From: Candidatus Binatia bacterium
GTDB lineage: Bacteria; Desulfobacterota; Binatia; UBA12015
Reading direction: 5' to 3'
Length of the DNA stretch: 64,000 nucleotides
NCBI GenBank assembly: GCA_029248525.1
Contig: JAQWJE010000027.1
Span: forward strand, 62,001-126,000
Both the position numbers and the translations under genes were made by a program. The stretch's first letter is position 1; every line of letters starts with the position of its first letter. The notes beneath the pieces were generated by a model. The model worked only from the letters and a program-made list of their open reading frames with translations, was not told the DNA's origin and ran no database searches. Shown here in pieces: positions 1-64,000 of the stretch.

Positions 1-1944
1 CTGCATCACCTCGCCCAGTCGGCCCGTAATTGTCAGCTTGCCCTTCCCGGGAACCACAGACACTTCGGTTTCGAGCAACTCTCCACCCATATCGGTCCAC
101 GCCAGTCCGGTGGTTACGCCCAATTTGGCTTCCGTGCCCGCACGGCCGTAGCTGAACTTCTGGGGACCGAGGTACTTTTCCAAGTTCTCGGAGCGAATTT
201 GCACGGGATCTTCGGACTTGGATCGAACAACTTCCACGACCACCTTGCGGCAAAGCCCCGAAAGCTCGCGTTCCAGACTGCGAACACCGGCTTCCTTGGT
301 GTAGTGGCGAATCACGCCGAGGATCGCATTATCGGAGAAAGTCAGGGCTTCCTCTTCCAATCCATTGGCACCACGCACCTTGGGGACCAGATAGCGCTTG
401 GCAATGTTGAGTTTTTCGATCTCCGTGTATCCGGGGATTCGAATGATCTCCATGCGATCCTGCAGGGGGCGCGGGATTCCTTCGAGATTATTCGCCGTCG
501 TGACGAACATCACCTTCGAAAGATCATAATCCACGTCCAGATAATGGTCGTTAAAGGTCGTATTCTGCTCCGGATCGAGCACTTCCAACAAAGCCGAAGA
601 AGGGTCGCCCCGGAAGTCGGTCGACATCTTGTCGATCTCGTCGAGCAGGAAGACGGGATTTCCGGACTGCGCCTTTTTCATCGACTGGATAATCTTGCCC
701 GGCAAGGCGCCGATATAGGTCCGGCGGTGGCCACGAATTTCAGCCTCGTCGCGCACTCCACCCAGAGAAATACGAACAAACTGGCGTCCGATGGCGCGAG
801 CCACCGATTTGCCCAATGAGGTTTTCCCGACCCCGGGAGGGCCCACGAGACAAATGATGGGCCCCTTCAGTTCTCCGACGCGAGCCTGAACGGCAAGATA
901 CTCGATAATGCGCTCCTTGACCTTCTCGAGGCCATAGTGGTCATCATCGAGAACGCCTTCGGCGGCATCGAGATCGATCTGATCATCAGAGTATTCGCCC
1001 CAAGGCAGGGCAATCATCCAGTCGATATAGTTGCGGACGACGGTCGCCTCGGCGGACATGGGCGACATCATCTTGAGCTTCTTCAGCTCCTTGACCGCCT
1101 TGTCCTGAGCTTCTTCGGTCATCTTCTTCGCGAGGATCTTCTCCTCGAGTTCCTGGATTTCGTTCTTGAATTCGTCCTTCTCACCGAGCTCCTTCTGGAT
1201 GGCTCGCATCTGCTCGTTGAGATAGTACTCCTTCTGGGTCTTCTCCATTTGTTTCTTGACCCGCGAACGGATCCGCTTCTCGACCTCGAGAATCTCGATC
1301 TCGGACCGCATGAAGCCAAGAACTTTCTCGAGCCTGGCCGACGGGTCTTCCGTTTCCAGCAACCCTTCCTTGTCCTCGATCTTGATGCTCAGGTGCGCGA
1401 CAATCGTATCCGCCAGGCGCGCAGGTTCCGTGATCGACGCTACGGACATGATCGCCTCTGGCGGGATTTTCTTGTTGAGCTTGACGTAATTCTCGAATGT
1501 CGAATTTACGCTCCGAACCAGAGCCTCGATCTCGTTGGTGACCTCGCAGTTTTCCTCGATTTCCTCGACGTCGACCAGGAAAAATTCGTCATGCGGAACG
1601 TATCGCTCGATACGCGCGCGCTTCTTTCCTTCGACCAGCACCTTCACGGTGCCGTCCGGGAGACGGAGCAATTGGACGACTGTGCCCAGCGTGCCGACAT
1701 CGTAGATATCGGCCTCCGCAGGCTCGTTGGTCTTGGCGTCTTTCTGAGCCGCCAGAAGCACAAATTTCTGCTTGTTCATCGCCTCTTCGAGGGCGCGGAT
1801 CGAGCGCTGGCGGCCTACGAAGAGAGGCACGACCATATGCGGGAATACAATAATATCCCGGAGGGGCAGGAGGGGAACGCGCAGACCGCCACCTGAATCC
1901 TCGGTGTCTGCCTCGGGCTTATCCTTATCATTGCGGAACAACAT
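1..1944 (-). CDS. lon: ATP-dependent protease Lon (3' end cut by window edge)
   Basis: Lon is a cytoplasmic AAA+ serine protease that degrades damaged and regulatory proteins. The frame starts at the ATG at 1944 and stays open to position 1, giving 648 residues. The N-terminal substrate-binding domain is followed by a Walker A motif GPPGVGKTS near residue 367. The last visible residues match the start of the protease domain, including [17 protein letters not shown]. The catalytic Ser/Lys dyad lies beyond the left edge, so an intact active site cannot be confirmed. The start is 12 nt from the clpX stop, so it is probably the last gene of a tig-clpP-clpX-lon transcript. Identity is secure from sequence and gene order. 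Confidence 0.95.
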
Positions 1945-1956
1945 AGATCTATCGCC

Positions 1957-3210
1957 TCACGCCGTTTCGGCGGTCTTCTGGTAAAGCACGATGGGGTGCT
2001 CGTGGTTCGTGATGACTTCTTCGGAAATCACAACTTCCTTGATATTGGGCTCGGAGGGGATGTCGTACATGATGTCCAGCATCATGGCCTCCATGATCGC
2101 GCGCAAGCCGCGCGCCCCGGACTTCCGCTCCAGCGCTTCGTTGGCAATCGCACGCAGGGCGCCATCGGTGAACTTCAGGTTCACATTCTCCATCTCGAAG
2201 AGCTTCGCGTACTGCTTGGTCAGAGCATTTTTGGGCTCCTGCAGAATCTGCACAAGAGCATCGGCATCCAACTCTGTCAGCGTGGCGATCATCGGCAGAC
2301 GACCGACAAACTCCGGGATCAATCCGAACTTCAACAAATCGCCCGTCTGTGAATCCGGCAGGACCTCGCTATTGCTGCGCGAGTCACGGCTCTTCAAATC
2401 CACACCGAAGCCGACCTTCTTCAAACCGGCTCGGCGCCGAATCAGATCCTCGAGGCCGACAAACGCGCCCCCGCAGATGAAGAGGATATTGGTCGTATCC
2501 ACCTGCAGAAATTCCTGCTGGGGGTGCTTGCGTCCGCCCTTGGGCGGGACTGCGGCGGTGGTACCCTCGATGATCTTCAGCAGAGCCTGCTGCACACCCT
2601 CGCCTGACACATCGCGGGTGATCGACGGGTTATCTCCCTTGCGGGCGATCTTGTCGATCTCGTCGATATAGACGATACCCCGTTGGCATTTTTCGACGTC
2701 ATAATCCGCATTCTGCAGCAGAGACAGGATGATATTCTCGACGTCTTCGCCCACATAGCCCGCTTCCGTCAACGAGGTCGCATCGGCGATGGCAAAGGGA
2801 ACTTGCAGGAATCTGGCCAGGGTCTGGGCCAACAGTGTCTTGCCCGACCCGGTGGGCCCGATCAGCAGGATATTGGATTTCTGTAGCTCGACGTCACCGG
2901 ACACCAGCTGCGAATCGATTCGCTTGTAGTGGTTATGAACCGCTACGGCGAGAATCTTCTTGGCATGCTCCTGACCGATGACGTACTGGTCGAGCACTTT
3001 CTTGATTTCCGCGGGCTTGGGGACAGCGGACCCGGCGGCAATGCTCTCTTCCTGGTCGCATTCCTCCGCGATGATATCGTTGCATAAATCGATACATTCA
3101 TCGCAGATATAAACCGTAGGCCCAGCGATAAGCTTCCGGACTTCGTCCTGACTTTTGCCGCAGAAGGAACAAACGAGGTTCCCAGATCTATCGTCGCCGT
3201 GTTTCGCCAT
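1957..3210 (-). CDS. clpX: ClpX, ATPase subunit of the ClpXP protease
   Basis: ClpX is the AAA+ unfoldase that feeds substrates to ClpP. The 417-residue length is normal for the family. An N-terminal C4 zinc finger is visible (Cys14, Cys17, Cys36, Cys39), followed by Walker A GPTGSGKT near residue 118, Walker B around DEIDKI, and the pore region [10 protein letters not shown]. The ATG lies 8 nt after the clpP stop, which indicates co-transcription and probably translational coupling. No defects were seen. Confidence 0.98.
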
Positions 3211-3218
3211 AAGCTATC

Positions 3219-3818
3219 CTAGTTTTTCTTGGAATTGCGCGCGGCAATCACCTCATCGACCAAGCCATACTCCACGGCATGCTCGCTGGTCATAAAGAAA
3301 TCGCGGTCTGTATCCTTCTCGATCCGCTTCATGCTCTGTCCGGTATGGCCGGACAGAATCTGATTGAGCTGTTCACGAACCCGAAGAATTTCGCGCGCTT
3401 GAATGTCAATGTCGGTCGCCTGCCCCTGAGCTCCACCAAGCGGTTGGTGGATCATGATGCGTGCGTAGGGGAGGGCAAATCTTTTTCCCTTTTCGCCAGC
3501 GGTGAGCAGCAGGGCTCCCATGCTCGCGGCCTGTCCGAGACAGAGGGTCGAAACGGATGGGCGGATGTATTGCATCGTATCGTAGATCGCGAGGCCTGCG
3601 GAGACCGAGCCACCCGGGGAATTGATGTAGAAGTGAATATCTTTCTCAGGGTCCTCGGACTCCAGAAAAAGCAGCTGAGCGATGATGACGTTCGCTATAT
3701 CGTCCGTCACCTGAGTTCCCAGAAAAACGATCCGGTCCTTGAGCAATCGGGAGTAAATATCGTAGGCGCGCTCGCCTCTTCCGGTCTGCTCCACGACCAT
3801 CGGTATCAGGTTGTTCAT
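3219..3818 (-). CDS. clpP: ClpP, proteolytic subunit of the Clp protease
   Basis: ClpP is the self-compartmentalised serine peptidase that partners ClpX. The 199-residue protein shows the catalytic triad: Ser99 in GQAASMG, His124 in MIHQPLGG, and an Asp in the DTDRDFF region near residue 173. The substrate-binding NSPGGSV motif is near residue 66. The gene sits 81 nt after the trigger factor stop and 8 nt before clpX, the classical order. The start agrees with the family length and includes the usual short propeptide region. Confidence 0.98.
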
Positions 3819-3899
3819 TGGATGCTGATCCTTACTTGTGCTGCGTCCATCATCATAATCTTAGACCTATCTACAAATCTGAGCAACGCCAAGAGCGCG

Positions 3900-5183
3900 T
3901 CAGTTTGCTGCCTCAGTGATTTCGGCGCCTGCGACCAATTTCTGAAGCGTTTGCGAGCGCTGCAATTGCCCTCGCAAAGATTCGCTGTTGTTGGGATCTG
4001 CGAAATACTCGCGGGCTCGGTCGGCCTGCTCGCCTGCAGATTCCACAATCTTGGAGACTTCGGCGGCGAGCGCTTCCTCGTCAACCTCGATCGACAACTG
4101 CTCGGCGAGGTGCTCGAGCAGGATATTGGCTCGGACTTCACGTTCCGCCCGCGGACGCAGCTTCTCGCGAGCCTCGTCTTCATGCTCTCCCGCGTTCAGC
4201 CTCATCCCCTGCTGGGCCAGCTCCATCGAGAACTCCCGGAGCAACGCATCCACACGACCGTCGACCATCCCTCCCGGCGCCAGGAACTCGGTTCGCTCGA
4301 GAACCATGTCGAGGATCGCTTCATTGACCGCCGCATCCGATTTGCGGACCGCTTCGCCTTCCAACTGACCCCGAATCTGCTCCCGCATGGCATCGAGGGA
4401 GTCGCAGTCCCCGTGATCCTTGGCAAATTCGTCGTCCAGATCAGGTGCCTTCTTCTCAGAGACGGACTTCACCTCGACTGCGTAGGAAACTGTTTTCTCC
4501 TTGAGCTCCTCGGGCGCACCCTGGGGTGCCGAAGTTTCTACCGTGAAAGTATCGCCGACCTTTGCATGCTCCAACTTTTCGTCGAGCGCTTCGGGGAGAT
4601 TTCCGCCCGCTACTTCGATAGTCCCGGCCTCGACGCAAAGAGCATCGACCTTGTCGCCGTCCACCGAAGCCTCGATGGAGATCGTCGCGTAGTCACCCCG
4701 CGCCAGATCCTTGCGATCCTCGACCGGGACGAGTTGGGAATGGCGCTCGCGAATCTGCTCGAGAACCTTCTCCACGTCCTCGTCCGATACCGCGGTCGAT
4801 GGCCGTTGGACGACCAATCCCTCGACGTTGACGTCCCCCAACTCCGGTCGGATCTCGACAGTCGCGGAAAATGTCAGCGCCTCGCCTTCCACAGGGGGTT
4901 CAAAATCCAATTTGGGTTCAGCGACGATCTCCAATTTGGATTCTTCCATAGCGAAAGAAAAACCCTCCTGAATCAGGCTCTGCGTCACCTGCCCGAGAAC
5001 GTCTTCCCCGTAATGCCGCTCCAGCACCGGCCGAGGGACTTTTCCCTTGCGAAACCCCTTGACCGCGGCGTGCCGCGAAACTTCGTCGTAAGCGCTCGCA
5101 AACTCGCTGGAAACACGATCTGCCGGAACCTCGACTACGAGCTTGCGCTCCACCGCACTGATTTCTTCAATTTCGAGCTTCAT
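3900..5183 (-). CDS. tig: Trigger factor, ribosome-associated chaperone and prolyl isomerase
   Basis: Trigger factor binds nascent chains at the ribosome exit tunnel. The protein is 427 residues and carries the N-terminal ribosome-binding signature GFRKGKVPRPVLE near residue 45, followed by the PPIase and C-terminal chaperone domains. The frame is open upstream to 5330, but those residues only read through a tRNA-Leu gene, so the ATG at 5183 is the real start. It heads the tig-clpP-clpX-lon block. The tRNA ends 24 nt upstream, so the two may share a transcript. Confidence 0.97.
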   Translation of the reverse strand: MKLEIEEISAVERKLVVEVPADRVSSEFASAYDEVSRHAAVKGFRKGKVPRPVLERHYGEDVLGQVTQSLIQEGFSFAMEESKLEIVAEPKLDFEPPVEGEALTFSATVEIRPELGDVNVEGLVVQRPSTAVSDEDVEKVLEQIRERHSQLVPVEDRKDLARGDYATISIEASVDGDKVDALCVEAGTIEVAGGNLPEALDEKLEHAKVGDTFTVETSAPQGAPEELKEKTVSYAVEVKSVSEKKAPDLDDEFAKDHGDCDSLDAMREQIRGQLEGEAVRKSDAAVNEAILDMVLERTEFLAPGGMVDGRVDALLREFSMELAQQGMRLNAGEHEDEAREKLRPRAEREVRANILLEHLAEQLSIEVDEEALAAEVSKIVESAGEQADRAREYFADPNNSESLRGQLQRSQTLQKLVAGAEITEAAN

Positions 5184-5207
5184 GATCCCCACTTTTCCTG
5201 TTGAAAA

Positions 5208-5287
5208 TGCGAGAGGGGGGACTCGAACCCCCACGGTTGCCCGCTGGATCCTAAATCCAGTGCGTCTGCCAATTCCGCCACTCTCGC
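5208..5287 (-). tRNA. tRNA-Leu (anticodon TAG)
   Basis: The minus strand folds as a cloverleaf: acceptor GCGAGAG paired with CTCTCGC, anticodon arm CTGGA-TTTAGGA-TCCAG giving anticodon TAG, a short class II variable arm, and the T arm GGGGG-TTCGAGT-CCCCC. The discriminator is A and no CCA is encoded. It lies immediately upstream of tig in the same orientation. Confidence 0.95.
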
Positions 5288-5401
5288 CGAACCTTCCTGC
5301 TACCACCTCGTTCTGCGAACCGCATTTCAAGCCGATACCGGCTACACGGAATGAGGCGGCGAACCCCTCCTGCTGCTACAATTGGAAAGGGTGAACAAAC
5401 C

Positions 5402-6106
5402 ATGCGGATCGGGATTCTCAAGACAGACAGCGTTCTTCCCGAACTTTCTCAGCAATTCGGGGATTATCCGGAGATGTTTTCCGAGCTTCTTCGCGGAGCC
5501 GAGCCCTCTCTCGAGGTTTCGGTTTGGGATATGGTCGCCCGAGAGAGGCCCGCGAAGCTCGACGACTGCGACGGCTGGCTGATCACCGGGAGCCGGCACA
5601 GTGTCTATGAGGATCTGCCCTGGATTCGGGATCTGGAGAGCCTGATCCGCGAAATCCATGAATCTCGACGCAAACTGGTTGCGATCTGCTTCGGTCATCA
5701 GCTGGTGGCGCAGGTTCTCGGGGGCCGCACGGGTGCTGCTGCTCGGGGCTGGACCATAGGCGTCCAAACTATGGAACCAATGAATATCATTGGTGAAAAC
5801 GGTTTATTTAGTGCTCCTCGCCGCGTGATTCACAGCCACCAGGATCAGGTACTCGAGCTGCCCCCCGGTGCTCGTCTCCTCGCGGGCAATGAGGCTTGTC
5901 CGCGCGGCGTTTTTCAAATCGGCGAGCATATTCTGGCGATTCAGGGCCATCCGGAGTTTCGGCCCGACTATGCTCGAGCACTCTACACCCGTCGTCGGAA
6001 GATTTTGGGCGAGGAAAACTACAGTCGCGCCGTCGATTCGCTGCAGGGAGGCGATGACGCGGCCGCGATCGCGAATGCGATGATCGACTTCCTGAAAAAG
6101 CCCTGA
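5402..6106 (+). CDS. Class I glutamine amidotransferase (GATase1), stand-alone
   Basis: This is a 234-residue class I glutamine amidotransferase related to the glutaminase half of GMP synthase. The nucleophile elbow is AICFGHQL with Cys96, and the catalytic His lies in IQGHPEF, followed by the region that normally carries Glu. No synthetase or ATP-pyrophosphatase domain follows, so the amide acceptor is unknown. Such stand-alone proteins are often named GuaA-like, and some act as gamma-glutamyl hydrolases. The ATG at 5402 has GGAAAGGGTGAACAAACC upstream; an earlier in-frame start at 5351 has no better support. It converges on the dioxygenase gene, which ends one base away. Confidence 0.85.
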   Translation: MRIGILKTDSVLPELSQQFGDYPEMFSELLRGAEPSLEVSVWDMVARERPAKLDDCDGWLITGSRHSVYEDLPWIRDLESLIREIHESRRKLVAICFGHQLVAQVLGGRTGAAARGWTIGVQTMEPMNIIGENGLFSAPRRVIHSHQDQVLELPPGARLLAGNEACPRGVFQIGEHILAIQGHPEFRPDYARALYTRRRKILGEENYSRAVDSLQGGDDAAAIANAMIDFLKKP

Positions 6107-6928
6107 TCAGGAGGGCTTTTCACCCTCGATCGTCACCCGCTCATGAAGGCGATGCGCCGGCCAATAGTCGTTGATCGGGCAATGCTGCGTCTGCCGATTA
6201 TCCCAGAAAGCGATCGAATCAGGGCGCCAGGAAAAGCGAACCTGAAACTCGGGCCGCTCCAAATGGGCAAACAGGAACCCGAGAATCTTCTCGCTCTCCC
6301 GCGGAGAAACCCCCACAATTCTCTTTGTAAACAGAGAGTTGACAAATAACAGACGCCGGCCGCTTACGGGGTGCGTGCAGACCACCGGATGCTGGACCGG
6401 GGGATAGGCGCGCACCGCCTCCGCGAGTCGTTCCTCGCCGCCGGGGGCCTCCAGACTCTCCCGAAACCCGTGCACAAAGCTGTGTTCGGCGGCGAACGTG
6501 AGCAAGCGCGTCTGCCAGTCGGAAGGGAGAGCATCGTAGGCGGCTCCCAAACTCATCCAGAGCGTATCCCCGCCCCGGGCCGGAACGATCCGGGCACGCA
6601 AGATCGAACCGAGAGGCGGATTCGGCAAAAAAGTCATATCCGTATGCCATTTTTCGATCCGCGAGGGATTTTCGCGATCGGACTCGAGGACCGTGATTCC
6701 GGGATAACCCGGCACGGTCGGGTAGGCCGCGTGGGGACGGGCCGGACCAAAATATTCGGCCAGACGGAGATGATCCGCCGGTTCGAGGGCTTGATCGCGA
6801 AAAAACAAGACCTGATGCTCCACCAGTCCCGCTGCAAGCACCGCGCGCTCCTCGCCGCTCAGCACCCGGGTGAGATCGATGCCGCCAACCTCGGCCCCGA
6901 GGGCTGTGGAAATTCGCTGAAACTCCAT
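6107..6928 (-). CDS. TauD/TfdA family Fe(II)/2-oxoglutarate dioxygenase
   Basis: The 273-residue protein belongs to the TauD/TfdA family of non-haem iron, 2-oxoglutarate-dependent oxygenases. The iron triad is visible as WHTDMTF (His and Asp) and a distal His in the HRLHERVTI segment, whose Arg residues would hold 2-oxoglutarate. The substrate (taurine, a phenoxyacetate, an alkyl sulfate or another small acid) cannot be read from the sequence. I chose the ATG at 6928, which begins [19 protein letters not shown] as in typical family members, over the longer frame to 6970. Confidence 0.9.
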
Positions 6929-7064
6929 GTCACGGAAGTCTAGCGAATCTGCGACCCAACGCGAAGGCACCGGCGCTGCGAGAACGACCCGGATTTGTTA
7001 CCCAGAAAAGCAAGGTGCAGGTACCCCCCCGGTGCCCACCGAAGACAGGCAAGGAGACAATCAT

Positions 7065-8114
7065 ATGCGCAGTCCAAAGCACTTTTTCGAACCGATGGCG
7101 GTGGGAGCCCCCGCCCCCCTGCGGGCGATTCCCGTCACTCCATCTCGGATGATCCACTTCTTTGACCCGAGCAACCCGCGAATGGCCGAGAAAGTGCCCT
7201 CGATTGCTGCGAAGGTCGACGTCATTCTGGGAAATCTGGAAGACGCGATTCCCATTGACCGGAAAGAAGCTGCCCGTGAGGGCCTCGTCACGATCGGGCA
7301 AGCCACCGATTTCGGCTCGACCCAACTTTGGACGCGCGTCAACAGCCTCGATTCCCCCTGGTTTCTGGATGATGTCGTACGCCTCGTCGAATCGATTGGA
7401 GACAAGCTGGACGTCATCATGGTGCCAAAGGTCGAGGGTCCCTGGGATATTCATTATGTGGACCGACTCCTCGGACAACTCGAAGCGCGCGCCAAGCTGC
7501 AACGCCCCATTCTGATCCATGCGATTCTCGAAACGGCGATGGGTGTCGCCAACGTCGACGAAATCTGCGCGGCCAGCCCTCGCCTGCAAGGCCTCTCGTT
7601 GGGCCCCGCCGACCTCGCAGCTTCGCGTCGCATGAAAACCACCCGCGTGGGCGGGGGCCATCCGGGTTATATCGTGCGAACCGATCCCGATCCCGAAAAT
7701 GCCGACGCCGCCCGACCCTCTGTGCAGCAGGATTTGTGGCACTATACGCTCGCGCGAATGGTCGATGCCTGCAACGCCAACGGTGTCCTGCCCTTTTACG
7801 GGCCCTTCGGTGATATTTCCGATTCCATTGGCTGTGAAGACCAGTTCCGCAACGCCTTCCTTCTGGGATGTGTCGGCGCCTGGTCGCTCCACCCCGGGCA
7901 GATCGATATTGCCCGCAAGGTATTCACGCCACCTCTCGACGAGGTGCTCTGGGCCAAGCGAGTCATCGAGGAAATGGGCGACGGCAGTGGCACAGTCATG
8001 ATCGACGGCAAGATGCAGGACGATGCCACCTACAAACAATGCGTCGTCATCGTCGAATTAGCCAAAATGCTCGCCGGCCGCGACCCGGATCTCGCTGCCG
8101 CCTACGGCTTCTGA
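7065..8114 (+). CDS. HpcH/HpaI aldolase / citrate lyase family protein (malyl-CoA lyase-like)
   Basis: The 349-residue protein has the CitE/HpcH-HpaI TIM-barrel fold, which cleaves or forms C-C bonds in CoA thioesters such as malyl-CoA or beta-methylmalyl-CoA. Family features include [16 protein letters not shown] near residue 60 (metal-binding Asp and neighbouring residues), the ETAMG segment with a conserved Glu, [10 protein letters not shown], and the C-terminal [12 protein letters not shown] region. The start is set by a clear AAGGAG Shine-Dalgarno 8 nt before the ATG. A strong hairpin terminator follows. The exact CoA substrate is not determined. Confidence 0.88.
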
Positions 8115-8124
8115 GCTGCTCGAC

Positions 8125-8164
8125 AGAGCGCCGGACCCCACTCGAGGCGTCCGGCGCTCTTGTT
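8125..8164 (+). terminator. Hairpin terminator after the CitE-like gene
   Basis: A perfect 12-bp inverted repeat (AGAGCGCCGGAC at 8125-8136 and its complement at 8149-8160) with a 12-nt loop is followed by TGTT. It lies 11 nt after the stop codon of the preceding gene. The T tract is weak but the stem is very stable. Confidence 0.75.
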
Positions 8165-8258
8165 CAGGCGGGGCGCTGGCGTAATCGGCCGCAACGGCGG
8201 AGCCGACAGTTCAGAGACCGGACTTGCGGCACCCGCCCCTAAGTGGCAATCCTGCCGC

Positions 8259-8876
8259 GTGCCCACCGAAACGCCGAAAATAGAATTTACCCCCGCCACG
8301 CTCGGAATGATCTTTATCGCGGGCGTCCTCCTCACCCTCATCGAAATCGAGGCGATGGAGTACAGTTGGGACAAACTCGGCATTCCCCACCGTTGGTTTT
8401 TCGGCCTCCTTGTCGGCTCCCTGTTTGGCAGCGCCATCAATTTGCCGCTCACACGACTTGGTGGTCGCGGCCCCGAGCATACCCTTCTGGCGATCAATGT
8501 GGGTGGCGCTCTGCTGCCCACAGGGCTGGCGATCTACCTCCTGGTCAACCGCCCCGAGACAACGATTCCCGCAGTTGCCGCGGCAGCAATCGTCACAGGG
8601 CTGAGCTTTCTGGTCGCCCAGCCAATGAAGGGAGTGGGCATCGCCATGCCCATATTCGTGGCACCGCTGGCTGCCGCGGCAGCCGGAATGATTCTGGCAC
8701 CCGCAACGCCGGCCGTGGTCGCCTATGTCGCCGGCACATTGGGCACATTGATCGGTGCAGACCTTCTGAATCTAGGTCGCATGCGCACCATCGGGGCCCC
8801 GATTGTCTCGATTGGAGGTGCCGGCACCTTCGATGGCGTATTCCTGAGCGGGTTGCTCGCCGTGCTTCTCGCCTAG
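8259..8876 (+). CDS. DUF1614 integral membrane protein
   Basis: The 205-residue hydrophobic protein has about six membrane segments. It contains the DUF1614 signatures INVGGALLPTG, AYVAGTLGTLIGADLLNL and SIGGAGTFDGVFLSG near the C-terminus. Its function is unknown in the family. The frame is open back to 8160, but that overlaps the terminator hairpin, so I prefer the GTG at 8259, which gives VPTETPKIEF before the first membrane segment. The start remains uncertain. Confidence 0.8.
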   Translation: MPTETPKIEFTPATLGMIFIAGVLLTLIEIEAMEYSWDKLGIPHRWFFGLLVGSLFGSAINLPLTRLGGRGPEHTLLAINVGGALLPTGLAIYLLVNRPETTIPAVAAAAIVTGLSFLVAQPMKGVGIAMPIFVAPLAAAAAGMILAPATPAVVAYVAGTLGTLIGADLLNLGRMRTIGAPIVSIGGAGTFDGVFLSGLLAVLLA

Positions 8877-8879
8877 GCC

Positions 8880-9497
8880 TCATGCCGGCGTCGCCACACC
8901 CCACGTATTGAAAGTCGCCAACCGCGGCCCCGGCAAATAGAGCTGATCGAGTTCAGCCAGTTCGAACCCGGCAGACCGCAAAAGCTCCGGGACGTCCCGC
9001 GTCAGGTGACAACCACCGGCCATCCTTTTCCAAAGAGGCTCCACAAAACGCTGCCACCGAGCGATATTGGCATCCGGAGCGCGTCCGTGTTCCGAAAACA
9101 AAAGCTCCCCTTGCGGGCGCAAGACCCGTCTCATCTCGGACAGGGCCTCCTCGACACCCGGGATGGTGCACATCGTGTAGGTGATCAGCACTGTATCCAC
9201 GGAGTCCTCCTCCAGCGGAATATCCTCACCGATCAGCCCGACCATCTCGACCGGCACAGGGGCCTCTCGTACACGATCGGCCGCAAGGCCCTTGAGTTCG
9301 GCAGATGGTTCCAAGCCCAGCACGATCTCCACTCGGTCCGGATCATAGAATCCCAGATTCAAGCCACTGCCCATCCCGATTTCCAACACACGGCCCCGAG
9401 CGCGCGGCACAACCTTGCCGCGCTGCTTCATGATCGGCGGTTGGCGCATCGCAAAATCCAACATGCCCGGCAGGACCTTTGTCTCGTAAAACCCCAT
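8880..9497 (-). CDS. Class I SAM-dependent methyltransferase
   Basis: The 205-residue protein has a Rossmann methyltransferase fold with motif I VLEIGMGSGLNLGFYD near residue 38, acidic motif II GLEPSAEL, and post-I sequence LRPQGELLFSEHG. It resembles the UbiE/METTL7-like group, whose substrates range from lipids to small thiols. The ATG at 9497 is preferred over a TTG at 9533 that would overlap the upstream mannosidase stop. It is 32 nt downstream of the GH38 gene on the same strand and may be co-transcribed. The substrate is unknown. Confidence 0.8.
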   Translation of the reverse strand: MGFYETKVLPGMLDFAMRQPPIMKQRGKVVPRARGRVLEIGMGSGLNLGFYDPDRVEIVLGLEPSAELKGLAADRVREAPVPVEMVGLIGEDIPLEEDSVDTVLITYTMCTIPGVEEALSEMRRVLRPQGELLFSEHGRAPDANIARWQRFVEPLWKRMAGGCHLTRDVPELLRSAGFELAELDQLYLPGPRLATFNTWGVATPA

Positions 9498-9529
9498 GGG
9501 CGACACCTTCGCTCGCAAGGAAACGTGGG

Positions 9530-12088
9530 TCAAGAACAGCTGTCGAAATGCAGCGTCAGCAATCCATGCGGGCGGATCGACACCGCAACCGCTCCGGCCT
9601 CAATCTCGAGTGGCTCCGAAAGCGGCTCCTCGTCCAATCCGACCTCGCGCACCTCCGAGAAGGGGAGCCCCAGCCTCAGGGAGCCCGCAATCGGCCGCGC
9701 CGCCGGGTTGAGCAACCGCAGTACCCAACCAAACCCGGAGGCCGCGGGCTTCCAGGCGCCAAGCTCCGCGCCTTCGGGCAATTCCAGCATCGGCTTATCC
9801 GCCGGCATCAGAGGTTCGCCACCGGCGACAACCGCCCGCATCGCTGTGGGCGGCCGGATCGCGGGTAGCTCCGATCCGCAAGAGGCCAGATGCAGGCGCA
9901 CCTCGAAGGGCTCGAGGCATTGAGCCGCCGGCGTGCGAAGCATCGGCCCCGCAGGGTCCGGGCGCGTCTTGAGGTCCGTGCGGGCCAACCACTCGACCGA
10001 GCGCAGCAGAGTCAGTGCCACAACCCCATCCGGCGACACCTCGGCCTCCGGCAGCCCGGGAGCTGACACCCACAGACCGCCGGCCGCCACCATTCCTTGC
10101 TGACAGAACGTACGCGGCGCCGGGTGAACCCAATCATCAGATTTCGGCATCGCAGTCTGCCGCGTGAGAATATCGAGGGTGGATGCCGACAGAAAAGATT
10201 CCACGGGCTTGCCGGTGGGAAATAATAGCCGAAGCCGATGATCCTTTCCTGGATCGACCACGCGCAATTCGAGGTCGAGACGTCCGGTCCCGGGAACCAG
10301 CCGAGCCAAATAATCAATCTCCAAATCGACCGTCTCGACAAGGCGCGAAGCGCGGTCATCAGCCAAGCCCGCAGGGATCTGAAAACGGCGTCGCGACCGG
10401 AGGCTTTGCACCCCGTTGGCATGGCGACGGCGCTCCACACTCACCCGTCGGGGCGCCGGAATCTCACCCTCCACCGGATCAAAATCATAGGTATCGCCGC
10501 GGTCACCGACGTCCTCGACGGCAAGCAGCCCCGCATAAGCAAAACCCGGCAGCTCCAGATCCAGAGTTCCATCGGAACCCACGACAGCCGTGATCCCGTC
10601 AACAGAGATCGCCCTTCCCTCATCGACTTTATCCGGCTGGATTGCAGCCGGTGTGAGGCGCATCTTTTTCCAGCCGAAAGGCGGGACATCTTCGGCGAGA
10701 AACTCGACAGCCTTTGGCGGAAGGTCGGGCGCCATCCGGATCCCTTCTCGCGAAGGTTCGTCCAACAGGCACGCCGGTTTTCCATCGACCAGAAAACCGG
10801 CAACATTTTCCGCAGCACCCAGAAAGGGATGTACTTGAACGGCTCGTTCATACTCGCCCCGGAACTCGAGCCAGGGTTCCGCCTCGAGCGATAACCTGAC
10901 GGCATCCGTTCGCCAGAAGGGCGAGGGATTGAAGACGGCAATCTCGAGCGTATCCGACCAGGGTGTCCGGCGAACCAACGGAACGCCGGTCAGTCGTTGT
11001 AACAGCCGCTCGGTCGTTTGCTGCGCCAACTCCTCTGCCTGATCATAACGAGCCAGCGACTGGTGGTGAACCAGATCACGGGAGCATCCGCCGAGAGTAT
11101 CATGCGCCTGATTCTCGAGAAGCGCTCGCCACGCCTGCCGAAGCGCTGGACGTTCGTCCAGTCCACAATATACCTGCCCAAGGACCGCGAAGGGCTCGGC
11201 CCAGTCCAGCAACGCCGTTTCCACTTCGCGATTTCGATACTTGATGGGCATTCGCGACGACCAGACGCCCGGCAGGAGATTCGCGAGCCGCGCCCCTGCG
11301 AGTTCCCCTTGAAACGTCGGGGCGTCGGGCGAGAGGTTCGCGACGAAATCGTCGAGCAGGCCACGCTGCACTTTCCAACCGGTTGCCCGACGCAGAGCTT
11401 CCAGCTTCCTCCCGACATGAGGATCCGGTGCCGCATGGTCCAGACCATTCATCAGAAGCACGTAACCGCCCGTCGTCCGCTGACGCAGGCGAAGCGCCAG
11501 ATCCTGCAGGAAGGCGGCTGCCGACAGGGTATCTTCGGGCAGGCCGCAGGCGCCGAAGTAGCCCTCTGCCAGATGATGCGCGAGCACGGATGTGCCGTCG
11601 GGCGCGACCCATCGATATTCTGCAGGCAAGGTATCGATCTCATTCCCGTTACCTCGCCAGTAGACGAAAGGGCCCAGCCCGAACCCGGCAAAGATTTGTG
11701 GAAATTGTGCGGGATGCCCGAACGAATCAGGCGTGTAGGCAACTCGGGAGACACCGCCGAATTCCACGCCGACACGCCGGCCTTCGAGCAGGTTGCGGAT
11801 ATGCGTCTCCCCGTGGGGCAGCAGAGAATCGGGCTGCACGTACCAGGGGCCGATTGCGATCTTGCCTGCGCGGCAAGCCTCCGCCAATTCCTCACGGCGA
11901 TGGGGGCGGATCTCCAGATAATCCTCGAGAACGATCGTCTGACCGTCGAGCAAAAACCGAAACTCGGGGTCCTCGGCGATCAGCTCCAGAATTCGGTCGA
12001 CGGTATCGACCAAACGGGCTCGGAAGCCCTGAAAGGTGCGGTACCATTCCCGATCCCAGTGCGTATGAGAGACCAGCGTCAGATCCAT
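9530..12088 (-). CDS. Glycoside hydrolase family 38 alpha-mannosidase-like protein
   Basis: The 852-residue protein opens with the GH38 signature SHTHWDREWY, where His8, His10 and Asp12 give part of the zinc site. The catalytic nucleophile is Asp121 in TPDSFGHPAQFPQI. Beta-sandwich domains typical of GH38 enzymes follow. These enzymes remove alpha-mannosyl residues from glycans, glycoconjugates or mannosylglycerate. No signal peptide is seen, so it is probably cytoplasmic. No sugar transporter or other glycosidase is adjacent, and the natural substrate cannot be assigned. Confidence 0.9.
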   Translation of the reverse strand: MDLTLVSHTHWDREWYRTFQGFRARLVDTVDRILELIAEDPEFRFLLDGQTIVLEDYLEIRPHRREELAEACRAGKIAIGPWYVQPDSLLPHGETHIRNLLEGRRVGVEFGGVSRVAYTPDSFGHPAQFPQIFAGFGLGPFVYWRGNGNEIDTLPAEYRWVAPDGTSVLAHHLAEGYFGACGLPEDTLSAAAFLQDLALRLRQRTTGGYVLLMNGLDHAAPDPHVGRKLEALRRATGWKVQRGLLDDFVANLSPDAPTFQGELAGARLANLLPGVWSSRMPIKYRNREVETALLDWAEPFAVLGQVYCGLDERPALRQAWRALLENQAHDTLGGCSRDLVHHQSLARYDQAEELAQQTTERLLQRLTGVPLVRRTPWSDTLEIAVFNPSPFWRTDAVRLSLEAEPWLEFRGEYERAVQVHPFLGAAENVAGFLVDGKPACLLDEPSREGIRMAPDLPPKAVEFLAEDVPPFGWKKMRLTPAAIQPDKVDEGRAISVDGITAVVGSDGTLDLELPGFAYAGLLAVEDVGDRGDTYDFDPVEGEIPAPRRVSVERRRHANGVQSLRSRRRFQIPAGLADDRASRLVETVDLEIDYLARLVPGTGRLDLELRVVDPGKDHRLRLLFPTGKPVESFLSASTLDILTRQTAMPKSDDWVHPAPRTFCQQGMVAAGGLWVSAPGLPEAEVSPDGVVALTLLRSVEWLARTDLKTRPDPAGPMLRTPAAQCLEPFEVRLHLASCGSELPAIRPPTAMRAVVAGGEPLMPADKPMLELPEGAELGAWKPAASGFGWVLRLLNPAARPIAGSLRLGLPFSEVREVGLDEEPLSEPLEIEAGAVAVSIRPHGLLTLHFDSCS

Positions 12089-12142
12089 TACCCACTCGAA
12101 ATAGCGCGCGCGGCACCCGAGCGCGAATCGACGCGGCCTGCC

Positions 12143-13876
12143 TTAACCCCGCGCCCCCCGCACCACACGGCCGGGTAAATTTCCGGTCGGCTCGCCCTCC
12201 CGGAAGGTCACCTCGCCACTGCAGATGGTCGCTTCGTAGCCGATCGCCCGCTGGACCAGCCGAGCGGCTCCGGCCGGCAGGTCATGCACCAGTTCCGGGA
12301 GTGCCAGGTCGAGTCGATCGAAATCGATGATATTCAAATCCGCTTTGCGACCAGCAGCCAGAACACCCCGATCGTTCAATCCATAAAGGGCCGCTGTATC
12401 GTGAGTCATCTTGCGCACCACCGTTTCGACGGAAAGCTTCCGACCCCGGGTCCGTCGTTTGGCCCAATGGTCGAGCAAGGAGGTCGTCATGCTGGCATCG
12501 CAAATCGCCCCGACGTGCGCGCCGCCATCTCCCAAACCAAAGGCGGTTGCCGGATGTTCCAGCATCACGCGTTGCGGTTCGAGGGAGTAGTCACTGTAGC
12601 CCAGCATGGTCAGCATCAGGAGTTGGCGACCTTCCAGCTCCAGCAACCAGTCGTAGAGCAAATCGTACGGGTCTCGTCCCTCACGGCGGGCCGTTGCTTC
12701 CAGGCTCTCCTCAGGCGAAGGCTCGTAGTCCGGCCGCTCTCCGAGTCGAAAAATCTTGTCGATCCCCTTGTCGATCATTTCCAGAACGACCTCCAGCTGC
12801 GGGATTCCAAGATCCCCCTTCTCGGCAAGCAGTCGAGCACGTAAATCCGGATCGCGCAGGCGCTGCACCCGCTCCGGCAAGGGCAGCATTCCGACCTCGC
12901 CATAGCTGGGCCGGAAGGAAAAGGGATTGAAGGTCGAGTGCCCCAGCAAAAGGGTCGTCGGTCGAGACCCGACCTGTGGGCGGAGATCTGCGCCGGCGGC
13001 ATTCGCCTGCGTGCACAGGTCGAGCAATTCTTTCCAATGCTGCGGGGCGATATCGTGCTGGACGAGCGCAAAGCTCACCGGGCGACCGACTTCGATCGAC
13101 AATCGCCTCATCCAGTCAATTTCTTTCTCCGGAGCCGACATATCTTCGCCCTGCACGCCCGCGGGAGCCAGCTCGATCAAGCCCTGTCCCAACTCGCCAA
13201 GAATGCCGGAGATGCCGAAGATTTCTGCTTCGGTCGCGTGAGTTCCCGGAACGACTTCCCCATCCACCGCGCGATGGACCAAAGTTCGCGACATGGAAAA
13301 ACCCAATGCGCCGGCTTCAATGGCCTCGCCGACTACCGCACGCATGCGGGCGATATCTTCGGTGGTCGCGGGTTCATTTTTGGCCCCGCGCTCGCCCATC
13401 ACGTAGGCACGGACCGGCCCATGCGGAATTTGGGTGCCAAGGTCCATGACGCGCGGCATTCGATCCAGCGCATCCAGATATTCGGGGAAGGTCTCCCAGC
13501 ACCAATCAATGCCTTCGTGTAAAGCGGTTCCGGGAATATCCTCGACGCCTTCCATCAGGCCGATAAGAAATTCCTCCTGGCCGGGGGCTACCGGTGCGAA
13601 CCCCACCCCACAGTTTCCCATCACGGCCGTCGTAACCCCGTGCCAGCTCGTAGGCGTGAGCAGGGGGTCCCACGTAGCCTGACCGTCGTAGTGGGTGTGG
13701 ATATCGACAAAGCCCGGAGTTACGAGGCGCCCGGTTGCATCGATCTCTTCGCGGCCTCGTCCCGCCGAGCCCTCGGCACTCACGATTTTCCCATCCGTGA
13801 TCGCCACGTCTCCATCGCGCGACTCTGCCCCAGTTCCATCGACAATTGTCCCGCCGCGAATCACCAAATCATGCAT
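12143..13876 (-). CDS. D-aminoacylase-type amidohydrolase
   Basis: The 577-residue metal-dependent amidohydrolase belongs to the N-acyl-D-amino-acid deacylase group. The HxH metal motif is His60/His62 in FVDIHTHYDGQ, and the protein ends with the typical GGAHVGAICDAS and KADLNIIDFD segments. The family hydrolyses N-acyl-D-amino acids, but long members of this type in environmental bacteria often act on other cyclic or linear amides. It sits 54 nt from the mannosidase start on the same strand. Substrate not assigned. Confidence 0.87.
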   Translation of the reverse strand: MHDLVIRGGTIVDGTGAESRDGDVAITDGKIVSAEGSAGRGREEIDATGRLVTPGFVDIHTHYDGQATWDPLLTPTSWHGVTTAVMGNCGVGFAPVAPGQEEFLIGLMEGVEDIPGTALHEGIDWCWETFPEYLDALDRMPRVMDLGTQIPHGPVRAYVMGERGAKNEPATTEDIARMRAVVGEAIEAGALGFSMSRTLVHRAVDGEVVPGTHATEAEIFGISGILGELGQGLIELAPAGVQGEDMSAPEKEIDWMRRLSIEVGRPVSFALVQHDIAPQHWKELLDLCTQANAAGADLRPQVGSRPTTLLLGHSTFNPFSFRPSYGEVGMLPLPERVQRLRDPDLRARLLAEKGDLGIPQLEVVLEMIDKGIDKIFRLGERPDYEPSPEESLEATARREGRDPYDLLYDWLLELEGRQLLMLTMLGYSDYSLEPQRVMLEHPATAFGLGDGGAHVGAICDASMTTSLLDHWAKRRTRGRKLSVETVVRKMTHDTAALYGLNDRGVLAAGRKADLNIIDFDRLDLALPELVHDLPAGAARLVQRAIGYEATICSGEVTFREGEPTGNLPGRVVRGARG

Positions 13877-13987
13877 TCTGAATCTCCCGGTTGTGCCCTG
13901 CGCGCCACCATCTGCTGACTAGGATTTGCCACAAACGCCACCGGGAACCAATGGCCCGGGGAAAGGGTCGCGCGGGAGGGTCAAGCG

Positions 13988-15220
13988 TCAATCGCTTGTC
14001 GGCGCAAAGGGATCCGAGAATCGCGGGTTCGCGAGGAACTCATCGTCGGTCAACGAGCAAAGGAACTCGACCACATCGGCCCTGCCCGGGCGCGAAAGCA
14101 GGAATCCAGTAATGAAATCGCTCTTGTTGGGGCTATCACGCCCATCTCCGGCCAGAGGTCCGGAATCGGTCCGGGTACCGCCGCGCTCATAGTGGTCGAT
14201 GACCTCTTCCAATGTCGCGATGCTGCCATCATGCATATAGGGCTCTGTCACACAGATGTTTCGCAGACTCGGCGGTTTCATCCGTCCCTTGTCGCGCTCG
14301 CGTCCGCTGAATTCATAAAGCCCCTGATTGTCGGCGGGGTAGTTGCCGGTGCCGCCAATATTATAGAGTCCGTTATTCTCGAAAGGCGTTCGGTCCGACT
14401 GATTCCCCTCGTGATTCAGAGCACTCGCAAAATTCGCGCCCCCGTGACAGTGGGTGCAATCGAGGTTCTCGGAGAAGAAATGCTCCATGCCACGCTTGGC
14501 ACCCTCGGAGAGCGCATCCGCGTCGCCATCCTGAATGAAGCGATCATAGGGGGAGCGGCCCGAGATCAGAGCCAACTCAAAAACTTCGATCGCCATGGCG
14601 AGATTCTCGATCGTGAAAGGATCGACGTCGTCAGGAAAAGCCGCGCCGAAGAGCTCCTGATAGAGCTCCTCGTCGCTCAATCGCTCAAACACGAGATTCT
14701 CGAGGCCCGACAGGCCAAGCTCGACCGGATCTTCGCCAAACAGAGGCGTCAGCAACTGGTTCGCCAGACTCGTTTCGTTCGGGTTATTCCAGGTGAGAGT
14801 TGGCGCATAGGCGATATTGGCCAGCCCCTGCGCGTTGCGGGGGTGCACCTCGCCGGTCGCACCGATCGCTCGTGGTTTTCCGTCGGTGAAGGCCCGGCTC
14901 TGATCGTGACAACTCGAGCAGCTGGTATCCTCGGTCACGGATAGTTTCGTCTCGTAGAACAAGTGTCGACCAAGTTGAAACTTTTCCTCGGTCATTGGAT
15001 TCCCGGCCGGGACCCGAGGAACGGGGAATCCCGGAGGCAGATCCCAGACCCAGGCGGTCGGGCCGCTCGGCGTCGGTGCCGGATCCGGGCGTTCCGGTGG
15101 CTGAGAGCCCCCTGAGGAGGATCCGCCACCGCAGCCTAGGGCTCCCAAAAGCAGGAGACCCGCCAACAGGTTGTTGCTGCAACTGCGCCTGATCGAACTT
15201 ATGAATCCCCAATACATCAT
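13988..15220 (-). CDS. mbnH: MbnH-type di-haem enzyme (MauG/cytochrome c peroxidase family), lipoprotein
   Basis: The 410-residue di-haem protein has a lipoprotein signal (LLLGALGC, lipid-modified Cys30) and two CxxCH haem sites, Cys101-His105 (CSSCH) and Cys255-His259 (CTHCH). The pairing with a following MbnP gene identifies it as the MXAN_0977/MbnH branch of the MauG superfamily. In that branch the enzyme reaches a high-valent di-iron state and oxidises a Trp of MbnP. It acts in the periplasm. It lies 48 nt downstream of the MbnP gene in the same orientation, so they form an operon. The family call is strong; the chemistry is known from homologues. Confidence 0.88.
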   Translation of the reverse strand: MMYWGFISSIRRSCSNNLLAGLLLLGALGCGGGSSSGGSQPPERPDPAPTPSGPTAWVWDLPPGFPVPRVPAGNPMTEEKFQLGRHLFYETKLSVTEDTSCSSCHDQSRAFTDGKPRAIGATGEVHPRNAQGLANIAYAPTLTWNNPNETSLANQLLTPLFGEDPVELGLSGLENLVFERLSDEELYQELFGAAFPDDVDPFTIENLAMAIEVFELALISGRSPYDRFIQDGDADALSEGAKRGMEHFFSENLDCTHCHGGANFASALNHEGNQSDRTPFENNGLYNIGGTGNYPADNQGLYEFSGRERDKGRMKPPSLRNICVTEPYMHDGSIATLEEVIDHYERGGTRTDSGPLAGDGRDSPNKSDFITGFLLSRPGRADVVEFLCSLTDDEFLANPRFSDPFAPTSD

Positions 15221-15268
15221 GGTTGCCTGATCTTAAGCTCGATAGACGCAGTCCGCGACGAAAAATTC

Positions 15269-16114
15269 CTAGTTAGGGAAAAAAACTTTCTGCTCGGAAG
15301 CGGCAGAACCCATGAAAGGCAGCCCGAAACGCTCAAAAATAGGGCCACAATCGCCATCGTCGGGCCGGGACATACAGCCCGGAGGGGTATCGGGCAGGTT
15401 CGTCTGCACATCGGTCCCGACAAAGATCGAGTCGAGATCCATCAGGACACTCCCGCGGCCACCGTTCCATTCGACCAGATCCACCTGCGTGCGGTTCGGG
15501 TTGGCGCAGATCGCTTCGCCGGCCATATCGCCTTCGCACATGGTGCTGCCGATGTGGACGCGAAATTCGCTGACCGCGTCACCGTCGAAAACTTCCATGT
15601 CGAAGCGAATAAACTTGTAGCCCATATTCCAGTTCCACCACAGAGCCGTCTTGTTCAGAGGAGATGGTGCGGTGGCCGCATCGATGTGGTTGAGCGTCTC
15701 GGGAACACCCATGACAAATCGCAACGCCGTATAGTTGCCGTCGGGGACCGTTCCCCGAATCGTCGTGTTCGTCTCCGGCGTCCCGCGCTGGCCGCAGAGG
15801 CCCGTTCCGTTTTCGAAATCCAGAAGAGCGACATTCTGGTACTGCCACTCTCCGTCCTGGGTCAGGTCCACGGAAACCGCGTTGCCGTTCTGCTCGACCA
15901 ACTCGACTTCCGAGACATAAAGTCGCAGGTCGATCGGATCCACCGTCGCGCTGCTATCCCCCACACCCTCGAAGAGGCGATCGCAGGCAAAGGGCTCGCC
16001 TCCGAGAATGGCGCTCACATCGATTTCAACATTGCGCGGGCCACCGGAACTGCTGCCACAGGCAGCGAGCAACGACATCAGCAGAGCTAGTGAAAAATTT
16101 CGGATCGAAAACAT
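15269..16114 (-). CDS. mbnP: MbnP-type copper-binding protein (four-Cys partner of MbnH), lipoprotein
   Basis: The 281-residue exported protein has a lipobox (LLAAC, Cys19) and matches the four-cysteine MbnP family that always pairs with a MauG-like di-haem enzyme. Cysteines at 44, 107, 193 and 203 are the likely four-Cys set. A Trp-rich segment ALWWNWNMGYKF (Trp159, Trp160, Trp162) contains the probable Trp that MbnH converts to kynurenine. Homologues bind copper in the periplasm or at the cell surface. It is the first gene of the mbnP-mbnH operon. No methanobactin genes are visible, as in many organisms with this pair. Confidence 0.85.
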   Translation of the reverse strand: MFSIRNFSLALLMSLLAACGSSSGGPRNVEIDVSAILGGEPFACDRLFEGVGDSSATVDPIDLRLYVSEVELVEQNGNAVSVDLTQDGEWQYQNVALLDFENGTGLCGQRGTPETNTTIRGTVPDGNYTALRFVMGVPETLNHIDAATAPSPLNKTALWWNWNMGYKFIRFDMEVFDGDAVSEFRVHIGSTMCEGDMAGEAICANPNRTQVDLVEWNGGRGSVLMDLDSIFVGTDVQTNLPDTPPGCMSRPDDGDCGPIFERFGLPFMGSAASEQKVFFPN

Positions 16115-16236
16115 CTGGCTTCTCCTTGGATCAGTTCGAGGTGAGCATCACCTCAATTTGCAAAACCGTAGCCGATCACCGCGCGAACGTCTTCCGATTC
16201 TGCGCGGCAAATCGTCGCACTTTGCCGCTCGCCAAG

Positions 16237-17013
16237 CTAACCGACGAGAAGGATCCCTCCGTCCACGGGAATCACAACGCCCGTGACATAAGAGCTGGCT
16301 CGAGAAGAGAGATAGAGAGCCACGCCCGCCATATCCTGCGATTCGCCAATACGACCCATCGGGCAACCCGCCACGATATGGTCCTTGAAGTTGTCCAGAG
16401 TGGCCGCCATCATTTTACTTTCGAAGGGTCCCGGGGCGACCGCGTTCACCGTGATTCCCTGAGGCGCGAGCCTGCGGGCCAATGTCCTGGTCAACTGGTG
16501 GACGGCCGCCTTGCTCGCCGAGTACGAGTAGGTCTCCAATTCCGGCACGTGAATACCATCGATGGAACCCACATTGATTACCCGGCCCGGGTCTTGCGCC
16601 GTCGACGCAGCCTCAAGGAGTCCCACACAAAGCCGAGTCAGATGGAATACGCCTTTCACATTCAGTGCGAGAACCTTGTCCCATGCGGCATCGGGAAACT
16701 CGGCCAGAGGAGCCCCCCAATTCGCGCCGGCATTATTGATCAGGATATGAAGCTTGTCTTCGCGTGATGCGATCTCGGCAAAGAGCGCCTCGCAGCCCGC
16801 TTCGGTTCCCAGATCCGCGGTCAGACCAATGCAGGTGCCGTGCTGCGAGAGAGCGGTTGCGGCCGATTGCACCTCGGCCTCCTTGCGCGCCGCGATATAG
16901 ACCTTGGCGCCATTTTCCACGAGGCCCTGCGCCATCATGAAACCAATCCCGCGGGATCCGCCCGTGATCAACGCCACCTTTCCCTGCACTGAAAATAAAT
17001 CCTGCATACTCAT
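16237..17013 (-). CDS. Short-chain dehydrogenase/reductase (SDR)
   Basis: This is a classical 258-residue SDR with cofactor motif TGGSRGIGF near residue 18, NNAG near residue 93, and catalytic YSYSASK. The C-terminus VTGVVIPVDGG is typical. It reduces a ketone or oxidises an alcohol with NAD(P); the substrate is unknown. The start overlaps the stop of the upstream MarR gene by 4 nt (ATGA type), so the two are translationally coupled and the SDR is likely under MarR control. Confidence 0.88.
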   Translation of the reverse strand: MSMQDLFSVQGKVALITGGSRGIGFMMAQGLVENGAKVYIAARKEAEVQSAATALSQHGTCIGLTADLGTEAGCEALFAEIASREDKLHILINNAGANWGAPLAEFPDAAWDKVLALNVKGVFHLTRLCVGLLEAASTAQDPGRVINVGSIDGIHVPELETYSYSASKAAVHQLTRTLARRLAPQGITVNAVAPGPFESKMMAATLDNFKDHIVAGCPMGRIGESQDMAGVALYLSSRASSYVTGVVIPVDGGILLVG

Positions 17014-17504
17014 TCGTCACCTCGTTGGGGAGCACCCTTTTCGATGCCCAGAAGAAGCCTCTCCAAATCAACTCGCAATCCTTCGAGCTGACGGCGACCG
17101 ATTTTATCCGCATAGGCATCCCATACGGCATCCACGATCTCGCGGGAGTCTCGCTGAAATTCGAGTCCACGCTCCGTAAAGCAAACTATCTTTGCCCGTC
17201 CATCCTCCGGATCGGCCGCTCGCTCGACATAGCCGAGGCGGGCCAACTCATCGACCGCGAGACCAATCGCCTGCTTGGTCACACCGATCGAGGTAGCCAG
17301 CTCCGTGATTCGGGCCCCTTCAAAAGGGAGATGCGCCAAAACGTTCGCATGGGAATTCTGCAATCCCAGGTAACCGCGATCGCGGAACTCTTCGACCACT
17401 TTGGAAAAGAAGTCCTGACTGATTCTCAACAGCAACCAGCCCGGGTTCTGGCGACGCAGATCCCCCTGATCGTCTCCTGTCGCTCCCTTTCCGGACGTCG
17501 TCAT
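17010..17504 (-). CDS. MarR family transcriptional regulator
   Basis: The 164-residue protein has a winged helix-turn-helix of the MarR type: ITELATSIGVTKQAIGLAVDELARLGYVER followed by the wing RAKIVCFTERG is recognisable across residues 65-115. MarR proteins usually repress their own operon and release DNA on binding an aromatic or phenolic ligand. The gene is coupled to the SDR that follows. A near-palindrome just upstream of the start is a candidate operator. Confidence 0.87.
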   Translation of the reverse strand: MTTSGKGATGDDQGDLRRQNPGWLLLRISQDFFSKVVEEFRDRGYLGLQNSHANVLAHLPFEGARITELATSIGVTKQAIGLAVDELARLGYVERAADPEDGRAKIVCFTERGLEFQRDSREIVDAVWDAYADKIGRRQLEGLRVDLERLLLGIEKGAPQRGDE

Positions 17505-17512
17505 AAACCCGA

Positions 17513-17526
17513 TTTAGCTAGCCAAA
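17513..17526. promoter_or_regulatory. Candidate MarR operator
   Basis: The sequence TTTAGCTAGCCAAA is a palindrome with one mismatched pair, placed 9-22 nt upstream of the marR start codon, where a bound repressor would block translation initiation signals and transcription. This is inferred from position and symmetry only. Confidence 0.35.
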
Positions 17527-17555
17527 GCTTTCCCCGGCGGCAACGCGAGTCCCTG

Positions 17556-19010
17556 CTAGGTCGAGCGCACGCGAGCGACCGCCGAGGTCGCAGCCATGCG
17601 GCCGAAGATCATGCCGTCGGCCAGGGAGGCGCCACTGACGTACCCGAAAGCAGACACACCGGAAGTCGTGCGACCGGCCGCATACAGGCCCGCAATCGCG
17701 CTCCCATCGGAGCGCAAGACCTCGCCCGTGGGAAGAGTATGTAAACCGCCAAGGGTGAATGCCGCATAAATCGAGCCCTCCACCGTGACATCCAGAGCCC
17801 CGAACGGGGGCTTGGTCAGCGGTCTCACCAGAGATGAGCGTTTATGAAAGATGGGATCTTCACCCCGTTCCGCGTGTCGATTGTAGAGATCCATCGTCGA
17901 CACCAGAGAGCCTTCGGGGAGCTTGAGTGCGGCTTCCAGTTCTTCCCAGGTCTCCTCGACTACCTTGGCTTCCATAAAGGCCTCGTTCACCACGTAGGAA
18001 TCTGCGTCCAGAAGGTGCCAACAGCGGCCATTCTGTCGAAAGAGAGCCTGCTGCCCAATCTGGCCCGCATAGGCATCTTCGTTCAGAAAGCGCTGCCCGC
18101 TGGCATTGACCAGAACGCCCGCGCAGATGCTCTTGGGCGGATAGAGGGGGATCGTGATGCTGGCTGCTTCCATCCGAATGGCGTCGGCGCCGACCGACTG
18201 CGCCATCTGGATACCGCTGCCATCATCATTGTCTGTGCCAACGCGCCAGTTCGCGCGTGATGTTTCGGGAGCATAACGCGCGACCATTTCCTTGTTGGCA
18301 ATAAAGCCTCCCGCCGTAAGCACCACTCCCCCCAGCGCCCGGACGGCGACCGAACCTTCGACCCTGTGCGCGACCACACCGACAACGGCGCCATCTTCCC
18401 GCACGACCAACTTCTCCACGCGTGCGTCTTCGAGCACCGTCGCATCTGTCTTTTCCAGCGATCCGAGGAGCCCCTGCATCAGACGCGCGCCCCCTGCGCC
18501 CGCGACCTGCGGCTTGTGCGCGCGCGGCGCGGGACGAGCGATATCCACGTAAGGCCAACCGTCTTCGTTGCCCGAATATACGAGGCAATCATCGGTGGGC
18601 GGCTCCTTGCCGGGCTCGGGGTAGGTGCTTCGTTTAAAGGGGACATCATGCGCCTCGAGCCAATCGAACATCTCGAGACTCCGGTCACAAAATACCCGGA
18701 TCTTGGCTTCGTCCGGACCTGGTCCGCAAGCCGCCATGAGAAACTTGAACATATCCTCCGTAGAGTCCTCGATCCCGCAAGCAATCTGAACCGGCGTCCC
18801 CCCACCGAGATAGATCAGACCGCCGGAATTGGCCGAGGTCCCCCCGCCGCCGCTCGCCCGCTCGAGTGCGATCACCCTTGCACCGGCCTCACTGGCCTCG
18901 ATCGCGGCACTGGCGCCCGCACAACCCAAACCGACGACGACCACATCCGCTTCGTGACTCCACTCGGAAATCTGCGATTCGGGAATACATCCCCACTCGA
19001 TATCACTCAT
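17556..19010 (-). CDS. FAD-dependent dehydrogenase (fumarate reductase / 3-ketosteroid dehydrogenase type)
   Basis: The 484-residue flavoprotein starts with the dinucleotide-binding motif DVVVVGLGCAGASAAIEA near residue 20 and a GGGTSANSGG segment that contacts FAD. It ends with a second FAD-contact segment, FGYVSGASLADGMIFGR. This is the FAD_binding_2 group, which includes fumarate reductases and 3-ketosteroid Delta1-dehydrogenases. Next to SDRs it suggests oxidation of a cyclic or steroid-like substrate. I take the ATG at 19010 (MSDIEWG), not the upstream extension to 19073. Confidence 0.85.
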   Translation of the reverse strand: MSDIEWGCIPESQISEWSHEADVVVVGLGCAGASAAIEASEAGARVIALERASGGGGTSANSGGLIYLGGGTPVQIACGIEDSTEDMFKFLMAACGPGPDEAKIRVFCDRSLEMFDWLEAHDVPFKRSTYPEPGKEPPTDDCLVYSGNEDGWPYVDIARPAPRAHKPQVAGAGGARLMQGLLGSLEKTDATVLEDARVEKLVVREDGAVVGVVAHRVEGSVAVRALGGVVLTAGGFIANKEMVARYAPETSRANWRVGTDNDDGSGIQMAQSVGADAIRMEAASITIPLYPPKSICAGVLVNASGQRFLNEDAYAGQIGQQALFRQNGRCWHLLDADSYVVNEAFMEAKVVEETWEELEAALKLPEGSLVSTMDLYNRHAERGEDPIFHKRSSLVRPLTKPPFGALDVTVEGSIYAAFTLGGLHTLPTGEVLRSDGSAIAGLYAAGRTTSGVSAFGYVSGASLADGMIFGRMAATSAVARVRST

Positions 19011-19105
19011 ACGTCCATCCCTATCGCACTTCGCCGGAGGAATTCTACGGCTCCCCGTTACAGAAACGAGCATTCTGTTCTATGAAGCGAGTCGAGGTCT
19101 TGCAC

Positions 19106-19858
19106 ATGGATATTCAGGATAAAGTTGCCATCATCACCGGCGGTGCCCGCGGCATCGGTCGCGCGACCGCTCTCGCGCTGGCTCGCGCGGGCGCCCGGGC
19201 AGTCGTCATCGCGGACAACCGCGCGGCACGAGCGGCCGAAACAGCCGAGGAAATCCGCGCGTTGGGGTGCCGGGGCATCAGCCTGGAAATTGACACTGGG
19301 GATGTCGAATCCCTGCGCTTCATGATGCTCGAGACCGCAAATCAACTCGGCGGGCTCCATATCCTCCATAATAATGCAGGAATCGGCGAAGGGGATCGCA
19401 ACTGGCCCGAGGTCGAAACCGAGCGCGTCGCCAGCATCATCGATATCAATTTGCGCGGGGTGATCATCGGAACGCAACTCGCCCTGCCACTGATGCAACG
19501 CAGCGGCGGTGGCGCGATCGTCAATACGGCATCGGGCGCCGGGATGACGCCCCTGCCGCCTCAGGCCGTTTATGCGGCCACCAAAGCTGGCGTCATCCAC
19601 TTCACCAAATCCTGCATCGATCTTCAGGCAAGCCATCAGGTGCGTGTCTCCTGTGTTTGCCCCGGCCTGACCACAACGGAAATGGTGCAGGAATCCGGTC
19701 CCGATGGGCCCCATCCCTGGCTCCAATCGGTGATCGATATGCTCGAGATGCTGGAGCCCGACGAGATCGCCGATGTCGTACTTTCCCTGATCCGGGACCC
19801 GGAGAGTGCCGGCCGGATTGTATCGGTCGAAAACCAGCCCCGACAAACGAAGTCCTGA
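19106..19858 (+). CDS. Short-chain dehydrogenase/reductase (SDR)
   Basis: The 250-residue classical SDR has TGGARGIGRA near residue 12, HNNAG near residue 89 and catalytic Tyr/Lys in AVYAATKAG. The ATG at 19106 fits the normal SDR N-terminus; an in-frame ATG at 19082 would add eight residues and cannot be excluded. It is divergent from the flavoprotein gene, sharing a roughly 95-nt promoter region, and is followed 41 nt later by the EthD-like gene. The substrate is unknown. Confidence 0.87.
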   Translation: MDIQDKVAIITGGARGIGRATALALARAGARAVVIADNRAARAAETAEEIRALGCRGISLEIDTGDVESLRFMMLETANQLGGLHILHNNAGIGEGDRNWPEVETERVASIIDINLRGVIIGTQLALPLMQRSGGGAIVNTASGAGMTPLPPQAVYAATKAGVIHFTKSCIDLQASHQVRVSCVCPGLTTTEMVQESGPDGPHPWLQSVIDMLEMLEPDEIADVVLSLIRDPESAGRIVSVENQPRQTKS

Positions 19859-19899
19859 GAGCACTTCCCCTGCGCTCCGCGGCGTGCGAAAAAGCCGCC

Positions 19900-20580
19900 A
19901 TGGAAAAACTTCTCTACCTGCTCTTTCACGATGTGAACCATTCGGGCGACAGCCTCCGCGACGCCCTCCGTTCCGAAGCAGTCCCGCAACTCCGCGAAGC
20001 CGGCGCCAAACAAATTCGACTGTGTGCCCACGACTCCGACGTGCAGGGCAGCAACCTGCTGACACGATCCGATCCGCCAATCCGCGCCATGGTTACCTTC
20101 TGGCTCGATGCGATCGACGGTCGCGAGGCTTGTGAAGCGATCCTGGCAGGCCAGGCTCGCAAAATCGCCGGCTACGTCGTCACGGAATCCTCGGTCATGA
20201 TCCCGCCGCGCAAAAACGGCGAGCGCACGCCCGGCATGAATCAGGTGACTTGCATCGCCCAACGCCAGGACATCTCGGACGAAGAGTTTCGTCAGATCTG
20301 GCATAATGACCACAAAAAAGTCGCGATCGAGACCCAATCGACCTTTGGCTATACGCGCAACGTTATCAACCATGCCCTGACGCCCGATGCGCCACCCTGG
20401 GTGGCGATTGTCGAGGAGACCTTCCCGATCGAAGCTCTCCACGACCCGAAAGTTTTCTACGATGCAGCCAACGATGAAGAACTGGCCGCCAATATGAAAA
20501 CGATGATGGACAGCTGCCAACGATTTCTGGACTTCGAACCGCTCGAATATTCACATATGTCCGAATACGAGCTGGGTTAG
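19900..20580 (+). CDS. EthD domain-containing protein
   Basis: The 226-residue protein looks like two dimeric alpha/beta-barrel EthD-type repeats: an N-terminal half and a second half with FRQIWHNDHKKVAIETQ, the typical EthD region in which His is conserved. EthD proteins accompany ether, steroid or polyketide-like degradation and some act as cyclases or isomerases. The start MEKLLYLLF at 19900 fits the strand pattern. It lies between two SDRs in one apparent operon (next gene 8 nt away). Function inferred from domain only. Confidence 0.78.
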   Translation: MEKLLYLLFHDVNHSGDSLRDALRSEAVPQLREAGAKQIRLCAHDSDVQGSNLLTRSDPPIRAMVTFWLDAIDGREACEAILAGQARKIAGYVVTESSVMIPPRKNGERTPGMNQVTCIAQRQDISDEEFRQIWHNDHKKVAIETQSTFGYTRNVINHALTPDAPPWVAIVEETFPIEALHDPKVFYDAANDEELAANMKTMMDSCQRFLDFEPLEYSHMSEYELG

Positions 20581-20588
20581 GATTGGTG

Positions 20589-21341
20589 ATGGCAGATTTT
20601 TCCGGAAAATCCATTATCGTCACTGGCGCTGGCTCCGGCATCGGGCAGGCGGCCGCCATCCATCTCGCCTCTCTTGGCGGGCAACTGCTCTGCGCTGATA
20701 TCGCAGCGGCAGGGCTTGCCGACACCACCGAGAAGATTCGCGACGCCGGGGGTACCGCCGAATCCTTCACCGTAGATGTCCGCGACGCAGCTCAGGCCCG
20801 TGCGATGGCTGAGGCGGCCGCCAGCAAACATGGCGGTATCGATGCGCTTGTGAATTGTGCCGGCATTTTCCGCATGGCGCATACCACCGAGATGCCGACT
20901 GAGGAATGGGAGCAGGTCATCGCAATCAACCTGAGCGGAAGCTTTTTCACCTCACAAGCAGCCCTGCCCTACCTGCTCGAAAGCAAGGGAAATATCGTCA
21001 ACATCGCAAGCTCGGCCGGCCTTTCCGGGCAAGCCTATAATGCCGCGTACTGCGCCTCGAAGGGCGGCGTGATCCAGATGACCAAGGCTCTCGCGGTGGA
21101 GTACTCACGTCGCAATGTTCGGGTCAACTGCATCTGCCCCGGAGGGGTCGTGACGCCTATGACAGCTGCTTTCAAGGCACCGGAGGGAGCCGATGCCGAT
21201 CTGCTCGCGCGGCTCCAACTCGCACCGATCCTCGGCACCCCGGAGGAGATTGCCGTCGCGATTGCCTACCTCGCTTCGGAGGACGCTCGCTATATCAGCG
21301 GGGTTGCTCTCGCGATGGATGGCGGTGCGTCGGCGGCTTGA
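20589..21341 (+). CDS. Short-chain dehydrogenase/reductase (SDR)
   Basis: The 250-residue SDR has TGAGSGIGQA near residue 11, a conserved NCAG, and catalytic AYCASKGG. The C-terminal YISGVALAMDGG is typical. The closest functional types are 3-oxoacyl-ACP reductase-like and other NAD(P)-dependent alcohol dehydrogenases. It starts 8 nt after the EthD gene; the ATG at 20589 is preferred, though GTG at 20586 is in frame. Confidence 0.87.
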   Translation: MADFSGKSIIVTGAGSGIGQAAAIHLASLGGQLLCADIAAAGLADTTEKIRDAGGTAESFTVDVRDAAQARAMAEAAASKHGGIDALVNCAGIFRMAHTTEMPTEEWEQVIAINLSGSFFTSQAALPYLLESKGNIVNIASSAGLSGQAYNAAYCASKGGVIQMTKALAVEYSRRNVRVNCICPGGVVTPMTAAFKAPEGADADLLARLQLAPILGTPEEIAVAIAYLASEDARYISGVALAMDGGASAA

Positions 21342-21384
21342 CCCTGCACTCGATCCCGCCTCGACAGGATTGGCCGCATCTCTC

Positions 21385-21888
21385 TCAGCGAACCCAGAGA
21401 ACCGTTGCGGAAACACGGCCGCGAGGGAGTTCGAATTCGAAGTCCTCGCCAGCCTCCCGCCCCAGAACCTCGCGGCCAAGCGGCGACTCGGGCGACAGAG
21501 AGTGAATCACCTGCTCCTCGCAAATCAACTTCTCGCCGCCCGCGACAGGCGCAAAAAAATGCAGATGGCTTGCCCCGTCTTCGTCTTCGATCGCAATCAG
21601 AGCACCCGCTGAAATAGGTGCATCCGGCGCAAAGGGCGGGACTTCCAAACTCGCGAGCCGGGCTCTGGCCAGCCGCAGTTTCGCCACCCGATCGGCCAGG
21701 CCTCGCGCCAGATAGGACGCCTCGGTCGAACGCATATCTTTGGGGTCTTCCGCACGCGTCTCGGCATGCGTGGCGCCTGCCTGACTCTCCTGCTGCGAGC
21801 GAGTCGAGGCGGCCAATTGAGCCGCCACGCGGTCCCGCAACTCCTGAAGGATCCGAGTTTTGTCGAGAGATGAAATTTCCTTGCCCAC
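21385..21888 (-). CDS. GreA/GreB-like transcription elongation factor family protein
   Basis: The 167-residue protein has a charged N-terminal part likely to form a coiled coil (residues 5-85) and a C-terminal FKBP-like domain with the Gre signature HSLSPESPLGREVLGREAG near residue 132. Gre factors bind the RNA polymerase secondary channel. The N-terminal half is unlike canonical GreA, so it may be a Gre paralogue such as those annotated GreAB rather than the housekeeping factor. It stands alone on the minus strand between an SDR and an LLM gene. Confidence 0.72.
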   Translation of the reverse strand: MGKEISSLDKTRILQELRDRVAAQLAASTRSQQESQAGATHAETRAEDPKDMRSTEASYLARGLADRVAKLRLARARLASLEVPPFAPDAPISAGALIAIEDEDGASHLHFFAPVAGGEKLICEEQVIHSLSPESPLGREVLGREAGEDFEFELPRGRVSATVLWVR

Positions 21889-21983
21889 CGGAACTCACTT
21901 AGCATAGAACGACTCGGGATACCGAGAGGCTTGGTACTCCCATCCGGTTGCCTCCCCCCACTCTTCCGACCTATGCTTCGGGC

Positions 21984-22940
21984 ATGGCGCGCTATGGCAT
22001 GACGATTCCGATGAATGGCATCCCTCTGCACCAGCACGAGGATTGGCTGAAAGAGATGTTCGACCTCGGCTATACTGATTTCTGGTCTTCCGAGGCGATG
22101 GGACACGACGGATTTACCCCTCTCGCTCTGGCCGCCGCCTGGGTCCCGGAAGCAAGACTCGGGGTCGCTATTGTCCCGGCCTTCACCCGCGGGCCGGCCC
22201 TGATGTCGCAATGCGTAGCTTCGCTGGCCGACGCTGCTCCCGGTCGTTTCGTGATGGGCATCGGAACTTCCTCGGATGTCATCGTCGAGCGATGGAACGA
22301 CATCCCCTTCGAGAAACCGCTCGCTCAGGTTCGCGATATGGTGCGATTCCTTCGCAAATCTCTCGCGGGCGAAAAAGTCAATGAATCCTTCGATCGCTTC
22401 CATGTGCGGGGGTTCCGATCCGGAGTCGTGCTGGAGCAACAACCGCCAATCCTGCTGGCAGCCCTGCGCAAGCCCATGCTGCGCCTCGCCGGCCGGGAAG
22501 GCGATGGCGCTATCCTCAACTGGCTCTCGGCAGAAGATGTGAAGACCGTGACGCCCTTCGTGCATGAGGGCGGGCCCGGCAAGGAAATCGTGGCACGTCT
22601 CTTTGTGCTCCCCACCGAAGACCGCGCCACGGCTCTCGCCATCGGTCGGCATGCCGCGGCTGCTTATCTGAATGTGGGAGTCTATGCGGCCTTCCACGAG
22701 TGGCTGGGACGCGGCGAGCAGCTAGCCGATATGTGGAAGCTATGGAAGGAAGGCGATCGCAAGGCCGCACTCGAGGCGATACCCGAAGAGGTCGTCGACG
22801 ATCTGATCATCAGCGGATCGCCCGACCAATGCCGCGAACATATCCAACGCTTTCAGGATAACGGCATCGACACCCCGGCACTGGCTATTTTGCATACCGA
22901 CGATCTGCGCCAGACGGTGCGCGACCTCGCACCGCGCTGA
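21984..22940 (+). CDS. LLM class flavin-dependent oxidoreductase (probably F420)
   Basis: The 318-residue protein has the luciferase-like monooxygenase TIM barrel: N-terminal GMTIPMNGIPLHQHEDWLKE, LGYTDFWSSEA near residue 30, and RFVMGIGTSSDV near residue 88. Many members in this size class use coenzyme F420 rather than FMN. The ATG at 21984 (MARYGM) is chosen because barrel strand one follows directly. The substrate cannot be assigned. A second LLM gene lies at 30843. Confidence 0.85.
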   Translation: MARYGMTIPMNGIPLHQHEDWLKEMFDLGYTDFWSSEAMGHDGFTPLALAAAWVPEARLGVAIVPAFTRGPALMSQCVASLADAAPGRFVMGIGTSSDVIVERWNDIPFEKPLAQVRDMVRFLRKSLAGEKVNESFDRFHVRGFRSGVVLEQQPPILLAALRKPMLRLAGREGDGAILNWLSAEDVKTVTPFVHEGGPGKEIVARLFVLPTEDRATALAIGRHAAAAYLNVGVYAAFHEWLGRGEQLADMWKLWKEGDRKAALEAIPEEVVDDLIISGSPDQCREHIQRFQDNGIDTPALAILHTDDLRQTVRDLAPR

Positions 22941-23022
22941 GATCGACCCTGCCGAGCCCTATTGACGAGCGGAGACGCTCTCTTGGCGATCCCGCCGGGA
23001 GATCGATAGGGTTCTTTCCCAG

Positions 23023-24165
23023 ATGGCGCACCGACAGGAACAAGAATCCGCACGAACCGAGATCACCGAGATCACTCCAAACGTGGTCCGAATGGAATTA
23101 CCCATCTCCCTGCCGGGACTGGGGCATGTGAACTGCTACGCACTGCTGGACGATCAAGGAGCGACGGTAGTCGATCCGGGTCTTCCGACGCCGGCTTCCT
23201 TCGCGGCCCTGAAAGACCGGCTCAAACAGGCCGATCTAAAGGTCAAGGATATTCATACCGTCGTCATCACCCATTCCCACGGCGATCATTTCGGCGGCAC
23301 GGGCAAGATCGTTCGCGAATCCGGCGCCAAAGTGGTCGCGCACCGGGCCTTTTCGCTGGGATCCTCACGCGACCAGACGCCTGAGGTCTCGGTCTGCGAC
23401 CTCCATGCCCAACAGGGAGAAGAGGCGACATCCGCCGATGTCCATCCTCCGCATCCCGAACTCTACGGACCAGACGGCTCCCCCACCTTGCGGCCCGTGG
23501 ACAAGCGCAACCCGATGCCGGTTGCCCCTCCGCGATGGGGTGGACCCACACCCTGGGGCGCGAAGCCACCACGGCCGCCCCTGCGCTGGCGCTTGCAGAT
23601 GCACCTGAACCGCCTGATCGGCAAGGCGATGCGCTTTCCCGATATCTCGGTGCCTGTCGAGGCCGGAGATCGTCTGCGCCTGGGTGGCCGGGAGTGGTTC
23701 ATCATGCACACGCCGGGACATACCAACGACCATATCTGCCTGCATTGTCCTGAGGAGGGGCTCTTTCTGGCCGGAGACCACGTCCTCCCATCGATCACGC
23801 CCCATATTTCAGGTCTCTCACTGGAAGAGGATCCTCTGGAGGCATTCTTCCAATCTCTGGATCGTGCCGCCGCAATTCCACATGTGGACCAGGCGCTTCC
23901 GGCGCACGGTCATCCCTTTCCCGACCTTGCCGCTCGCTGCGTCGCGATCAAGGAACATCATCAGGAGCGTCTCGGCAAAATCCGGGACATCGGACATGAT
24001 ATCGGCCCCTCGAGCGTCGAGGCCTTCTCGGAGCAATTATTTCGCAAACGAAGCTGGGGCTCGATGGCTCAAAGCGAAACCTACGCGCACCTCGAACATC
24101 TGCGTCGGCGCGGGGAGGCGGCGTCTCGACGCTCCAAATCGGGGCAGCTGATCTTCGAAACCTGA
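23023..24165 (+). CDS. MBL-fold metallo-hydrolase
   Basis: The 380-residue protein has a metallo-beta-lactamase fold. The metal-binding motif is VITHSHGDHFGG (HxHxDH) near residue 84, with later ligands in MHTPGHTNDHICLH and the C-terminal ALPAHGHPF. The C-terminal helical extension resembles LACTB2-like or glyoxalase II-like hydrolases, which cleave thioesters or nucleic acids. A proline- and tryptophan-rich insert (about residues 150-190) is unusual. Substrate unknown. Confidence 0.85.
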   Translation: MAHRQEQESARTEITEITPNVVRMELPISLPGLGHVNCYALLDDQGATVVDPGLPTPASFAALKDRLKQADLKVKDIHTVVITHSHGDHFGGTGKIVRESGAKVVAHRAFSLGSSRDQTPEVSVCDLHAQQGEEATSADVHPPHPELYGPDGSPTLRPVDKRNPMPVAPPRWGGPTPWGAKPPRPPLRWRLQMHLNRLIGKAMRFPDISVPVEAGDRLRLGGREWFIMHTPGHTNDHICLHCPEEGLFLAGDHVLPSITPHISGLSLEEDPLEAFFQSLDRAAAIPHVDQALPAHGHPFPDLAARCVAIKEHHQERLGKIRDIGHDIGPSSVEAFSEQLFRKRSWGSMAQSETYAHLEHLRRRGEAASRRSKSGQLIFET

Positions 24166-24361
24166 GCACGCTGCCAGCAACCATCTGTCGGACTTCGCGA
24201 TGCGAGACTGATCGCGAGCGGATTCTGCTCTCCAATCTTGTCCATGCCGCCGTGCGGGCTTCTACCGCGGAGCCAAAATCCGATTGGTTCTTTTTCTGGC
24301 GTAACGCCTTGCAGAGCTTGGCTGTTCGGGATCAACTCACCCGAAGGGAAATGGACCAATC

Positions 24362-24850
24362 ATGAGCTCGGAGACAAGACCGGAAGACAGCCGAATGGTG
24401 CGTGTGATCACCTCGCCCGCCTTCACCTGGTGGATCAAAAACGTCGCCGCTCGCATCGATCCGATCCTCTACCGCCTCAGCAACGGAAGGTGGACATCTT
24501 TTGGGCCGCCCGCGATGCCCATGGTCACCATCACGATGAAGGGCCGCCGAACCGGAAAGAAGCGTTCGGTGCATCTATCCGCAATCGAACATGAAGGGCT
24601 GCTTCTGGTCGTCGCAAGTGCCATGGGCCAGGAAAAGCACCCGGCCTGGCGCTACAACCTCGAAGCCAACCCGGAAGTGGATATTCAGGTGCAGGGAAAA
24701 AGCTTTCGAGCCCGGGCCGAGATGCTCGACGATGAAGAGAAATCGCGAATCTGGGATGAGGTCCGCCGGATCCTGCCCATGATGTTCGTCTACGAAAAAC
24801 GAACAGATCGTAATATTCGCCTGTTTCGACTGCGTCCGATCGAAGACTGA
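24362..24850 (+). CDS. Nitroreductase-family deazaflavin-dependent oxidoreductase (Ddn-like)
   Basis: The 162-residue protein matches the Ddn/FDOR-A family of split beta-barrel F420H2-dependent reductases: MVTITMKGRRTGKKRSVHLSA near residue 60, GQEKHPAWRYNLEANPEVDIQV, then RAEMLDDEEKSRIWDEV. These enzymes use coenzyme F420, which supports F420 use in this organism together with the LLM proteins. The ATG at 24362 follows GAAGGGAAATGGACCAATC, giving an acceptable ribosome binding site. Substrate unknown. Confidence 0.85.
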   Translation: MSSETRPEDSRMVRVITSPAFTWWIKNVAARIDPILYRLSNGRWTSFGPPAMPMVTITMKGRRTGKKRSVHLSAIEHEGLLLVVASAMGQEKHPAWRYNLEANPEVDIQVQGKSFRARAEMLDDEEKSRIWDEVRRILPMMFVYEKRTDRNIRLFRLRPIED

Positions 24851-24904
24851 GCCGCGCCTGAAAGCCGACTCGCATCTCGCCCCGGAAAGAGGCAAGGTAG
24901 GAAG

Positions 24905-26608
24905 ATGCAAATCGGCGTATCCAAAAAGGAAATCCCGGTAAGGGTCCCGGGCATTGGCATGTTTGGCTGGGGCGTCCCGAGCAACTTCGTGGAAGAATCG
25001 GCCACGCCCGTGCATGCTCGAGCGTTCCTGCTCGAGACAACCGACGAAACGATCGTGATCGTGAGCTGCGAATTGCTCTGCATCAGCCATGCCATCAACG
25101 ATGCCGTCGTCGACCGACTCGCCACCGAACATCCCGACATCGGGATCGAGCGTCGCAACCTGATGCTGCTCGCCACGCATACCCATAGCGCGCCGGGAGG
25201 CTATTCGGCCTACCCCTTCTATGCGATGGAAGCTCCGGGGTTCTCTCCGGAAATTCTCGAGGATATCACTGCGACAATCGTCGAGGCCATTCGGGAAGCC
25301 TGGGCGACAAGGTGCGCGGGGGAAGTGCGCTTTGCGCAAAGCGAATTCGACGCCGATGCACGCGTTGCCTTCAACCGTTCCCCACTATCCTGGAACCGGA
25401 ATCCGGAGACGCCAAAAATCACGTGGGAAAATCGGCATCTGGGCGTGGACCGGCGCATGAAACTGCTGCGATTCGATACCGCCGAGGGCGTTTGTCTCGG
25501 GACGATCAACTTCTTCGGCATCCACGGCACCAGCGTTCATAGCGACAACCGAAAAGTCCATTTCGATAACAAGGGCTACGCGGCAACACTTCTGGAGGAC
25601 ACGCAGGGCCCCGGCTTTGTGGGCGCCTTCGCGCAGGCCACGACCGGGGATATCACCCCGAACTTTCAGGAGCATCCGGGCAAGCCCTGGACTCGGGGCA
25701 TGTACCCCGACGACGACGCTAGCGCTCGCTACAGCGGCGAACTGCAAAAAGCCAAGGCCGAGGAAATCCTCGGAAACGCCGAACAACAACCCCCTCTTGA
25801 GGCTCGCTTGATAGCCCGCCACCAATACCGGGACCTCGCCGCCATCGAGGTCGACCCGCAATTCGTTGACGGCGCATCCGACCGACGAACGGCCCCCGGC
25901 AAGCTCGGCATGGCCATGTTCTTTGGCACCGACGAAGGCCCCGGTCTGCCGCGCAAGCTCCTTTTCCTGCAGAGTCTGGCCCAAAAAATTCGCCCGCTAT
26001 GGCGTCTCGTGCCGCGCAGCAAAGCCGCCAGGCTGCGACAAAAGCAACATGATGCGACCCATGCCGAAAAGGTGACGGTCATGGAATTGGCAGAACATCG
26101 GGTGCTGGGCATCCGCGGGCTGCGAAAACTGCCGCTGGGCAAAGACCCCAATCCAAACCTGCGCATGATCCGCAAGATGGACCCCCACGGCCTGACCGAC
26201 CCCAAACCCTGGACACCGCAGATCCTCCCGGCCCAACTCTGCATTATCGGCTCAGTCGCCATTGCCGCCATCCCGCATGAAATGACGACAATGTCCGGCA
26301 AGCGAGTTGAGGAATCCCTGCTTGCCGAACTCGAATCGATAGGCGTTCGTGATGTTATCGTCGCCGGTTACGCCAATGCCTATGCAGGTTATGTGACGAC
26401 ACCTGAGGAATACGCGCTGCAGGACTACGAGGGCGCCAGTACCCACTTCGGCAAATGGACCCTGCCCGGCTGGATGACGATCTTTGCCGATCTGGCTCGC
26501 GAAACTGCCGAAGAGGCCCCTCCGACCGCTGAACTGCAGGCGCCGCGATTCTCTGCCCAGGACCTCGACGGCCGCCTCTATGAACCCAGGCCGCCGGCCA
26601 ACGACTGA
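24905..26608 (+). CDS. Neutral/alkaline ceramidase-like amidase
   Basis: The 567-residue protein carries the neutral ceramidase N-terminal domain. The zinc and nucleophile region is LLATHTHSAPGGYSAY near residue 90, where the Ser after HTH corresponds to the catalytic Ser of Pseudomonas ceramidase. A second metal His lies in FFGIHGTSVH, and GDITPNF is conserved. No signal peptide is seen, unlike secreted ceramidases, so it may act inside the cell on other N-acyl lipids. Length is shorter than the usual about 650 residues because the C-terminal beta domain is reduced. Confidence 0.82.
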   Translation: MQIGVSKKEIPVRVPGIGMFGWGVPSNFVEESATPVHARAFLLETTDETIVIVSCELLCISHAINDAVVDRLATEHPDIGIERRNLMLLATHTHSAPGGYSAYPFYAMEAPGFSPEILEDITATIVEAIREAWATRCAGEVRFAQSEFDADARVAFNRSPLSWNRNPETPKITWENRHLGVDRRMKLLRFDTAEGVCLGTINFFGIHGTSVHSDNRKVHFDNKGYAATLLEDTQGPGFVGAFAQATTGDITPNFQEHPGKPWTRGMYPDDDASARYSGELQKAKAEEILGNAEQQPPLEARLIARHQYRDLAAIEVDPQFVDGASDRRTAPGKLGMAMFFGTDEGPGLPRKLLFLQSLAQKIRPLWRLVPRSKAARLRQKQHDATHAEKVTVMELAEHRVLGIRGLRKLPLGKDPNPNLRMIRKMDPHGLTDPKPWTPQILPAQLCIIGSVAIAAIPHEMTTMSGKRVEESLLAELESIGVRDVIVAGYANAYAGYVTTPEEYALQDYEGASTHFGKWTLPGWMTIFADLARETAEEAPPTAELQAPRFSAQDLDGRLYEPRPPAND

Positions 26609-26651
26609 AATAGAGGGACGAGAGCCTTGCGATGAACTCTCGTCAGATGCC

Positions 26652-27092
26652 ATGAAAACGAGAACATCCAGCCTCCATGCCAACTCCGATGAGGACTCTC
26701 GGGACGAGGAAAGATTCAGGAATTTCCTGCAGGATATGGTTTGCGCCCGCCAAGCTGAGCTCGCAGCGGTCCTGCACCCGGAGGTGGTCTGGCACCTGCC
26801 GCCCTTCGCACAACAGAAACCAATTTCAGGTGCGACAGCGGTTCTGGAATTCCTGCGCGAAGGCGCCGCCGCCGTTTACGAGGCAAACAGCCTGACGCTC
26901 GAGCCGGCGCTGATTGCGGTCAGCCACGGGAATGCCTCCTGCCTCGCCACCATCCGTGGGCGACTCAAAGGCGGCCGCCCTTACGAGAATCAATATGCGT
27001 TCTTTGCGCGCATGGTTGCTGGACAGATCACCGAAGTCTGGGAAATCCTCGACAGTGCCCTGCTGCTCGACCAACTCCAGCCGAAAAGCTGA
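26652..27092 (+). CDS. SnoaL-like / NTF2-fold protein
   Basis: The 146-residue protein has the SnoaL-like NTF2 pattern: FLQDMVCARQAELAAVLHPEVVWHLPPFAQ, a central sheet, and the C-terminal GQITEVWEILDSALLLDQL. Such proteins are small isomerases, dehydratases or ligand-binding folds. The ATG at 26652 is chosen; the open frame extends upstream into the ceramidase gene, which is only a shadow. Function not assigned. Confidence 0.7.
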   Translation: MKTRTSSLHANSDEDSRDEERFRNFLQDMVCARQAELAAVLHPEVVWHLPPFAQQKPISGATAVLEFLREGAAAVYEANSLTLEPALIAVSHGNASCLATIRGRLKGGRPYENQYAFFARMVAGQITEVWEILDSALLLDQLQPKS

Positions 27093-27093
27093 A

Positions 27094-29007
27094 TCAGGCA
27101 GGGCCGCCGGACCCGGATTCCGCGAGACGCGCGCAAAGATTTGCCAGGCCAGAGACCTCGGGGGCCTTCTGTAGACGTGCGATCGACGAGGCCATCACAC
27201 CGTGATCGGCATGCAAGGCGGCCTGCGCCAAAAGCTGCTGCACCAGAAACTCTTCGTCTCGACTGGATTCCGGACAAAGGGTTTCATTCGCCCGCGCATT
27301 CGCCAGCCGAGACTCGGCCGCGCAAACAGCATCCCGCACGATCAGATCGGGACGGGCTGTCGTCCATTTATGCACGCCACCCGACAAGGGCTCGGTCATC
27401 GAGGGTCGTATCGCACGCACAAATGCGCGGCGAAAAGGAGTATCGCCAATCACCATCATTCCGTCCGGACCAATACTGACAACGCTCACCGCTTCGTCAG
27501 GTCCGTCGGAAAAATACAGCACCTCACCGGTGTCGCGATCAAGCAAACCCATCCCGGTGCGAAGAGGAAAAGGCACGCGGGCACCCTCACGACTCACGCC
27601 CGCGCCACCCTGAAAAGCAATTCCGTTGGCCGCGACTGTGAGCATCTGCACGTTGATCGTCTCCTGCAAGGGGCCAAGATCGTATGCATCCGGGCGCGTT
27701 TGCCAGATGAGTTCCCCGCGATCGCCTCGGTCGACGATCTTGGTAATCGCGCGACTCGAGGAAGCATAAAGCTCCCCCTTGTCGCTACTCACGGCAATCG
27801 AACCATGCACCTGTTCGCCGGTGTCGACCTCCCAGAGTTGCTCGCACGAAGAATTCAGGGCCAGCACTCTGCCTTCGGCATCCGCAACATACACCCGTTC
27901 ACCATCCGCGCGGAGCGCCGGCGTCGACGCCGAACCTCCACGAAATGTCTTGCGGCAGGTTTCTCGCAGGGCGATTTTGCCGTCGTCGTGAACCAGGTCC
28001 ATTCGGTAGAGAGCACCTGTAGCAGCGACCCCGTCGACCACACCGTCCGCTTCATCCGGGGCCGTCGCCGCAAAATACATCGCGCCCGTGTCGGAATCGA
28101 TAGCGAAGAAATTGGCAACAACGACACCTTCGCCGAAAATGATATGAAGAACGTCTTCGAATTCGAGACCGGGCGGTAAATTCAGAAAAGGCGAAACAAT
28201 CGCGGCCACCTTTGCGGACAACTCCGGGGTCAACTCGGCGGCGAGCGTTCGGGCCACGCCCGGTGCCCCGGGAAGGGCCTGCGGTGCGCTCAGGAGCTTT
28301 CTGCCGGTCTTGCGATCCAGCACATAAATGCTCCCGTCGGCAGCGACCGCCACCAGGGCATCGGCACGGGCCGAATAGTTGACCCCGAAGACACTCATGC
28401 TGTTGCTCGGCGTTCGGGAGAGCCCCGTCGGGACGTCCCAGACGACCTCGCCGCTAGTGCGGACGGCCAATGCTCGGTCCTGAAGCCCGAGGTAGATGAT
28501 TTCCTCACCTGGACGATCCGGATCGTCCAGAACCATCGGCGAACCCGCGCCGACACGGTTACCTTTGCCCGGAATCGCCCAGAGGCGATTCCCGGTTTTG
28601 CCGTCGAGACCAATCAAGACAACATTTTCGTGGGGAAAAAGCGGGGTGAAATAAACATTGCTGAAGCGATCGAAAACAACACCGGAAGCGTTCCACATCG
28701 ACGACTCGGCCACCCAACCCGGGGAAAATTCGGGCGAGAGGACCACGGAGACCTCGTCCGAGTTGCGACTATCCGTATGGAGATTGCGCCAAATACCGCG
28801 CCCCTCGATCCCGGACTCGCTGCGACTCACCGGACGACAGCCCTCCGGCTTCCATTCCGAGGGTCCGGGAATGGGAAAAACCTTGGGCGTAGAATGACAG
28901 GCAACGGCACCTACGGAAAAAAATATCGCAGCCAGCCAAACACGCAACGGGACCGCATCACCCAAAACCCGCCAGCGGAGCTTCCGTTCAAGACCATTTC
29001 TCCTCAT
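27094..29007 (-). CDS. PQQ-type beta-propeller lipoprotein
   Basis: The 637-residue exported protein has an N-terminal membrane signal with lipobox GAVAC near residue 30. Repeated propeller blades follow, with segments such as NRLWAIPGKGNR, SIYVLDRKTGRKLL and EVLYFSDGPDE of the PQQ-like repeat type. These look like a WD/PQQ-like scaffold rather than a proven quinoprotein, since the catalytic Asp/Ca site of alcohol dehydrogenases was not found. I take the start MRRNGLERK at 29007; upstream residues read through non-coding sequence. Confidence 0.78.
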   Translation of the reverse strand: MRRNGLERKLRWRVLGDAVPLRVWLAAIFFSVGAVACHSTPKVFPIPGPSEWKPEGCRPVSRSESGIEGRGIWRNLHTDSRNSDEVSVVLSPEFSPGWVAESSMWNASGVVFDRFSNVYFTPLFPHENVVLIGLDGKTGNRLWAIPGKGNRVGAGSPMVLDDPDRPGEEIIYLGLQDRALAVRTSGEVVWDVPTGLSRTPSNSMSVFGVNYSARADALVAVAADGSIYVLDRKTGRKLLSAPQALPGAPGVARTLAAELTPELSAKVAAIVSPFLNLPPGLEFEDVLHIIFGEGVVVANFFAIDSDTGAMYFAATAPDEADGVVDGVAATGALYRMDLVHDDGKIALRETCRKTFRGGSASTPALRADGERVYVADAEGRVLALNSSCEQLWEVDTGEQVHGSIAVSSDKGELYASSSRAITKIVDRGDRGELIWQTRPDAYDLGPLQETINVQMLTVAANGIAFQGGAGVSREGARVPFPLRTGMGLLDRDTGEVLYFSDGPDEAVSVVSIGPDGMMVIGDTPFRRAFVRAIRPSMTEPLSGGVHKWTTARPDLIVRDAVCAAESRLANARANETLCPESSRDEEFLVQQLLAQAALHADHGVMASSIARLQKAPEVSGLANLCARLAESGSGGPA

Positions 29008-29274
29008 AGCCAAGCCCTTATCACAGGGGTACGGTCCCGGAATCAACGAGCGAACGGAGTTTCGTCGAATTTCAATCCGCTCTATGGTTACGGCGACTCC
29101 GCAGGAACAGAGAGTACGCGAAGCATGTCGACCCATAGAGATTATCCGAGAAAAACCTTCCTGCCGGGCGGTAGGACAGGCACCGACCGCCAAGCCTCCG
29201 GGATCGAGGTGCCTTGCCAGAGGAATCCGAGCGGGCCGGCATTGGCGCTACGAGCGGTCGCGGAAGCCTGATCC

Positions 29275-30832
29275 TTGCTCTTCCCGACGCTCATCTTTGC
29301 CGCGTTCCTCCTGATCGTCCTGGCCGGGGATCGGCTGCTGCCCGGGAAGATGCGCACAGGCTGGCTTCTGACAGCCAGTCTGATCTTCTACTCCCTCTAG
29401 ATTCCGCAGTATCTCCTGCTCCTGCTCTTCAACATCGGAGTCAATTACTTTTTTCTCTGCCGCATGAGGCGTCAACAAGACAAAAGCGCTGGACGACCGG
29501 GGAGCGGCCGCGCGTGGCTGATCGCATCTTTGGTGTTTACTCTCTCCATTCTGGCGACATTCAAATATGCCGCCTTTCTCCAGGGTGCCCTGCTTCCCTT
29601 CACCACAATTCTCGCCGCGGGTCCCCTGCCGCTATCAGACCTCCTTCTGCCTCTGGGGATCTCTTTTTATTCCTTTCAGCTGATTGGCTTGCATGTCGAT
29701 ATCTATCGAGGCGCCGCCTACTTTCGCCCGCTATGCGCTTTTCGTCAGCTTTTTTCCGCAATTGATCGCCGGGCGAATTCTGCGCGGACAGGAGTTCCTG
29801 CCTCAGTTAACAGCGTCTGCCCGGATCACCACCGAGAAAAATCGACGCGGCATCTGGTTGATCGCATCCGGTTTGCCGAAAAAAGTCATCCTTGGAGATT
29901 TCCTCTTCGCGCCGCTCGTGGAACCGATTTTCGCCGATCCGGGTATCACAAGCGGACCGCTTCATTTACTCGCGATCTACGCTTTTGCCTTCCAGATCTA
30001 TTTCGACTTTTCGGGCTATACCGATATGGCCCGCGGCATCGCTCGGCTGCTTGGATTCGAGTTCCCCAAGAACTTCGAGGAACCCCATCTTTCCAGAAAC
30101 CCCACTGAATTTTGGCGCCGTTGGCAGATCACCCCGTCCCGATGGCTGCGCGATTATCTTTATATCCCTCTGGGCGGCAACCGGGGTGGGAGTTTCCGAA
30201 GCGGCAGCAACCTTCTGATCACGATACTGATGGGCGGGTTATGGCATGGCGCTGGTTGGAACTTCCTTCTTTGGGGTGGAATGCACGGGGTCCTGCTCGC
30301 TCTCCACCGCCCCCTGCGCGACACGGCACACGCGACCTCGCCCGGCCAGGTGCGGGACTGGTGGCGCATTCTGCTTTGCTTCCATGCGGTCACTTTTCTT
30401 TGGATATTTTTCCGTGCCAAGACACTGAATGATGCATGGTTGATGATCGAGGGGACGATCTCCGGATCATGGAATGGGCCCCTGCCCTTCTGGGGCATGA
30501 TTTTGATTTTCGCGGCCATGCTGATGCATTTCGCCGAGCGGTGGATTCGAAATCGCGCAGCGAAATTCCGAGAACAAGCGGCCGGGATTGTCGGCGGCGC
30601 TCAGGAAGGCTGCCTGCTCGGACTGCTTCTGGTTCTGGTGATCGCCGCCAGCGGTCGCGGCGGCGAATTTCTCGACTTGCATCGAACACTTCCCGACCGG
30701 GCCTTCCGCGACAGCCGGGATCATATCAATTTTCGGGATTCCGCAGATCCCACGGCCCGGATGGCTAAACCGATGCTCGATTGGCTGCTGCGCCGGGGCC
30801 GCTCCGTCGACCTTCCGTCGGATCCCAGCTAA
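29275..30832 (+). pseudogene. MBOAT/AlgI-like O-acyltransferase, broken by a stop and a frameshift
   Basis: Conceptual translation gives a membrane-bound O-acyltransferase of the AlgI/DltB type. The first part (from a TTG at 29275) reads FNIGVNYFFLCRMRRQ and LLPLGISFYSFQLIGLHVDIYRG. It is interrupted by TAG at 29398-29400, probably a mutated Trp codon (SLIFYSL-stop-IPQYL). Near 29715-29730 the reading moves to the next frame, where ARYALFVSFFPQLIAG, DFSGYTDMARGIA, NPTEFWRRWQI and the catalytic-His region GLWHGAGWNF continue intact. Either the gene is a recent pseudogene or the assembly carries errors. AlgI-type enzymes acetylate exopolysaccharides with a separate acetylesterase partner, which is not adjacent. 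Confidence 0.8.
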
Positions 30833-30842
30833 ACTTGCCCCC

Positions 30843-31925
30843 ATGGAAATCGGAGTCTGTGTGGCATCGCATATCGGAGACATCGAAACCGTCGTCGAAG
30901 CCGAAAAGCTGGGCTTCTCCCACGCGTGGATGGCCGACAGCCAAATGCTCTGGTCGGATTGCTACGCGACACTGGCGCTCGCAGCCGCGCAGACCACGAA
31001 AATTCAGCTCGGCACCGGTGTTGCGGTGTCTGCGACACGACCCGCACCTGTCCATGCGGCCGGCATTGCCACGATTAACGCGCTCGCACCCGGTCGGACT
31101 TTTTTTGGAATCGGCACCGGCAACACGGCGATGCGAACCATGGGACAACCCCCACACCGCATTCGCGAGTTTGATCATTACCTGGAGTCCATAAAGCCGC
31201 TCCTGCGCGGCGAAGAGGCCATGATGGGGCCGTTGACCCGTGGCGCGAAGCAAGCCCGGCCGATCCGGCACATCATGCCCGAGGACGGCTTCGTCAATTT
31301 CAGCGATCCGATACCACTCTACGTCTCGGGGTTCGGGCGAAGGTCCCTCGGCCTGGCAGGGAAATACGGCGACGGTGCTGTGCTCTCTCTGCCCCCGGAC
31401 CTGGCTGTCCTCGAGTTCCTCTGGCAGATGATCGAAGCGGGAGCGACCGAGGCGGGCCGGACAATCGATCGGGATCAGTTCTACACAACCGCGCTGACCA
31501 CCATTACGGTCCTCCACGAAGGCGAGCGTGCAGACTCCGACAGGGTCAAACGCGAGTGTGGCGCCATGGCCATGGCCAGTATTCATTATGCCTACGAGCA
31601 ATTCCGTAATTTCGGGCACGCCCCTCCCGCTCTGCTCGAAGAGATGTGGCCGCGGTACACAAAGATGCTCGAAGAATTCCCCGCCGAGCGGCGCCACCAG
31701 CGCATTCATGCCGGCCACAATTGCTGGGTGCTGCCCGAGGAAGAAGGCTTTCTCACGGAAGAGATTCTTCGGACCACTTGCATGATCGGCACCCGCGACG
31801 AACTCCTGACACGGCTACGCGACCTTGATGCAGCCGGTCTCGATCAGGTCATGCTCCTGCCCGGATTCGACGCCCGCCGCGAGGTTCTGGCACAAGTCGC
31901 CGCAGAGCTCCTGCCGCACCTCTGA
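30843..31925 (+). CDS. LLM class F420-dependent oxidoreductase
   Basis: The 360-residue LLM protein starts MEIGVCVASHIGDIETVVEAE. GFSHAWMADSQMLWSDCY occurs near residue 24, and FFGIGTGNTAMRTMGQ near residue 90 is a flavin-phosphate-like segment. It resembles F420-dependent methylene-tetrahydromethanopterin reductase-like enzymes found in catabolic clusters. It begins 10 nt after the MBOAT pseudogene and converges with the P450 gene. Substrate unknown. Confidence 0.86.
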   Translation: MEIGVCVASHIGDIETVVEAEKLGFSHAWMADSQMLWSDCYATLALAAAQTTKIQLGTGVAVSATRPAPVHAAGIATINALAPGRTFFGIGTGNTAMRTMGQPPHRIREFDHYLESIKPLLRGEEAMMGPLTRGAKQARPIRHIMPEDGFVNFSDPIPLYVSGFGRRSLGLAGKYGDGAVLSLPPDLAVLEFLWQMIEAGATEAGRTIDRDQFYTTALTTITVLHEGERADSDRVKRECGAMAMASIHYAYEQFRNFGHAPPALLEEMWPRYTKMLEEFPAERRHQRIHAGHNCWVLPEEEGFLTEEILRTTCMIGTRDELLTRLRDLDAAGLDQVMLLPGFDARREVLAQVAAELLPHL

Positions 31926-31935
31926 GGGAGATAGA

Positions 31936-31954
31936 GTCCGCCGCTTCAGCGGAC
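31936..31954. terminator. Possible bidirectional hairpin between convergent genes
   Basis: GTCCGC and GCGGAC form a 6-bp G+C-rich stem with a 7-nt loop in the short gap between the LLM stop and the P450 stop. No T tract is present, so termination is only suggested by location. Confidence 0.25.
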
Positions 31955-33214
31955 GGCCTGAAGGCGAATCGGCAGATGCGCCAATCGCCGAACAAAAATA
32001 CTGTTGGCATGCCGAACCTTCGCCGAGTCATCAAGCTGGAACCCGTTGGTCGAGCCGAGAAGTTCCTCGAGGACCACTCGCGCCTCAAGTCTTGCAAGGT
32101 GGGCACCAACGCAGAAATGGGCGCCACGCCCGAAGCTCATATGGTGTCGTGGATGGGTTCGATCGAGTTGCAATTGCTCGGGCTCGTCATAAACAGCCGG
32201 GTCCCGATTCGCAGCGGCCCAGAGCAGCATGAGTCGATCGCCCGCCTCCAGGGCAAAACCGCCCAGCTCGCAGGCGCGACGAACCGAGCGGTAGTGGAAT
32301 TTGAAGGGAGGCTCAAGCCGCAGGACCTCCTCGATGAAAGCCGGGATCCGTGTCGGTTCGCAACGAAGCTCATCCGCCAGCTCCGGGTCTTCCGCCAGCA
32401 GACGAATCGCCGACCCAAGCAGTGCGCTGGTTGATTCACCACCGGCGCCAAACATGACGATTGCAATCCCGATCGCCTCGGTCGGATCGATCGCCTCGGA
32501 AGCAACTCCTCCGGCCAACAGCTCCATCAAGGTCGGCGCCTGATCGTTTGCCGCAGAGGGCGATGTTGTCGCCGGCAGATGCTCACTCAGGTAAACGGCC
32601 ATCGCCAGAGTATCCTCGGCCAGTCCCTGCATTCTCTGGAGGTCAAGATCGCCGGCCAGCATCTCTCCACCCATCATTGCCCATTGCCGATGCTGATCGA
32701 CGTCTTCGGCCGGCAAGCCGAGGAGATGTCCAATGACACGAGCGGGAACCGTTTCTGCCAAAGGGACGAAATCCCCCCCGCCGGCATCCAGCAGCGTGCG
32801 CAGGTTCGATCGCACCCACGCGCGGATCTCGGGCTCCATGGCGGCGATCTGACGCTCGAGCAGCCGAGCACGGACCAAATTCCGGTGGCGGGCGTGTGCC
32901 GGCTCATCGGCCGTCGCAATGACTTGTGTGCCGGCGGAGACGGGCAGATCGAATGTCGTGGGCGTGCCGTCGACATCTCGCAGAAGAACTCCGGTCAAAT
33001 TAGCCGAGAAGTCCTCCTCGCGACCCAGTGCCTCGACGATGATCGCCCACGAACTCAGCAGATGCACACCGGTATCTCCAACCCTCGCAACCGGGTGATT
33101 CTCCCGGAGTTCCCGCAACATGGGGTGCGGATTCTGGAGAAAATCATCCGAGAGAATCAATCGCGGATCCTCGGGAAAGACGGGGGCTCGGGGGAATTTT
33201 AGTTGATTTTCCAT
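31946..33214 (-). CDS. Cytochrome P450
   Basis: The 422-residue bacterial class I P450 has an I-helix GAGGESTSAL (acid-alcohol-type pair replaced by GE-ST), a K-helix EVLRLEPP (ExxR) and the haem-binding loop SFGRGAHFCVGAHLAR with the axial Cys. Redox partners (ferredoxin, reductase) are not adjacent. Substrate unknown; the neighbourhood of SDR, LLM and flavoprotein genes suggests hydroxylation of a terpenoid, steroid or aliphatic compound. The ATG at 33214 (MENQLKFPRAP) is preferred over the longer frame to 33304. Confidence 0.92.
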   Translation of the reverse strand: MENQLKFPRAPVFPEDPRLILSDDFLQNPHPMLRELRENHPVARVGDTGVHLLSSWAIIVEALGREEDFSANLTGVLLRDVDGTPTTFDLPVSAGTQVIATADEPAHARHRNLVRARLLERQIAAMEPEIRAWVRSNLRTLLDAGGGDFVPLAETVPARVIGHLLGLPAEDVDQHRQWAMMGGEMLAGDLDLQRMQGLAEDTLAMAVYLSEHLPATTSPSAANDQAPTLMELLAGGVASEAIDPTEAIGIAIVMFGAGGESTSALLGSAIRLLAEDPELADELRCEPTRIPAFIEEVLRLEPPFKFHYRSVRRACELGGFALEAGDRLMLLWAAANRDPAVYDEPEQLQLDRTHPRHHMSFGRGAHFCVGAHLARLEARVVLEELLGSTNGFQLDDSAKVRHANSIFVRRLAHLPIRLQAVR

Positions 33215-33298
33215 AGCTCTCCCACCCGACCCTAACGAGTATCGAGGCGGGAGACGACTCTTTGCCCTCTCGGGAGAGTCAATATACCGTGCGGCACC

Positions 33299-34363
33299 AT
33301 GCAATCTCTGGTTCTGACCTTCGTCTCGATTCTGGTTCGCGCCCCCCGCTGGCTCCTGCTCCGGCTATCCGGGAAACCCCAGCAAGTTGTAGGAGACAGG
33401 AAGCTCCTTCCCGCTTTTCAACTGCTCTGCACCCTCGTGGCGAAAGGCAGTGCACCACTGGAAACCATGACGCCAGCCGATGCGCGTAAAATGCAGGGAG
33501 ATATGAACCTCGACCCGCCACCACCCGGGTGCCGGACGGTCGACCACCGAATTCCGGTCAAAGGCGGCGAGATCACCGTGCGGGAATATAGTCCCGAGAA
33601 CTTGGAGGGAGCAAGCCCCGCACTGGTCTACTATCACGGCGGTGGCTGGGTCCTGTTTGATCTGGAGAACCATGGAGGTCTCTGCACGAGGCTCGCATTG
33701 ACCGCGCGTTGTCGCGTCTTCTCCGTGGATTATCGACTGGCGCCCGAACATCCCTACCCCGTCCCGTTGGCCGACGCCGAAGCTGCCTTCGATTGGGTGG
33801 AGGCCAACGCCGAGCGCCTGAAGGTCAGCCCGGATCGCATAGCGGCCGGTGGTGATAGCGCAGGCGGGAACCTCACCGCAGCGCTTTGCATCTCGCGCAA
33901 AGCCGCGGCGAGGACAATCCCCTTCGCGCAACTCCTGCTCTACCCGGTGACCGACCTCTCGTTTAACACAAAGTCCTTTGAGGAATGCTCCGAGGGTTTC
34001 ATACTGACCCGTGCGAGCATGGAATGGTTTCGCGGCCACTATGCGCCGGACCCCGCAACCTGGAGTGACCCCACATTGTCGCCGCTGTGCGCCGAAGATC
34101 TCTCCGGCCATGCCCCTGCCGTTGTGATCACGGCGGGCTTTGACCCCCTACGTGACGAAGGTGATGCCTACGCCCGGAAACTGGCAGCCGCAGGCGTGCC
34201 GGTTCTCCACCAGACCTATCCCGAGCTGATTCATGGCTTTGCCAATATGAGTTTCGTCCCGGCGGCGGGCAAAGCCGTCGAGGAGATCGGTCAATTTCTG
34301 GCTCGACAAATCAGCGATGCGCCGGGCAGTAATCTTGAGGCGACAGCGACCGTCGGCTCTTAG
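33299..34363 (+). CDS. Alpha/beta hydrolase of the hormone-sensitive lipase family
   Basis: The 354-residue esterase has the HSL oxyanion motif YYHGGGWVLFD and the nucleophile elbow AGGDSAGGN. The acid residue lies near GFDPLRDEGDAY and the catalytic His in ELIHGFANM. A hydrophobic N-terminal segment (residues 5-20) may anchor it. HSL family esterases hydrolyse short acyl esters. It is divergent from the P450 gene, with an 84-nt shared upstream region that contains interrupted inverted repeats (GACTCT/AGAGTC at 33256-33280). Confidence 0.88.
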   Translation: MQSLVLTFVSILVRAPRWLLLRLSGKPQQVVGDRKLLPAFQLLCTLVAKGSAPLETMTPADARKMQGDMNLDPPPPGCRTVDHRIPVKGGEITVREYSPENLEGASPALVYYHGGGWVLFDLENHGGLCTRLALTARCRVFSVDYRLAPEHPYPVPLADAEAAFDWVEANAERLKVSPDRIAAGGDSAGGNLTAALCISRKAAARTIPFAQLLLYPVTDLSFNTKSFEECSEGFILTRASMEWFRGHYAPDPATWSDPTLSPLCAEDLSGHAPAVVITAGFDPLRDEGDAYARKLAAAGVPVLHQTYPELIHGFANMSFVPAAGKAVEEIGQFLARQISDAPGSNLEATATVGS

Positions 34364-34968
34364 AAACGCTCGAGAGTATTCTGGTCGGTGTGGTGCATTT
34401 CGGCCCCGCCGTGCGATGCCATCTCCATTACAAGATCTTCCTTGTAGGAGAATTTCCCATCCGAAAGGTCGACCGCCAACTCAAAGGAAACACTCCGAGC
34501 CGCTCCGTCGTAGAGATAGGCGTTGGAGAGAATGCCATTGGTCGGTGATCCTTCCTTGGCCGTCAGCTTGAAGCTGGAGGCGTCGGGAGCCGCCTCGCCG
34601 ATCGCCACGATTGTCGTCGAGCGCGGAACCATGAAACATCTGTGGATCAGACCCGTCGCCGGCTCAAAGAGCCAATAACCAACTTCCATATGGAAGAAAT
34701 CGTCCGCCCCGAGACGCCAGGCCTTCATGCGGTAATCGAGCCCGAAAAGCTGTTGCTTACCATTGTCCACAGGCCCGAAAGGGTCGAAGGAGGCTTCCTC
34801 GCGATAGAGGTTCTCGATGTCTTTCTTCTCCGAGTACGAATAGGAAAAGTCCCGGCCCTTGTCGCTGGCCCATTGTCCGGCCAGCTTTTGCAAAGGCCCC
34901 CAACGCTCGTCGGCGTCCGTGAACGAATCCATATGAGCGGCCCGGTTGAAAGATGTTCCAATCGTCAT
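34360..34968 (-). CDS. FABP-like / nitrobindin-type beta-barrel protein
   Basis: The 202-residue protein has the THAP4/nitrobindin-like heme-binding beta-barrel layout: LQKLAGQWASDKGRDFSYSY early, FHMEVGYWLFEPATGLIHR in the middle, and SFELAVDLSDGKFSYKEDL with a C-terminal His-rich HGGAEMHHTDQN. Relatives bind haem or fatty ligands; ligand unknown here. Start at 34968 or at MDSFTD (34932). It overlaps the end of the convergent esterase gene by 4 nt. Confidence 0.6.
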   Translation of the reverse strand: MTIGTSFNRAAHMDSFTDADERWGPLQKLAGQWASDKGRDFSYSYSEKKDIENLYREEASFDPFGPVDNGKQQLFGLDYRMKAWRLGADDFFHMEVGYWLFEPATGLIHRCFMVPRSTTIVAIGEAAPDASSFKLTAKEGSPTNGILSNAYLYDGAARSVSFELAVDLSDGKFSYKEDLVMEMASHGGAEMHHTDQNTLERF

Positions 34969-35030
34969 GGAGCCCGGTTTACCCCAAGAGGCGTCGCATT
35001 TGAAGATCCGCAGACATATTACGACTGAAA

Positions 35031-35060
35031 AACCTTCATAAAACCGAAGGTTTATTTTTC
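35031..35060 (-). terminator. Hairpin between the DoxX and FABP-like genes
   Basis: AACCTTC and GAAGGTT form a 7-bp stem with an 8-nt loop. Poly-T runs flank it on both sides when read from either strand (TATTTTT on plus; TTTTTC on minus). It would end the minus-strand DoxX transcript about 40 nt past its stop codon. Confidence 0.5.
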
Positions 35061-35094
35061 CCCAGCGCCGATAATTGGGGCGCGGCCACCGGAC

Positions 35095-35550
35095 CTAACC
35101 CGGAATCGTCTGAAAAAGCAGTGCGTCCAGAGAGAATCGGCCAGGGCCAATCAGGAAGAGGACAAGCGAAATGACCACCAGATTGATCGTATACTCTGCC
35201 CCCGGGGGTTCGTTGGTAATCAGGTAGCCCGCGCCTCGGTGCCCCACCACACCCGCGACCAGCATGGTTCCGACCAGCAGGAGGCAGGCAGGCCGCATCA
35301 ACAACCCCAGCGCCAGCAGTGTACCCCCGACAATTTCCGAGAGCATCGCAATCCGCGCCTGGACTTCCGGCATCGGCACCCCGCGCTCCCGGAGAAACTC
35401 CGTGAAACCCGCCATCGTACCCGAACCGACGAGCCCCAGCTTGCCCAAACCGTGCACGACAAAACAGACGCCAACGGCGACTCGACCCAGAAGTGATCCG
35501 AAGTCGATCGTCTCCGTGGTGCTCCCCAGTAGAAGTTCTCCAATTTCCAT
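35095..35550 (-). CDS. DoxX family membrane protein
   Basis: The 151-residue protein has four membrane segments and the DoxX pattern LLGRVAVGVCFVVHGLGKLG near residue 20 and LSEIVGGTLLALGLL near residue 75. DoxX proteins are small inner-membrane proteins linked to oxidative metabolism and quinone or thiosulfate oxidation, with unclear biochemical roles. The ATG at 35550 is preferred over the one at 35568. Two more DoxX genes lie at 36783 and 37201. Confidence 0.82.
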   Translation of the reverse strand: MEIGELLLGSTTETIDFGSLLGRVAVGVCFVVHGLGKLGLVGSGTMAGFTEFLRERGVPMPEVQARIAMLSEIVGGTLLALGLLMRPACLLLVGTMLVAGVVGHRGAGYLITNEPPGAEYTINLVVISLVLFLIGPGRFSLDALLFQTIPG

Positions 35551-35643
35551 GATCCTGTTGTAACGCAATTTTACAGCAAAAGGATGCAGCTAACCTTGCC
35601 GAACAATCTGCACGGCAGAGGGCGCGTGAACCGGAGAACACTG

Positions 35644-36717
35644 ATGCGAAAATACAAAGTCATTCAATGGGCGACCGGCGTTGTCGGAACCGCCTCCCTG
35701 AAAGGTGTGGTCCGAAACCCCCTGCTCGAACTGGTCGGGGTCAAAGTCTATACCGACAGCAAGACGGGCCTCGACGCAGGCGATATCGCCGGCATAGACA
35801 AAACCGGAATCACCGCCACGCAAGACATCGATGCGATCCTTGCCCTCGACGCGGACTGTGTCCTTTACTGCCCGATGCCATGGACGGTGGAGGAGATGTG
35901 CCGCATTCTCGAGGCAGGCAAACATATCGTGACCCCTTGTCCGTATTGGTTCCCCTTCCGGCAGGACCCCGAGGCAGCCCAGCAGATCGAAGCCGCCTGC
36001 CGGAAAGGTGGCGTTAATTTCCATGCAAATGGTTGCAACCCCGGCGGGATTGCCGAACGCTTCCCTCTGACCTTTACCGGCTGGTGCAATCGAATTGACA
36101 AGATCACGATGACCGAATGTGGCGACTGTCGCACCTATAGTTCGGAGGGGGTCGTTCGCGAATTGATGAATCTTGGCAAGACACCCGAAGAGGCCGACGC
36201 GAATCCCATCAAGGAGATGCTGAAGGCTTTCTGGTACGAGCCCATCGAGATGATCGCCGAAGGCATCGGCTCCGAGGTGATCTCCTATGAAGCCAGAAAC
36301 GACTACATTCTGGCCAACCAGGATATCCAAACTGCCGTCGGCATCATCGCGAAAGACACCATCGCCCTGAACCACTACCAGCACATCGGCGTGACCCGCG
36401 AGGGAACGAGGATTGTGCAGGAGCAAATTTGGTTCATGGACGACAACGACCAGACACGTCTCCAATCGAAGATGGACATCCCGCGAGAGTCCGGATGGCG
36501 CATCGCGCTCGAAGGGGACGTGAACCTGAACATCGATGTCGATTTCCCCTCGGACCTGAATCAGGAGCAACGAGTCGCGCAAGGCATGGCGACCACGGGG
36601 AACCATCTGGTGAATTCGGTTCAGGTCGTATGCGACGCCGAAAACCCGGGCATCAAGACCTTCCTCGACCTGCCGATGATCACCGGGAGAATGGGCAACT
36701 ACAGCATGCCGCGCTAA
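35644..36717 (+). CDS. NAD(P)-dependent dehydrogenase of the dihydrodipicolinate-reductase-like fold
   Basis: The 357-residue protein has an N-terminal Rossmann domain (VIQWATGVVGTASLKGVVRN, with GxxGxxS-type motif) followed by a long C-terminal domain with NGCNPGGIAERFPL near residue 135 (start at ATG 35644). This matches DapB-N-like amino-acid or amine dehydrogenases such as 2,4-diaminopentanoate dehydrogenase-like proteins. Substrate unknown; similar proteins are common in actinobacterial and binatial catabolic regions. Confidence 0.75.
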   Translation: MRKYKVIQWATGVVGTASLKGVVRNPLLELVGVKVYTDSKTGLDAGDIAGIDKTGITATQDIDAILALDADCVLYCPMPWTVEEMCRILEAGKHIVTPCPYWFPFRQDPEAAQQIEAACRKGGVNFHANGCNPGGIAERFPLTFTGWCNRIDKITMTECGDCRTYSSEGVVRELMNLGKTPEEADANPIKEMLKAFWYEPIEMIAEGIGSEVISYEARNDYILANQDIQTAVGIIAKDTIALNHYQHIGVTREGTRIVQEQIWFMDDNDQTRLQSKMDIPRESGWRIALEGDVNLNIDVDFPSDLNQEQRVAQGMATTGNHLVNSVQVVCDAENPGIKTFLDLPMITGRMGNYSMPR

Positions 36718-36782
36718 CGAGGGCGTGCCCCCGCGAGCCAGGGGAAGCCCGAGACCCGCTCAACATTGCCAGCCGGTCCCGT

Positions 36783-37142
36783 TCAGCTGCCTCTGCCGCT
36801 CGCGTACCAGGCGATGAATGCGTTGACGACCAGCAGGAAAGCGGCGGGCAGGATCTCGAAGACCGGATCATTTACGCGGACTCGGGCTCCGACCCCAAGC
36901 AACATCAAGAGCGCCAGTCCGCCGGCAGCCCAGGGAACCAAAGGCGGGTAGAAGTAGCCTACAATCAGGCCCAGAGCTCCCAGAACTTCCAGACTGCCCG
37001 TAAGGCGCCGGAAGTCCGCGAGCCCGAATCTCCGAAATTCCTCAACCATCGCGTCGGCAAACAGGCAGCTGAGCCCATAAAAGAGGAAAAGAGTCAGCGA
37101 CAAAACTTTCGCCACTTGGTAGATGGACTCGACAGACGGCAT
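36783..37142 (-). CDS. DoxX-like membrane protein, divergent partner A
   Basis: The 119-residue protein has four membrane segments, FGLADFRRLTGSLEVLGALGL near residue 35, and a charged N-terminus MPSVESIYQVAKVLS. I take the ATG at 37142; the frame is open further but leads into the promoter of the opposite gene. It is divergent from a second 119-residue DoxX-like gene 58 nt away. Function unknown. Confidence 0.75.
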   Translation of the reverse strand: MPSVESIYQVAKVLSLTLFLFYGLSCLFADAMVEEFRRFGLADFRRLTGSLEVLGALGLIVGYFYPPLVPWAAGGLALLMLLGVGARVRVNDPVFEILPAAFLLVVNAFIAWYASGRGS

Positions 37143-37200
37143 TTTCAAGCTAGATTGTAGACGGTTCCACGCGTACCGCACCCCAAGGAGTGTTTTTTTT

Positions 37201-37560
37201 ATGATTTCAATACTTTTGCAGTTTATTGTCGGCGCCGGCCTGCTCAATGTCTGGTTGCTTCGAGCCCAAAACCCCACAGCATACCGCGGTGGCGGCGCAC
37301 AATCGCTGCAGGAAGAATTCGCCACCTACGGGCTCCCTGACTGGTTTTTTTATTTGATCGGGTTCCTGAAGATCGGCTCGGCGCTTTTGCTGTTGGGCGG
37401 CATCGCCCTTCCCAGCCTCGTCCAACCCGGAGCCAGCATCGTGGTCGGGCTGATGCTCGGAGCGATTGCGATGCATCTAAAGGTCGGCGACGAGCCGATG
37501 AAATCGCTGCCTGCCGCACTCATGCTCGGGATGAGTCTCGCGATTCTCTATCTGAACTAG
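37201..37560 (+). CDS. DoxX-like membrane protein, divergent partner B
   Basis: The 119-residue protein has four membrane segments and the parallel motif YGLPDWFFYLIGFLKIGSALLL near residue 46. A Shine-Dalgarno AAGGAG lies before a run of eight T residues that abuts the ATG at 37201. It is the same length as partner A and has similar layout, so the two are probably paralogues from an old duplication and inversion. Function unknown. Confidence 0.75.
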   Translation: MISILLQFIVGAGLLNVWLLRAQNPTAYRGGGAQSLQEEFATYGLPDWFFYLIGFLKIGSALLLLGGIALPSLVQPGASIVVGLMLGAIAMHLKVGDEPMKSLPAALMLGMSLAILYLN

Positions 37561-38069
37561 ACACTCGAGATCGCCCGAGGGGGTCGTGCCACCGACCCCG
37601 GGCCAAAATGAAGAACAACCGCAGCGCATGAGCGAGCAGTGGGAACTCTGCGAGGCCGGAAGGGATTGGGCAGCCGACACAGGGGCTATGAGAGTACCTC
37701 GTTCCGGGTACGGATCCATCTCGACCTCCACCGTCCGCATGCACGCGACACCACCGCGCCGATCCATAGCTACCGCTGCATCGTCGCCCGCCACCGCAGC
37801 CTGATCGATGGCCGCACGCGTCGTTGAGGATCGCGTCCCTGAGTCCCGCATCCGCCCACGGTATCCGCTTGAAGTTATCCATTCGTAAGACGCTCTCGGC
37901 AGGGGGCATCTACCAAGCTTGATCCGGCCAAGCGTCACGACGACGCATACGCTTTCTGATTCGGCGTGGCGGAGTCCTTGATGTTTGCGGATACGAGAAA
38001 GCGTTTGCCGTAGACTCTGTAGTGCAACGAACGATTTACGCCGAAAACAAAAAATAAACGCGGAAAAAC
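37561..38069. other. Long intergenic stretch without a convincing gene
   Basis: Several short overlapping frames occur on both strands but none has a recognised fold, a good ribosome binding site or consistent codon pattern. The last 60 nt before 38070 are A-rich (AAAACAAAAAATAAACG) and probably hold the promoter of the esterase gene. Nothing else seen. Confidence 0.5.
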
Positions 38070-39524
38070 ATGCGCTTGAACCGGGCGCTACTGTTAGAAC
38101 ACGTGAGTGTGAAGAAAAAATTGCATTTCATTTCGCTGATGTTCGGAGTTCTGGCTTTGCTTGACGCAGCCCATGCGGCTCCGCTGGCCGCGCAGTCGAG
38201 CTCCGGGGACTACGCCCGATCGATTGTCTTCGATGGGCGGACCCGCACCTACAATGTTCACGTGCCTTCGAGTTATGTTGCGGGCTCTGCAGTGCCGCTG
38301 GTCATGGATTTTCATGGCTATACTTCGAACAGCAATGCACAAGCCTCCCTGTCGGGGTTTCGTCAAGTTTCGGACGCAGAAAATTTCATCGTCGCGTACC
38401 CACAAGGTGTCGGCAATTCGTGGAATGCAGCGACGTTTTGTTGCGGTGAGGCTTTGGCTGGCAGGGTCGACGATGTGGGTTTGGCGGTAGCCATCGTTGA
38501 TGCAATTTCGGCCGAGTTCACGGTGGACTCCGAACGAGTCTACGCCACGGGGCTCTCGAATGGGGGCGCTCTCGCGCATCGGCTCGCCTGTGAGGCCAGT
38601 GAAGTCTTCGCGGCAACGGCACCTGTGGCTTTTCCGCTGGGAATTCTCCCGCTCAGCGCCTGCCAGCCATCTCGACCGATCACGGTGGCCCACTTTCACG
38701 GCCTGGGGGATTCCACCGTTCCCTACGAAGGCACGTTCTGGGCACCCGCATCACAAGCAAGCTTTGCAAGTTGGGCTGAGAAAAATCAGTGCGAAGGTTC
38801 GCCAGTCGTAGATGGGCCCTGCGAGACTTTCACGCAGTGTGCCGAGGGAGTGGAGACGACATTATGCAGCCTGAACGGCGGCCATATCATCTACTCCAAT
38901 TCAAATAACTTCTCGATTGCGTCGTCTGCGTGGAACATCCTCTCTCGATTCACGCTCTCCCCAGATCAGCCGGACGAAGCAACTCCTGTGGCCGGCAATA
39001 GCCTTCTCATCAAGGACAAGACCGACACTACGCGGCGCAAGATCGTTCTCTCCCTCAAAGATCCGACGATTGACACGTCCCCCGGATCGGGCATCAACCC
39101 AGCCTTGGACGGTCTGCGGGTGCAGTTCTACAATGCCGCAGATGGCAACGACGTTGCCTGCTTCGACCTTCCGGCGGGGAATGCATGGCGCCAAAACGGT
39201 CCGATCACCGGGCCCACTTACAACTACCGAGATTCGCAGGCTGAATTCGGGCCTTGCCGCTCGGTGACCATCAGCGATGGTCAGCAACTGCGCATCACGT
39301 GCACCGGTCGCCGCGCACCGATTTCCTACTCTCTCGATGAACCCGCGCAGGAGGCTGTCGCCGTAAGAGTCGAAAGCGGTGATACGAATTATTGTGCAAT
39401 TTTCGGCGGCATCGTCATCAGTGATTCGGGCATCGACCCACTGAGCCCCCGGGGCAAGGGTCTCTTCAAGGCAAAGCTCGCGCCATCACCCGCATCCTGT
39501 CCACCCGCACCGCCGTGCGCCTAG
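38070..39524 (+). CDS. Secreted PHB-depolymerase/feruloyl-esterase-like hydrolase with C-terminal beta domain
   Basis: The 484-residue exported protein begins with a signal peptide (KKKLHFISLMFGVLALLDAAHA). The catalytic domain resembles LpqC/PHB depolymerase esterases: VPLVMDFHGYTSNS near residue 72, the nucleophile elbow YATGLSNGGALAH, and a His in NGGHIIYS. Residues 305-484 form a separate beta-rich, Cys-containing domain with SLLIKDKTDTTRRKIVLSLKD and a terminal proline-rich tail, probably a carbohydrate- or surface-binding module. The start could also be a GTG at 38103. Confidence 0.8.
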   Translation: MRLNRALLLEHVSVKKKLHFISLMFGVLALLDAAHAAPLAAQSSSGDYARSIVFDGRTRTYNVHVPSSYVAGSAVPLVMDFHGYTSNSNAQASLSGFRQVSDAENFIVAYPQGVGNSWNAATFCCGEALAGRVDDVGLAVAIVDAISAEFTVDSERVYATGLSNGGALAHRLACEASEVFAATAPVAFPLGILPLSACQPSRPITVAHFHGLGDSTVPYEGTFWAPASQASFASWAEKNQCEGSPVVDGPCETFTQCAEGVETTLCSLNGGHIIYSNSNNFSIASSAWNILSRFTLSPDQPDEATPVAGNSLLIKDKTDTTRRKIVLSLKDPTIDTSPGSGINPALDGLRVQFYNAADGNDVACFDLPAGNAWRQNGPITGPTYNYRDSQAEFGPCRSVTISDGQQLRITCTGRRAPISYSLDEPAQEAVAVRVESGDTNYCAIFGGIVISDSGIDPLSPRGKGLFKAKLAPSPASCPPAPPCA

Positions 39525-39906
39525 CCAGCTGACGGCCGCCGGTCGGGTGCACGGTCTGGCCCTGTCTCTCCCGGCCAGCGGCGTTGGTGCTCCAACCCGT
39601 GCGACCGGAGGCGGAGCGCCAAGTGAAATGCGCCACCTCGATGACAGAGCGTGGAACTGCATGAAGAATCCTGAATGCTCGTCGTCATCGGCCCGCGCCT
39701 TCTCTGGTCGGTCGGGCTGGAGCAGATGGTCGCATTCCGAGACAGGGCGCGCCAACGTTCGAGATTGAGTCTGCCTGACACAGGAAAACCGGCAGAGTTG
39801 GGGTGGGGTAGCGCTTCGGCGTGCAAGACTCGGCCGAGATTCGGATTGACCTATCAGGGTCGTTGAGGCGAAAGAGCCCTCCTGCCGCCTGCGTTGACGG
39901 AGGGCT
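39525..39906. other. Intergenic stretch between convergent genes
   Basis: No supported gene was found between the esterase stop and the stop of the chimeric gene. The only structured element is the hairpin at 39876-39905. Short frames here are shadows. Confidence 0.5.
39876..39905 (-). terminator. Hairpin after the AraC/adhesin chimera
   Basis: GCCCTCC and GGAGGGC form a 7-bp stem around a 16-nt loop, directly after the minus-strand stop codon at 39907, followed by TCTTT on the minus strand. It fits a weak intrinsic terminator. Confidence 0.4.
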
Positions 39907-41610
39907 TCATGGACAGAGTTCATCGACCCCGCTGCAGAGGTGAGCTGTGCTGCCGCTGACGGTGGAGCCATATCCGGCCGCTTGGTTCTTCGTGCCGCCG
40001 CTGACTGTGGCCAAGGTTCCCGAAGCGTCATTCTCCCGACCCCCGTTGGCCGAGGAGTAGGCGCCATTTGCCTGATTTATGAAGCCTCCGTTGACGGTAG
40101 AATTCCGCCCCCGTGCAACGTTTCCTTCTCCGCCATTGGCCGACGAATAAAGCCCCTCGGCCCGGTTTCCATCTCCGCCATTCGCCGATGAATTTTCACC
40201 GTCGGCACGATTGAGCTCGCCGCCATTCACCGCTGCATTTTCGCCTGCAGCAATATTGTTCAGGCCGCCATTCACGGCCGCATATTTAGCCGAAGCTCTA
40301 TTCTTACGGCCACCACCAACCGAGGATCCAAGCCTGGAGGCAGAATTGTCTGTTCCGCCCACGACCGACGAGAACTCACCAGCCGCCAAATTTCCCGACC
40401 CTGCAGTAATGGAACTCATGAGACCCGAAGCTCTATTACCGGCACCAGTCAGGACAACCGCGAACTCTTCCGTAATGTCGTTGGAAGTTCCACCGATCAA
40501 GCCAGCAAAACTGCTATAGAAATTGTCGACACCAAACACGACATTATGTGAGCCACTCTTGGGTGAGCGCTGATCACTCGGTGGTGGTCGGTTGTCTTCG
40601 TCGTAACCAACGATCAGATTCCCGCGACCATTGATCGTATCCGTGCTGCCGCGCCCGTTGACTATCTGAACGTTCACTTGTGTGAACCGAACAGTCTCGC
40701 TTTGACCATCGCCATCGTTGTCGACCAGAGTCATGCGGTCCAGAATTGCCAACTCTTCGCTGGAAACGATGGCAACATATTTACCGGTGCATACCGGATA
40801 GAGCTTCAGCGTTCGCCGAGGTACACCCAGAGTTAGTGCGAGAGCGCTGACAGAGCGCAGCTCCAAATTTGCATCGAATGTCGCGCCGGCTCGTTCGACC
40901 AGTGCGGCGTCCGCCCGCGACGGAGGGTTCCGCGGGTGAATGCGGTCGTCCAGGAGTTCCAGAATTTCGCTCAAGATGATGGCCTGAACTTCGTCGGCCC
41001 GAAGTTCGCTGCTGCCTGCAAGGCCCCGACGGAGAATCTCCCCCAACTCGTGGCGCACATGAGCTGTTTTTTCCGGGCAGCACGCCAGCCAACGGCTGGT
41101 GCGGTTGGGTCGGAACACGTCATCGATATGCTCTCTCAGGCCCATCGCTTCGGCGGCAGCTTCCAGCTTGCTGCGCTCGATAAAGACAGCCAGAACCGGC
41201 GGGCCGGACTGGGTTTTCTGATGGAGCATTTCTCCGGGGATCAGAGTGGGGATTTCGAAAGTTGAGCGGCTCCCATGTGCATGGCCCCACCAGAGACACT
41301 GGCTGTCGAGAGCTGGCAGGCCGATGCCGACCTGGTCGGCACGAAGCGCCCCCTGATTGAACGCGGCCGCGAAGTATCGAAAGCTGCCAAGAATCGATTC
41401 GCATGCCGCCAGACTCAGGAGCTCCGAGTTGAATTCACCGGAAGCCAGCTGGAATTGCTCGTAATCAAACAGACCCTTGAAGGCCTGATTTCCCTCTTCG
41501 AGGTTCTTTGAGAAAACTCGATGGCAAATAGGGAGTTCCGGCTGCCCGGCGAGTGGGGCTGGGGTGTTCGATTCGGAGCCGATTCCAATCATCGACTCGA
41601 CTTTACGCAA
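39907..41610 (-). CDS. Chimeric ORF: AraC-type regulator N-terminus fused to YadA-head-like repeats
   Basis: The 567-residue frame joins two unrelated parts. Residues 1 to about 268 look like the ligand-binding part of an AraC-family regulator (FDYEQFQLASGEF, AVFIERSKLE) and the first helix of its DNA-binding domain (LRSVSALALTLGVPRRTL), which then stops. From about residue 270 the sequence is that of a surface adhesin: VNGRGSTDTINGRGNLIVGYDE and then about 14 repeats of the form SSANGGxxNxAxG, as in trimeric autotransporter heads. No signal peptide and no anchor are present. The join near 40800 is most easily explained by an in-frame deletion. It may be a relic of two broken genes, so expression is doubtful. 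Confidence 0.7.
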   Translation of the reverse strand: MRKVESMIGIGSESNTPAPLAGQPELPICHRVFSKNLEEGNQAFKGLFDYEQFQLASGEFNSELLSLAACESILGSFRYFAAAFNQGALRADQVGIGLPALDSQCLWWGHAHGSRSTFEIPTLIPGEMLHQKTQSGPPVLAVFIERSKLEAAAEAMGLREHIDDVFRPNRTSRWLACCPEKTAHVRHELGEILRRGLAGSSELRADEVQAIILSEILELLDDRIHPRNPPSRADAALVERAGATFDANLELRSVSALALTLGVPRRTLKLYPVCTGKYVAIVSSEELAILDRMTLVDNDGDGQSETVRFTQVNVQIVNGRGSTDTINGRGNLIVGYDEDNRPPPSDQRSPKSGSHNVVFGVDNFYSSFAGLIGGTSNDITEEFAVVLTGAGNRASGLMSSITAGSGNLAAGEFSSVVGGTDNSASRLGSSVGGGRKNRASAKYAAVNGGLNNIAAGENAAVNGGELNRADGENSSANGGDGNRAEGLYSSANGGEGNVARGRNSTVNGGFINQANGAYSSANGGRENDASGTLATVSGGTKNQAAGYGSTVSGSTAHLCSGVDELCP

Positions 41611-41818
41611 AGGTTGACCCGTGGGAAAGAGTCAAAAAGCCCGACCGAAATAAAGGTATTCGTCCACACCCCTGAGACGCGCGGATCCTTCTGGCCCAGA
41701 TGCTCTTCGATAGCTGCCAGGACGACTTCGGGGCCGGACGGGCGCGTCCTTGCAGGAAGGACAATTCCCGCTGCGCGGATGCCATGCCAGCGAGCTGGAC
41801 GCGCAAAATGACGGCGAT

Positions 41819-43063
41819 TCAGGTTCGACTATGGAAGGGCCCACTGATTTCATAGGTGATTCCGAGGGTGTTGGAGATGTCATCGGTGGGACCGAGTTGA
41901 GAGCTCAGGTAGAGGCGGTTGCCAGAGGGATCAAAGGCAGGCCCCGTGATTTCGGACAGCGGGTGTTCGATGATCTCGCAGATTGGTTGCGCCCCGCCGT
42001 CGGTGCGCACCAGGCAGAGTTCCATGTTTCCGCCATCTTCCGCGACAAGGATTTCACCGAATTGGGAGACCGTCACATTGTCGACGCCTGTCAATACTGG
42101 AGACGGTGAGGTCAGTGGGTCATAGAGAATTCCGATCGTGTCGGAACGCAGGTCGAGTTGCCAGATGCGGTTGTCTGTCTTGGTTGAAAAGACCACCAGA
42201 CCCTCGTGGTACCAGATCCCTTCTCCGCCAATGAAGGGCGTGCTTTCGGGGATTTGGTGGCGCGTGGGGGTTTCTCCGGTGAATTCGGGGTCGGGAAGTT
42301 CGTGCCAGACAATGGCGCCCGATTCGCCCTCCACGATGCGCGCGACATCGATGGAGCCCGTTGTCAGATCCGGTTGCCCAAAGCGGTTCCTCGACCGGGG
42401 TCTGTATCGATAGAGCCGACCGTCCGGTTGGTCTTCGGTCATGTAGATGTTGCCCGTTGCCGGATCGACCGCAGCCGCTTCATGTTTGAAGACCCCGAGG
42501 CTCTTGCGTAAAATGGCGGGGCGCCGCCCTGTGGGGTCGCACTCCCAGACAACGCCAACATCCCATTCTTCGCACGATAGCCACGTTCCCCATGGCGTCA
42601 GGCCCCCGGCGCAGTTCAGGAGAGTTTCCTCCTCAAGGATGGGATAGGCATCGACGATTTCGCCGGATGACGAGAAGCGCAAGGCGCCAACCCCTCCGGG
42701 AATGGCCTCGGAGTTCGACACATAGATCCATCCACCATCCCCGGTCGGGAAGGTGGCACCTCCGTCCGGCAACAGCGGCCAGAGATAGTCCGAGGAAGTT
42801 GTGGGCGGCTCACCGCTTCGAGCGACGACTCGAGATTGGAATCCCAGGGGTAGGCGCACCCCGTTTTCGTCCGGGGCTCCGAGGGGGCCGAGATCCGCGA
42901 TCAAACCGGACGAGTTTGCGCTGGAGGAGCCGCCGCATCCGGACAGTGAATTTCCGGCGAGAAACAAACCCAGGCCGCCGAGTGTGGCCTGCAAAAATTG
43001 CCGCCGACTGCTGGATATCGGTTCGAGGCCGGAAGCCGGCCGGCCAATTATTTTGGATGCCAT
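41819..43063 (-). CDS. PhoX-family (DUF839) Tat-exported protein
   Basis: The 414-residue protein starts with a twin-arginine signal SSRRQFLQATLGGLGLFLAG and a Cys-Gly-Gly segment near residue 43. The body has the PhoX/DUF839 propeller with LLNCAGGLTPWGTWLSCEEW near residue 150, VFKHEAAAVDPATGNIYMTED and GVDNVTVSQFGEILVAEDG. PhoX proteins are Ca/Fe-dependent phosphatases, but many DUF839 relatives have no proven phosphatase activity. Exported to the periplasm by Tat. No Pho box was checked. Confidence 0.86.
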   Translation of the reverse strand: MASKIIGRPASGLEPISSSRRQFLQATLGGLGLFLAGNSLSGCGGSSSANSSGLIADLGPLGAPDENGVRLPLGFQSRVVARSGEPPTTSSDYLWPLLPDGGATFPTGDGGWIYVSNSEAIPGGVGALRFSSSGEIVDAYPILEEETLLNCAGGLTPWGTWLSCEEWDVGVVWECDPTGRRPAILRKSLGVFKHEAAAVDPATGNIYMTEDQPDGRLYRYRPRSRNRFGQPDLTTGSIDVARIVEGESGAIVWHELPDPEFTGETPTRHQIPESTPFIGGEGIWYHEGLVVFSTKTDNRIWQLDLRSDTIGILYDPLTSPSPVLTGVDNVTVSQFGEILVAEDGGNMELCLVRTDGGAQPICEIIEHPLSEITGPAFDPSGNRLYLSSQLGPTDDISNTLGITYEISGPFHSRT

Positions 43064-43248
43064 TGGTCGGACCTATCGCTGAACCCCTCTGTGATCAAGT
43101 AATCTTTCGGATGACCGCATGATTGCGTCGATCACCCCGAATTCAGCACGATTCCAGCCTCTCGCTTGCACATTTCGGTTTGTCGAGGGCTGGCCTGCTG
43201 GTTGCGAGATGAAGTGATTTTTCTACCGTAAAGGGGTACGCTCACGGC

Positions 43249-44556
43249 ATGCCAAGACCGACAGCCTTGCGGCGTATCTTGTTCGCGGCTCTGGGCGTTT
43301 TCCTGGCGGGAGCGGTGGTGGTCGCGGTCCGCGCGCAGAAAATATCGAACCGCCTGTCGCAGGTGGCCTCGAAAGAACCCTTTGTGGACGCGACGTCGTG
43401 GAAGGTTGCCTCTCTTCGCGAATTGCCCCTGATCCTTCCCGATTCAGTGCAGGAACTTGGCCGCGTTGCCTGGGAGGGGGTGGGGTCGCCAATTGCCTTT
43501 GATGCAAAGGGCTCACGCGACACGAAATTCGATGTCTATCTGGTAGCGGCGGAAGGCGGAGTCGCCGAGTGTTTGACGTGTGAGGTGCCCTGGCTCGCAG
43601 GGCGAAATGTGGGCAATCCGGCCTGGGGCCCCGATGGCCGTTTTCTGCTTTTGCAGATCGAAAACCAGACAGCGATCCCGGAGGACTTGGAGCTATCGCC
43701 TCTGATCGCCGATCCGAGCTACCCGGGGTTCGGCCTTTCGAGCTCGCTCTGGGTCTATGACTCGGCTCGAGGGGACTTCCACCTTCTCTTTGAAATCGAT
43801 GGGGACAACGGGTGGGGGACCTTGCACCCGCACTTCTCGCACGACGGGCGTCAGGTTACCTGGACGCGAGTGACCAGCGACGTTGGCTGCCTTGGCTCGA
43901 TGCAGGTGATGGTAGGCGATTTTCTCGCCGAGCCGGTGCCCCGTTTGCAGAACATCCGGGGCTTGCAGTCGGCTGCCAGTGGGCCGGGGTCATTTTTCGA
44001 AACGCAGGACTTTCGCTCAGGCGAAATTCTGACAGCCTGCGCTCCGGTACCTGATCAGCAACACCATTTCATGGATTTATGTCGTCTGGACTCGCATACG
44101 GACAGATTGACCCGGCTAACCGACCGATCCGGGATGGCTGGTGAGACAGGGTCCTGGGAAGAGCATGCGAAATACATCGGAGACAGCGAGGTGCTTTTTG
44201 TTTCTTCGCGGGGGTATCCGAACCCCGTGGAGTCCTGCGATATGCGCAGCGCTTCGTTCATTAAATGGTTGAAGACCTATCTATACGTTGCGGACACTCG
44301 CACGCCCGGGGCAGCTGCCGAGCGTCTGACCTTCTGGAACGAACCGGGTCACCCCGATTTCTGCGATTGTGGCAATGCCCTGGCCTCGGATTTCTCCTGG
44401 AATCAGGAGCGATCCGCGGCGGTGGTCTTTGTGCAGTTCCTGAATTGGCCGAGGTACCTGCCGATCCCGGTCGGCTTTGAAGCGCGATACTATATTTTGG
44501 AGTTGGACCGTTTACCCGAGAGGCCCGATCAGAGTTCGAAGCTGACCGGAAGGTAG
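43249..44556 (+). CDS. Exported TolB/WD40-like propeller protein of unknown function
   Basis: The 435-residue protein has an N-terminal membrane segment (RILFAALGVFLAGAVVVAV). A six- or seven-bladed propeller of the WD40-like PD40 type follows, for example NPAWGPDGRFLLLQIE and HPHFSHDGRQVTWTR. Cys pairs (CLTC, CDMRS, CDCG) suggest disulfides or metal sites outside the cytoplasm. It is probably anchored in the inner membrane and faces the periplasm. No enzyme motif was seen. Confidence 0.68.
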   Translation: MPRPTALRRILFAALGVFLAGAVVVAVRAQKISNRLSQVASKEPFVDATSWKVASLRELPLILPDSVQELGRVAWEGVGSPIAFDAKGSRDTKFDVYLVAAEGGVAECLTCEVPWLAGRNVGNPAWGPDGRFLLLQIENQTAIPEDLELSPLIADPSYPGFGLSSSLWVYDSARGDFHLLFEIDGDNGWGTLHPHFSHDGRQVTWTRVTSDVGCLGSMQVMVGDFLAEPVPRLQNIRGLQSAASGPGSFFETQDFRSGEILTACAPVPDQQHHFMDLCRLDSHTDRLTRLTDRSGMAGETGSWEEHAKYIGDSEVLFVSSRGYPNPVESCDMRSASFIKWLKTYLYVADTRTPGAAAERLTFWNEPGHPDFCDCGNALASDFSWNQERSAAVVFVQFLNWPRYLPIPVGFEARYYILELDRLPERPDQSSKLTGR

Positions 44557-44754
44557 GCTCGGGAGGGGTTTTGCAGCGAGTCGGGGTCTCCGCCTCCCGG
44601 AGTCTCGACCCATTGAATTCGGGGGCTCTATTCGTCCCTTCCGATTCTGCTGCCGGCTGCGTTTACCGCGCTTCCCGCCCGTGGAGACCGCCGCACGCAA
44701 TAGAAGGATAGGCCGATGGTTTCAGTGCATTGAAGTATCTTTTGAAAACTCCGG

Positions 44755-45621
44755 TTAGGGTTTCCTGCATCGAAAAATATCGACCGGATGAGGCAGACTT
44801 GTTGTCGTACCTTTCTCTTCGCTGATCGACATCAAGAATTCGGAAATGTCGTTGCGCAACCCTGTCGGCAATTGATCGGCTCGGGTTTGCACGATGAAGT
44901 CCACAATGTTTCGACCTTCTTCGGTTGATTCGCCGAAACATTCGTTCGCATTCAGATTGGCGCTAACGCGCGTTTCACAATATTCCAAGTCACGCGCATC
45001 CAAGTGGGCTCGTACGTCATCGCTGAACCAACTTTTTTGTTCCATTTGGCGTTGCCACATCAGATTAGCAATGATGTTCAGTTCTTCGTCAGGGGCAATC
45101 ATGATGACCAATTCCCCACCAGGTTTCAGTGCTCGTAGTGCGGCATCGATAGCATCATTGCGATCTTCCAAATAGTAGATGGATTGCACAAAAAGAATGA
45201 GGTCGAACGTGTTTTCAAAGGTTTGCTCGCCAAACTTTTGCACGAGAACGGCAACCTCGACTTGATTAGATTTTTGAGAACCCATTGTTTGTAAAAATTC
45301 AGCAGCCGCTATTTCGTTTGGCTCAATGCCGAGATACGACACTTGGTTCATTCGCGCCCGGGCATATCCCAAAATGTGCTCGTCAAAAGCACCTGTGCCA
45401 CAGCCAACACTCAAAATAGCATTAGTGTCTTGCGACATTCTCGAGACAACGTTGGCTTTGAGCCAACCCAGGAGCCCCAACCGTTGATCGCTATTGGCTT
45501 CAAAAATTTCGAGACATTTGGCGTAATAACTATTAGCTAAGGGATCTATCTGCTTTAGACCTGTTACCGCACGGTCAATTGACGTGATCATCTTGCTTTG
45601 ATGTGACGTGTATAAACTCAT
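44755..45621 (-). CDS. Histamine N-methyltransferase-like SAM methyltransferase
   Basis: The 288-residue protein has SAM motif I ILSVGCGTGAFDEHIL near residue 70, IEPNEIAAAEF and LILFVQSIYYLEDRNDAI. Its C-terminal part (NECFGESTEEGRNIVDFI, then LPTGLRNDISEFL) mirrors the animal histamine N-methyltransferase ending (CFIDGNENGDLLWDF, PPDLRAELGKDL). HNMT methylates the imidazole N-tau. It is divergent from the second methyltransferase with a 183-nt shared promoter region. Local G+C is low. With an EgtD gene nearby, the likely substrate is a histidine derivative. Family match is moderate and from memory. Confidence 0.72.
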   Translation of the reverse strand: MSLYTSHQSKMITSIDRAVTGLKQIDPLANSYYAKCLEIFEANSDQRLGLLGWLKANVVSRMSQDTNAILSVGCGTGAFDEHILGYARARMNQVSYLGIEPNEIAAAEFLQTMGSQKSNQVEVAVLVQKFGEQTFENTFDLILFVQSIYYLEDRNDAIDAALRALKPGGELVIMIAPDEELNIIANLMWQRQMEQKSWFSDDVRAHLDARDLEYCETRVSANLNANECFGESTEEGRNIVDFIVQTRADQLPTGLRNDISEFLMSISEEKGTTTSLPHPVDIFRCRKP

Positions 45622-45804
45622 AGATGAACCAATGAACTCCTGAAGTCAGCGCTTATGCGCAGAGACACGATCGGATTAGCGAACGATGGAGTACCCTAAC
45701 AGAGTTTCCCGGAAGGTTTTGGGGGTCTTGTCGAGCTTCTCACGTTCGAATAGCGGGTATCTTCCGATAACGACACCAAGAATCCAGCAAATTGGAGCCA
45801 AGCC

Positions 45805-46713
45805 ATGAATCGATCCCTTCCCGCCGCCACAGACGCCGACACCTTTGATCGGAGTTGCGCTCACTGGAGCGCTGACGGTCGTGAGGGTATGGACAACTTT
45901 TACACCTATGCGACTGTCGATTATCGACACTTGGCTGGCTTGATCGACTGGTCTGCTCTGCTGGCCTCCTTGTCGGAGCAAACAGGCGGTCTTCAATTGG
46001 CAGATCTGGCCTGCGGCAGCGGTAAGTTTCCAACCGCCCTGTTGGAACACACAACGCTACCTGAGTTGATGAGTGCTGAAGGCAGATCGACTCAAGTGCT
46101 GTACGACCTTTTGGATCCCAGCACCTTTGCGATCGAGGAAGCGGCAGCCGTGCTCAAGTCACCTTTTCTCGAACGTGATCGCTATTGCTGCAGACTGCAG
46201 GACTGGCAGCCAAAGCCCAGCACTTATGATCTCTGCTGGGCAACCCACGCACTTTATTGCGTGCCGGCCGCAGAGATGGGGGAATGCATGGCTATTTTGA
46301 AAGGTGCCATGAAGCCCGGCGGTATCGGCGTCGTGGCTCAGTCCAATCGCAGTGGGCACTATATTCGTTTCTATGAGCATTTCCTGGAAAGCATCCACGG
46401 TGGAAACGGCACGCGCTTCAGCGCCGCCGAAGATGTCGCTGAAGCGGCTGAAAATTCTCGTTTTGAGAGGCAAATTCGCACGCTCAATTATGAAACCGCC
46501 ATTGACGAAAACGATCACCAAGCACTCGAATCCTACCTACAGCGTTGCGCTTTTGATGATTCCATATCGTTGCATGAAATGATGAATAGCGGATCTCTGG
46601 GGCAATATTTAAAGAACGCCAAAAGCCGAGGAGCCTATCGTTTTCAGCAATCTGTTGACGTTGTCGTGTTCGGGAATGATCTATCCTCATTTAATTTTTG
46701 GATGCAAGAATAG
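45805..46713 (+). CDS. Class I SAM-dependent methyltransferase
   Basis: The 302-residue methyltransferase has motif I LADLACGSGKFPTALLEH near residue 65, a WATHALYCVPAAEMGE motif near 149, and LKGAMKPGGIGVVAQSN. The ATG at 45805 has GGAGCCAAGCC before it. The stop TAG overlaps the GTG start of the next gene by one base (TAGTG), a sign of translational coupling. It sits in the low-G+C five-gene group with EgtD and a PhyH oxygenase. The substrate is unknown; a histidine-derived intermediate is my inference. Confidence 0.78.
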   Translation: MNRSLPAATDADTFDRSCAHWSADGREGMDNFYTYATVDYRHLAGLIDWSALLASLSEQTGGLQLADLACGSGKFPTALLEHTTLPELMSAEGRSTQVLYDLLDPSTFAIEEAAAVLKSPFLERDRYCCRLQDWQPKPSTYDLCWATHALYCVPAAEMGECMAILKGAMKPGGIGVVAQSNRSGHYIRFYEHFLESIHGGNGTRFSAAEDVAEAAENSRFERQIRTLNYETAIDENDHQALESYLQRCAFDDSISLHEMMNSGSLGQYLKNAKSRGAYRFQQSVDVVVFGNDLSSFNFWMQE

Positions 46714-47738
46714 TGAAAGAGCCTTCCAACTCCCAGCCCAAACCTCAGTCCTACGACTACTTGTCCAAGGCCCAACAGAAGAGCGAGGGCGTTGCATCGC
46801 AGTGGGACCAAGACAACCAGCAATGGTGGAATTGGTATATGACGCTCGCAGAGAACGAGCATGATCAAACGAATGCCGCCGCTAAGCCAGCGATCGCCGG
46901 TGTACAAGCGCCTATTGAAATTGACGAATCAACACTCGCGAAGATAGCGTCTGGTCTTTCAGCGCCCTACAAATTGTCTTCGGCTTGCATTAGTCAGTTC
47001 GCCAAAGATGGCTACATCAAACTTAAAAACGTCATCGACCCCGAGCATTTAACTCTGCTCAGACAGCGTATTAACAGCATCTTAATTGACACCCTGGGAG
47101 CCGAGCCTGAATTGGCTTTTCGAAGTGACGAGATGATGTGGCTTCACGACGAACTCGTGCGACATTTCGTTTTGAGCAAACGCATCGCGCAAATTGCGAG
47201 CGAGCTCTTGGGTGTTCAAGCGGTCCGTCTCTATCACGACAATGCGTTATCAAAAGAGCCTGGCTGCGGGCGCACACCTTGGCACTATGACTATCATCAC
47301 TTTCCCATCGACAGTCTAAATGTCTGTACCGCTTGGATTCCATTGCAACCTATTCCAAGGGAAATGGGACCGCTTGCATTTGCAGCGGGCATGGAAACTT
47401 ACAAACTTGTTAAAGACCTGCCTTTTAACAAGTTCGACTCAAGCTATGACAAGCAGCTGAGCCAAATCTTCGCGGATAAACATGTTCCTGTAGATGATAG
47501 CAGCTTCGATTTGGGCGAGATCAGCTTTCATCATTCGTTATCGTTTCATACGGCCGGTGCGAATAGGACTAACGAATCTCGTATGGCGTTAGCGACAACC
47601 TATTTTGAAGACGGTGCACATCTTGTCTCAAATCCAACTATGATCTCCGGGGAGTTTCACAAGTTTATGCCGGCAATCGAACCGGGCGATATCATCAACA
47701 GTGCATACAACCCCGTATGCCATCGACGTGCTGATTAA
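46713..47738 (+). CDS. Phytanoyl-CoA dioxygenase (PhyH) family oxygenase
   Basis: This 341-residue Fe(II)/2-oxoglutarate oxygenase has the HxD motif PWHYDYHHF, an early FAKDGYIKLKNVIDPEHL, and a distal His/Arg region with FHTAGANRTNESRMAL. The start is the GTG at 46713, which overlaps the previous stop codon; a TTG at 46698 is possible. PhyH-type enzymes hydroxylate small or CoA-linked acids in natural product and osmolyte pathways. In this cluster it probably hydroxylates or desaturates a methylated amino acid. It is followed 18 nt later by a transporter. Confidence 0.82.
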   Translation: MKEPSNSQPKPQSYDYLSKAQQKSEGVASQWDQDNQQWWNWYMTLAENEHDQTNAAAKPAIAGVQAPIEIDESTLAKIASGLSAPYKLSSACISQFAKDGYIKLKNVIDPEHLTLLRQRINSILIDTLGAEPELAFRSDEMMWLHDELVRHFVLSKRIAQIASELLGVQAVRLYHDNALSKEPGCGRTPWHYDYHHFPIDSLNVCTAWIPLQPIPREMGPLAFAAGMETYKLVKDLPFNKFDSSYDKQLSQIFADKHVPVDDSSFDLGEISFHHSLSFHTAGANRTNESRMALATTYFEDGAHLVSNPTMISGEFHKFMPAIEPGDIINSAYNPVCHRRAD

Positions 47739-47756
47739 CCTGCAAAAGCGAAGGTT

Positions 47757-49064
47757 ATGAGTAGGTCAGAAAAACAAACTCTCGGGATCAATCATGCGGA
47801 TTTTCCGCACTTGATGACGATGACAGCACTCATCGTCGCCGGTGAAGCTATATTTTCTCTGCCATTCCACGTGACCCGATTCTTTCGTCCGACTTTTCTA
47901 GAGGTTTTCGAGTTCAGTAATTTGCAGTTGGGGCTTGTCCAAGCGTCGTATGGGGTGATTGCAATGCTGGCGTATTTCCCAGGTGGACAACTCGCCGATA
48001 TTTTTTCCGCCCGTAAACTCTTGGCAGCTTCCTTGATGGCGACAGGACTTGGCGGGCTCTACTTCGCGCAGATTCCAACCTACCAAGGCCTGCACTTGCT
48101 CTTTGGCTTTTGGGGTTTCACCACCATTCTTTTATTTTGGGGGGCGCTGATTCGTGCCACTCGTGAATGGGGTTCGGTCTCGGCGCAAGGGCGCGCATTT
48201 GGCATATTGGATGGAGGTCGCGGATTATTCGCGGCGTTGATTAGCGCGATTGCGGTTTTTGTCTTACGTAGTTTTTTCCCAGACGATGTGGAACTCGCCA
48301 CCAACGCGGAGCGCATTTTGGCGCTTCAATATGTGATCTATTGTTATACTCTTTTCACATTCATGGCAGTACCTTTAGTTTGGCTGTGTGTGCCCGAACC
48401 GTCAGTGGACCTTGTGAACGCAAACTTGGTTGCCAACAGGCCGGGTTTGGTAAGACGTACAATTGATGTCATGAGGTTGCCGACCGTTTGGTTACAATCG
48501 CTCATCATTGTAGCGGCCTATGTGGGCTATAAGGGCATCGACAATTATTCTCTTTTTGCTTACAGCGCTTATGGGTTGAATGAAGTTGAAGCCGCTGAGT
48601 TGACTGCCTACAGCGTTTGGATACGTCCGGTTGCGGCCGTTGCCGCTGGCCTTCTTGCGGATCGTATTTTACCGTCCCGGGCAACAGCCTTATGCTTTGC
48701 GCTTATGATATTTTGCTTTGGGTTCCTCTCCTTCGACACCCCGAATGTACCCCAGATCTGGATTCTGTTCGTGAATGTGATTGTCACTAGTGCCGCTGTA
48801 TTTGGACTGCGCGGCATCTATTTTGCGCTGTTCGAGGAGGGGCACGTGCCGGCCATCGAAACGGGTACGGCGACAGGCCTGGTTTCTGTCATTGGTTTTA
48901 CACCGGATATTTTCATGGGTCCTATGTCCGGCTGGATTTTGGATCGCTCACCAGGTTTGCAAGGCCATCAAGATTTCTATCTCCTGATGGCCTGCTTCGC
49001 ATTTCTTGGACTTGTTGCAAGTGTGTTGTTTGGTCGTCTCGCAAGAAAGCCTGCACCCCGCTGA
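47757..49064 (+). CDS. Major facilitator superfamily transporter
   Basis: The 435-residue MFS protein has 12 predicted membrane segments and the conserved loop GGQLADIFSARKLL after segment 2. A matching loop LLADRILPSRAT lies in the second half. Related to the NarK/UhpC-like organic or inorganic anion group, but specificity cannot be read. As part of the methyltransferase-oxygenase cluster it most likely exports or imports the small product. The ATG at 47757 is 18 nt after the PhyH stop. Confidence 0.85.
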   Translation: MSRSEKQTLGINHADFPHLMTMTALIVAGEAIFSLPFHVTRFFRPTFLEVFEFSNLQLGLVQASYGVIAMLAYFPGGQLADIFSARKLLAASLMATGLGGLYFAQIPTYQGLHLLFGFWGFTTILLFWGALIRATREWGSVSAQGRAFGILDGGRGLFAALISAIAVFVLRSFFPDDVELATNAERILALQYVIYCYTLFTFMAVPLVWLCVPEPSVDLVNANLVANRPGLVRRTIDVMRLPTVWLQSLIIVAAYVGYKGIDNYSLFAYSAYGLNEVEAAELTAYSVWIRPVAAVAAGLLADRILPSRATALCFALMIFCFGFLSFDTPNVPQIWILFVNVIVTSAAVFGLRGIYFALFEEGHVPAIETGTATGLVSVIGFTPDIFMGPMSGWILDRSPGLQGHQDFYLLMACFAFLGLVASVLFGRLARKPAPR

Positions 49065-49087
49065 ACGAAACGACAATCGGGTGAAAA

Positions 49088-49300
49088 TCATATAACAATC
49101 AAGTAACCACAGAGGCGTAAGCAAACGTGGTTTGGTGAATTCTTCCGGCTTCGGCGCAACGCGCCGATCGACTTAAATCTCGTCGAAAGCAAACCCATTA
49201 GATCTTCATGTTCGTACAATGTGCTTTCGATTAAAAATTTCGATAAACTATCTGCCGCAGATTGCGTGACTGCAGCGGGATTCTGCAAACTAGCATCCAT
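49088..49300 (-). CDS. Possible small protein (70 aa) opposite the cluster
   Basis: A 70-residue frame lies between the transporter and egtD, on the opposite strand. Its first 45 residues (AADSLSKFLIESTLYEHEDLMG and neighbours) have a normal protein composition and could form helices. The end is Arg/Ser/Cys rich. The ribosome binding site is weak (GGGTTGAG about 7 nt upstream). It could be a small regulator or modified peptide, or chance. Low confidence. Confidence 0.25.
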   Translation of the reverse strand: MDASLQNPAAVTQSAADSLSKFLIESTLYEHEDLMGLLSTRFKSIGALRRSRKNSPNHVCLRLCGYLIVI

Positions 49301-49359
49301 AACAACTCAACCCTATCCAGCGTGGATGTTGAATTGACCGAGACGGCGAGCCAAAATTA

Positions 49360-50304
49360 ATGCTTGAAACAACTAATGACTCTCAGAATACGTTCGAAAA
49401 CGACGTGATTGATGGGCTTTCCCAATTACAAAAAACCATTCCTTGCCGGTGGCTTTATGATGAAAGGGGCTCGGAACTTTTTGAAGAAATTACCGTGCTG
49501 CCGGAATACTATCCAACCCGCACGGAAACCGGCATTTTGTCCCAATACGCAGCGGAGATCGCTGCCCATGTTGGCCCTCACGCAACTGTGGTCGAGTATG
49601 GAGCGGGTGCCTCGGTCAAAACTCGGATACTCATCGACGCGCTCGAAGAACTCAGGACTTATATACCCATCGATATCTCTGCAGATTTTTTGCAAGCCAG
49701 TGCGACTTCATTGCAGGAAGATTACCCAGACCTGAATATAGATCCGGTGGTCGCAGACTTTCTATCGGCCGTCGAGTTACCTGAAAAATCAGCTGAGGGT
49801 GCACGGGTCGGTTTCTTTCCCGGGTCGACCATCGGTAATCTCGAGAGCTCGGAAATTACAGGATTCATGCAGCGCGCACGTGAGGATTTAGGAGCAAGTG
49901 CACAATTTGTTCTGGGTGCAGATTTGAAAAAGGATGCCAAAATCCTGATTCCGGCCTATGACGATTCCGCCGGTATCACTTCTGAATTCAATCTCAATTT
50001 GTTGAGACGTATGAACGGAGAGTTGGACGCTAACTTCGATGTCGCTTCTTTTAACCATGAAGCAAGATGGAACGACGATGATGCAAGAATCGAGATGCAC
50101 CTGGTCAGCGATCGAGACCAATCTGTTGAAGTATCAGGGAAAACATTCGATTTCAGGCAGGGTGAAACTGTGCATACCGAAAACTCACGAAAGTTCGAGA
50201 TCGATGCCCTTCAAAAACTAATCGGGCAATGCGGCTGGCAACTGGCAGATAGCTGGGTCGACAAAGACAATCTCTTCTCGGTACTGTTGTTCAAGGCCAT
50301 TTGA
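49360..50304 (+). CDS. egtD: L-histidine N-alpha-methyltransferase EgtD (hercynine-forming)
   Basis: The 314-residue protein matches EgtD: CRWLYDERGSELFEEIT near residue 25, LPEYYPTRTETGIL, and the SAM motif VVEYGAGASVKTRIL. From memory of Mycobacterium EgtD, the histidine-binding residues appear kept: Tyr in PEYYPTR, Asn in GSTIGNLES, Met in RIEMHL, and Glu and Ser in TENSRKF. These should trimethylate histidine to hercynine. No EgtB, EgtC or EgtE is in the window, so ergothioneine is not supported locally. Same orientation as the PhyH/MFS genes, 295 nt away, and with the same low G+C. Confidence 0.86.
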   Translation: MLETTNDSQNTFENDVIDGLSQLQKTIPCRWLYDERGSELFEEITVLPEYYPTRTETGILSQYAAEIAAHVGPHATVVEYGAGASVKTRILIDALEELRTYIPIDISADFLQASATSLQEDYPDLNIDPVVADFLSAVELPEKSAEGARVGFFPGSTIGNLESSEITGFMQRAREDLGASAQFVLGADLKKDAKILIPAYDDSAGITSEFNLNLLRRMNGELDANFDVASFNHEARWNDDDARIEMHLVSDRDQSVEVSGKTFDFRQGETVHTENSRKFEIDALQKLIGQCGWQLADSWVDKDNLFSVLLFKAI

Positions 50305-50880
50305 AACCTGAGGCTTTTCAGCGTCGGCGTTCGTCGCAAACTCACTTTGATCGTGATTCTCAGTACTTCATTGATAGAAAATCTTGCGTTTTTTTGGGTC
50401 GGATCGGGAATGAATCTTTTCCCTTTTTCAACGACCTTCATGTTCCAAAAAAGTTACTGAAAAGTAAGTAACTGACGGTAGGAAACATGAAGGCCCTTCT
50501 TGCCCGGAAGGCGCTCTACTCGTCAAGCCGAATCCTGCCACCGGTCAGTCTCCCACTCCCCTGCCCGCACCTGGCGGCGTCGCTGGGCGGCTGTCGCTCT
50601 GGTCACTCGCAGCAGGTTATGCGATCGCATCCGGTGTTTCGAGCTAATTTCCCGAAAGCCAAACCGCACCCGACCCGGAAAAAAACGGGCGGGCACGGAT
50701 TCATCGGTCTCCCCGAATCGCGGCTGCGGCTTCATGCGCCGAGAAAATCACTCGAAATGAACGTGCGCCGCCGAGATGACCTGATGACTATTGACGACGC
50801 CCGGTTTTGACCATGGCCGCGTGCCCCCGCGGTGTGGCAGACTGGGGATAGCTCCAACAACACTTGCGAGCAGAAAGCCC
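50305..50880. other. Non-coding stretch carrying the first copy of a 50-bp repeat
   Basis: No supported gene was found. It includes a direct-repeat copy at 50474-50523 and, near 50433-50447, a short inverted match (CATGAAGG). A short minus frame at 50523-50735 has no recognised match. It probably is a recombination junction between the low-G+C cluster and the aromatic operon. Confidence 0.5.
50474..50523 (+). repeat. Direct repeat R50, copy A
   Basis: A 50-nt segment centred on GGAAACATGAAGGCCCTT. It matches copy B at 54753-54802 at 45 of 50 positions. The two copies are in direct orientation and bracket the aromatic operon. No transposase is present. Confidence 0.8.
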
Positions 50881-52596
50881 TCAGGATTTCCGGCCCGGAA
50901 GCCGCCTGCTTGTGGTGATGGATTCTTCGAGGCTTTTTCCCGCCAGGACGGCGAGCGCACGCTCGAGTTCAGGTAGTTGCGTCGAGGATTGCGCGCGCCA
51001 GGCGACGTGGTGGTCGGGACGGACGAGCAGTGCACCGTCACCATCAACGGCACACAACGTTCGCCACGATTCGAGCGCAGGCGTGTCGACCCCGACGCGG
51101 ACCATCGCCACGTCGGCGGCGCCAAGGGCGTTGCGCCATGCCGCGTGGTCTCCGAAACTGAATAGAACAGGCCGATCCAGCGTGACGAGATCGAGGGTTG
51201 AGCGCCCGCCGGTCTCCTCCAGCCAATCGTGCGGCATCCGAGCCCCGGGCCGAGCCGTCGGCTGATAGTCGCTGGACGAACCTGTTTCCACAGGGAGCGG
51301 ATCCTCTCCGACAAGGGCCCCTTCGCGGTAGATATAGCCAAGCTGGAGGCCGAACAGATCGAAATGCTCTCGCTGCAACTCGACCGCTGCGGCGATTGCC
51401 TCGGCCTTCGACGGATCTGCCAGAGACGCATCCAACCGCTCACTTGTCGGCTCGACGTCGATGCCGAGTGCTACCGGTAGCTCGACCAGCTTAATGGCGT
51501 TCGTCAGCGACTGGCGAGCGTTATTCTGCGCAACCGGGAGACGCTCTTTCTCATAGGAATCGAGCAGCGCATCCGATGCCTTGCCTGCGATGACCGCCGC
51601 GATGCGCCACATCAGCCCGTGGATGTCCTGCACCCCCGAGTTCAGGCCGAGTCCGCCCGTAGGCGGAAAGCGGTGAGCGGAGTCGCCGGCCAGAAAGACT
51701 CGGCCCCGCCCCATCGATGCCGCCGTCTGTGAACTCATCCACCATATGCCTTTGCCCAGGATCTCGGCGTCAAGATCGGCATTGGCCGCCCTCTCGATAA
51801 TGTCCACACACCGATCATCGTCGTAGTCGTCCACCGACTCGTTCGACGGGTCGATTGCGTGCATGAACACCCAATCGGACTCGACATCATGTGCAATGAA
51901 CGCGCCAGAGGCTTGCGGGTCGAACGTAAAGTGCAATACCGCGGGCCGCTCTGCCGTGAGGCCGCGGAGGTTCGCCGCAAAATGAATCATCAGATAACCC
52001 TGGATCAGCGGCGGGCCGACCATCTCGATGCCGAGCATCTCGCGAACACGGCTGCCCGCTCCGTCACACCCAATAACATAGCGACTACGCACCCGGGTCG
52101 TATCGCCGGAGTCGAGGTCCACGAGGTCAGAGACGACGCCATCATCGAGTTCCTCGGAATGCTCCCACTGGTGCCGGTAGCGGAGGTCGGCATCCGGTGA
52201 GGCGCGCAGCTCATCGGCGAGGATCGGCTCGAAGCGATGCTGAGACAGGTTGCGCAGCGGCGTCGGGGTGAATTCGAGGCAGGCTTCCCCCTGACGCTCG
52301 AAGGGGAGCCGGCCGATCAGTTCGCCACGCAGTCGGGTGACAAAGTTGACGTGGCCGGCATCGGATTCACTCTTGCCGGCAGCGAAGATGCGTTCCATAT
52401 CGAGCCCGGCCTGGCGGCAGATCTCGTAGGTCCGAGCGTTGACCACGTGGGCCGCAGGCGCTTTCTGAGGCCCATCACGGCGCTCGACCACCAACGCACT
52501 CAGCCCCAGGCGCGAGGCAAGGATCCCGCCCAGCATCCCCACCGGCCCCGCCCCCACGATCAACACATCAACGTCGACGCCGGGGCTCTCGGCCAT
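50881..52596 (-). CDS. FAD-dependent aromatic monooxygenase (MhpA/PheA type)
   Basis: The 571-residue flavoprotein has the N-terminal FAD motif DVLIVGAGPVGMLGGILA near residue 10, the DG motif VIGCDGAGSRVRE near residue 190, and the second FAD motif FLAGDSAHRFPPTGGLGLNSG. This is the para-hydroxybenzoate hydroxylase-type group including phenol and 3-(3-hydroxyphenyl)propionate hydroxylases. Its ATG at 52596 overlaps the stop of the upstream SDR by one base (TGATG). It is the last gene of an operon with an SDR, a VOC protein and a MarR regulator, so ring hydroxylation of an aromatic substrate is likely. Confidence 0.9.
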   Translation of the reverse strand: MAESPGVDVDVLIVGAGPVGMLGGILASRLGLSALVVERRDGPQKAPAAHVVNARTYEICRQAGLDMERIFAAGKSESDAGHVNFVTRLRGELIGRLPFERQGEACLEFTPTPLRNLSQHRFEPILADELRASPDADLRYRHQWEHSEELDDGVVSDLVDLDSGDTTRVRSRYVIGCDGAGSRVREMLGIEMVGPPLIQGYLMIHFAANLRGLTAERPAVLHFTFDPQASGAFIAHDVESDWVFMHAIDPSNESVDDYDDDRCVDIIERAANADLDAEILGKGIWWMSSQTAASMGRGRVFLAGDSAHRFPPTGGLGLNSGVQDIHGLMWRIAAVIAGKASDALLDSYEKERLPVAQNNARQSLTNAIKLVELPVALGIDVEPTSERLDASLADPSKAEAIAAAVELQREHFDLFGLQLGYIYREGALVGEDPLPVETGSSSDYQPTARPGARMPHDWLEETGGRSTLDLVTLDRPVLFSFGDHAAWRNALGAADVAMVRVGVDTPALESWRTLCAVDGDGALLVRPDHHVAWRAQSSTQLPELERALAVLAGKSLEESITTSRRLPGRKS

Positions 52597-53375
52597 CAGA
52601 AAATCCCTTCGTAGCTTCCACCATCGAGCTGCAGACTCTGCCCGGACATGAAACCGGCCTGGGCGGAACACAGATATGCGAACGCATCCCCGAACTCCTC
52701 GGGGCGGCCGAGTCGACCGGCCTTGATCGATGCGATCTGTTCGGCACGGGCGTCTTCGTAGGAGACGCCCTTGAACTGCATTACCAGTTGGGCCATCTGC
52801 TCTTGGCGACCGGTGTCGAACCGTTCCGGCAGAAGCTGATTGACCGTCACGTTATGGGCCACCACGTCCTTGGAGAGGCCCTTGAGAATGCCCGCGAGCC
52901 CAAGCCGGGTGCCGTGCGAGAGGCTCATAACTGAGTTCGGCGTCTTGACCATCGCCGAACTGACGGCAACCACGCGCCCGAATCGACGCTCGACCATCCC
53001 GGAGACAACCCGCTGAAGGATGCCAACCGGGCCAACTACGGCTTGCCGGAAGGCCGCGGCGAGGGCGTCCGGGCCGAGGTCGGCAAACGGCGCTGGCGGT
53101 GGGCCCTCCCCGTTGAGCAGCAAGATATCAGGCTCGGAGCATGCCTCAAGCAGTGCATCATGCACCTCGGGAGTCGACGAGTCACCGACCACACCGGTAA
53201 CCTCGACGTCATGCGACACCCGGAGTTCGTCGACCGCCGCCTCCACATCGGCCGCATTGCGACCGTTGATCACCACGTGCACACCTTCGCGAGCAACGCT
53301 CTCTGCGCAAGCCCGCCCCAGCCCACGGCTTGATCCTAACAGAATCGCCCGACGACCTGCGATTCCGAGATCCAT
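52596..53375 (-). CDS. Atypical SDR with a non-canonical active site
   Basis: The 259-residue SDR has a normal cofactor start ILLGSSRGLGRAC. However, the usual NNAG is replaced by LNGEGPP, and the YxxxK active site is replaced by SLSHGTRLG, where Tyr becomes His and Lys becomes Arg. Related atypical SDRs exist that keep the fold but lack the standard catalysis. It is translationally coupled to the monooxygenase gene and starts 3 nt after the VOC gene. It may act as a binding or unusual reductase subunit. Confidence 0.8.
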   Translation of the reverse strand: MDLGIAGRRAILLGSSRGLGRACAESVAREGVHVVINGRNAADVEAAVDELRVSHDVEVTGVVGDSSTPEVHDALLEACSEPDILLLNGEGPPPAPFADLGPDALAAAFRQAVVGPVGILQRVVSGMVERRFGRVVAVSSAMVKTPNSVMSLSHGTRLGLAGILKGLSKDVVAHNVTVNQLLPERFDTGRQEQMAQLVMQFKGVSYEDARAEQIASIKAGRLGRPEEFGDAFAYLCSAQAGFMSGQSLQLDGGSYEGIF

Positions 53376-53378
53376 TGC

Positions 53379-53960
53379 CTAGGAATCTCCGTTCTGGCCA
53401 TTCAGCCGGGCCCGAAACTGAGCCTGCCAGTCGAGAAGCGGCTGGAACTCTTCGCCGTCCTGAATTTTCGCCAGCGTGTCGGCCTCGATCGCCGCATCGT
53501 CTGCCGACAGATCCAATCCATCGGCGCGGGGTTGCGCGACATGAAAGGGGGTGTCGACAAAACATTCCAGGCCATTGCCCTCGGGGTCGTTGAAGTACAA
53601 TGACCAAGCATTACCGTGCGAGATCGGAAGCGCTCCCTCGACGCCCGCTTCGTCCAGGCGAGCACCGATGGCCCGCAGGTCGTCGAGACTCCCGGTACGA
53701 AACGCCAAATGATCGGCCAGGACGAACTGATGCTCGGCCTCCGGAAGGCCCGTCACAAAGACCATTTGATGGTGCTCGGTGGGGTCCTGGGAGAGAAACG
53801 CCAGCTCCCCTTCTCCGACCAAGCCGCGGTTGGTCACCACAAAGCCGAGTACGCCGCAATAGAATTCGAGCATCACTTCGAGGTCGCGCACCGCGACCGT
53901 CGTATGGCTCAGCGAAAGCCGAGGCGAGGGTGAATTTGGCATTGGCCTTCTTCCTTTCAC
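53379..53960 (-). CDS. VOC family protein (glyoxalase/extradiol dioxygenase-like)
   Basis: The 193-residue vicinal-oxygen-chelate protein has LSHTTVAVRDLEVMLEFYCGVLGF near residue 14, HLAFRTGSLDDL near residue 84, and YFNDPEGNGLECFVD near residue 125. His and Glu placed in these segments match VOC metal ligands of extradiol ring-cleavage enzymes and glyoxalases. With the flavin hydroxylase it may cleave a catechol. It begins just after the MarR gene (8-nt gap). Confidence 0.82.
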   Translation of the reverse strand: MKGRRPMPNSPSPRLSLSHTTVAVRDLEVMLEFYCGVLGFVVTNRGLVGEGELAFLSQDPTEHHQMVFVTGLPEAEHQFVLADHLAFRTGSLDDLRAIGARLDEAGVEGALPISHGNAWSLYFNDPEGNGLECFVDTPFHVAQPRADGLDLSADDAAIEADTLAKIQDGEEFQPLLDWQAQFRARLNGQNGDS

Positions 53961-53968
53961 GATTGAGT

Positions 53969-54502
53969 TTATTCTGCACTCCGGGCGAGTGCTGTCGGAG
54001 GTCTGGCGGCAACCGCTGCATAGGTATCCAGCATGGTATCGAGCAGTCGACGCAGGTCCGCTTGGACTCTCGCACCAAGCAGACCGAGGAGTTCAGCCTC
54101 CGCGGCCACATGGACGCGTGCGGCCTCGATGGCTTTCGCCTCGCCGGCCTCGGTCAACAACACCAGCATCGAACGCCGATCATCCGGGTCGGGCCGTCGC
54201 TCGACGAACCCCGCCCTCTCGAGCCGATCGAGACGATGCGTCATCCCGGCCGGCGACAACATGCCGCTGCGAGCCAACACCGATGGCTTGCTCGTACGGT
54301 CCGGAGCGTGCAGCAGCGAGGCCAGCACATCGAACTCGCCTGCCGACAACCCCACTGCGGCGAAGGCCGCCTCGACGTGCTTGTGCCCCAGGGCCGTGAC
54401 CCTGGCGAGCAGCAAGCCTGTCCGCATCGTCTCCAGATCGAGATCAGGCACAAGGCGCGCCCAGCTCTCCATTCCCTCGTCGATTCGGCTCCGTTCGTCC
54501 AC
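53969..54502 (-). CDS. MarR family transcriptional regulator of the aromatic operon
   Basis: The 177-residue MarR-type regulator has a winged helix (VLARSGMLSPAGMTHRLDRLERAGFVERRPDPDDRRS spans about residues 78-115). It is the first gene of the operon with the VOC protein, SDR and monooxygenase. A palindrome about 40 nt upstream of the start is a candidate operator, which suggests autoregulation with induction by the aromatic substrate. Confidence 0.88.
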   Translation of the reverse strand: MDERSRIDEGMESWARLVPDLDLETMRTGLLLARVTALGHKHVEAAFAAVGLSAGEFDVLASLLHAPDRTSKPSVLARSGMLSPAGMTHRLDRLERAGFVERRPDPDDRRSMLVLLTEAGEAKAIEAARVHVAAEAELLGLLGARVQADLRRLLDTMLDTYAAVAARPPTALARSAE

Positions 54503-54540
54503 CTATTTCTGTCTTAGCCGCGATATACTACGATATCAAA

Positions 54541-54558
54541 TATTTCGGCATCGAAATA
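54541..54558. promoter_or_regulatory. Candidate MarR operator palindrome
   Basis: TATTTCG and CGAAATA form a perfect 7-bp inverted repeat with a 4-nt spacer, 39-56 nt upstream of the marR start. Two CGATAT copies ten bases apart (54521 and 54531) lie between it and the gene. Symmetry and position fit a MarR binding site; no experiment supports it. Confidence 0.5.
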
Positions 54559-54649
54559 AATTTATCAGATTCTCTCCCCAACAACGATCTCGTACGAGAA
54601 CGCCGGGGCCGCAACCGGTCCGCAGCGACCACACGGCTCCGGCAGGTTA

Positions 54650-54769
54650 ATCAATGCCACTGGCACCGGTCATCGCGCACAGCTCATCGAGGCCGGCCTC
54701 AAGATTCTGGCCACGAAGCGACAAGGCATGACCGTGCTGGAAGTCGCGGCCGGACGGCAGGAAACATGA
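54650..54769 (+). pseudogene. Truncated TetR-like regulator N-terminus
   Basis: Forty in-frame codons encode RAQLIEAGLKILATK and GMTVLEVAA, the usual first helices of a TetR DNA-binding domain, but there is no start codon and a TGA follows. The break coincides with repeat copy B (54753-54802), suggesting a regulator gene was cut by the recombination that left the repeat. The match is short, so it is only probable. Confidence 0.4.
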
Positions 54770-54802
54770 AGGCCCTTTTTGCCCAGAAGGCGCTCGATTC
54801 GT
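54753..54802 (+). repeat. Direct repeat R50, copy B
   Basis: A 50-nt copy matching 50474-50523 at 45 of 50 positions, in the same orientation. It cuts the TetR-like fragment. The two copies are 4.28 kb apart and bracket the MarR-VOC-SDR-monooxygenase operon. Confidence 0.8.
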
Positions 54803-54881
54803 GTAATACTCCAACTTCATCACCTCCACGCTCTTTTGTGGATCCCGATCAGACCTCCGCTCACTCAGAAGTAAAGGTAAA

Positions 54882-56453
54882 ATGCAGAACACTACCGACC
54901 ACCAGGACAACGATACGCCAATCGCCCCGGAGATCGACAACCCCGCCTCAGTGGATCTTGGCAGCTGCGACTACCTCGTCATCGGGGCGGGCGCAGCAAG
55001 CCTTGCCTTCGTGGACACCCTCCTGATCGAGCAGCCGGCGTGCAGGGTCGTCGTCGTCGACAAGCACGCCGTGCCCGGTGGGCAGTGGGTAGACGCGTAC
55101 GACTTCGTTCACTTACACCAGCCCTCCGTGCTCTACGGGGTGCAGTCGAAGCAGCTGGAGGGCTGGTGGCCCTCTCTCCTGCTGCGAGGTAAGCTTCCGT
55201 GGAAGCACCGGGCCTCACGGGAGGAACTCCTCGACTACTACGCTCGGGTCTGCGCGGGCTGGCCCAAAGATCGCGTCCAGTTCTTCTTCGACTGCGAGTA
55301 CGATTTCACGCGTGAGGTCGGAGGCGATAGGGTTCACCGCTTTACTCAACTGGACGGCAGCCAAGCCTTCACCGTAGAGGTCGGCGTGAAGCTCGTGAAC
55401 GGTATCCTCGGCGAGTGCAAGGTACCCAGCCAGTGCCCCCTCCCCTTTCCCGTCTCCGATGTACAGGTGATGACGCCGAACGACCTCGTTGCGTACGGCC
55501 GGCGTGAGGCCCAGGGGACAAAATTCCTCGTGCTCGGTGCGGGCAAGACAGGCAGCGACGCGATCGTATACCTCCTCCATGACCTGAAAATCTCGCCCGA
55601 CGACGTGAGCTGGGTCGTCTCCAATGATGTGTGGATGCTCGCCCGCGAGAAGGCGCTCGGCTGGACGCAGTTCACTCAAGCCCTGCTCGACGCAGACGGT
55701 GATCGCGCGCAGGCCCTCGACGCGCTTCTCGCAGACGGGATCGTGGTCGGGCTCGACCCCGTCCACCACCGCCCCAGCAAGCTCCGCTTATCTATCATCG
55801 GCCGAGACGAGCTTACGCTCGCGCGTCAGGTGAAGGATATCGTGCGCCGTGGGCGCGTGACCAAGATTGAAGGATCAGTCGGCGCGGCTGAGGTCTCATT
55901 CGACGACGATCAGCCGCCCCTCCAGATGCGATCGGAGGTGGGCGTGGCCGTGGTCCACTGCGCGAGCCCGGGCCCCTTCAACGACAACACCAACGTCGAC
56001 ATCTTCGCTTCGGACACCCAGCTCAACTTGAACCAGATCATCGTCCCCCCGGTCTGCTGTTCATCCGCGATGCTCGCGATGCTGGAGAGCGCGCGCCGCG
56101 CGGGCACGCTGGATAGCGAATTCGGGCGGACGCTGACGGGCGCCACGACGGCGGAGGGTGCGCTCTCGGTCTTGAAGGCTTACACGCCCGGGTCGGGGGA
56201 AAGCGATCATGACCTGCTCCCGATACGTCAGCTCGCCATCTGGCTCGCGCTGCTCGACCAGAACCCGAAGAAGGGGCTCGCCAAGCTCAAGGCGAACCGG
56301 CTGTCGCTCATGAGCATCCCCGGCACGAAGCTCAAGATCTACGAGAACCTCGCCGACATGGTGGCAAAGAGTGCGGCGCTCCGGACGACCCCAGAGGATG
56401 CCGAGATGGAGAAGGCGCTGCTGGTGAAGATGGAGGCGCTTAGGGGACGTTAG
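54882..56453 (+). CDS. FAD/NAD(P)-binding flavin monooxygenase-like protein
   Basis: The 523-residue protein has the FAD motif DYLVIGAGAASLAFVDTLL near residue 27 and a second GxGxxG cofactor motif TKFLVLGAGKTGSDAIVYLL in the middle. A segment QWVDAYDFVHLHQPSVLYGV near residue 70 resembles that in flavin-containing and Baeyer-Villiger monooxygenases. It is close to CzcO-like and lysine/ornithine N-monooxygenase-like proteins. Substrate unknown. It starts at the first ATG after a 379-nt gap that holds the TetR relic. Confidence 0.8.
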   Translation: MQNTTDHQDNDTPIAPEIDNPASVDLGSCDYLVIGAGAASLAFVDTLLIEQPACRVVVVDKHAVPGGQWVDAYDFVHLHQPSVLYGVQSKQLEGWWPSLLLRGKLPWKHRASREELLDYYARVCAGWPKDRVQFFFDCEYDFTREVGGDRVHRFTQLDGSQAFTVEVGVKLVNGILGECKVPSQCPLPFPVSDVQVMTPNDLVAYGRREAQGTKFLVLGAGKTGSDAIVYLLHDLKISPDDVSWVVSNDVWMLAREKALGWTQFTQALLDADGDRAQALDALLADGIVVGLDPVHHRPSKLRLSIIGRDELTLARQVKDIVRRGRVTKIEGSVGAAEVSFDDDQPPLQMRSEVGVAVVHCASPGPFNDNTNVDIFASDTQLNLNQIIVPPVCCSSAMLAMLESARRAGTLDSEFGRTLTGATTAEGALSVLKAYTPGSGESDHDLLPIRQLAIWLALLDQNPKKGLAKLKANRLSLMSIPGTKLKIYENLADMVAKSAALRTTPEDAEMEKALLVKMEALRGR

Positions 56454-56602
56454 CGGCCGATTCCGAGCCCTGGGTGACCGGCCTGCGACATGCCGCTACA
56501 CGGGTTCTTCACCGGCGGGGGTGGTTTATGTGTTCTCCCGCTCCATTGACGCGCGATCCATGGCGGAATTGCAGCAGCACTGTGCGCCTCGACGGTGCGA
56601 CG

Positions 56603-57361
56603 TCACGACTCGGGAGGGAATTCGATGTCGATCCCGGTCATCTCCTGAAAAGCGGCCCGTGCTTCCACGACCGAGCAGGAAACGACGTGACCGCCACGCT
56701 CATGATCCGCGGTGATGAAGTGGTAGTGGAAGCCAGCGGGGCTCACGGTTTCGAGCGTCCCCGGCGTGTGTACCAGTACCATCGTTCCCGTGACGTCGGT
56801 CATCGGGAATTCGTGCTGCATTGGGGTCAGATCTGCCAGGGGGTGGTACGGCGGCTCCTGTTTGTCGATCGCGCGGGTCGTGATCGAGGAAAAGCGTCCG
56901 CGGATCGTGGCGACGTACAACACGTCTTCGTCGAAGCCCGACTGCGTGGTGAGAGAGTCGTCGAGAGTACTGCCACAGTCCAGTGGGCCGCGAATGGAAC
57001 CGAAACGGTCGGGTAGGAAGTTCGTCACCTGTGCAAAAGGTGTTCGTTCGTTCGGATCGACCTCCGCGACGGAGCCATCCGGATAGACGTGCCAATAGGC
57101 GCCGTCCGCGACGACGAGTTCGCCGTTGATCCCTTCGAACGTGCCAAGGCCAACGTCACCCTCGGGTTCGATTTCGGCGAAGCTCCAGTATCCCTGATAG
57201 TCCCCATCCAGAAAACTCTGGAGAGTCCCTACCTGGAAGAGCCGACCCGACGAACCGTCCGGCCTTTCCGGTCTGTCGCCGCAGCCGAGCGCGAGGATCG
57301 CGACGAGGGCGGCGATCCATAATTGCGTCTTTCCTGGTTTTCCAGCGGGAGCAAGTCCCAT
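56603..57361 (-). CDS. Lipoprotein alpha-acetolactate decarboxylase-like protein
   Basis: The 252-residue protein has the acetolactate decarboxylase fold: VGLGTFEGINGELVVADG near residue 70, TPFAQVTNF, and the zinc motif GFHYHFITADHERGGHV with two His of HxH and a third His eleven residues on. That enzyme converts acetolactate to acetoin in the cytoplasm. Here an N-terminal lipobox (LVAILALGC) predicts export and lipid anchoring, which is unusual, so another 2-keto or alpha-hydroxy acid may be the substrate. A strong GGAGGGGG ribosome site fixes the start at 57361, not 57385. Confidence 0.75.
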   Translation of the reverse strand: MGLAPAGKPGKTQLWIAALVAILALGCGDRPERPDGSSGRLFQVGTLQSFLDGDYQGYWSFAEIEPEGDVGLGTFEGINGELVVADGAYWHVYPDGSVAEVDPNERTPFAQVTNFLPDRFGSIRGPLDCGSTLDDSLTTQSGFDEDVLYVATIRGRFSSITTRAIDKQEPPYHPLADLTPMQHEFPMTDVTGTMVLVHTPGTLETVSPAGFHYHFITADHERGGHVVSCSVVEARAAFQEMTGIDIEFPPES

Positions 57362-57706
57362 CGTCAGCCCCCTCCAATTCGTCAACGTGTATTGGAGCTT
57401 GATAGCGGTGCGGAACGGCCGACGCTAGCGTCTTCCGCTCGCGTCGCCCGTCCCGCCACCTGCAAGCTGGTAGAAAAACGACGACGAAAACAACTCGGTG
57501 CCTCCAAACGCCGCGCTGCCCCGATGACCAAGCGGGCTGGCGCGGTGTTTCTGCGTTTGCAAAACCCAGCAGACTCAGAGCGGGTGCCAGCTTCGGTTTA
57601 TTCGAGACAACGGGTCGAACTTCGCTACGTTTGTAGGCTCTTCTTGCACAAGCCCCATCTCAGGTCCACAACCCTGTTCGGCTTAGCCGCAGGCTAAAAT
57701 AGAGGT
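57362..57706. other. Intergenic stretch with the first copy of a 35-bp repeat
   Basis: No supported gene was found. It carries repeat copy A of R35 at 57567-57601 and the leader of the two-gene operon that follows. Confidence 0.5.
57567..57601 (+). repeat. Direct repeat R35, copy A
   Basis: A 35-nt segment (starting CAGCAGACTCAGAGCGGG, ending TTCGGTTTAT) that is identical to copy B at 60323-60357. The copies are 2.76 kb apart in direct orientation. Between them lie the two-gene operon and the RCC1 gene. Confidence 0.9.
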
Positions 57707-58147
57707 GTGGATTCCTCCATCGATATCATTCCGTCCGGCCTAGTGCTGAAGGAGAAGGAGCGAAAAGCCATCGAGCTAATCGCCTCCGGTTCTGACGTTC
57801 ATTTTGCCGAGATCATGAGCGGTCTTCGTTCTGGCAGCATCATCGCTGCTGGCGCGAAGGCTCGTGAAGCGCACAACGCTGGGCGCAAGGTCTCGGACCT
57901 CGGGAAAGCCCTGCTCGCGCTCAAAGCTGCGCAGGATGTCTCCTACAAGCGCGCCGAAATGGAGCTGATCGTCGATGGCTCGGAGGCTGCAAAGGTCGCC
58001 CTGCTCAAGGAGCGATCCAAGTCCGAGCGGGAGAATCCGAACAGTGAGATCGGCGCCGAATGCCCGACCTGTTCACAGATCGATTTCCAAGCCGCGATTG
58101 CCAGAGCCTACAAACTAGTCACTCAACGTCGAAAGGGACGCAAATGA
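57707..58147 (+). CDS. Unknown protein (146 aa)
   Basis: I do not recognise this 146-residue protein. It starts at a GTG at 57707 (an AGAGG motif is only one base upstream, too close to be a good ribosome site, so the start is uncertain). The middle is Ala/Lys rich (GKALLALKAAQDVSYKRAEMEL) and probably helical. The end has a short CPTC motif and a basic tail. Its stop codon overlaps the start of the next gene (ATGA), so the two form an operon. Both lie inside the R35 repeat interval and may be of mobile origin. Confidence 0.6.
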   Translation: MDSSIDIIPSGLVLKEKERKAIELIASGSDVHFAEIMSGLRSGSIIAAGAKAREAHNAGRKVSDLGKALLALKAAQDVSYKRAEMELIVDGSEAAKVALLKERSKSERENPNSEIGAECPTCSQIDFQAAIARAYKLVTQRRKGRK

Positions 58148-58326
58148 AGGACCAGGCCGAAGAGTTTTATCTGTTCGGAAAAGCACCGCAGCACGAAGAG
58201 CCGAACGCCGAGCATCGAGCATGGCGCCGACGCTCGCAGGAATGGGCTGATCAGCGCAGGCATTGGGATCGCATTCTCGACCGCGCAGACTTCAGCCGCG
58301 GCACGCGCAAGTTCTGGGTCGGCTGA
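58144..58326 (+). CDS. Unknown small protein (60 aa)
   Basis: This 60-residue protein begins at the ATG at 58144 inside the ATGA overlap with the previous gene. It is very rich in Arg, Trp, Glu and His (EFYLFGKAPQHEEPNAEH and AWRRRSQEWADQRRHWDR) and looks helical and charged. I do not recognise a family. The tight coupling implies joint function with the 146-residue protein. Confidence 0.55.
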   Translation: MKDQAEEFYLFGKAPQHEEPNAEHRAWRRRSQEWADQRRHWDRILDRADFSRGTRKFWVG

Positions 58327-58373
58327 CCTCCACCGTCGGCTTGCACGCAGAAACGCCGCGGACCAACGAGCCG

Positions 58374-59870
58374 CTACGGATCAACTCCATAGAACACCTG
58401 GGCAAGCTCCGGGCTGGAAACGTCGACATAGGTAACCTCACCAGATGCAGCTTCGTCGCCCCAACGAAGCCTGCCCCAGCAATATCGACCATCGGTGCTC
58501 GTCACCGCGCAAGCGGTTTGATAGCCAATACTGGCTTCGAGGTCCGTGATTCTCGCAAATCCGGCATCGCCCGCAAACTCGAGAACCCCGCCAACCTGAA
58601 CAGGCGTCGAAGAGTCGTCCTCGGATCCGTTGCCGAGGTTGCCGACACTCCCCCGGCCCCAGCAAAAGAGCTTCCCGCTCTCCGAAACCGCGCACGCGAA
58701 TCGGTCCCCACCGCTAAACATTTGAACCCCTGCGCCGAGGTCCGCGACGGCCACTGGAACCGTCGAGTCCTCATTCGTCCCATCGCCGAGCTGGCCGTAG
58801 TCATTGCGGCCCCAACAAAGAAGCGAACGATCTTGATCCGTGGCGCAACTGAAATCAGTGCCTGAAGCCAGCTGCGCCGCATTTCCCTCGCTGAGGCCTA
58901 CTACCCACACCGGAGCATCGCTGTCTTCACCCGACCCATCCCCGAGACTCTGGCCCTGACCCCAACACGCCACATCCCCAGCTATGGTCAAGGCACATGC
59001 GTGGTCATCGCCGCCGTGCACCGACTGGACCGGTGTGTCGAGGCTCGCCACATAGGTCGGCTCAAGCACTTCTTTACTGGACGAACCCACACCACACTGG
59101 CCGTATAAATTATCGCCCCAGCACAGAACGCGACGGTCCTTGTCGACGGCGCAGGAAAAGTCTCCACCGAGTCCGATCTGCTGGATACCGTACTCCGAGG
59201 AGAGCACCTCGACCGGGAAACCCACATCGTCTGTCTGGCCATTCCCTATCTGGCCTTCATCATTGTCCCCCCAACAACGAACCGAGCCGTCATCCAGCAG
59301 AGCACAGAGATGCTCATTGCCAGCTGCAATGGCCGCCACACCGGTATCCAGACCAACCGGCTGGACGGGAACGTCAAAGGTGTCCGCGAACGTCCCATCC
59401 CCGAGTTCTCCATCGGCAGCCTCCCCCGCACACCAGACACCGCCCTCGTCGCTGAGCCAACACGCGTGTTGCATTCCCGGAACCAGTCGCGAAGAGTCCG
59501 CGGAGGGGATCGAGATCAACCGCTGAAAACCGCCGCCTAGGGCACTCGCGTACGTAAGGAGGCTTGCGGCGTCGCCGTACGTGGAGCATTGGTCTTCGTC
59601 CGCCGCCGTCGCGTCCTCCGGCGCCTTCAGCTCCGCCTTGCCATAGACCGTTTGAAACTTGCTCTCGCATTTCGCGAAGGCCTCGTCCCTGCGCGTCTCA
59701 TCGGGCTTCTTTTCATGCTTGGCGAGAGCTACCAGGCGGCACTGCGCCAGCTTGGCCGAGGCAGTGAGCTTGAGGGAATCGCATTTCTGCTGCGCGGTCA
59801 CTTTTGCCGCTGCGGGCACGGAAAGCGAGAGTGCCAGCACGATCGCCAGCGTGAGGATTGAGGTTTTCAT
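58374..59870 (-). CDS. Secreted RCC1-repeat beta-propeller protein
   Basis: The 498-residue protein has a signal peptide (MKTSILTLAIVLALSLSVPAAA), a Cys-containing N-terminal helical region (about 25-110) and then about seven RCC1-type repeats. Each carries a GxxxCxLxxxGxVxCWGxN pattern, for example HLCALLDDGSVRCWGDN. The two Cys in each repeat probably form a disulfide, which fits an extracellular location. RCC1 propellers bind protein partners; the bacterial secreted forms have unknown roles. Confidence 0.83.
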   Translation of the reverse strand: MKTSILTLAIVLALSLSVPAAAKVTAQQKCDSLKLTASAKLAQCRLVALAKHEKKPDETRRDEAFAKCESKFQTVYGKAELKAPEDATAADEDQCSTYGDAASLLTYASALGGGFQRLISIPSADSSRLVPGMQHACWLSDEGGVWCAGEAADGELGDGTFADTFDVPVQPVGLDTGVAAIAAGNEHLCALLDDGSVRCWGDNDEGQIGNGQTDDVGFPVEVLSSEYGIQQIGLGGDFSCAVDKDRRVLCWGDNLYGQCGVGSSSKEVLEPTYVASLDTPVQSVHGGDDHACALTIAGDVACWGQGQSLGDGSGEDSDAPVWVVGLSEGNAAQLASGTDFSCATDQDRSLLCWGRNDYGQLGDGTNEDSTVPVAVADLGAGVQMFSGGDRFACAVSESGKLFCWGRGSVGNLGNGSEDDSSTPVQVGGVLEFAGDAGFARITDLEASIGYQTACAVTSTDGRYCWGRLRWGDEAASGEVTYVDVSSPELAQVFYGVDP

Positions 59871-60322
59871 AGGATCTGCTCCAGTTTGGTGGGACTCACC
59901 GTGTTAGAGGTCAATTCTAGGGCGGCGAATAACCTCTGTCAATATGGGGCTTTTTCGATGTTTGACGGTTGCGACGTGATGTTTCGTGCATGAGAAAAGG
60001 GGCTCATTCAGCTGAGTCGGACGGCGCAGACCCTCCTGAAATTCTCGAACCAGACAGGCGAGCGAGTCTTCGTTTTCGTCCTGCGGCAAGGCGAAGCACC
60101 TCCCGGCCCTTGCGCGCCCTGTATCTGGCTCGGAGGTGAGGAGAAGATCGGCCCCACCCGCCTCCGACGAGAGCTGGACATGCCGAACATTCGCTTCGGC
60201 CGAGACTCTGTTCACTCCTTACCCTATGCTGCTAAGCTCCTGCCGCTTTCTCCATCGAGTTGTGGAGCGACGTCGACCTGCACATCCGAAGACCGATTGA
60301 GTGCAAAATCACTGAGAAAGAT

Positions 60323-60357
60323 CAGCAGACTCAGAGCGGGTGCCAGCTTCGGTTTAT
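60323..60357 (+). repeat. Direct repeat R35, copy B
   Basis: A 35-nt segment identical to 57567-57601. Its end runs directly into the tRNA-Ser fragment, whose variable arm continues without a gap. Confidence 0.9.
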
Positions 60358-60391
60358 AGCCGTTTCGAGGGTTCGAATCCCTCTCTCTCCG
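60351..60391 (+). pseudogene. 3' fragment of a tRNA-Ser gene
   Basis: The sequence GGTTTATAGCC, then the T arm CGAGGGTTCGAATCCCTC and TCTCTCCG match the 3' half of a bacterial tRNA-Ser. No 5' half or anticodon arm lies upstream, so it is not a functional tRNA. It is typical of an integration or recombination scar. Confidence 0.7.
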
Positions 60392-60503
60392 TTCCGTGGA
60401 CCCGTAGTGTTCCGGGGTTGTCTCTAATTGAAAAGAGGCAGAATCCACGTATGTCGCTGAAAAAAAAGCAGGTGCCGCACCAAAACCCGCGATCCCCGGT
60501 CAG

Positions 60504-63500
60504 TCAGTACGGCCAGGGGAAGGGAGAGATAAGCGCTCCATTGCCGGAGGGGAAGCAGGATCCATCGCCGCCGCTCTCGCCACTCACGTTGGTTGCCGGG
60601 AGCACGTATTGGGCCTTCGGCGCCGAGTAGCTGACGCACTTCTTGGAAGTGTCCGGGCATGGGGTGTAGCTGTTCTCCGGACAATGGTCCATTATCGAGG
60701 GGTCGGCGTAGCTCCCGGAGCTGTACGGAATATACTCGCAGCAATAGGACCCGAGTTCACCGCCCCCCTGGTAGGCAAAGGGGTAGTCCGAGGGGCATTG
60801 CGTGAATTCTTCGTAGTACGCGTCGAGACATCCACGGCAATCGAGCGGTGCGACACCGCTCCCATAGTCGCCATCCGGCTGGGCGTAGCAGTAACCTCCG
60901 CAATAGCCCCACCCGGAGACAAAACCGGTGCAGGCGCCGGAGGTCTCCAGGAGCGGCATCGCGCCATTGGTTCCGTCTGCCGAGTAGAGAGCATTGAGAC
61001 AGCCGGCGGGGCAGATCGAGGCGGGGGGGACATTCGTGTCGCTCGGGGGGTTGTTGGCCCAATCCTTTTGTTGGCTGTCGGTGAAGTAGAGCGTGCCGCT
61101 CATGTAGTTCTGGTTTACGTTGCTATAATAGTAGCGCTCGTTCTGGACCTGGTTGAGCGTTCCTCCCGGCGTCATAAGCGCTTGAACGTCGAAACTGCGG
61201 CCATCGTTGGTGATGCACTTCAGCCCATTGTCCTGCGGGCTGCCCAGTGGTTTGTCAGATGGGTAGTTGGTGTACTTCGTGCCGTAGGTCGGCGTGCCCC
61301 AGCCGCTATTCTCCGGCGCGGCCGACTCGCACCCGTAGCCGTAGGTGTCCATGTCGATGCTCGTCACCGCGGTCGCCAAGGACAGGCAGTAGCCAATATT
61401 GTCCTTCACCGAGATCTGGTCGGTGTTGTTCGGGCAGGAGGAGCCGGTGAGATTCTGGCCGATGATCTGGAAGCCGATATCCTGGCCCTGCCAGGCGAAG
61501 AGCCCGTAAGTCTCAGATCCAGGATCGTCGGTTGCGACGGGCATCGCCGGGTTCTGGAGGCGATAGCTGAGGTTCATCACGTTGGTGCCGGCGTCCGAGC
61601 CCGAGTTCTTGCCCAGGCTCCCCATCTGCAGAACCCCGGCGCCCCAGTTGTTCTCACCGGGCCCCGTGGAATTGAACCATTGGCCGTAGTGAAAATCGTA
61701 AGGCCCGTTCTGGTTCTCGAACTTCAAATCCGCCTGGTCGAAGCCGGATGCCCACCCGGTTTGAGCCCGGTAATCGACGATCGAAATGGCTGAGTCGGCA
61801 TTGGCGGACTTCCACAGAAGGCTTCCGACGGCGCAGGGCTGGTCGGACGGCTTATTGGCGGTGTTGTTCTGGCAGAAACCGTCGGTGCTACCGCCCGGAA
61901 AGACGCTACCCAGACCTGTTGCCGGGAACAGGGGCCAGACTCCGAACTTCTGGCTCGTGTTCATGTCGAGACCCGAGTAGTTGCCACAGGCGAGGTAGAC
62001 GCAGCCCTTGCAGAGCATCGCGGGATTCTCGCCGTCGGTGTTGATTCCGAGGTCGGTCCGCACGTCGTCCGGTCGGTACAGGGTGAGTTGGGGGCCTTCG
62101 GTAAAGCTGCTGCCCGCACAACCCGTGCCCGATTCGCCCAGATTGCCTCGCATGGGAGCCAGCAGCGCGAGGACCGCCTGATCGGCGCAGCCCTGGCAGT
62201 CGGTCAGAGAGGCGGGGGCACTCAAGATTCCGTTTGCCATCGCGTAACTCGCATCCACGCAGGCGCCGGTGAGCTCGGGAGTTACTCCTTCGATCGTGTC
62301 GGTCGTGCAGAAGCCGGTACACGGTCCGCCATCGGTCGGGAAGAGAAGCTGCGAGCACTGGCTTCCCGTCGTGGGGTCGGTCGTCACGAAAGTCGCATGG
62401 TTATACGGACTCGTAGAGGACGATTGGTACGGAGCCTCATAGGTCCCGCAACCGGGAAGCTCCGAGGGTGTCCAGCCCGCCGGAGGGGCGGCGCACGATG
62501 CTTCCGAGCAGCTCGAGGGGCAGGCCGACGGCGGACTACAGGTATCGGTGGTGCCGTCCCACGTCCCGCCGTAGTTCGCACAGGCGTTCTCGGCGTAGGC
62601 GCTGGTCAAATCGCTGCATACGGCAGTGGTATCGTCCCAAGTCCCGTCGAGACGCCCGCAGGCAACCCGGAGATTGGCGGTCTGGGCGTCGCGCGCCGCG
62701 TCGCCGACCAGGAAGGAGTACGGCTGCACCGTGCGGCCGTCGTAGTAGCCGTAACGGGGTGCGCCCCCGTCGGCGGTGGCGAACACCGACGGGCACTGCC
62801 CCGGTGCGCCCCAAGCGCCGCCGATGGTCGGCCGAGTTTCGCAGGCGCCGGTTCCGCAGTCCGAGTCCACCGTGCAGGCGGCACCGGGCGTGCTTCCTCC
62901 GCTGCAGGACTGCGTGCCCTGAGTCGCGTTGTACGCTTTCCGGTTCGCCTGACAGGTCCCCAGGTCGAGGAGCGGATACTGGTAGAGGACCGAGTCTGCC
63001 GTCCAGGGCTTGCGACTCGAGCATTGGCCCCACTGGACGCCGTAGTAGTAGCCCGTGCAGTACGGATACTCCTCCGGACATACGTATTCCAGGCTGTCGA
63101 TCCAGCCCGGTTGGCCGCTGGAGACCAGCTCACCGGTCGACGTCTTATAGTCGGCAGCGCAATCCATACCCGAGGGGTCGTAGGGGTCCGAAGGATGCTG
63201 GGACGGGGTGTCGAAGTATTTATTGAACGCGCCCGCGGAGGTGGGGGTGTTGCGGGACAGGAGCCCGAGGGGCCTCGAAATGTACTCGGGAGACCGCGAA
63301 GCCTGCGTGGCTGGCACCATCCAACCCGCGCTCGTGGTGATACTGTCGTAGCCAATGTCTCCCGTGGCGCAGGTGCCCCCGGTCCCGCAATCGGAGTCAG
63401 CGGAGCACTTGACCTTGCAGAGGGAACGACCGCAGGCGGTGGTAGCCGCACCAGACGTGCATACACCCTCCGAGGTCGTGGGCCAAGACTGGGACTGGGT

Positions 63501-64000
63501 CGGAGTGTCGGTGACGAGGTACGCCAGGAAGAGTTGGTAGAGGACATTCAGGCGTTCGGCGTAGACGAGTGCGAGTGTGTACTGGGCCTGATTGTAAGCC
63601 GCGATATCGGCCTCAGCTGGCGGATACGATGTCCCGCTGCTGCTCTTGATCCCTTTGCCCCCGTAAGCGCAAGAGCTCTTCTGTCCATTGCAATAGGCAT
63701 ATTTGCAGCCTGAGCCTTTTTGGCAATTGGTGCTTCCTCCTTTCTCGACGAAGCCCCAGTCTTCGGGTGCGCAATATGTTTTGGTATTCTTGCAGACCCA
63801 GGCGCCAGCATAGAAAGAGGTGGAGTCGCCGCCAACGACGTTGTCGGACGTAACAGCGCAGCCCCCGCCCTCCGACCAATCCGTGCAGCTCTTGGCAAGA
63901 TTCGTCGCCTGAATCGAACCCGGGTACCAGCCGGCCCACCCATCGCTACCGACAAGCGACGGCACGTTTTGCGCGTTGGCGATGGACGGGCCCATCGTCG
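60504..64000 (-). CDS. Giant cysteine-rich secreted protein (5' end cut by window edge)
   Basis: The frame is open from the right edge to a stop at 60504, at least 1165 residues. The first visible ATG at 63995 (MGPSIANAQN) probably lies inside a signal peptide whose start is beyond the window. The protein is rich in Cys, Gly, Ser and Tyr. It carries several Cys modules, such as SCSGGSTPGAACTVDSDCG and CPSSCSEASCAAPPAGW, typical of large secreted deltaproteobacterial proteins, and pairs of QGCxxxAY motifs. No catalytic domain was seen. Cysteines are probably disulfide-bonded outside the cell. Confidence 0.75.
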   Translation of the reverse strand, partial: TMGPSIANAQNVPSLVGSDGWAGWYPGSIQATNLAKSCTDWSEGGGCAVTSDNVVGGDSTSFYAGAWVCKNTKTYCAPEDWGFVEKGGSTNCQKGSGCKYAYCNGQKSSCAYGGKGIKSSSGTSYPPAEADIAAYNQAQYTLALVYAERLNVLYQLFLAYLVTDTPTQSQSWPTTSEGVCTSGAATTACGRSLCKVKCSADSDCGTGGTCATGDIGYDSITTSAGWMVPATQASRSPEYISRPLGLLSRNTPTSAGAFNKYFDTPSQHPSDPYDPSGMDCAADYKTSTGELVSSGQPGWIDSLEYVCPEEYPYCTGYYYGVQWGQCSSRKPWTADSVLYQYPLLDLGTCQANRKAYNATQGTQSCSGGSTPGAACTVDSDCGTGACETRPTIGGAWGAPGQCPSVFATADGGAPRYGYYDGRTVQPYSFLVGDAARDAQTANLRVACGRLDGTWDDTTAVCSDLTSAYAENACANYGGTWDGTTDTCSPPSACPSSCSEASCAAPPAGWTPSELPGCGTYEAPYQSSSTSPYNHATFVTTDPTTGSQCSQLLFPTDGGPCTGFCTTDTIEGVTPELTGACVDASYAMANGILSAPASLTDCQGCADQAVLALLAPMRGNLGESGTGCAGSSFTEGPQLTLYRPDDVRTDLGINTDGENPAMLCKGCVYLACGNYSGLDMNTSQKFGVWPLFPATGLGSVFPGGSTDGFCQNNTANKPSDQPCAVGSLLWKSANADSAISIVDYRAQTGWASGFDQADLKFENQNGPYDFHYGQWFNSTGPGENNWGAGVLQMGSLGKNSGSDAGTNVMNLSYRLQNPAMPVATDDPGSETYGLFAWQGQDIGFQIIGQNLTGSSCPNNTDQISVKDNIGYCLSLATAVTSIDMDTYGYGCESAAPENSGWGTPTYGTKYTNYPSDKPLGSPQDNGLKCITNDGRSFDVQALMTPGGTLNQVQNERYYYSNVNQNYMSGTLYFTDSQQKDWANNPPSDTNVPPASICPAGCLNALYSADGTNGAMPLLETSGACTGFVSGWGYCGGYCYAQPDGDYGSGVAPLDCRGCLDAYYEEFTQCPSDYPFAYQGGGELGSYCCEYIPYSSGSYADPSIMDHCPENSYTPCPDTSKKCVSYSAPKAQYVLPATNVSGESGGDGSCFPSGNGALISPFPWPY

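Follow-up and report, generated by a model that had tools for sequence, protein, structure and literature searches.

Deletion between short direct repeats is a form of illegitimate recombination and can fuse two genes. For AraC proteins and for exported adhesins, neither function should survive a truncation within the DNA-binding domain of the former and the loss of the export signal of the latter. The locus described here joins parts of two genes of these kinds. The window, i.e., the whole stretch of 64,000 nucleotides analyzed here (positions 62,001 to 126,000 of JAQWJE010000027.1 from a Candidatus Binatia bacterium), is part of contig C27 of assembly G000 (4.27 Mb, 59 contigs, 98.92% complete). 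Its minus-strand frame 39907-41610 was read as an ORF of 567 open codons with a likely ATG start at 41592, which yields a protein of 561 aa. An AraC-type regulator part is followed by a part resembling the head repeats of YadA/UspA1. The initial annotation had described an in-frame fusion of an AraC regulator with an adhesin and had placed the break within 40780-40820; the join was indeed located in this interval. The features are as follows.

40808..41592, minus strand: 5' part of the AraC-family regulator gene, residues 1-262 of 333 (ungapped alignment to sister contig L038, in register to residue 262)
40808..40814, minus strand: junction, 7-bp microhomology GAACGCT (L038 alignment ends at 40808, alignment to sister contig L069 starts at 40814)
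39907..40814, minus strand: 3' part of the YadA/UspA1-head-like repeat-protein gene, residue 47 of 347 to the stop (300 of 301 common residues are the same in the intact protein on L069; UspA1 match)
39982..40518, minus strand: array of about 15-residue repeats, residues ~359-537 of 561, limits approximate (11 regex hits)

Relatives of the regulator half were sought by scanning contigs with six short peptide patterns, an approach that reaches close relatives only. One relative was found: contig DLYX01000493.1 (L038) of the MAG 'Deltaproteobacteria bacterium isolate UBA12015'. This MAG (G147) belongs to the same species and is 63% complete; the contig is also contained in G147 as C96, and the compared stretch 4031-7596 was identical. 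L038 aligned without gaps from position 1 to 6315 with window 47122-40808 (6,315 bp, 97.9% identity), and the alignment ended there. Positions 1639-5828 of L069 (G147 contig C159) aligned, again without gaps, with window 40814-36625 (4,190 bp, 98.7%). The two alignments overlap by the 7 bp GAACGCT at 40808-40814. Since both parent genes read GAACGCT in the same frame, within Thr-Leu, the frame is preserved across the join. A common stretch of at least 7 bp is expected at a random junction with a probability of 4.7e-4 (formula) and was obtained in 96 of 200,000 sampled pairs. By chance, one join in three is in frame, and selection is not needed to account for it. Thus, when the two halves were searched separately in relatives, as the initial annotation had proposed, a genome of the same species was found to carry two whole, separate genes, with the break where it had been predicted.

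In the sister genome, the two genes are located on the separate contigs C96 and C159; read in the order of the window, the contigs keep order and strand. No contig bridging the two pieces was found in the 63%-complete G147 when this was attempted via the amidohydrolase gene; C96 and C159 are presumably adjacent in the sister. Past the join, L038 carries 1,281 bp with the last 71 regulator codons, a short ORF and the start of an Amidohydro_3 gene. L069 contributes 1,645 bp, counted to the last base of the 7-mer, with a Cys-rich ORF and the repeat gene's initial 46 codons. The sum of 2,926 bp missing from the window is a lower limit, as the sister contigs are unbridged. Both pieces were compared with the assembly of the window. 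The L038 piece (E up to 1) gave no close match among 8 places, namely places of 305 bp (70% identity), 285 bp (69%) and 135 bp, these three spanning 69-75%, and others of at most 46 bp; the 305- and 285-bp places are amidohydrolase-like frames. The L069 piece likewise gave no close match among 11 places, the best being 92 bp at 79%; 22 bp fell on the join itself, and the others were at most 40 bp long.

The intact sister regulator comprises 333 aa in a frame open for 346 codons, is 95% identical to the regulator half of the window across 262 residues, and contains a complete HTH_18 domain (63.5 bits, cut-off 33.6). The AraC-type identity of the regulator half is read solely from this HTH_18 match of the intact sister gene. 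In the window, the regulator is cut after Arg-Arg-Thr-Leu at residue 262 of 333, a position that we take to lie in the recognition helix of the first helix-turn-helix. Residues 247-279 of the intact sister protein match the AraC helix-turn-helix model PF00165, and because the cut falls inside this stretch, the fused frame has lost the remainder of the first helix-turn-helix together with the entire second one. The proposal that the second DNA-binding helix was lost exactly at the start of the array was thus correct as to the second helix-turn-helix, but the first is cut as well. The array, in turn, does not begin at the join as had been assumed: it is preceded by ~96 residues that belong to the N-terminal region of the repeat protein itself.

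A search of the whole genome with HTH_18 (E up to 1) returned four places, none within the fused gene, in which no complete domain with two helix-turn-helix motifs was found. Other AraC-type genes in this genome were considered as relatives of the regulator half and rejected for lack of a match; outside the fused gene, only two places were hit, at E 0.07 and 0.14. A PDB sequence search with the regulator half alone returned 0 matches at E up to 10. Among 148 genomes of the class, the regulator half was matched at E <1e-160 in two, this one and the sister. Two further genomes gave weak partial hits (E 7.9e-4 and 0.007); these hits, in G134 and G113, were disregarded as short or partial. Apart from this genome, three of 395 genomes of the phylum contained distant relatives with open frames of 358-370 codons (E up to 1e-12).

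The intact sister repeat protein on L069 has 347 aa and begins with the hydrophobic sequence MKRMTSVLRFMVMATTLIVFALAGAPANA, which, judged by eye, appears export-signal-like. This start is present only in the intact sister gene, in agreement with the earlier observation that the fused frame lacks a signal. The same observation had been made for a membrane anchor, and no C-terminal anchor was matched by Pfam in the fused or the intact form (E up to 1 for the intact form). Since the intact sister protein also gave no such match, the missing anchor is not an effect of the deletion. Ten of the 11 regex hits of the array follow at a 15-residue step. In a phmmer search of PDB, the repeat half matched UspA1 chains (3pr7, E 1.7e-16; 3ntn, E 5.4e-6).

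Pfam gave no significant match for the fused protein or for either half; the sole hit was LbR_Ice_bind (E 1.1, 9.8 bits, cut-off 30). Arginyltransferase and LpxL, suggested by family scans at E 0.02-0.16, scored far below their own cut-offs and were taken as chance. An AlphaFold model of the fused protein, built on an alignment of two rows, had a mean pLDDT of 42.5, with residues 1-367 below 50, and showed the array as regular strands with block means of 71-86 across residues 411-540. When this model was used for a fold search in PDB, 0 of 65 matches reached E <=0.001. Of the model, only the regular strands of the array entered the interpretation.

Matches to the repeat half at E up to 0.001 were found in 25 of 145 class genomes including this one, which was the only one of the 145 in which both halves were matched. 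For 22 repeat-protein loci, three from this genome and one from each of 19 among the 24 other matching genomes, frames were read from stop to stop without a fixed start and scanned for hydropathy, which is not a signal-peptide prediction; L069, places L005-L008 of this genome and the pieces on C32 were not included in this count. A 12-residue stretch with a mean hydropathy of at least 1.9 was present upstream of the match in 21 of the 22 loci, the value for L031 being 1.5. Apparently, the class holds a broad family of exported repeat proteins. A W.AG motif was observed in the last 30 residues at 14 of these 22 loci (L015-L033 and the own-genome paralogs L002-L004). Moreover, fragments with 85-95% identity to the repeat-protein gene and the sequence after its stop (window 39578-39880) were observed at 166-802 of contig C32 in this assembly (L053) and at 1-44 of contig C206 in the sister (L052). 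These fragments appear to be a decayed second copy of the repeat-protein gene.

Taken together, the join is very probably an ordinary microhomology deletion scar that arose in this lineage and connected two genes. This reading had been offered by the initial annotation, and the intact, separate genes of the sister together with the break at the predicted place support it. The ancestor would have carried two separate minus-strand genes, one encoding an AraC-family regulator from the EutR/FeaR/AndR neighbourhood, the other encoding an exported repeat protein and located at least ~2.9 kb downstream. A deletion between two copies of GAACGCT in the lineage of the window would have joined regulator codon 262 to codon 48 of the repeat gene, in frame by chance. 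Slippage or end joining at the microhomology is the presumed route; translocation with loss of DNA may have occurred instead of a simple deletion. As to polarity, a fusion is unlikely to have split into two complete, typical genes, and among the genomes searched the fusion was present in this one alone. The product, if made, would be driven by the regulator's promoter and would be a cytoplasmic protein that retains the regulator's sensor region but has no working DNA-binding domain. Since the first helix-turn-helix is cut, the second is gone and the export signal is gone, it is probably non-functional. Most likely, the fusion is dead and both functions have been lost.

The join is seen in one assembly, and an assembly or binning artefact, with both genes whole in the organism, has to be weighed. 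The window comes from an assembly of 59 contigs, the join occurs in only one of the two genomes with the regulator half, and a second microhomology break, this one in the sister genome, lies only ~10 kb away. Assembler overlaps are longer than 7 bp, however, and the common stretch here is only 7 bp; the window contains 0 N, and both flanks are close to the sister, with 97.9% and 98.7% identity. If the join were false, the true continuations of both genes would be expected elsewhere in the assembly, and the absence of a close match to either in an assembly that is 98.9% complete speaks against it. An artefact is therefore considered improbable. Still less credence is given to a true, selected fusion, in which a cytoplasmic small-molecule-sensor domain would carry a beta-repeat array in place of its DNA-binding domain. 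No stop interrupts the frame in either half, and dN/dS of the repeat half between the strains is 0.047, but this ratio, taken between a fused and an unfused gene, may mostly reflect the time before the fusion. The fusion is confined to one genome while the sister has separate genes, the regulator half retains just part of the DNA-binding domain, and relatives of the repeat half look exported. For the earlier suggestion of a new repeat-bearing cytoplasmic protein, the open frame was the one point of support, and this reading was not retained as more than very improbable. If it were true, with the fused frame expressed and kept, the locus would represent an early stage of a new protein arising from one deletion.

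Between the window and the sister, dN/dS was 0.196 for the regulator half, compared with the low value for the repeat half, which derives from 7 synonymous changes and 1 nonsynonymous change. The regulator half had the highest dN (0.0233) and dS (0.119) of ten frames or parts measured. For eight neighbouring genes, dN/dS ranged from 0 to 0.543, with several values derived from a handful of changes, and both halves lie within this range. Neither half contained stops, and dN/dS gave no clear sign of decay. The stop-free frame fits a recent event and does not by itself prove loss of function. Across window 36783-47120, synonymous divergence from the sister varied from 0.006 in a PhoX-like gene (41819-43063) to the value given above for the regulator half. 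Such sharp change from gene to gene would be as expected of recombination mosaics.

In a comparison of a 20-kb stretch with G147, ~15.7 kb were aligned and the second break was seen. At window 30300-30620, the sister lacks 321 bp that are flanked by a direct repeat of 8 bp (CCTGCTCG). The break lies in a presumably MBOAT-like gene whose copy in the window, on visual inspection, seems to carry a frameshift. Deletions of this kind may occur often in this species; alternatively, one of the assemblies may be prone to this error.

The two strains provide a before-and-after pair in one species, with whole parent genes in one, the fused frame in the other and a join resolved to 7 bp, in a species known here from genome assemblies alone. 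Such pairs help to ask how often deletion yields in-frame chimeras, and whether chimeras persist. The case itself most likely shows the loss of two genes. The abstracts and titles surveyed contained nothing on this fusion.

Compared with described regulators, the intact sister protein was closest to the models of AndR (62.9 bits), EutR (49.8 bits, residues 113-332) and FeaR (40.0 bits), yet far below their equivalog cut-offs of 350, 319 and 199. The version in the window differs from this neighbourhood in that it has lost most of the DNA-binding domain. The repeat half is alike by sequence to UspA1 chains and thus to the head repeats of YadA/UspA1-type trimeric autotransporters, but neither the fused nor the intact form matched a Pfam head or anchor of YadA-like proteins at the limits used. 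As in other fusions by illegitimate recombination, two genes on the same strand are joined at a common sequence, here of 7 bp, and the intervening DNA is missing. There is no difference in kind, the size of the deletion being available here only as a lower limit. The locus is thus a clean example of fusion by deletion and not a new system.
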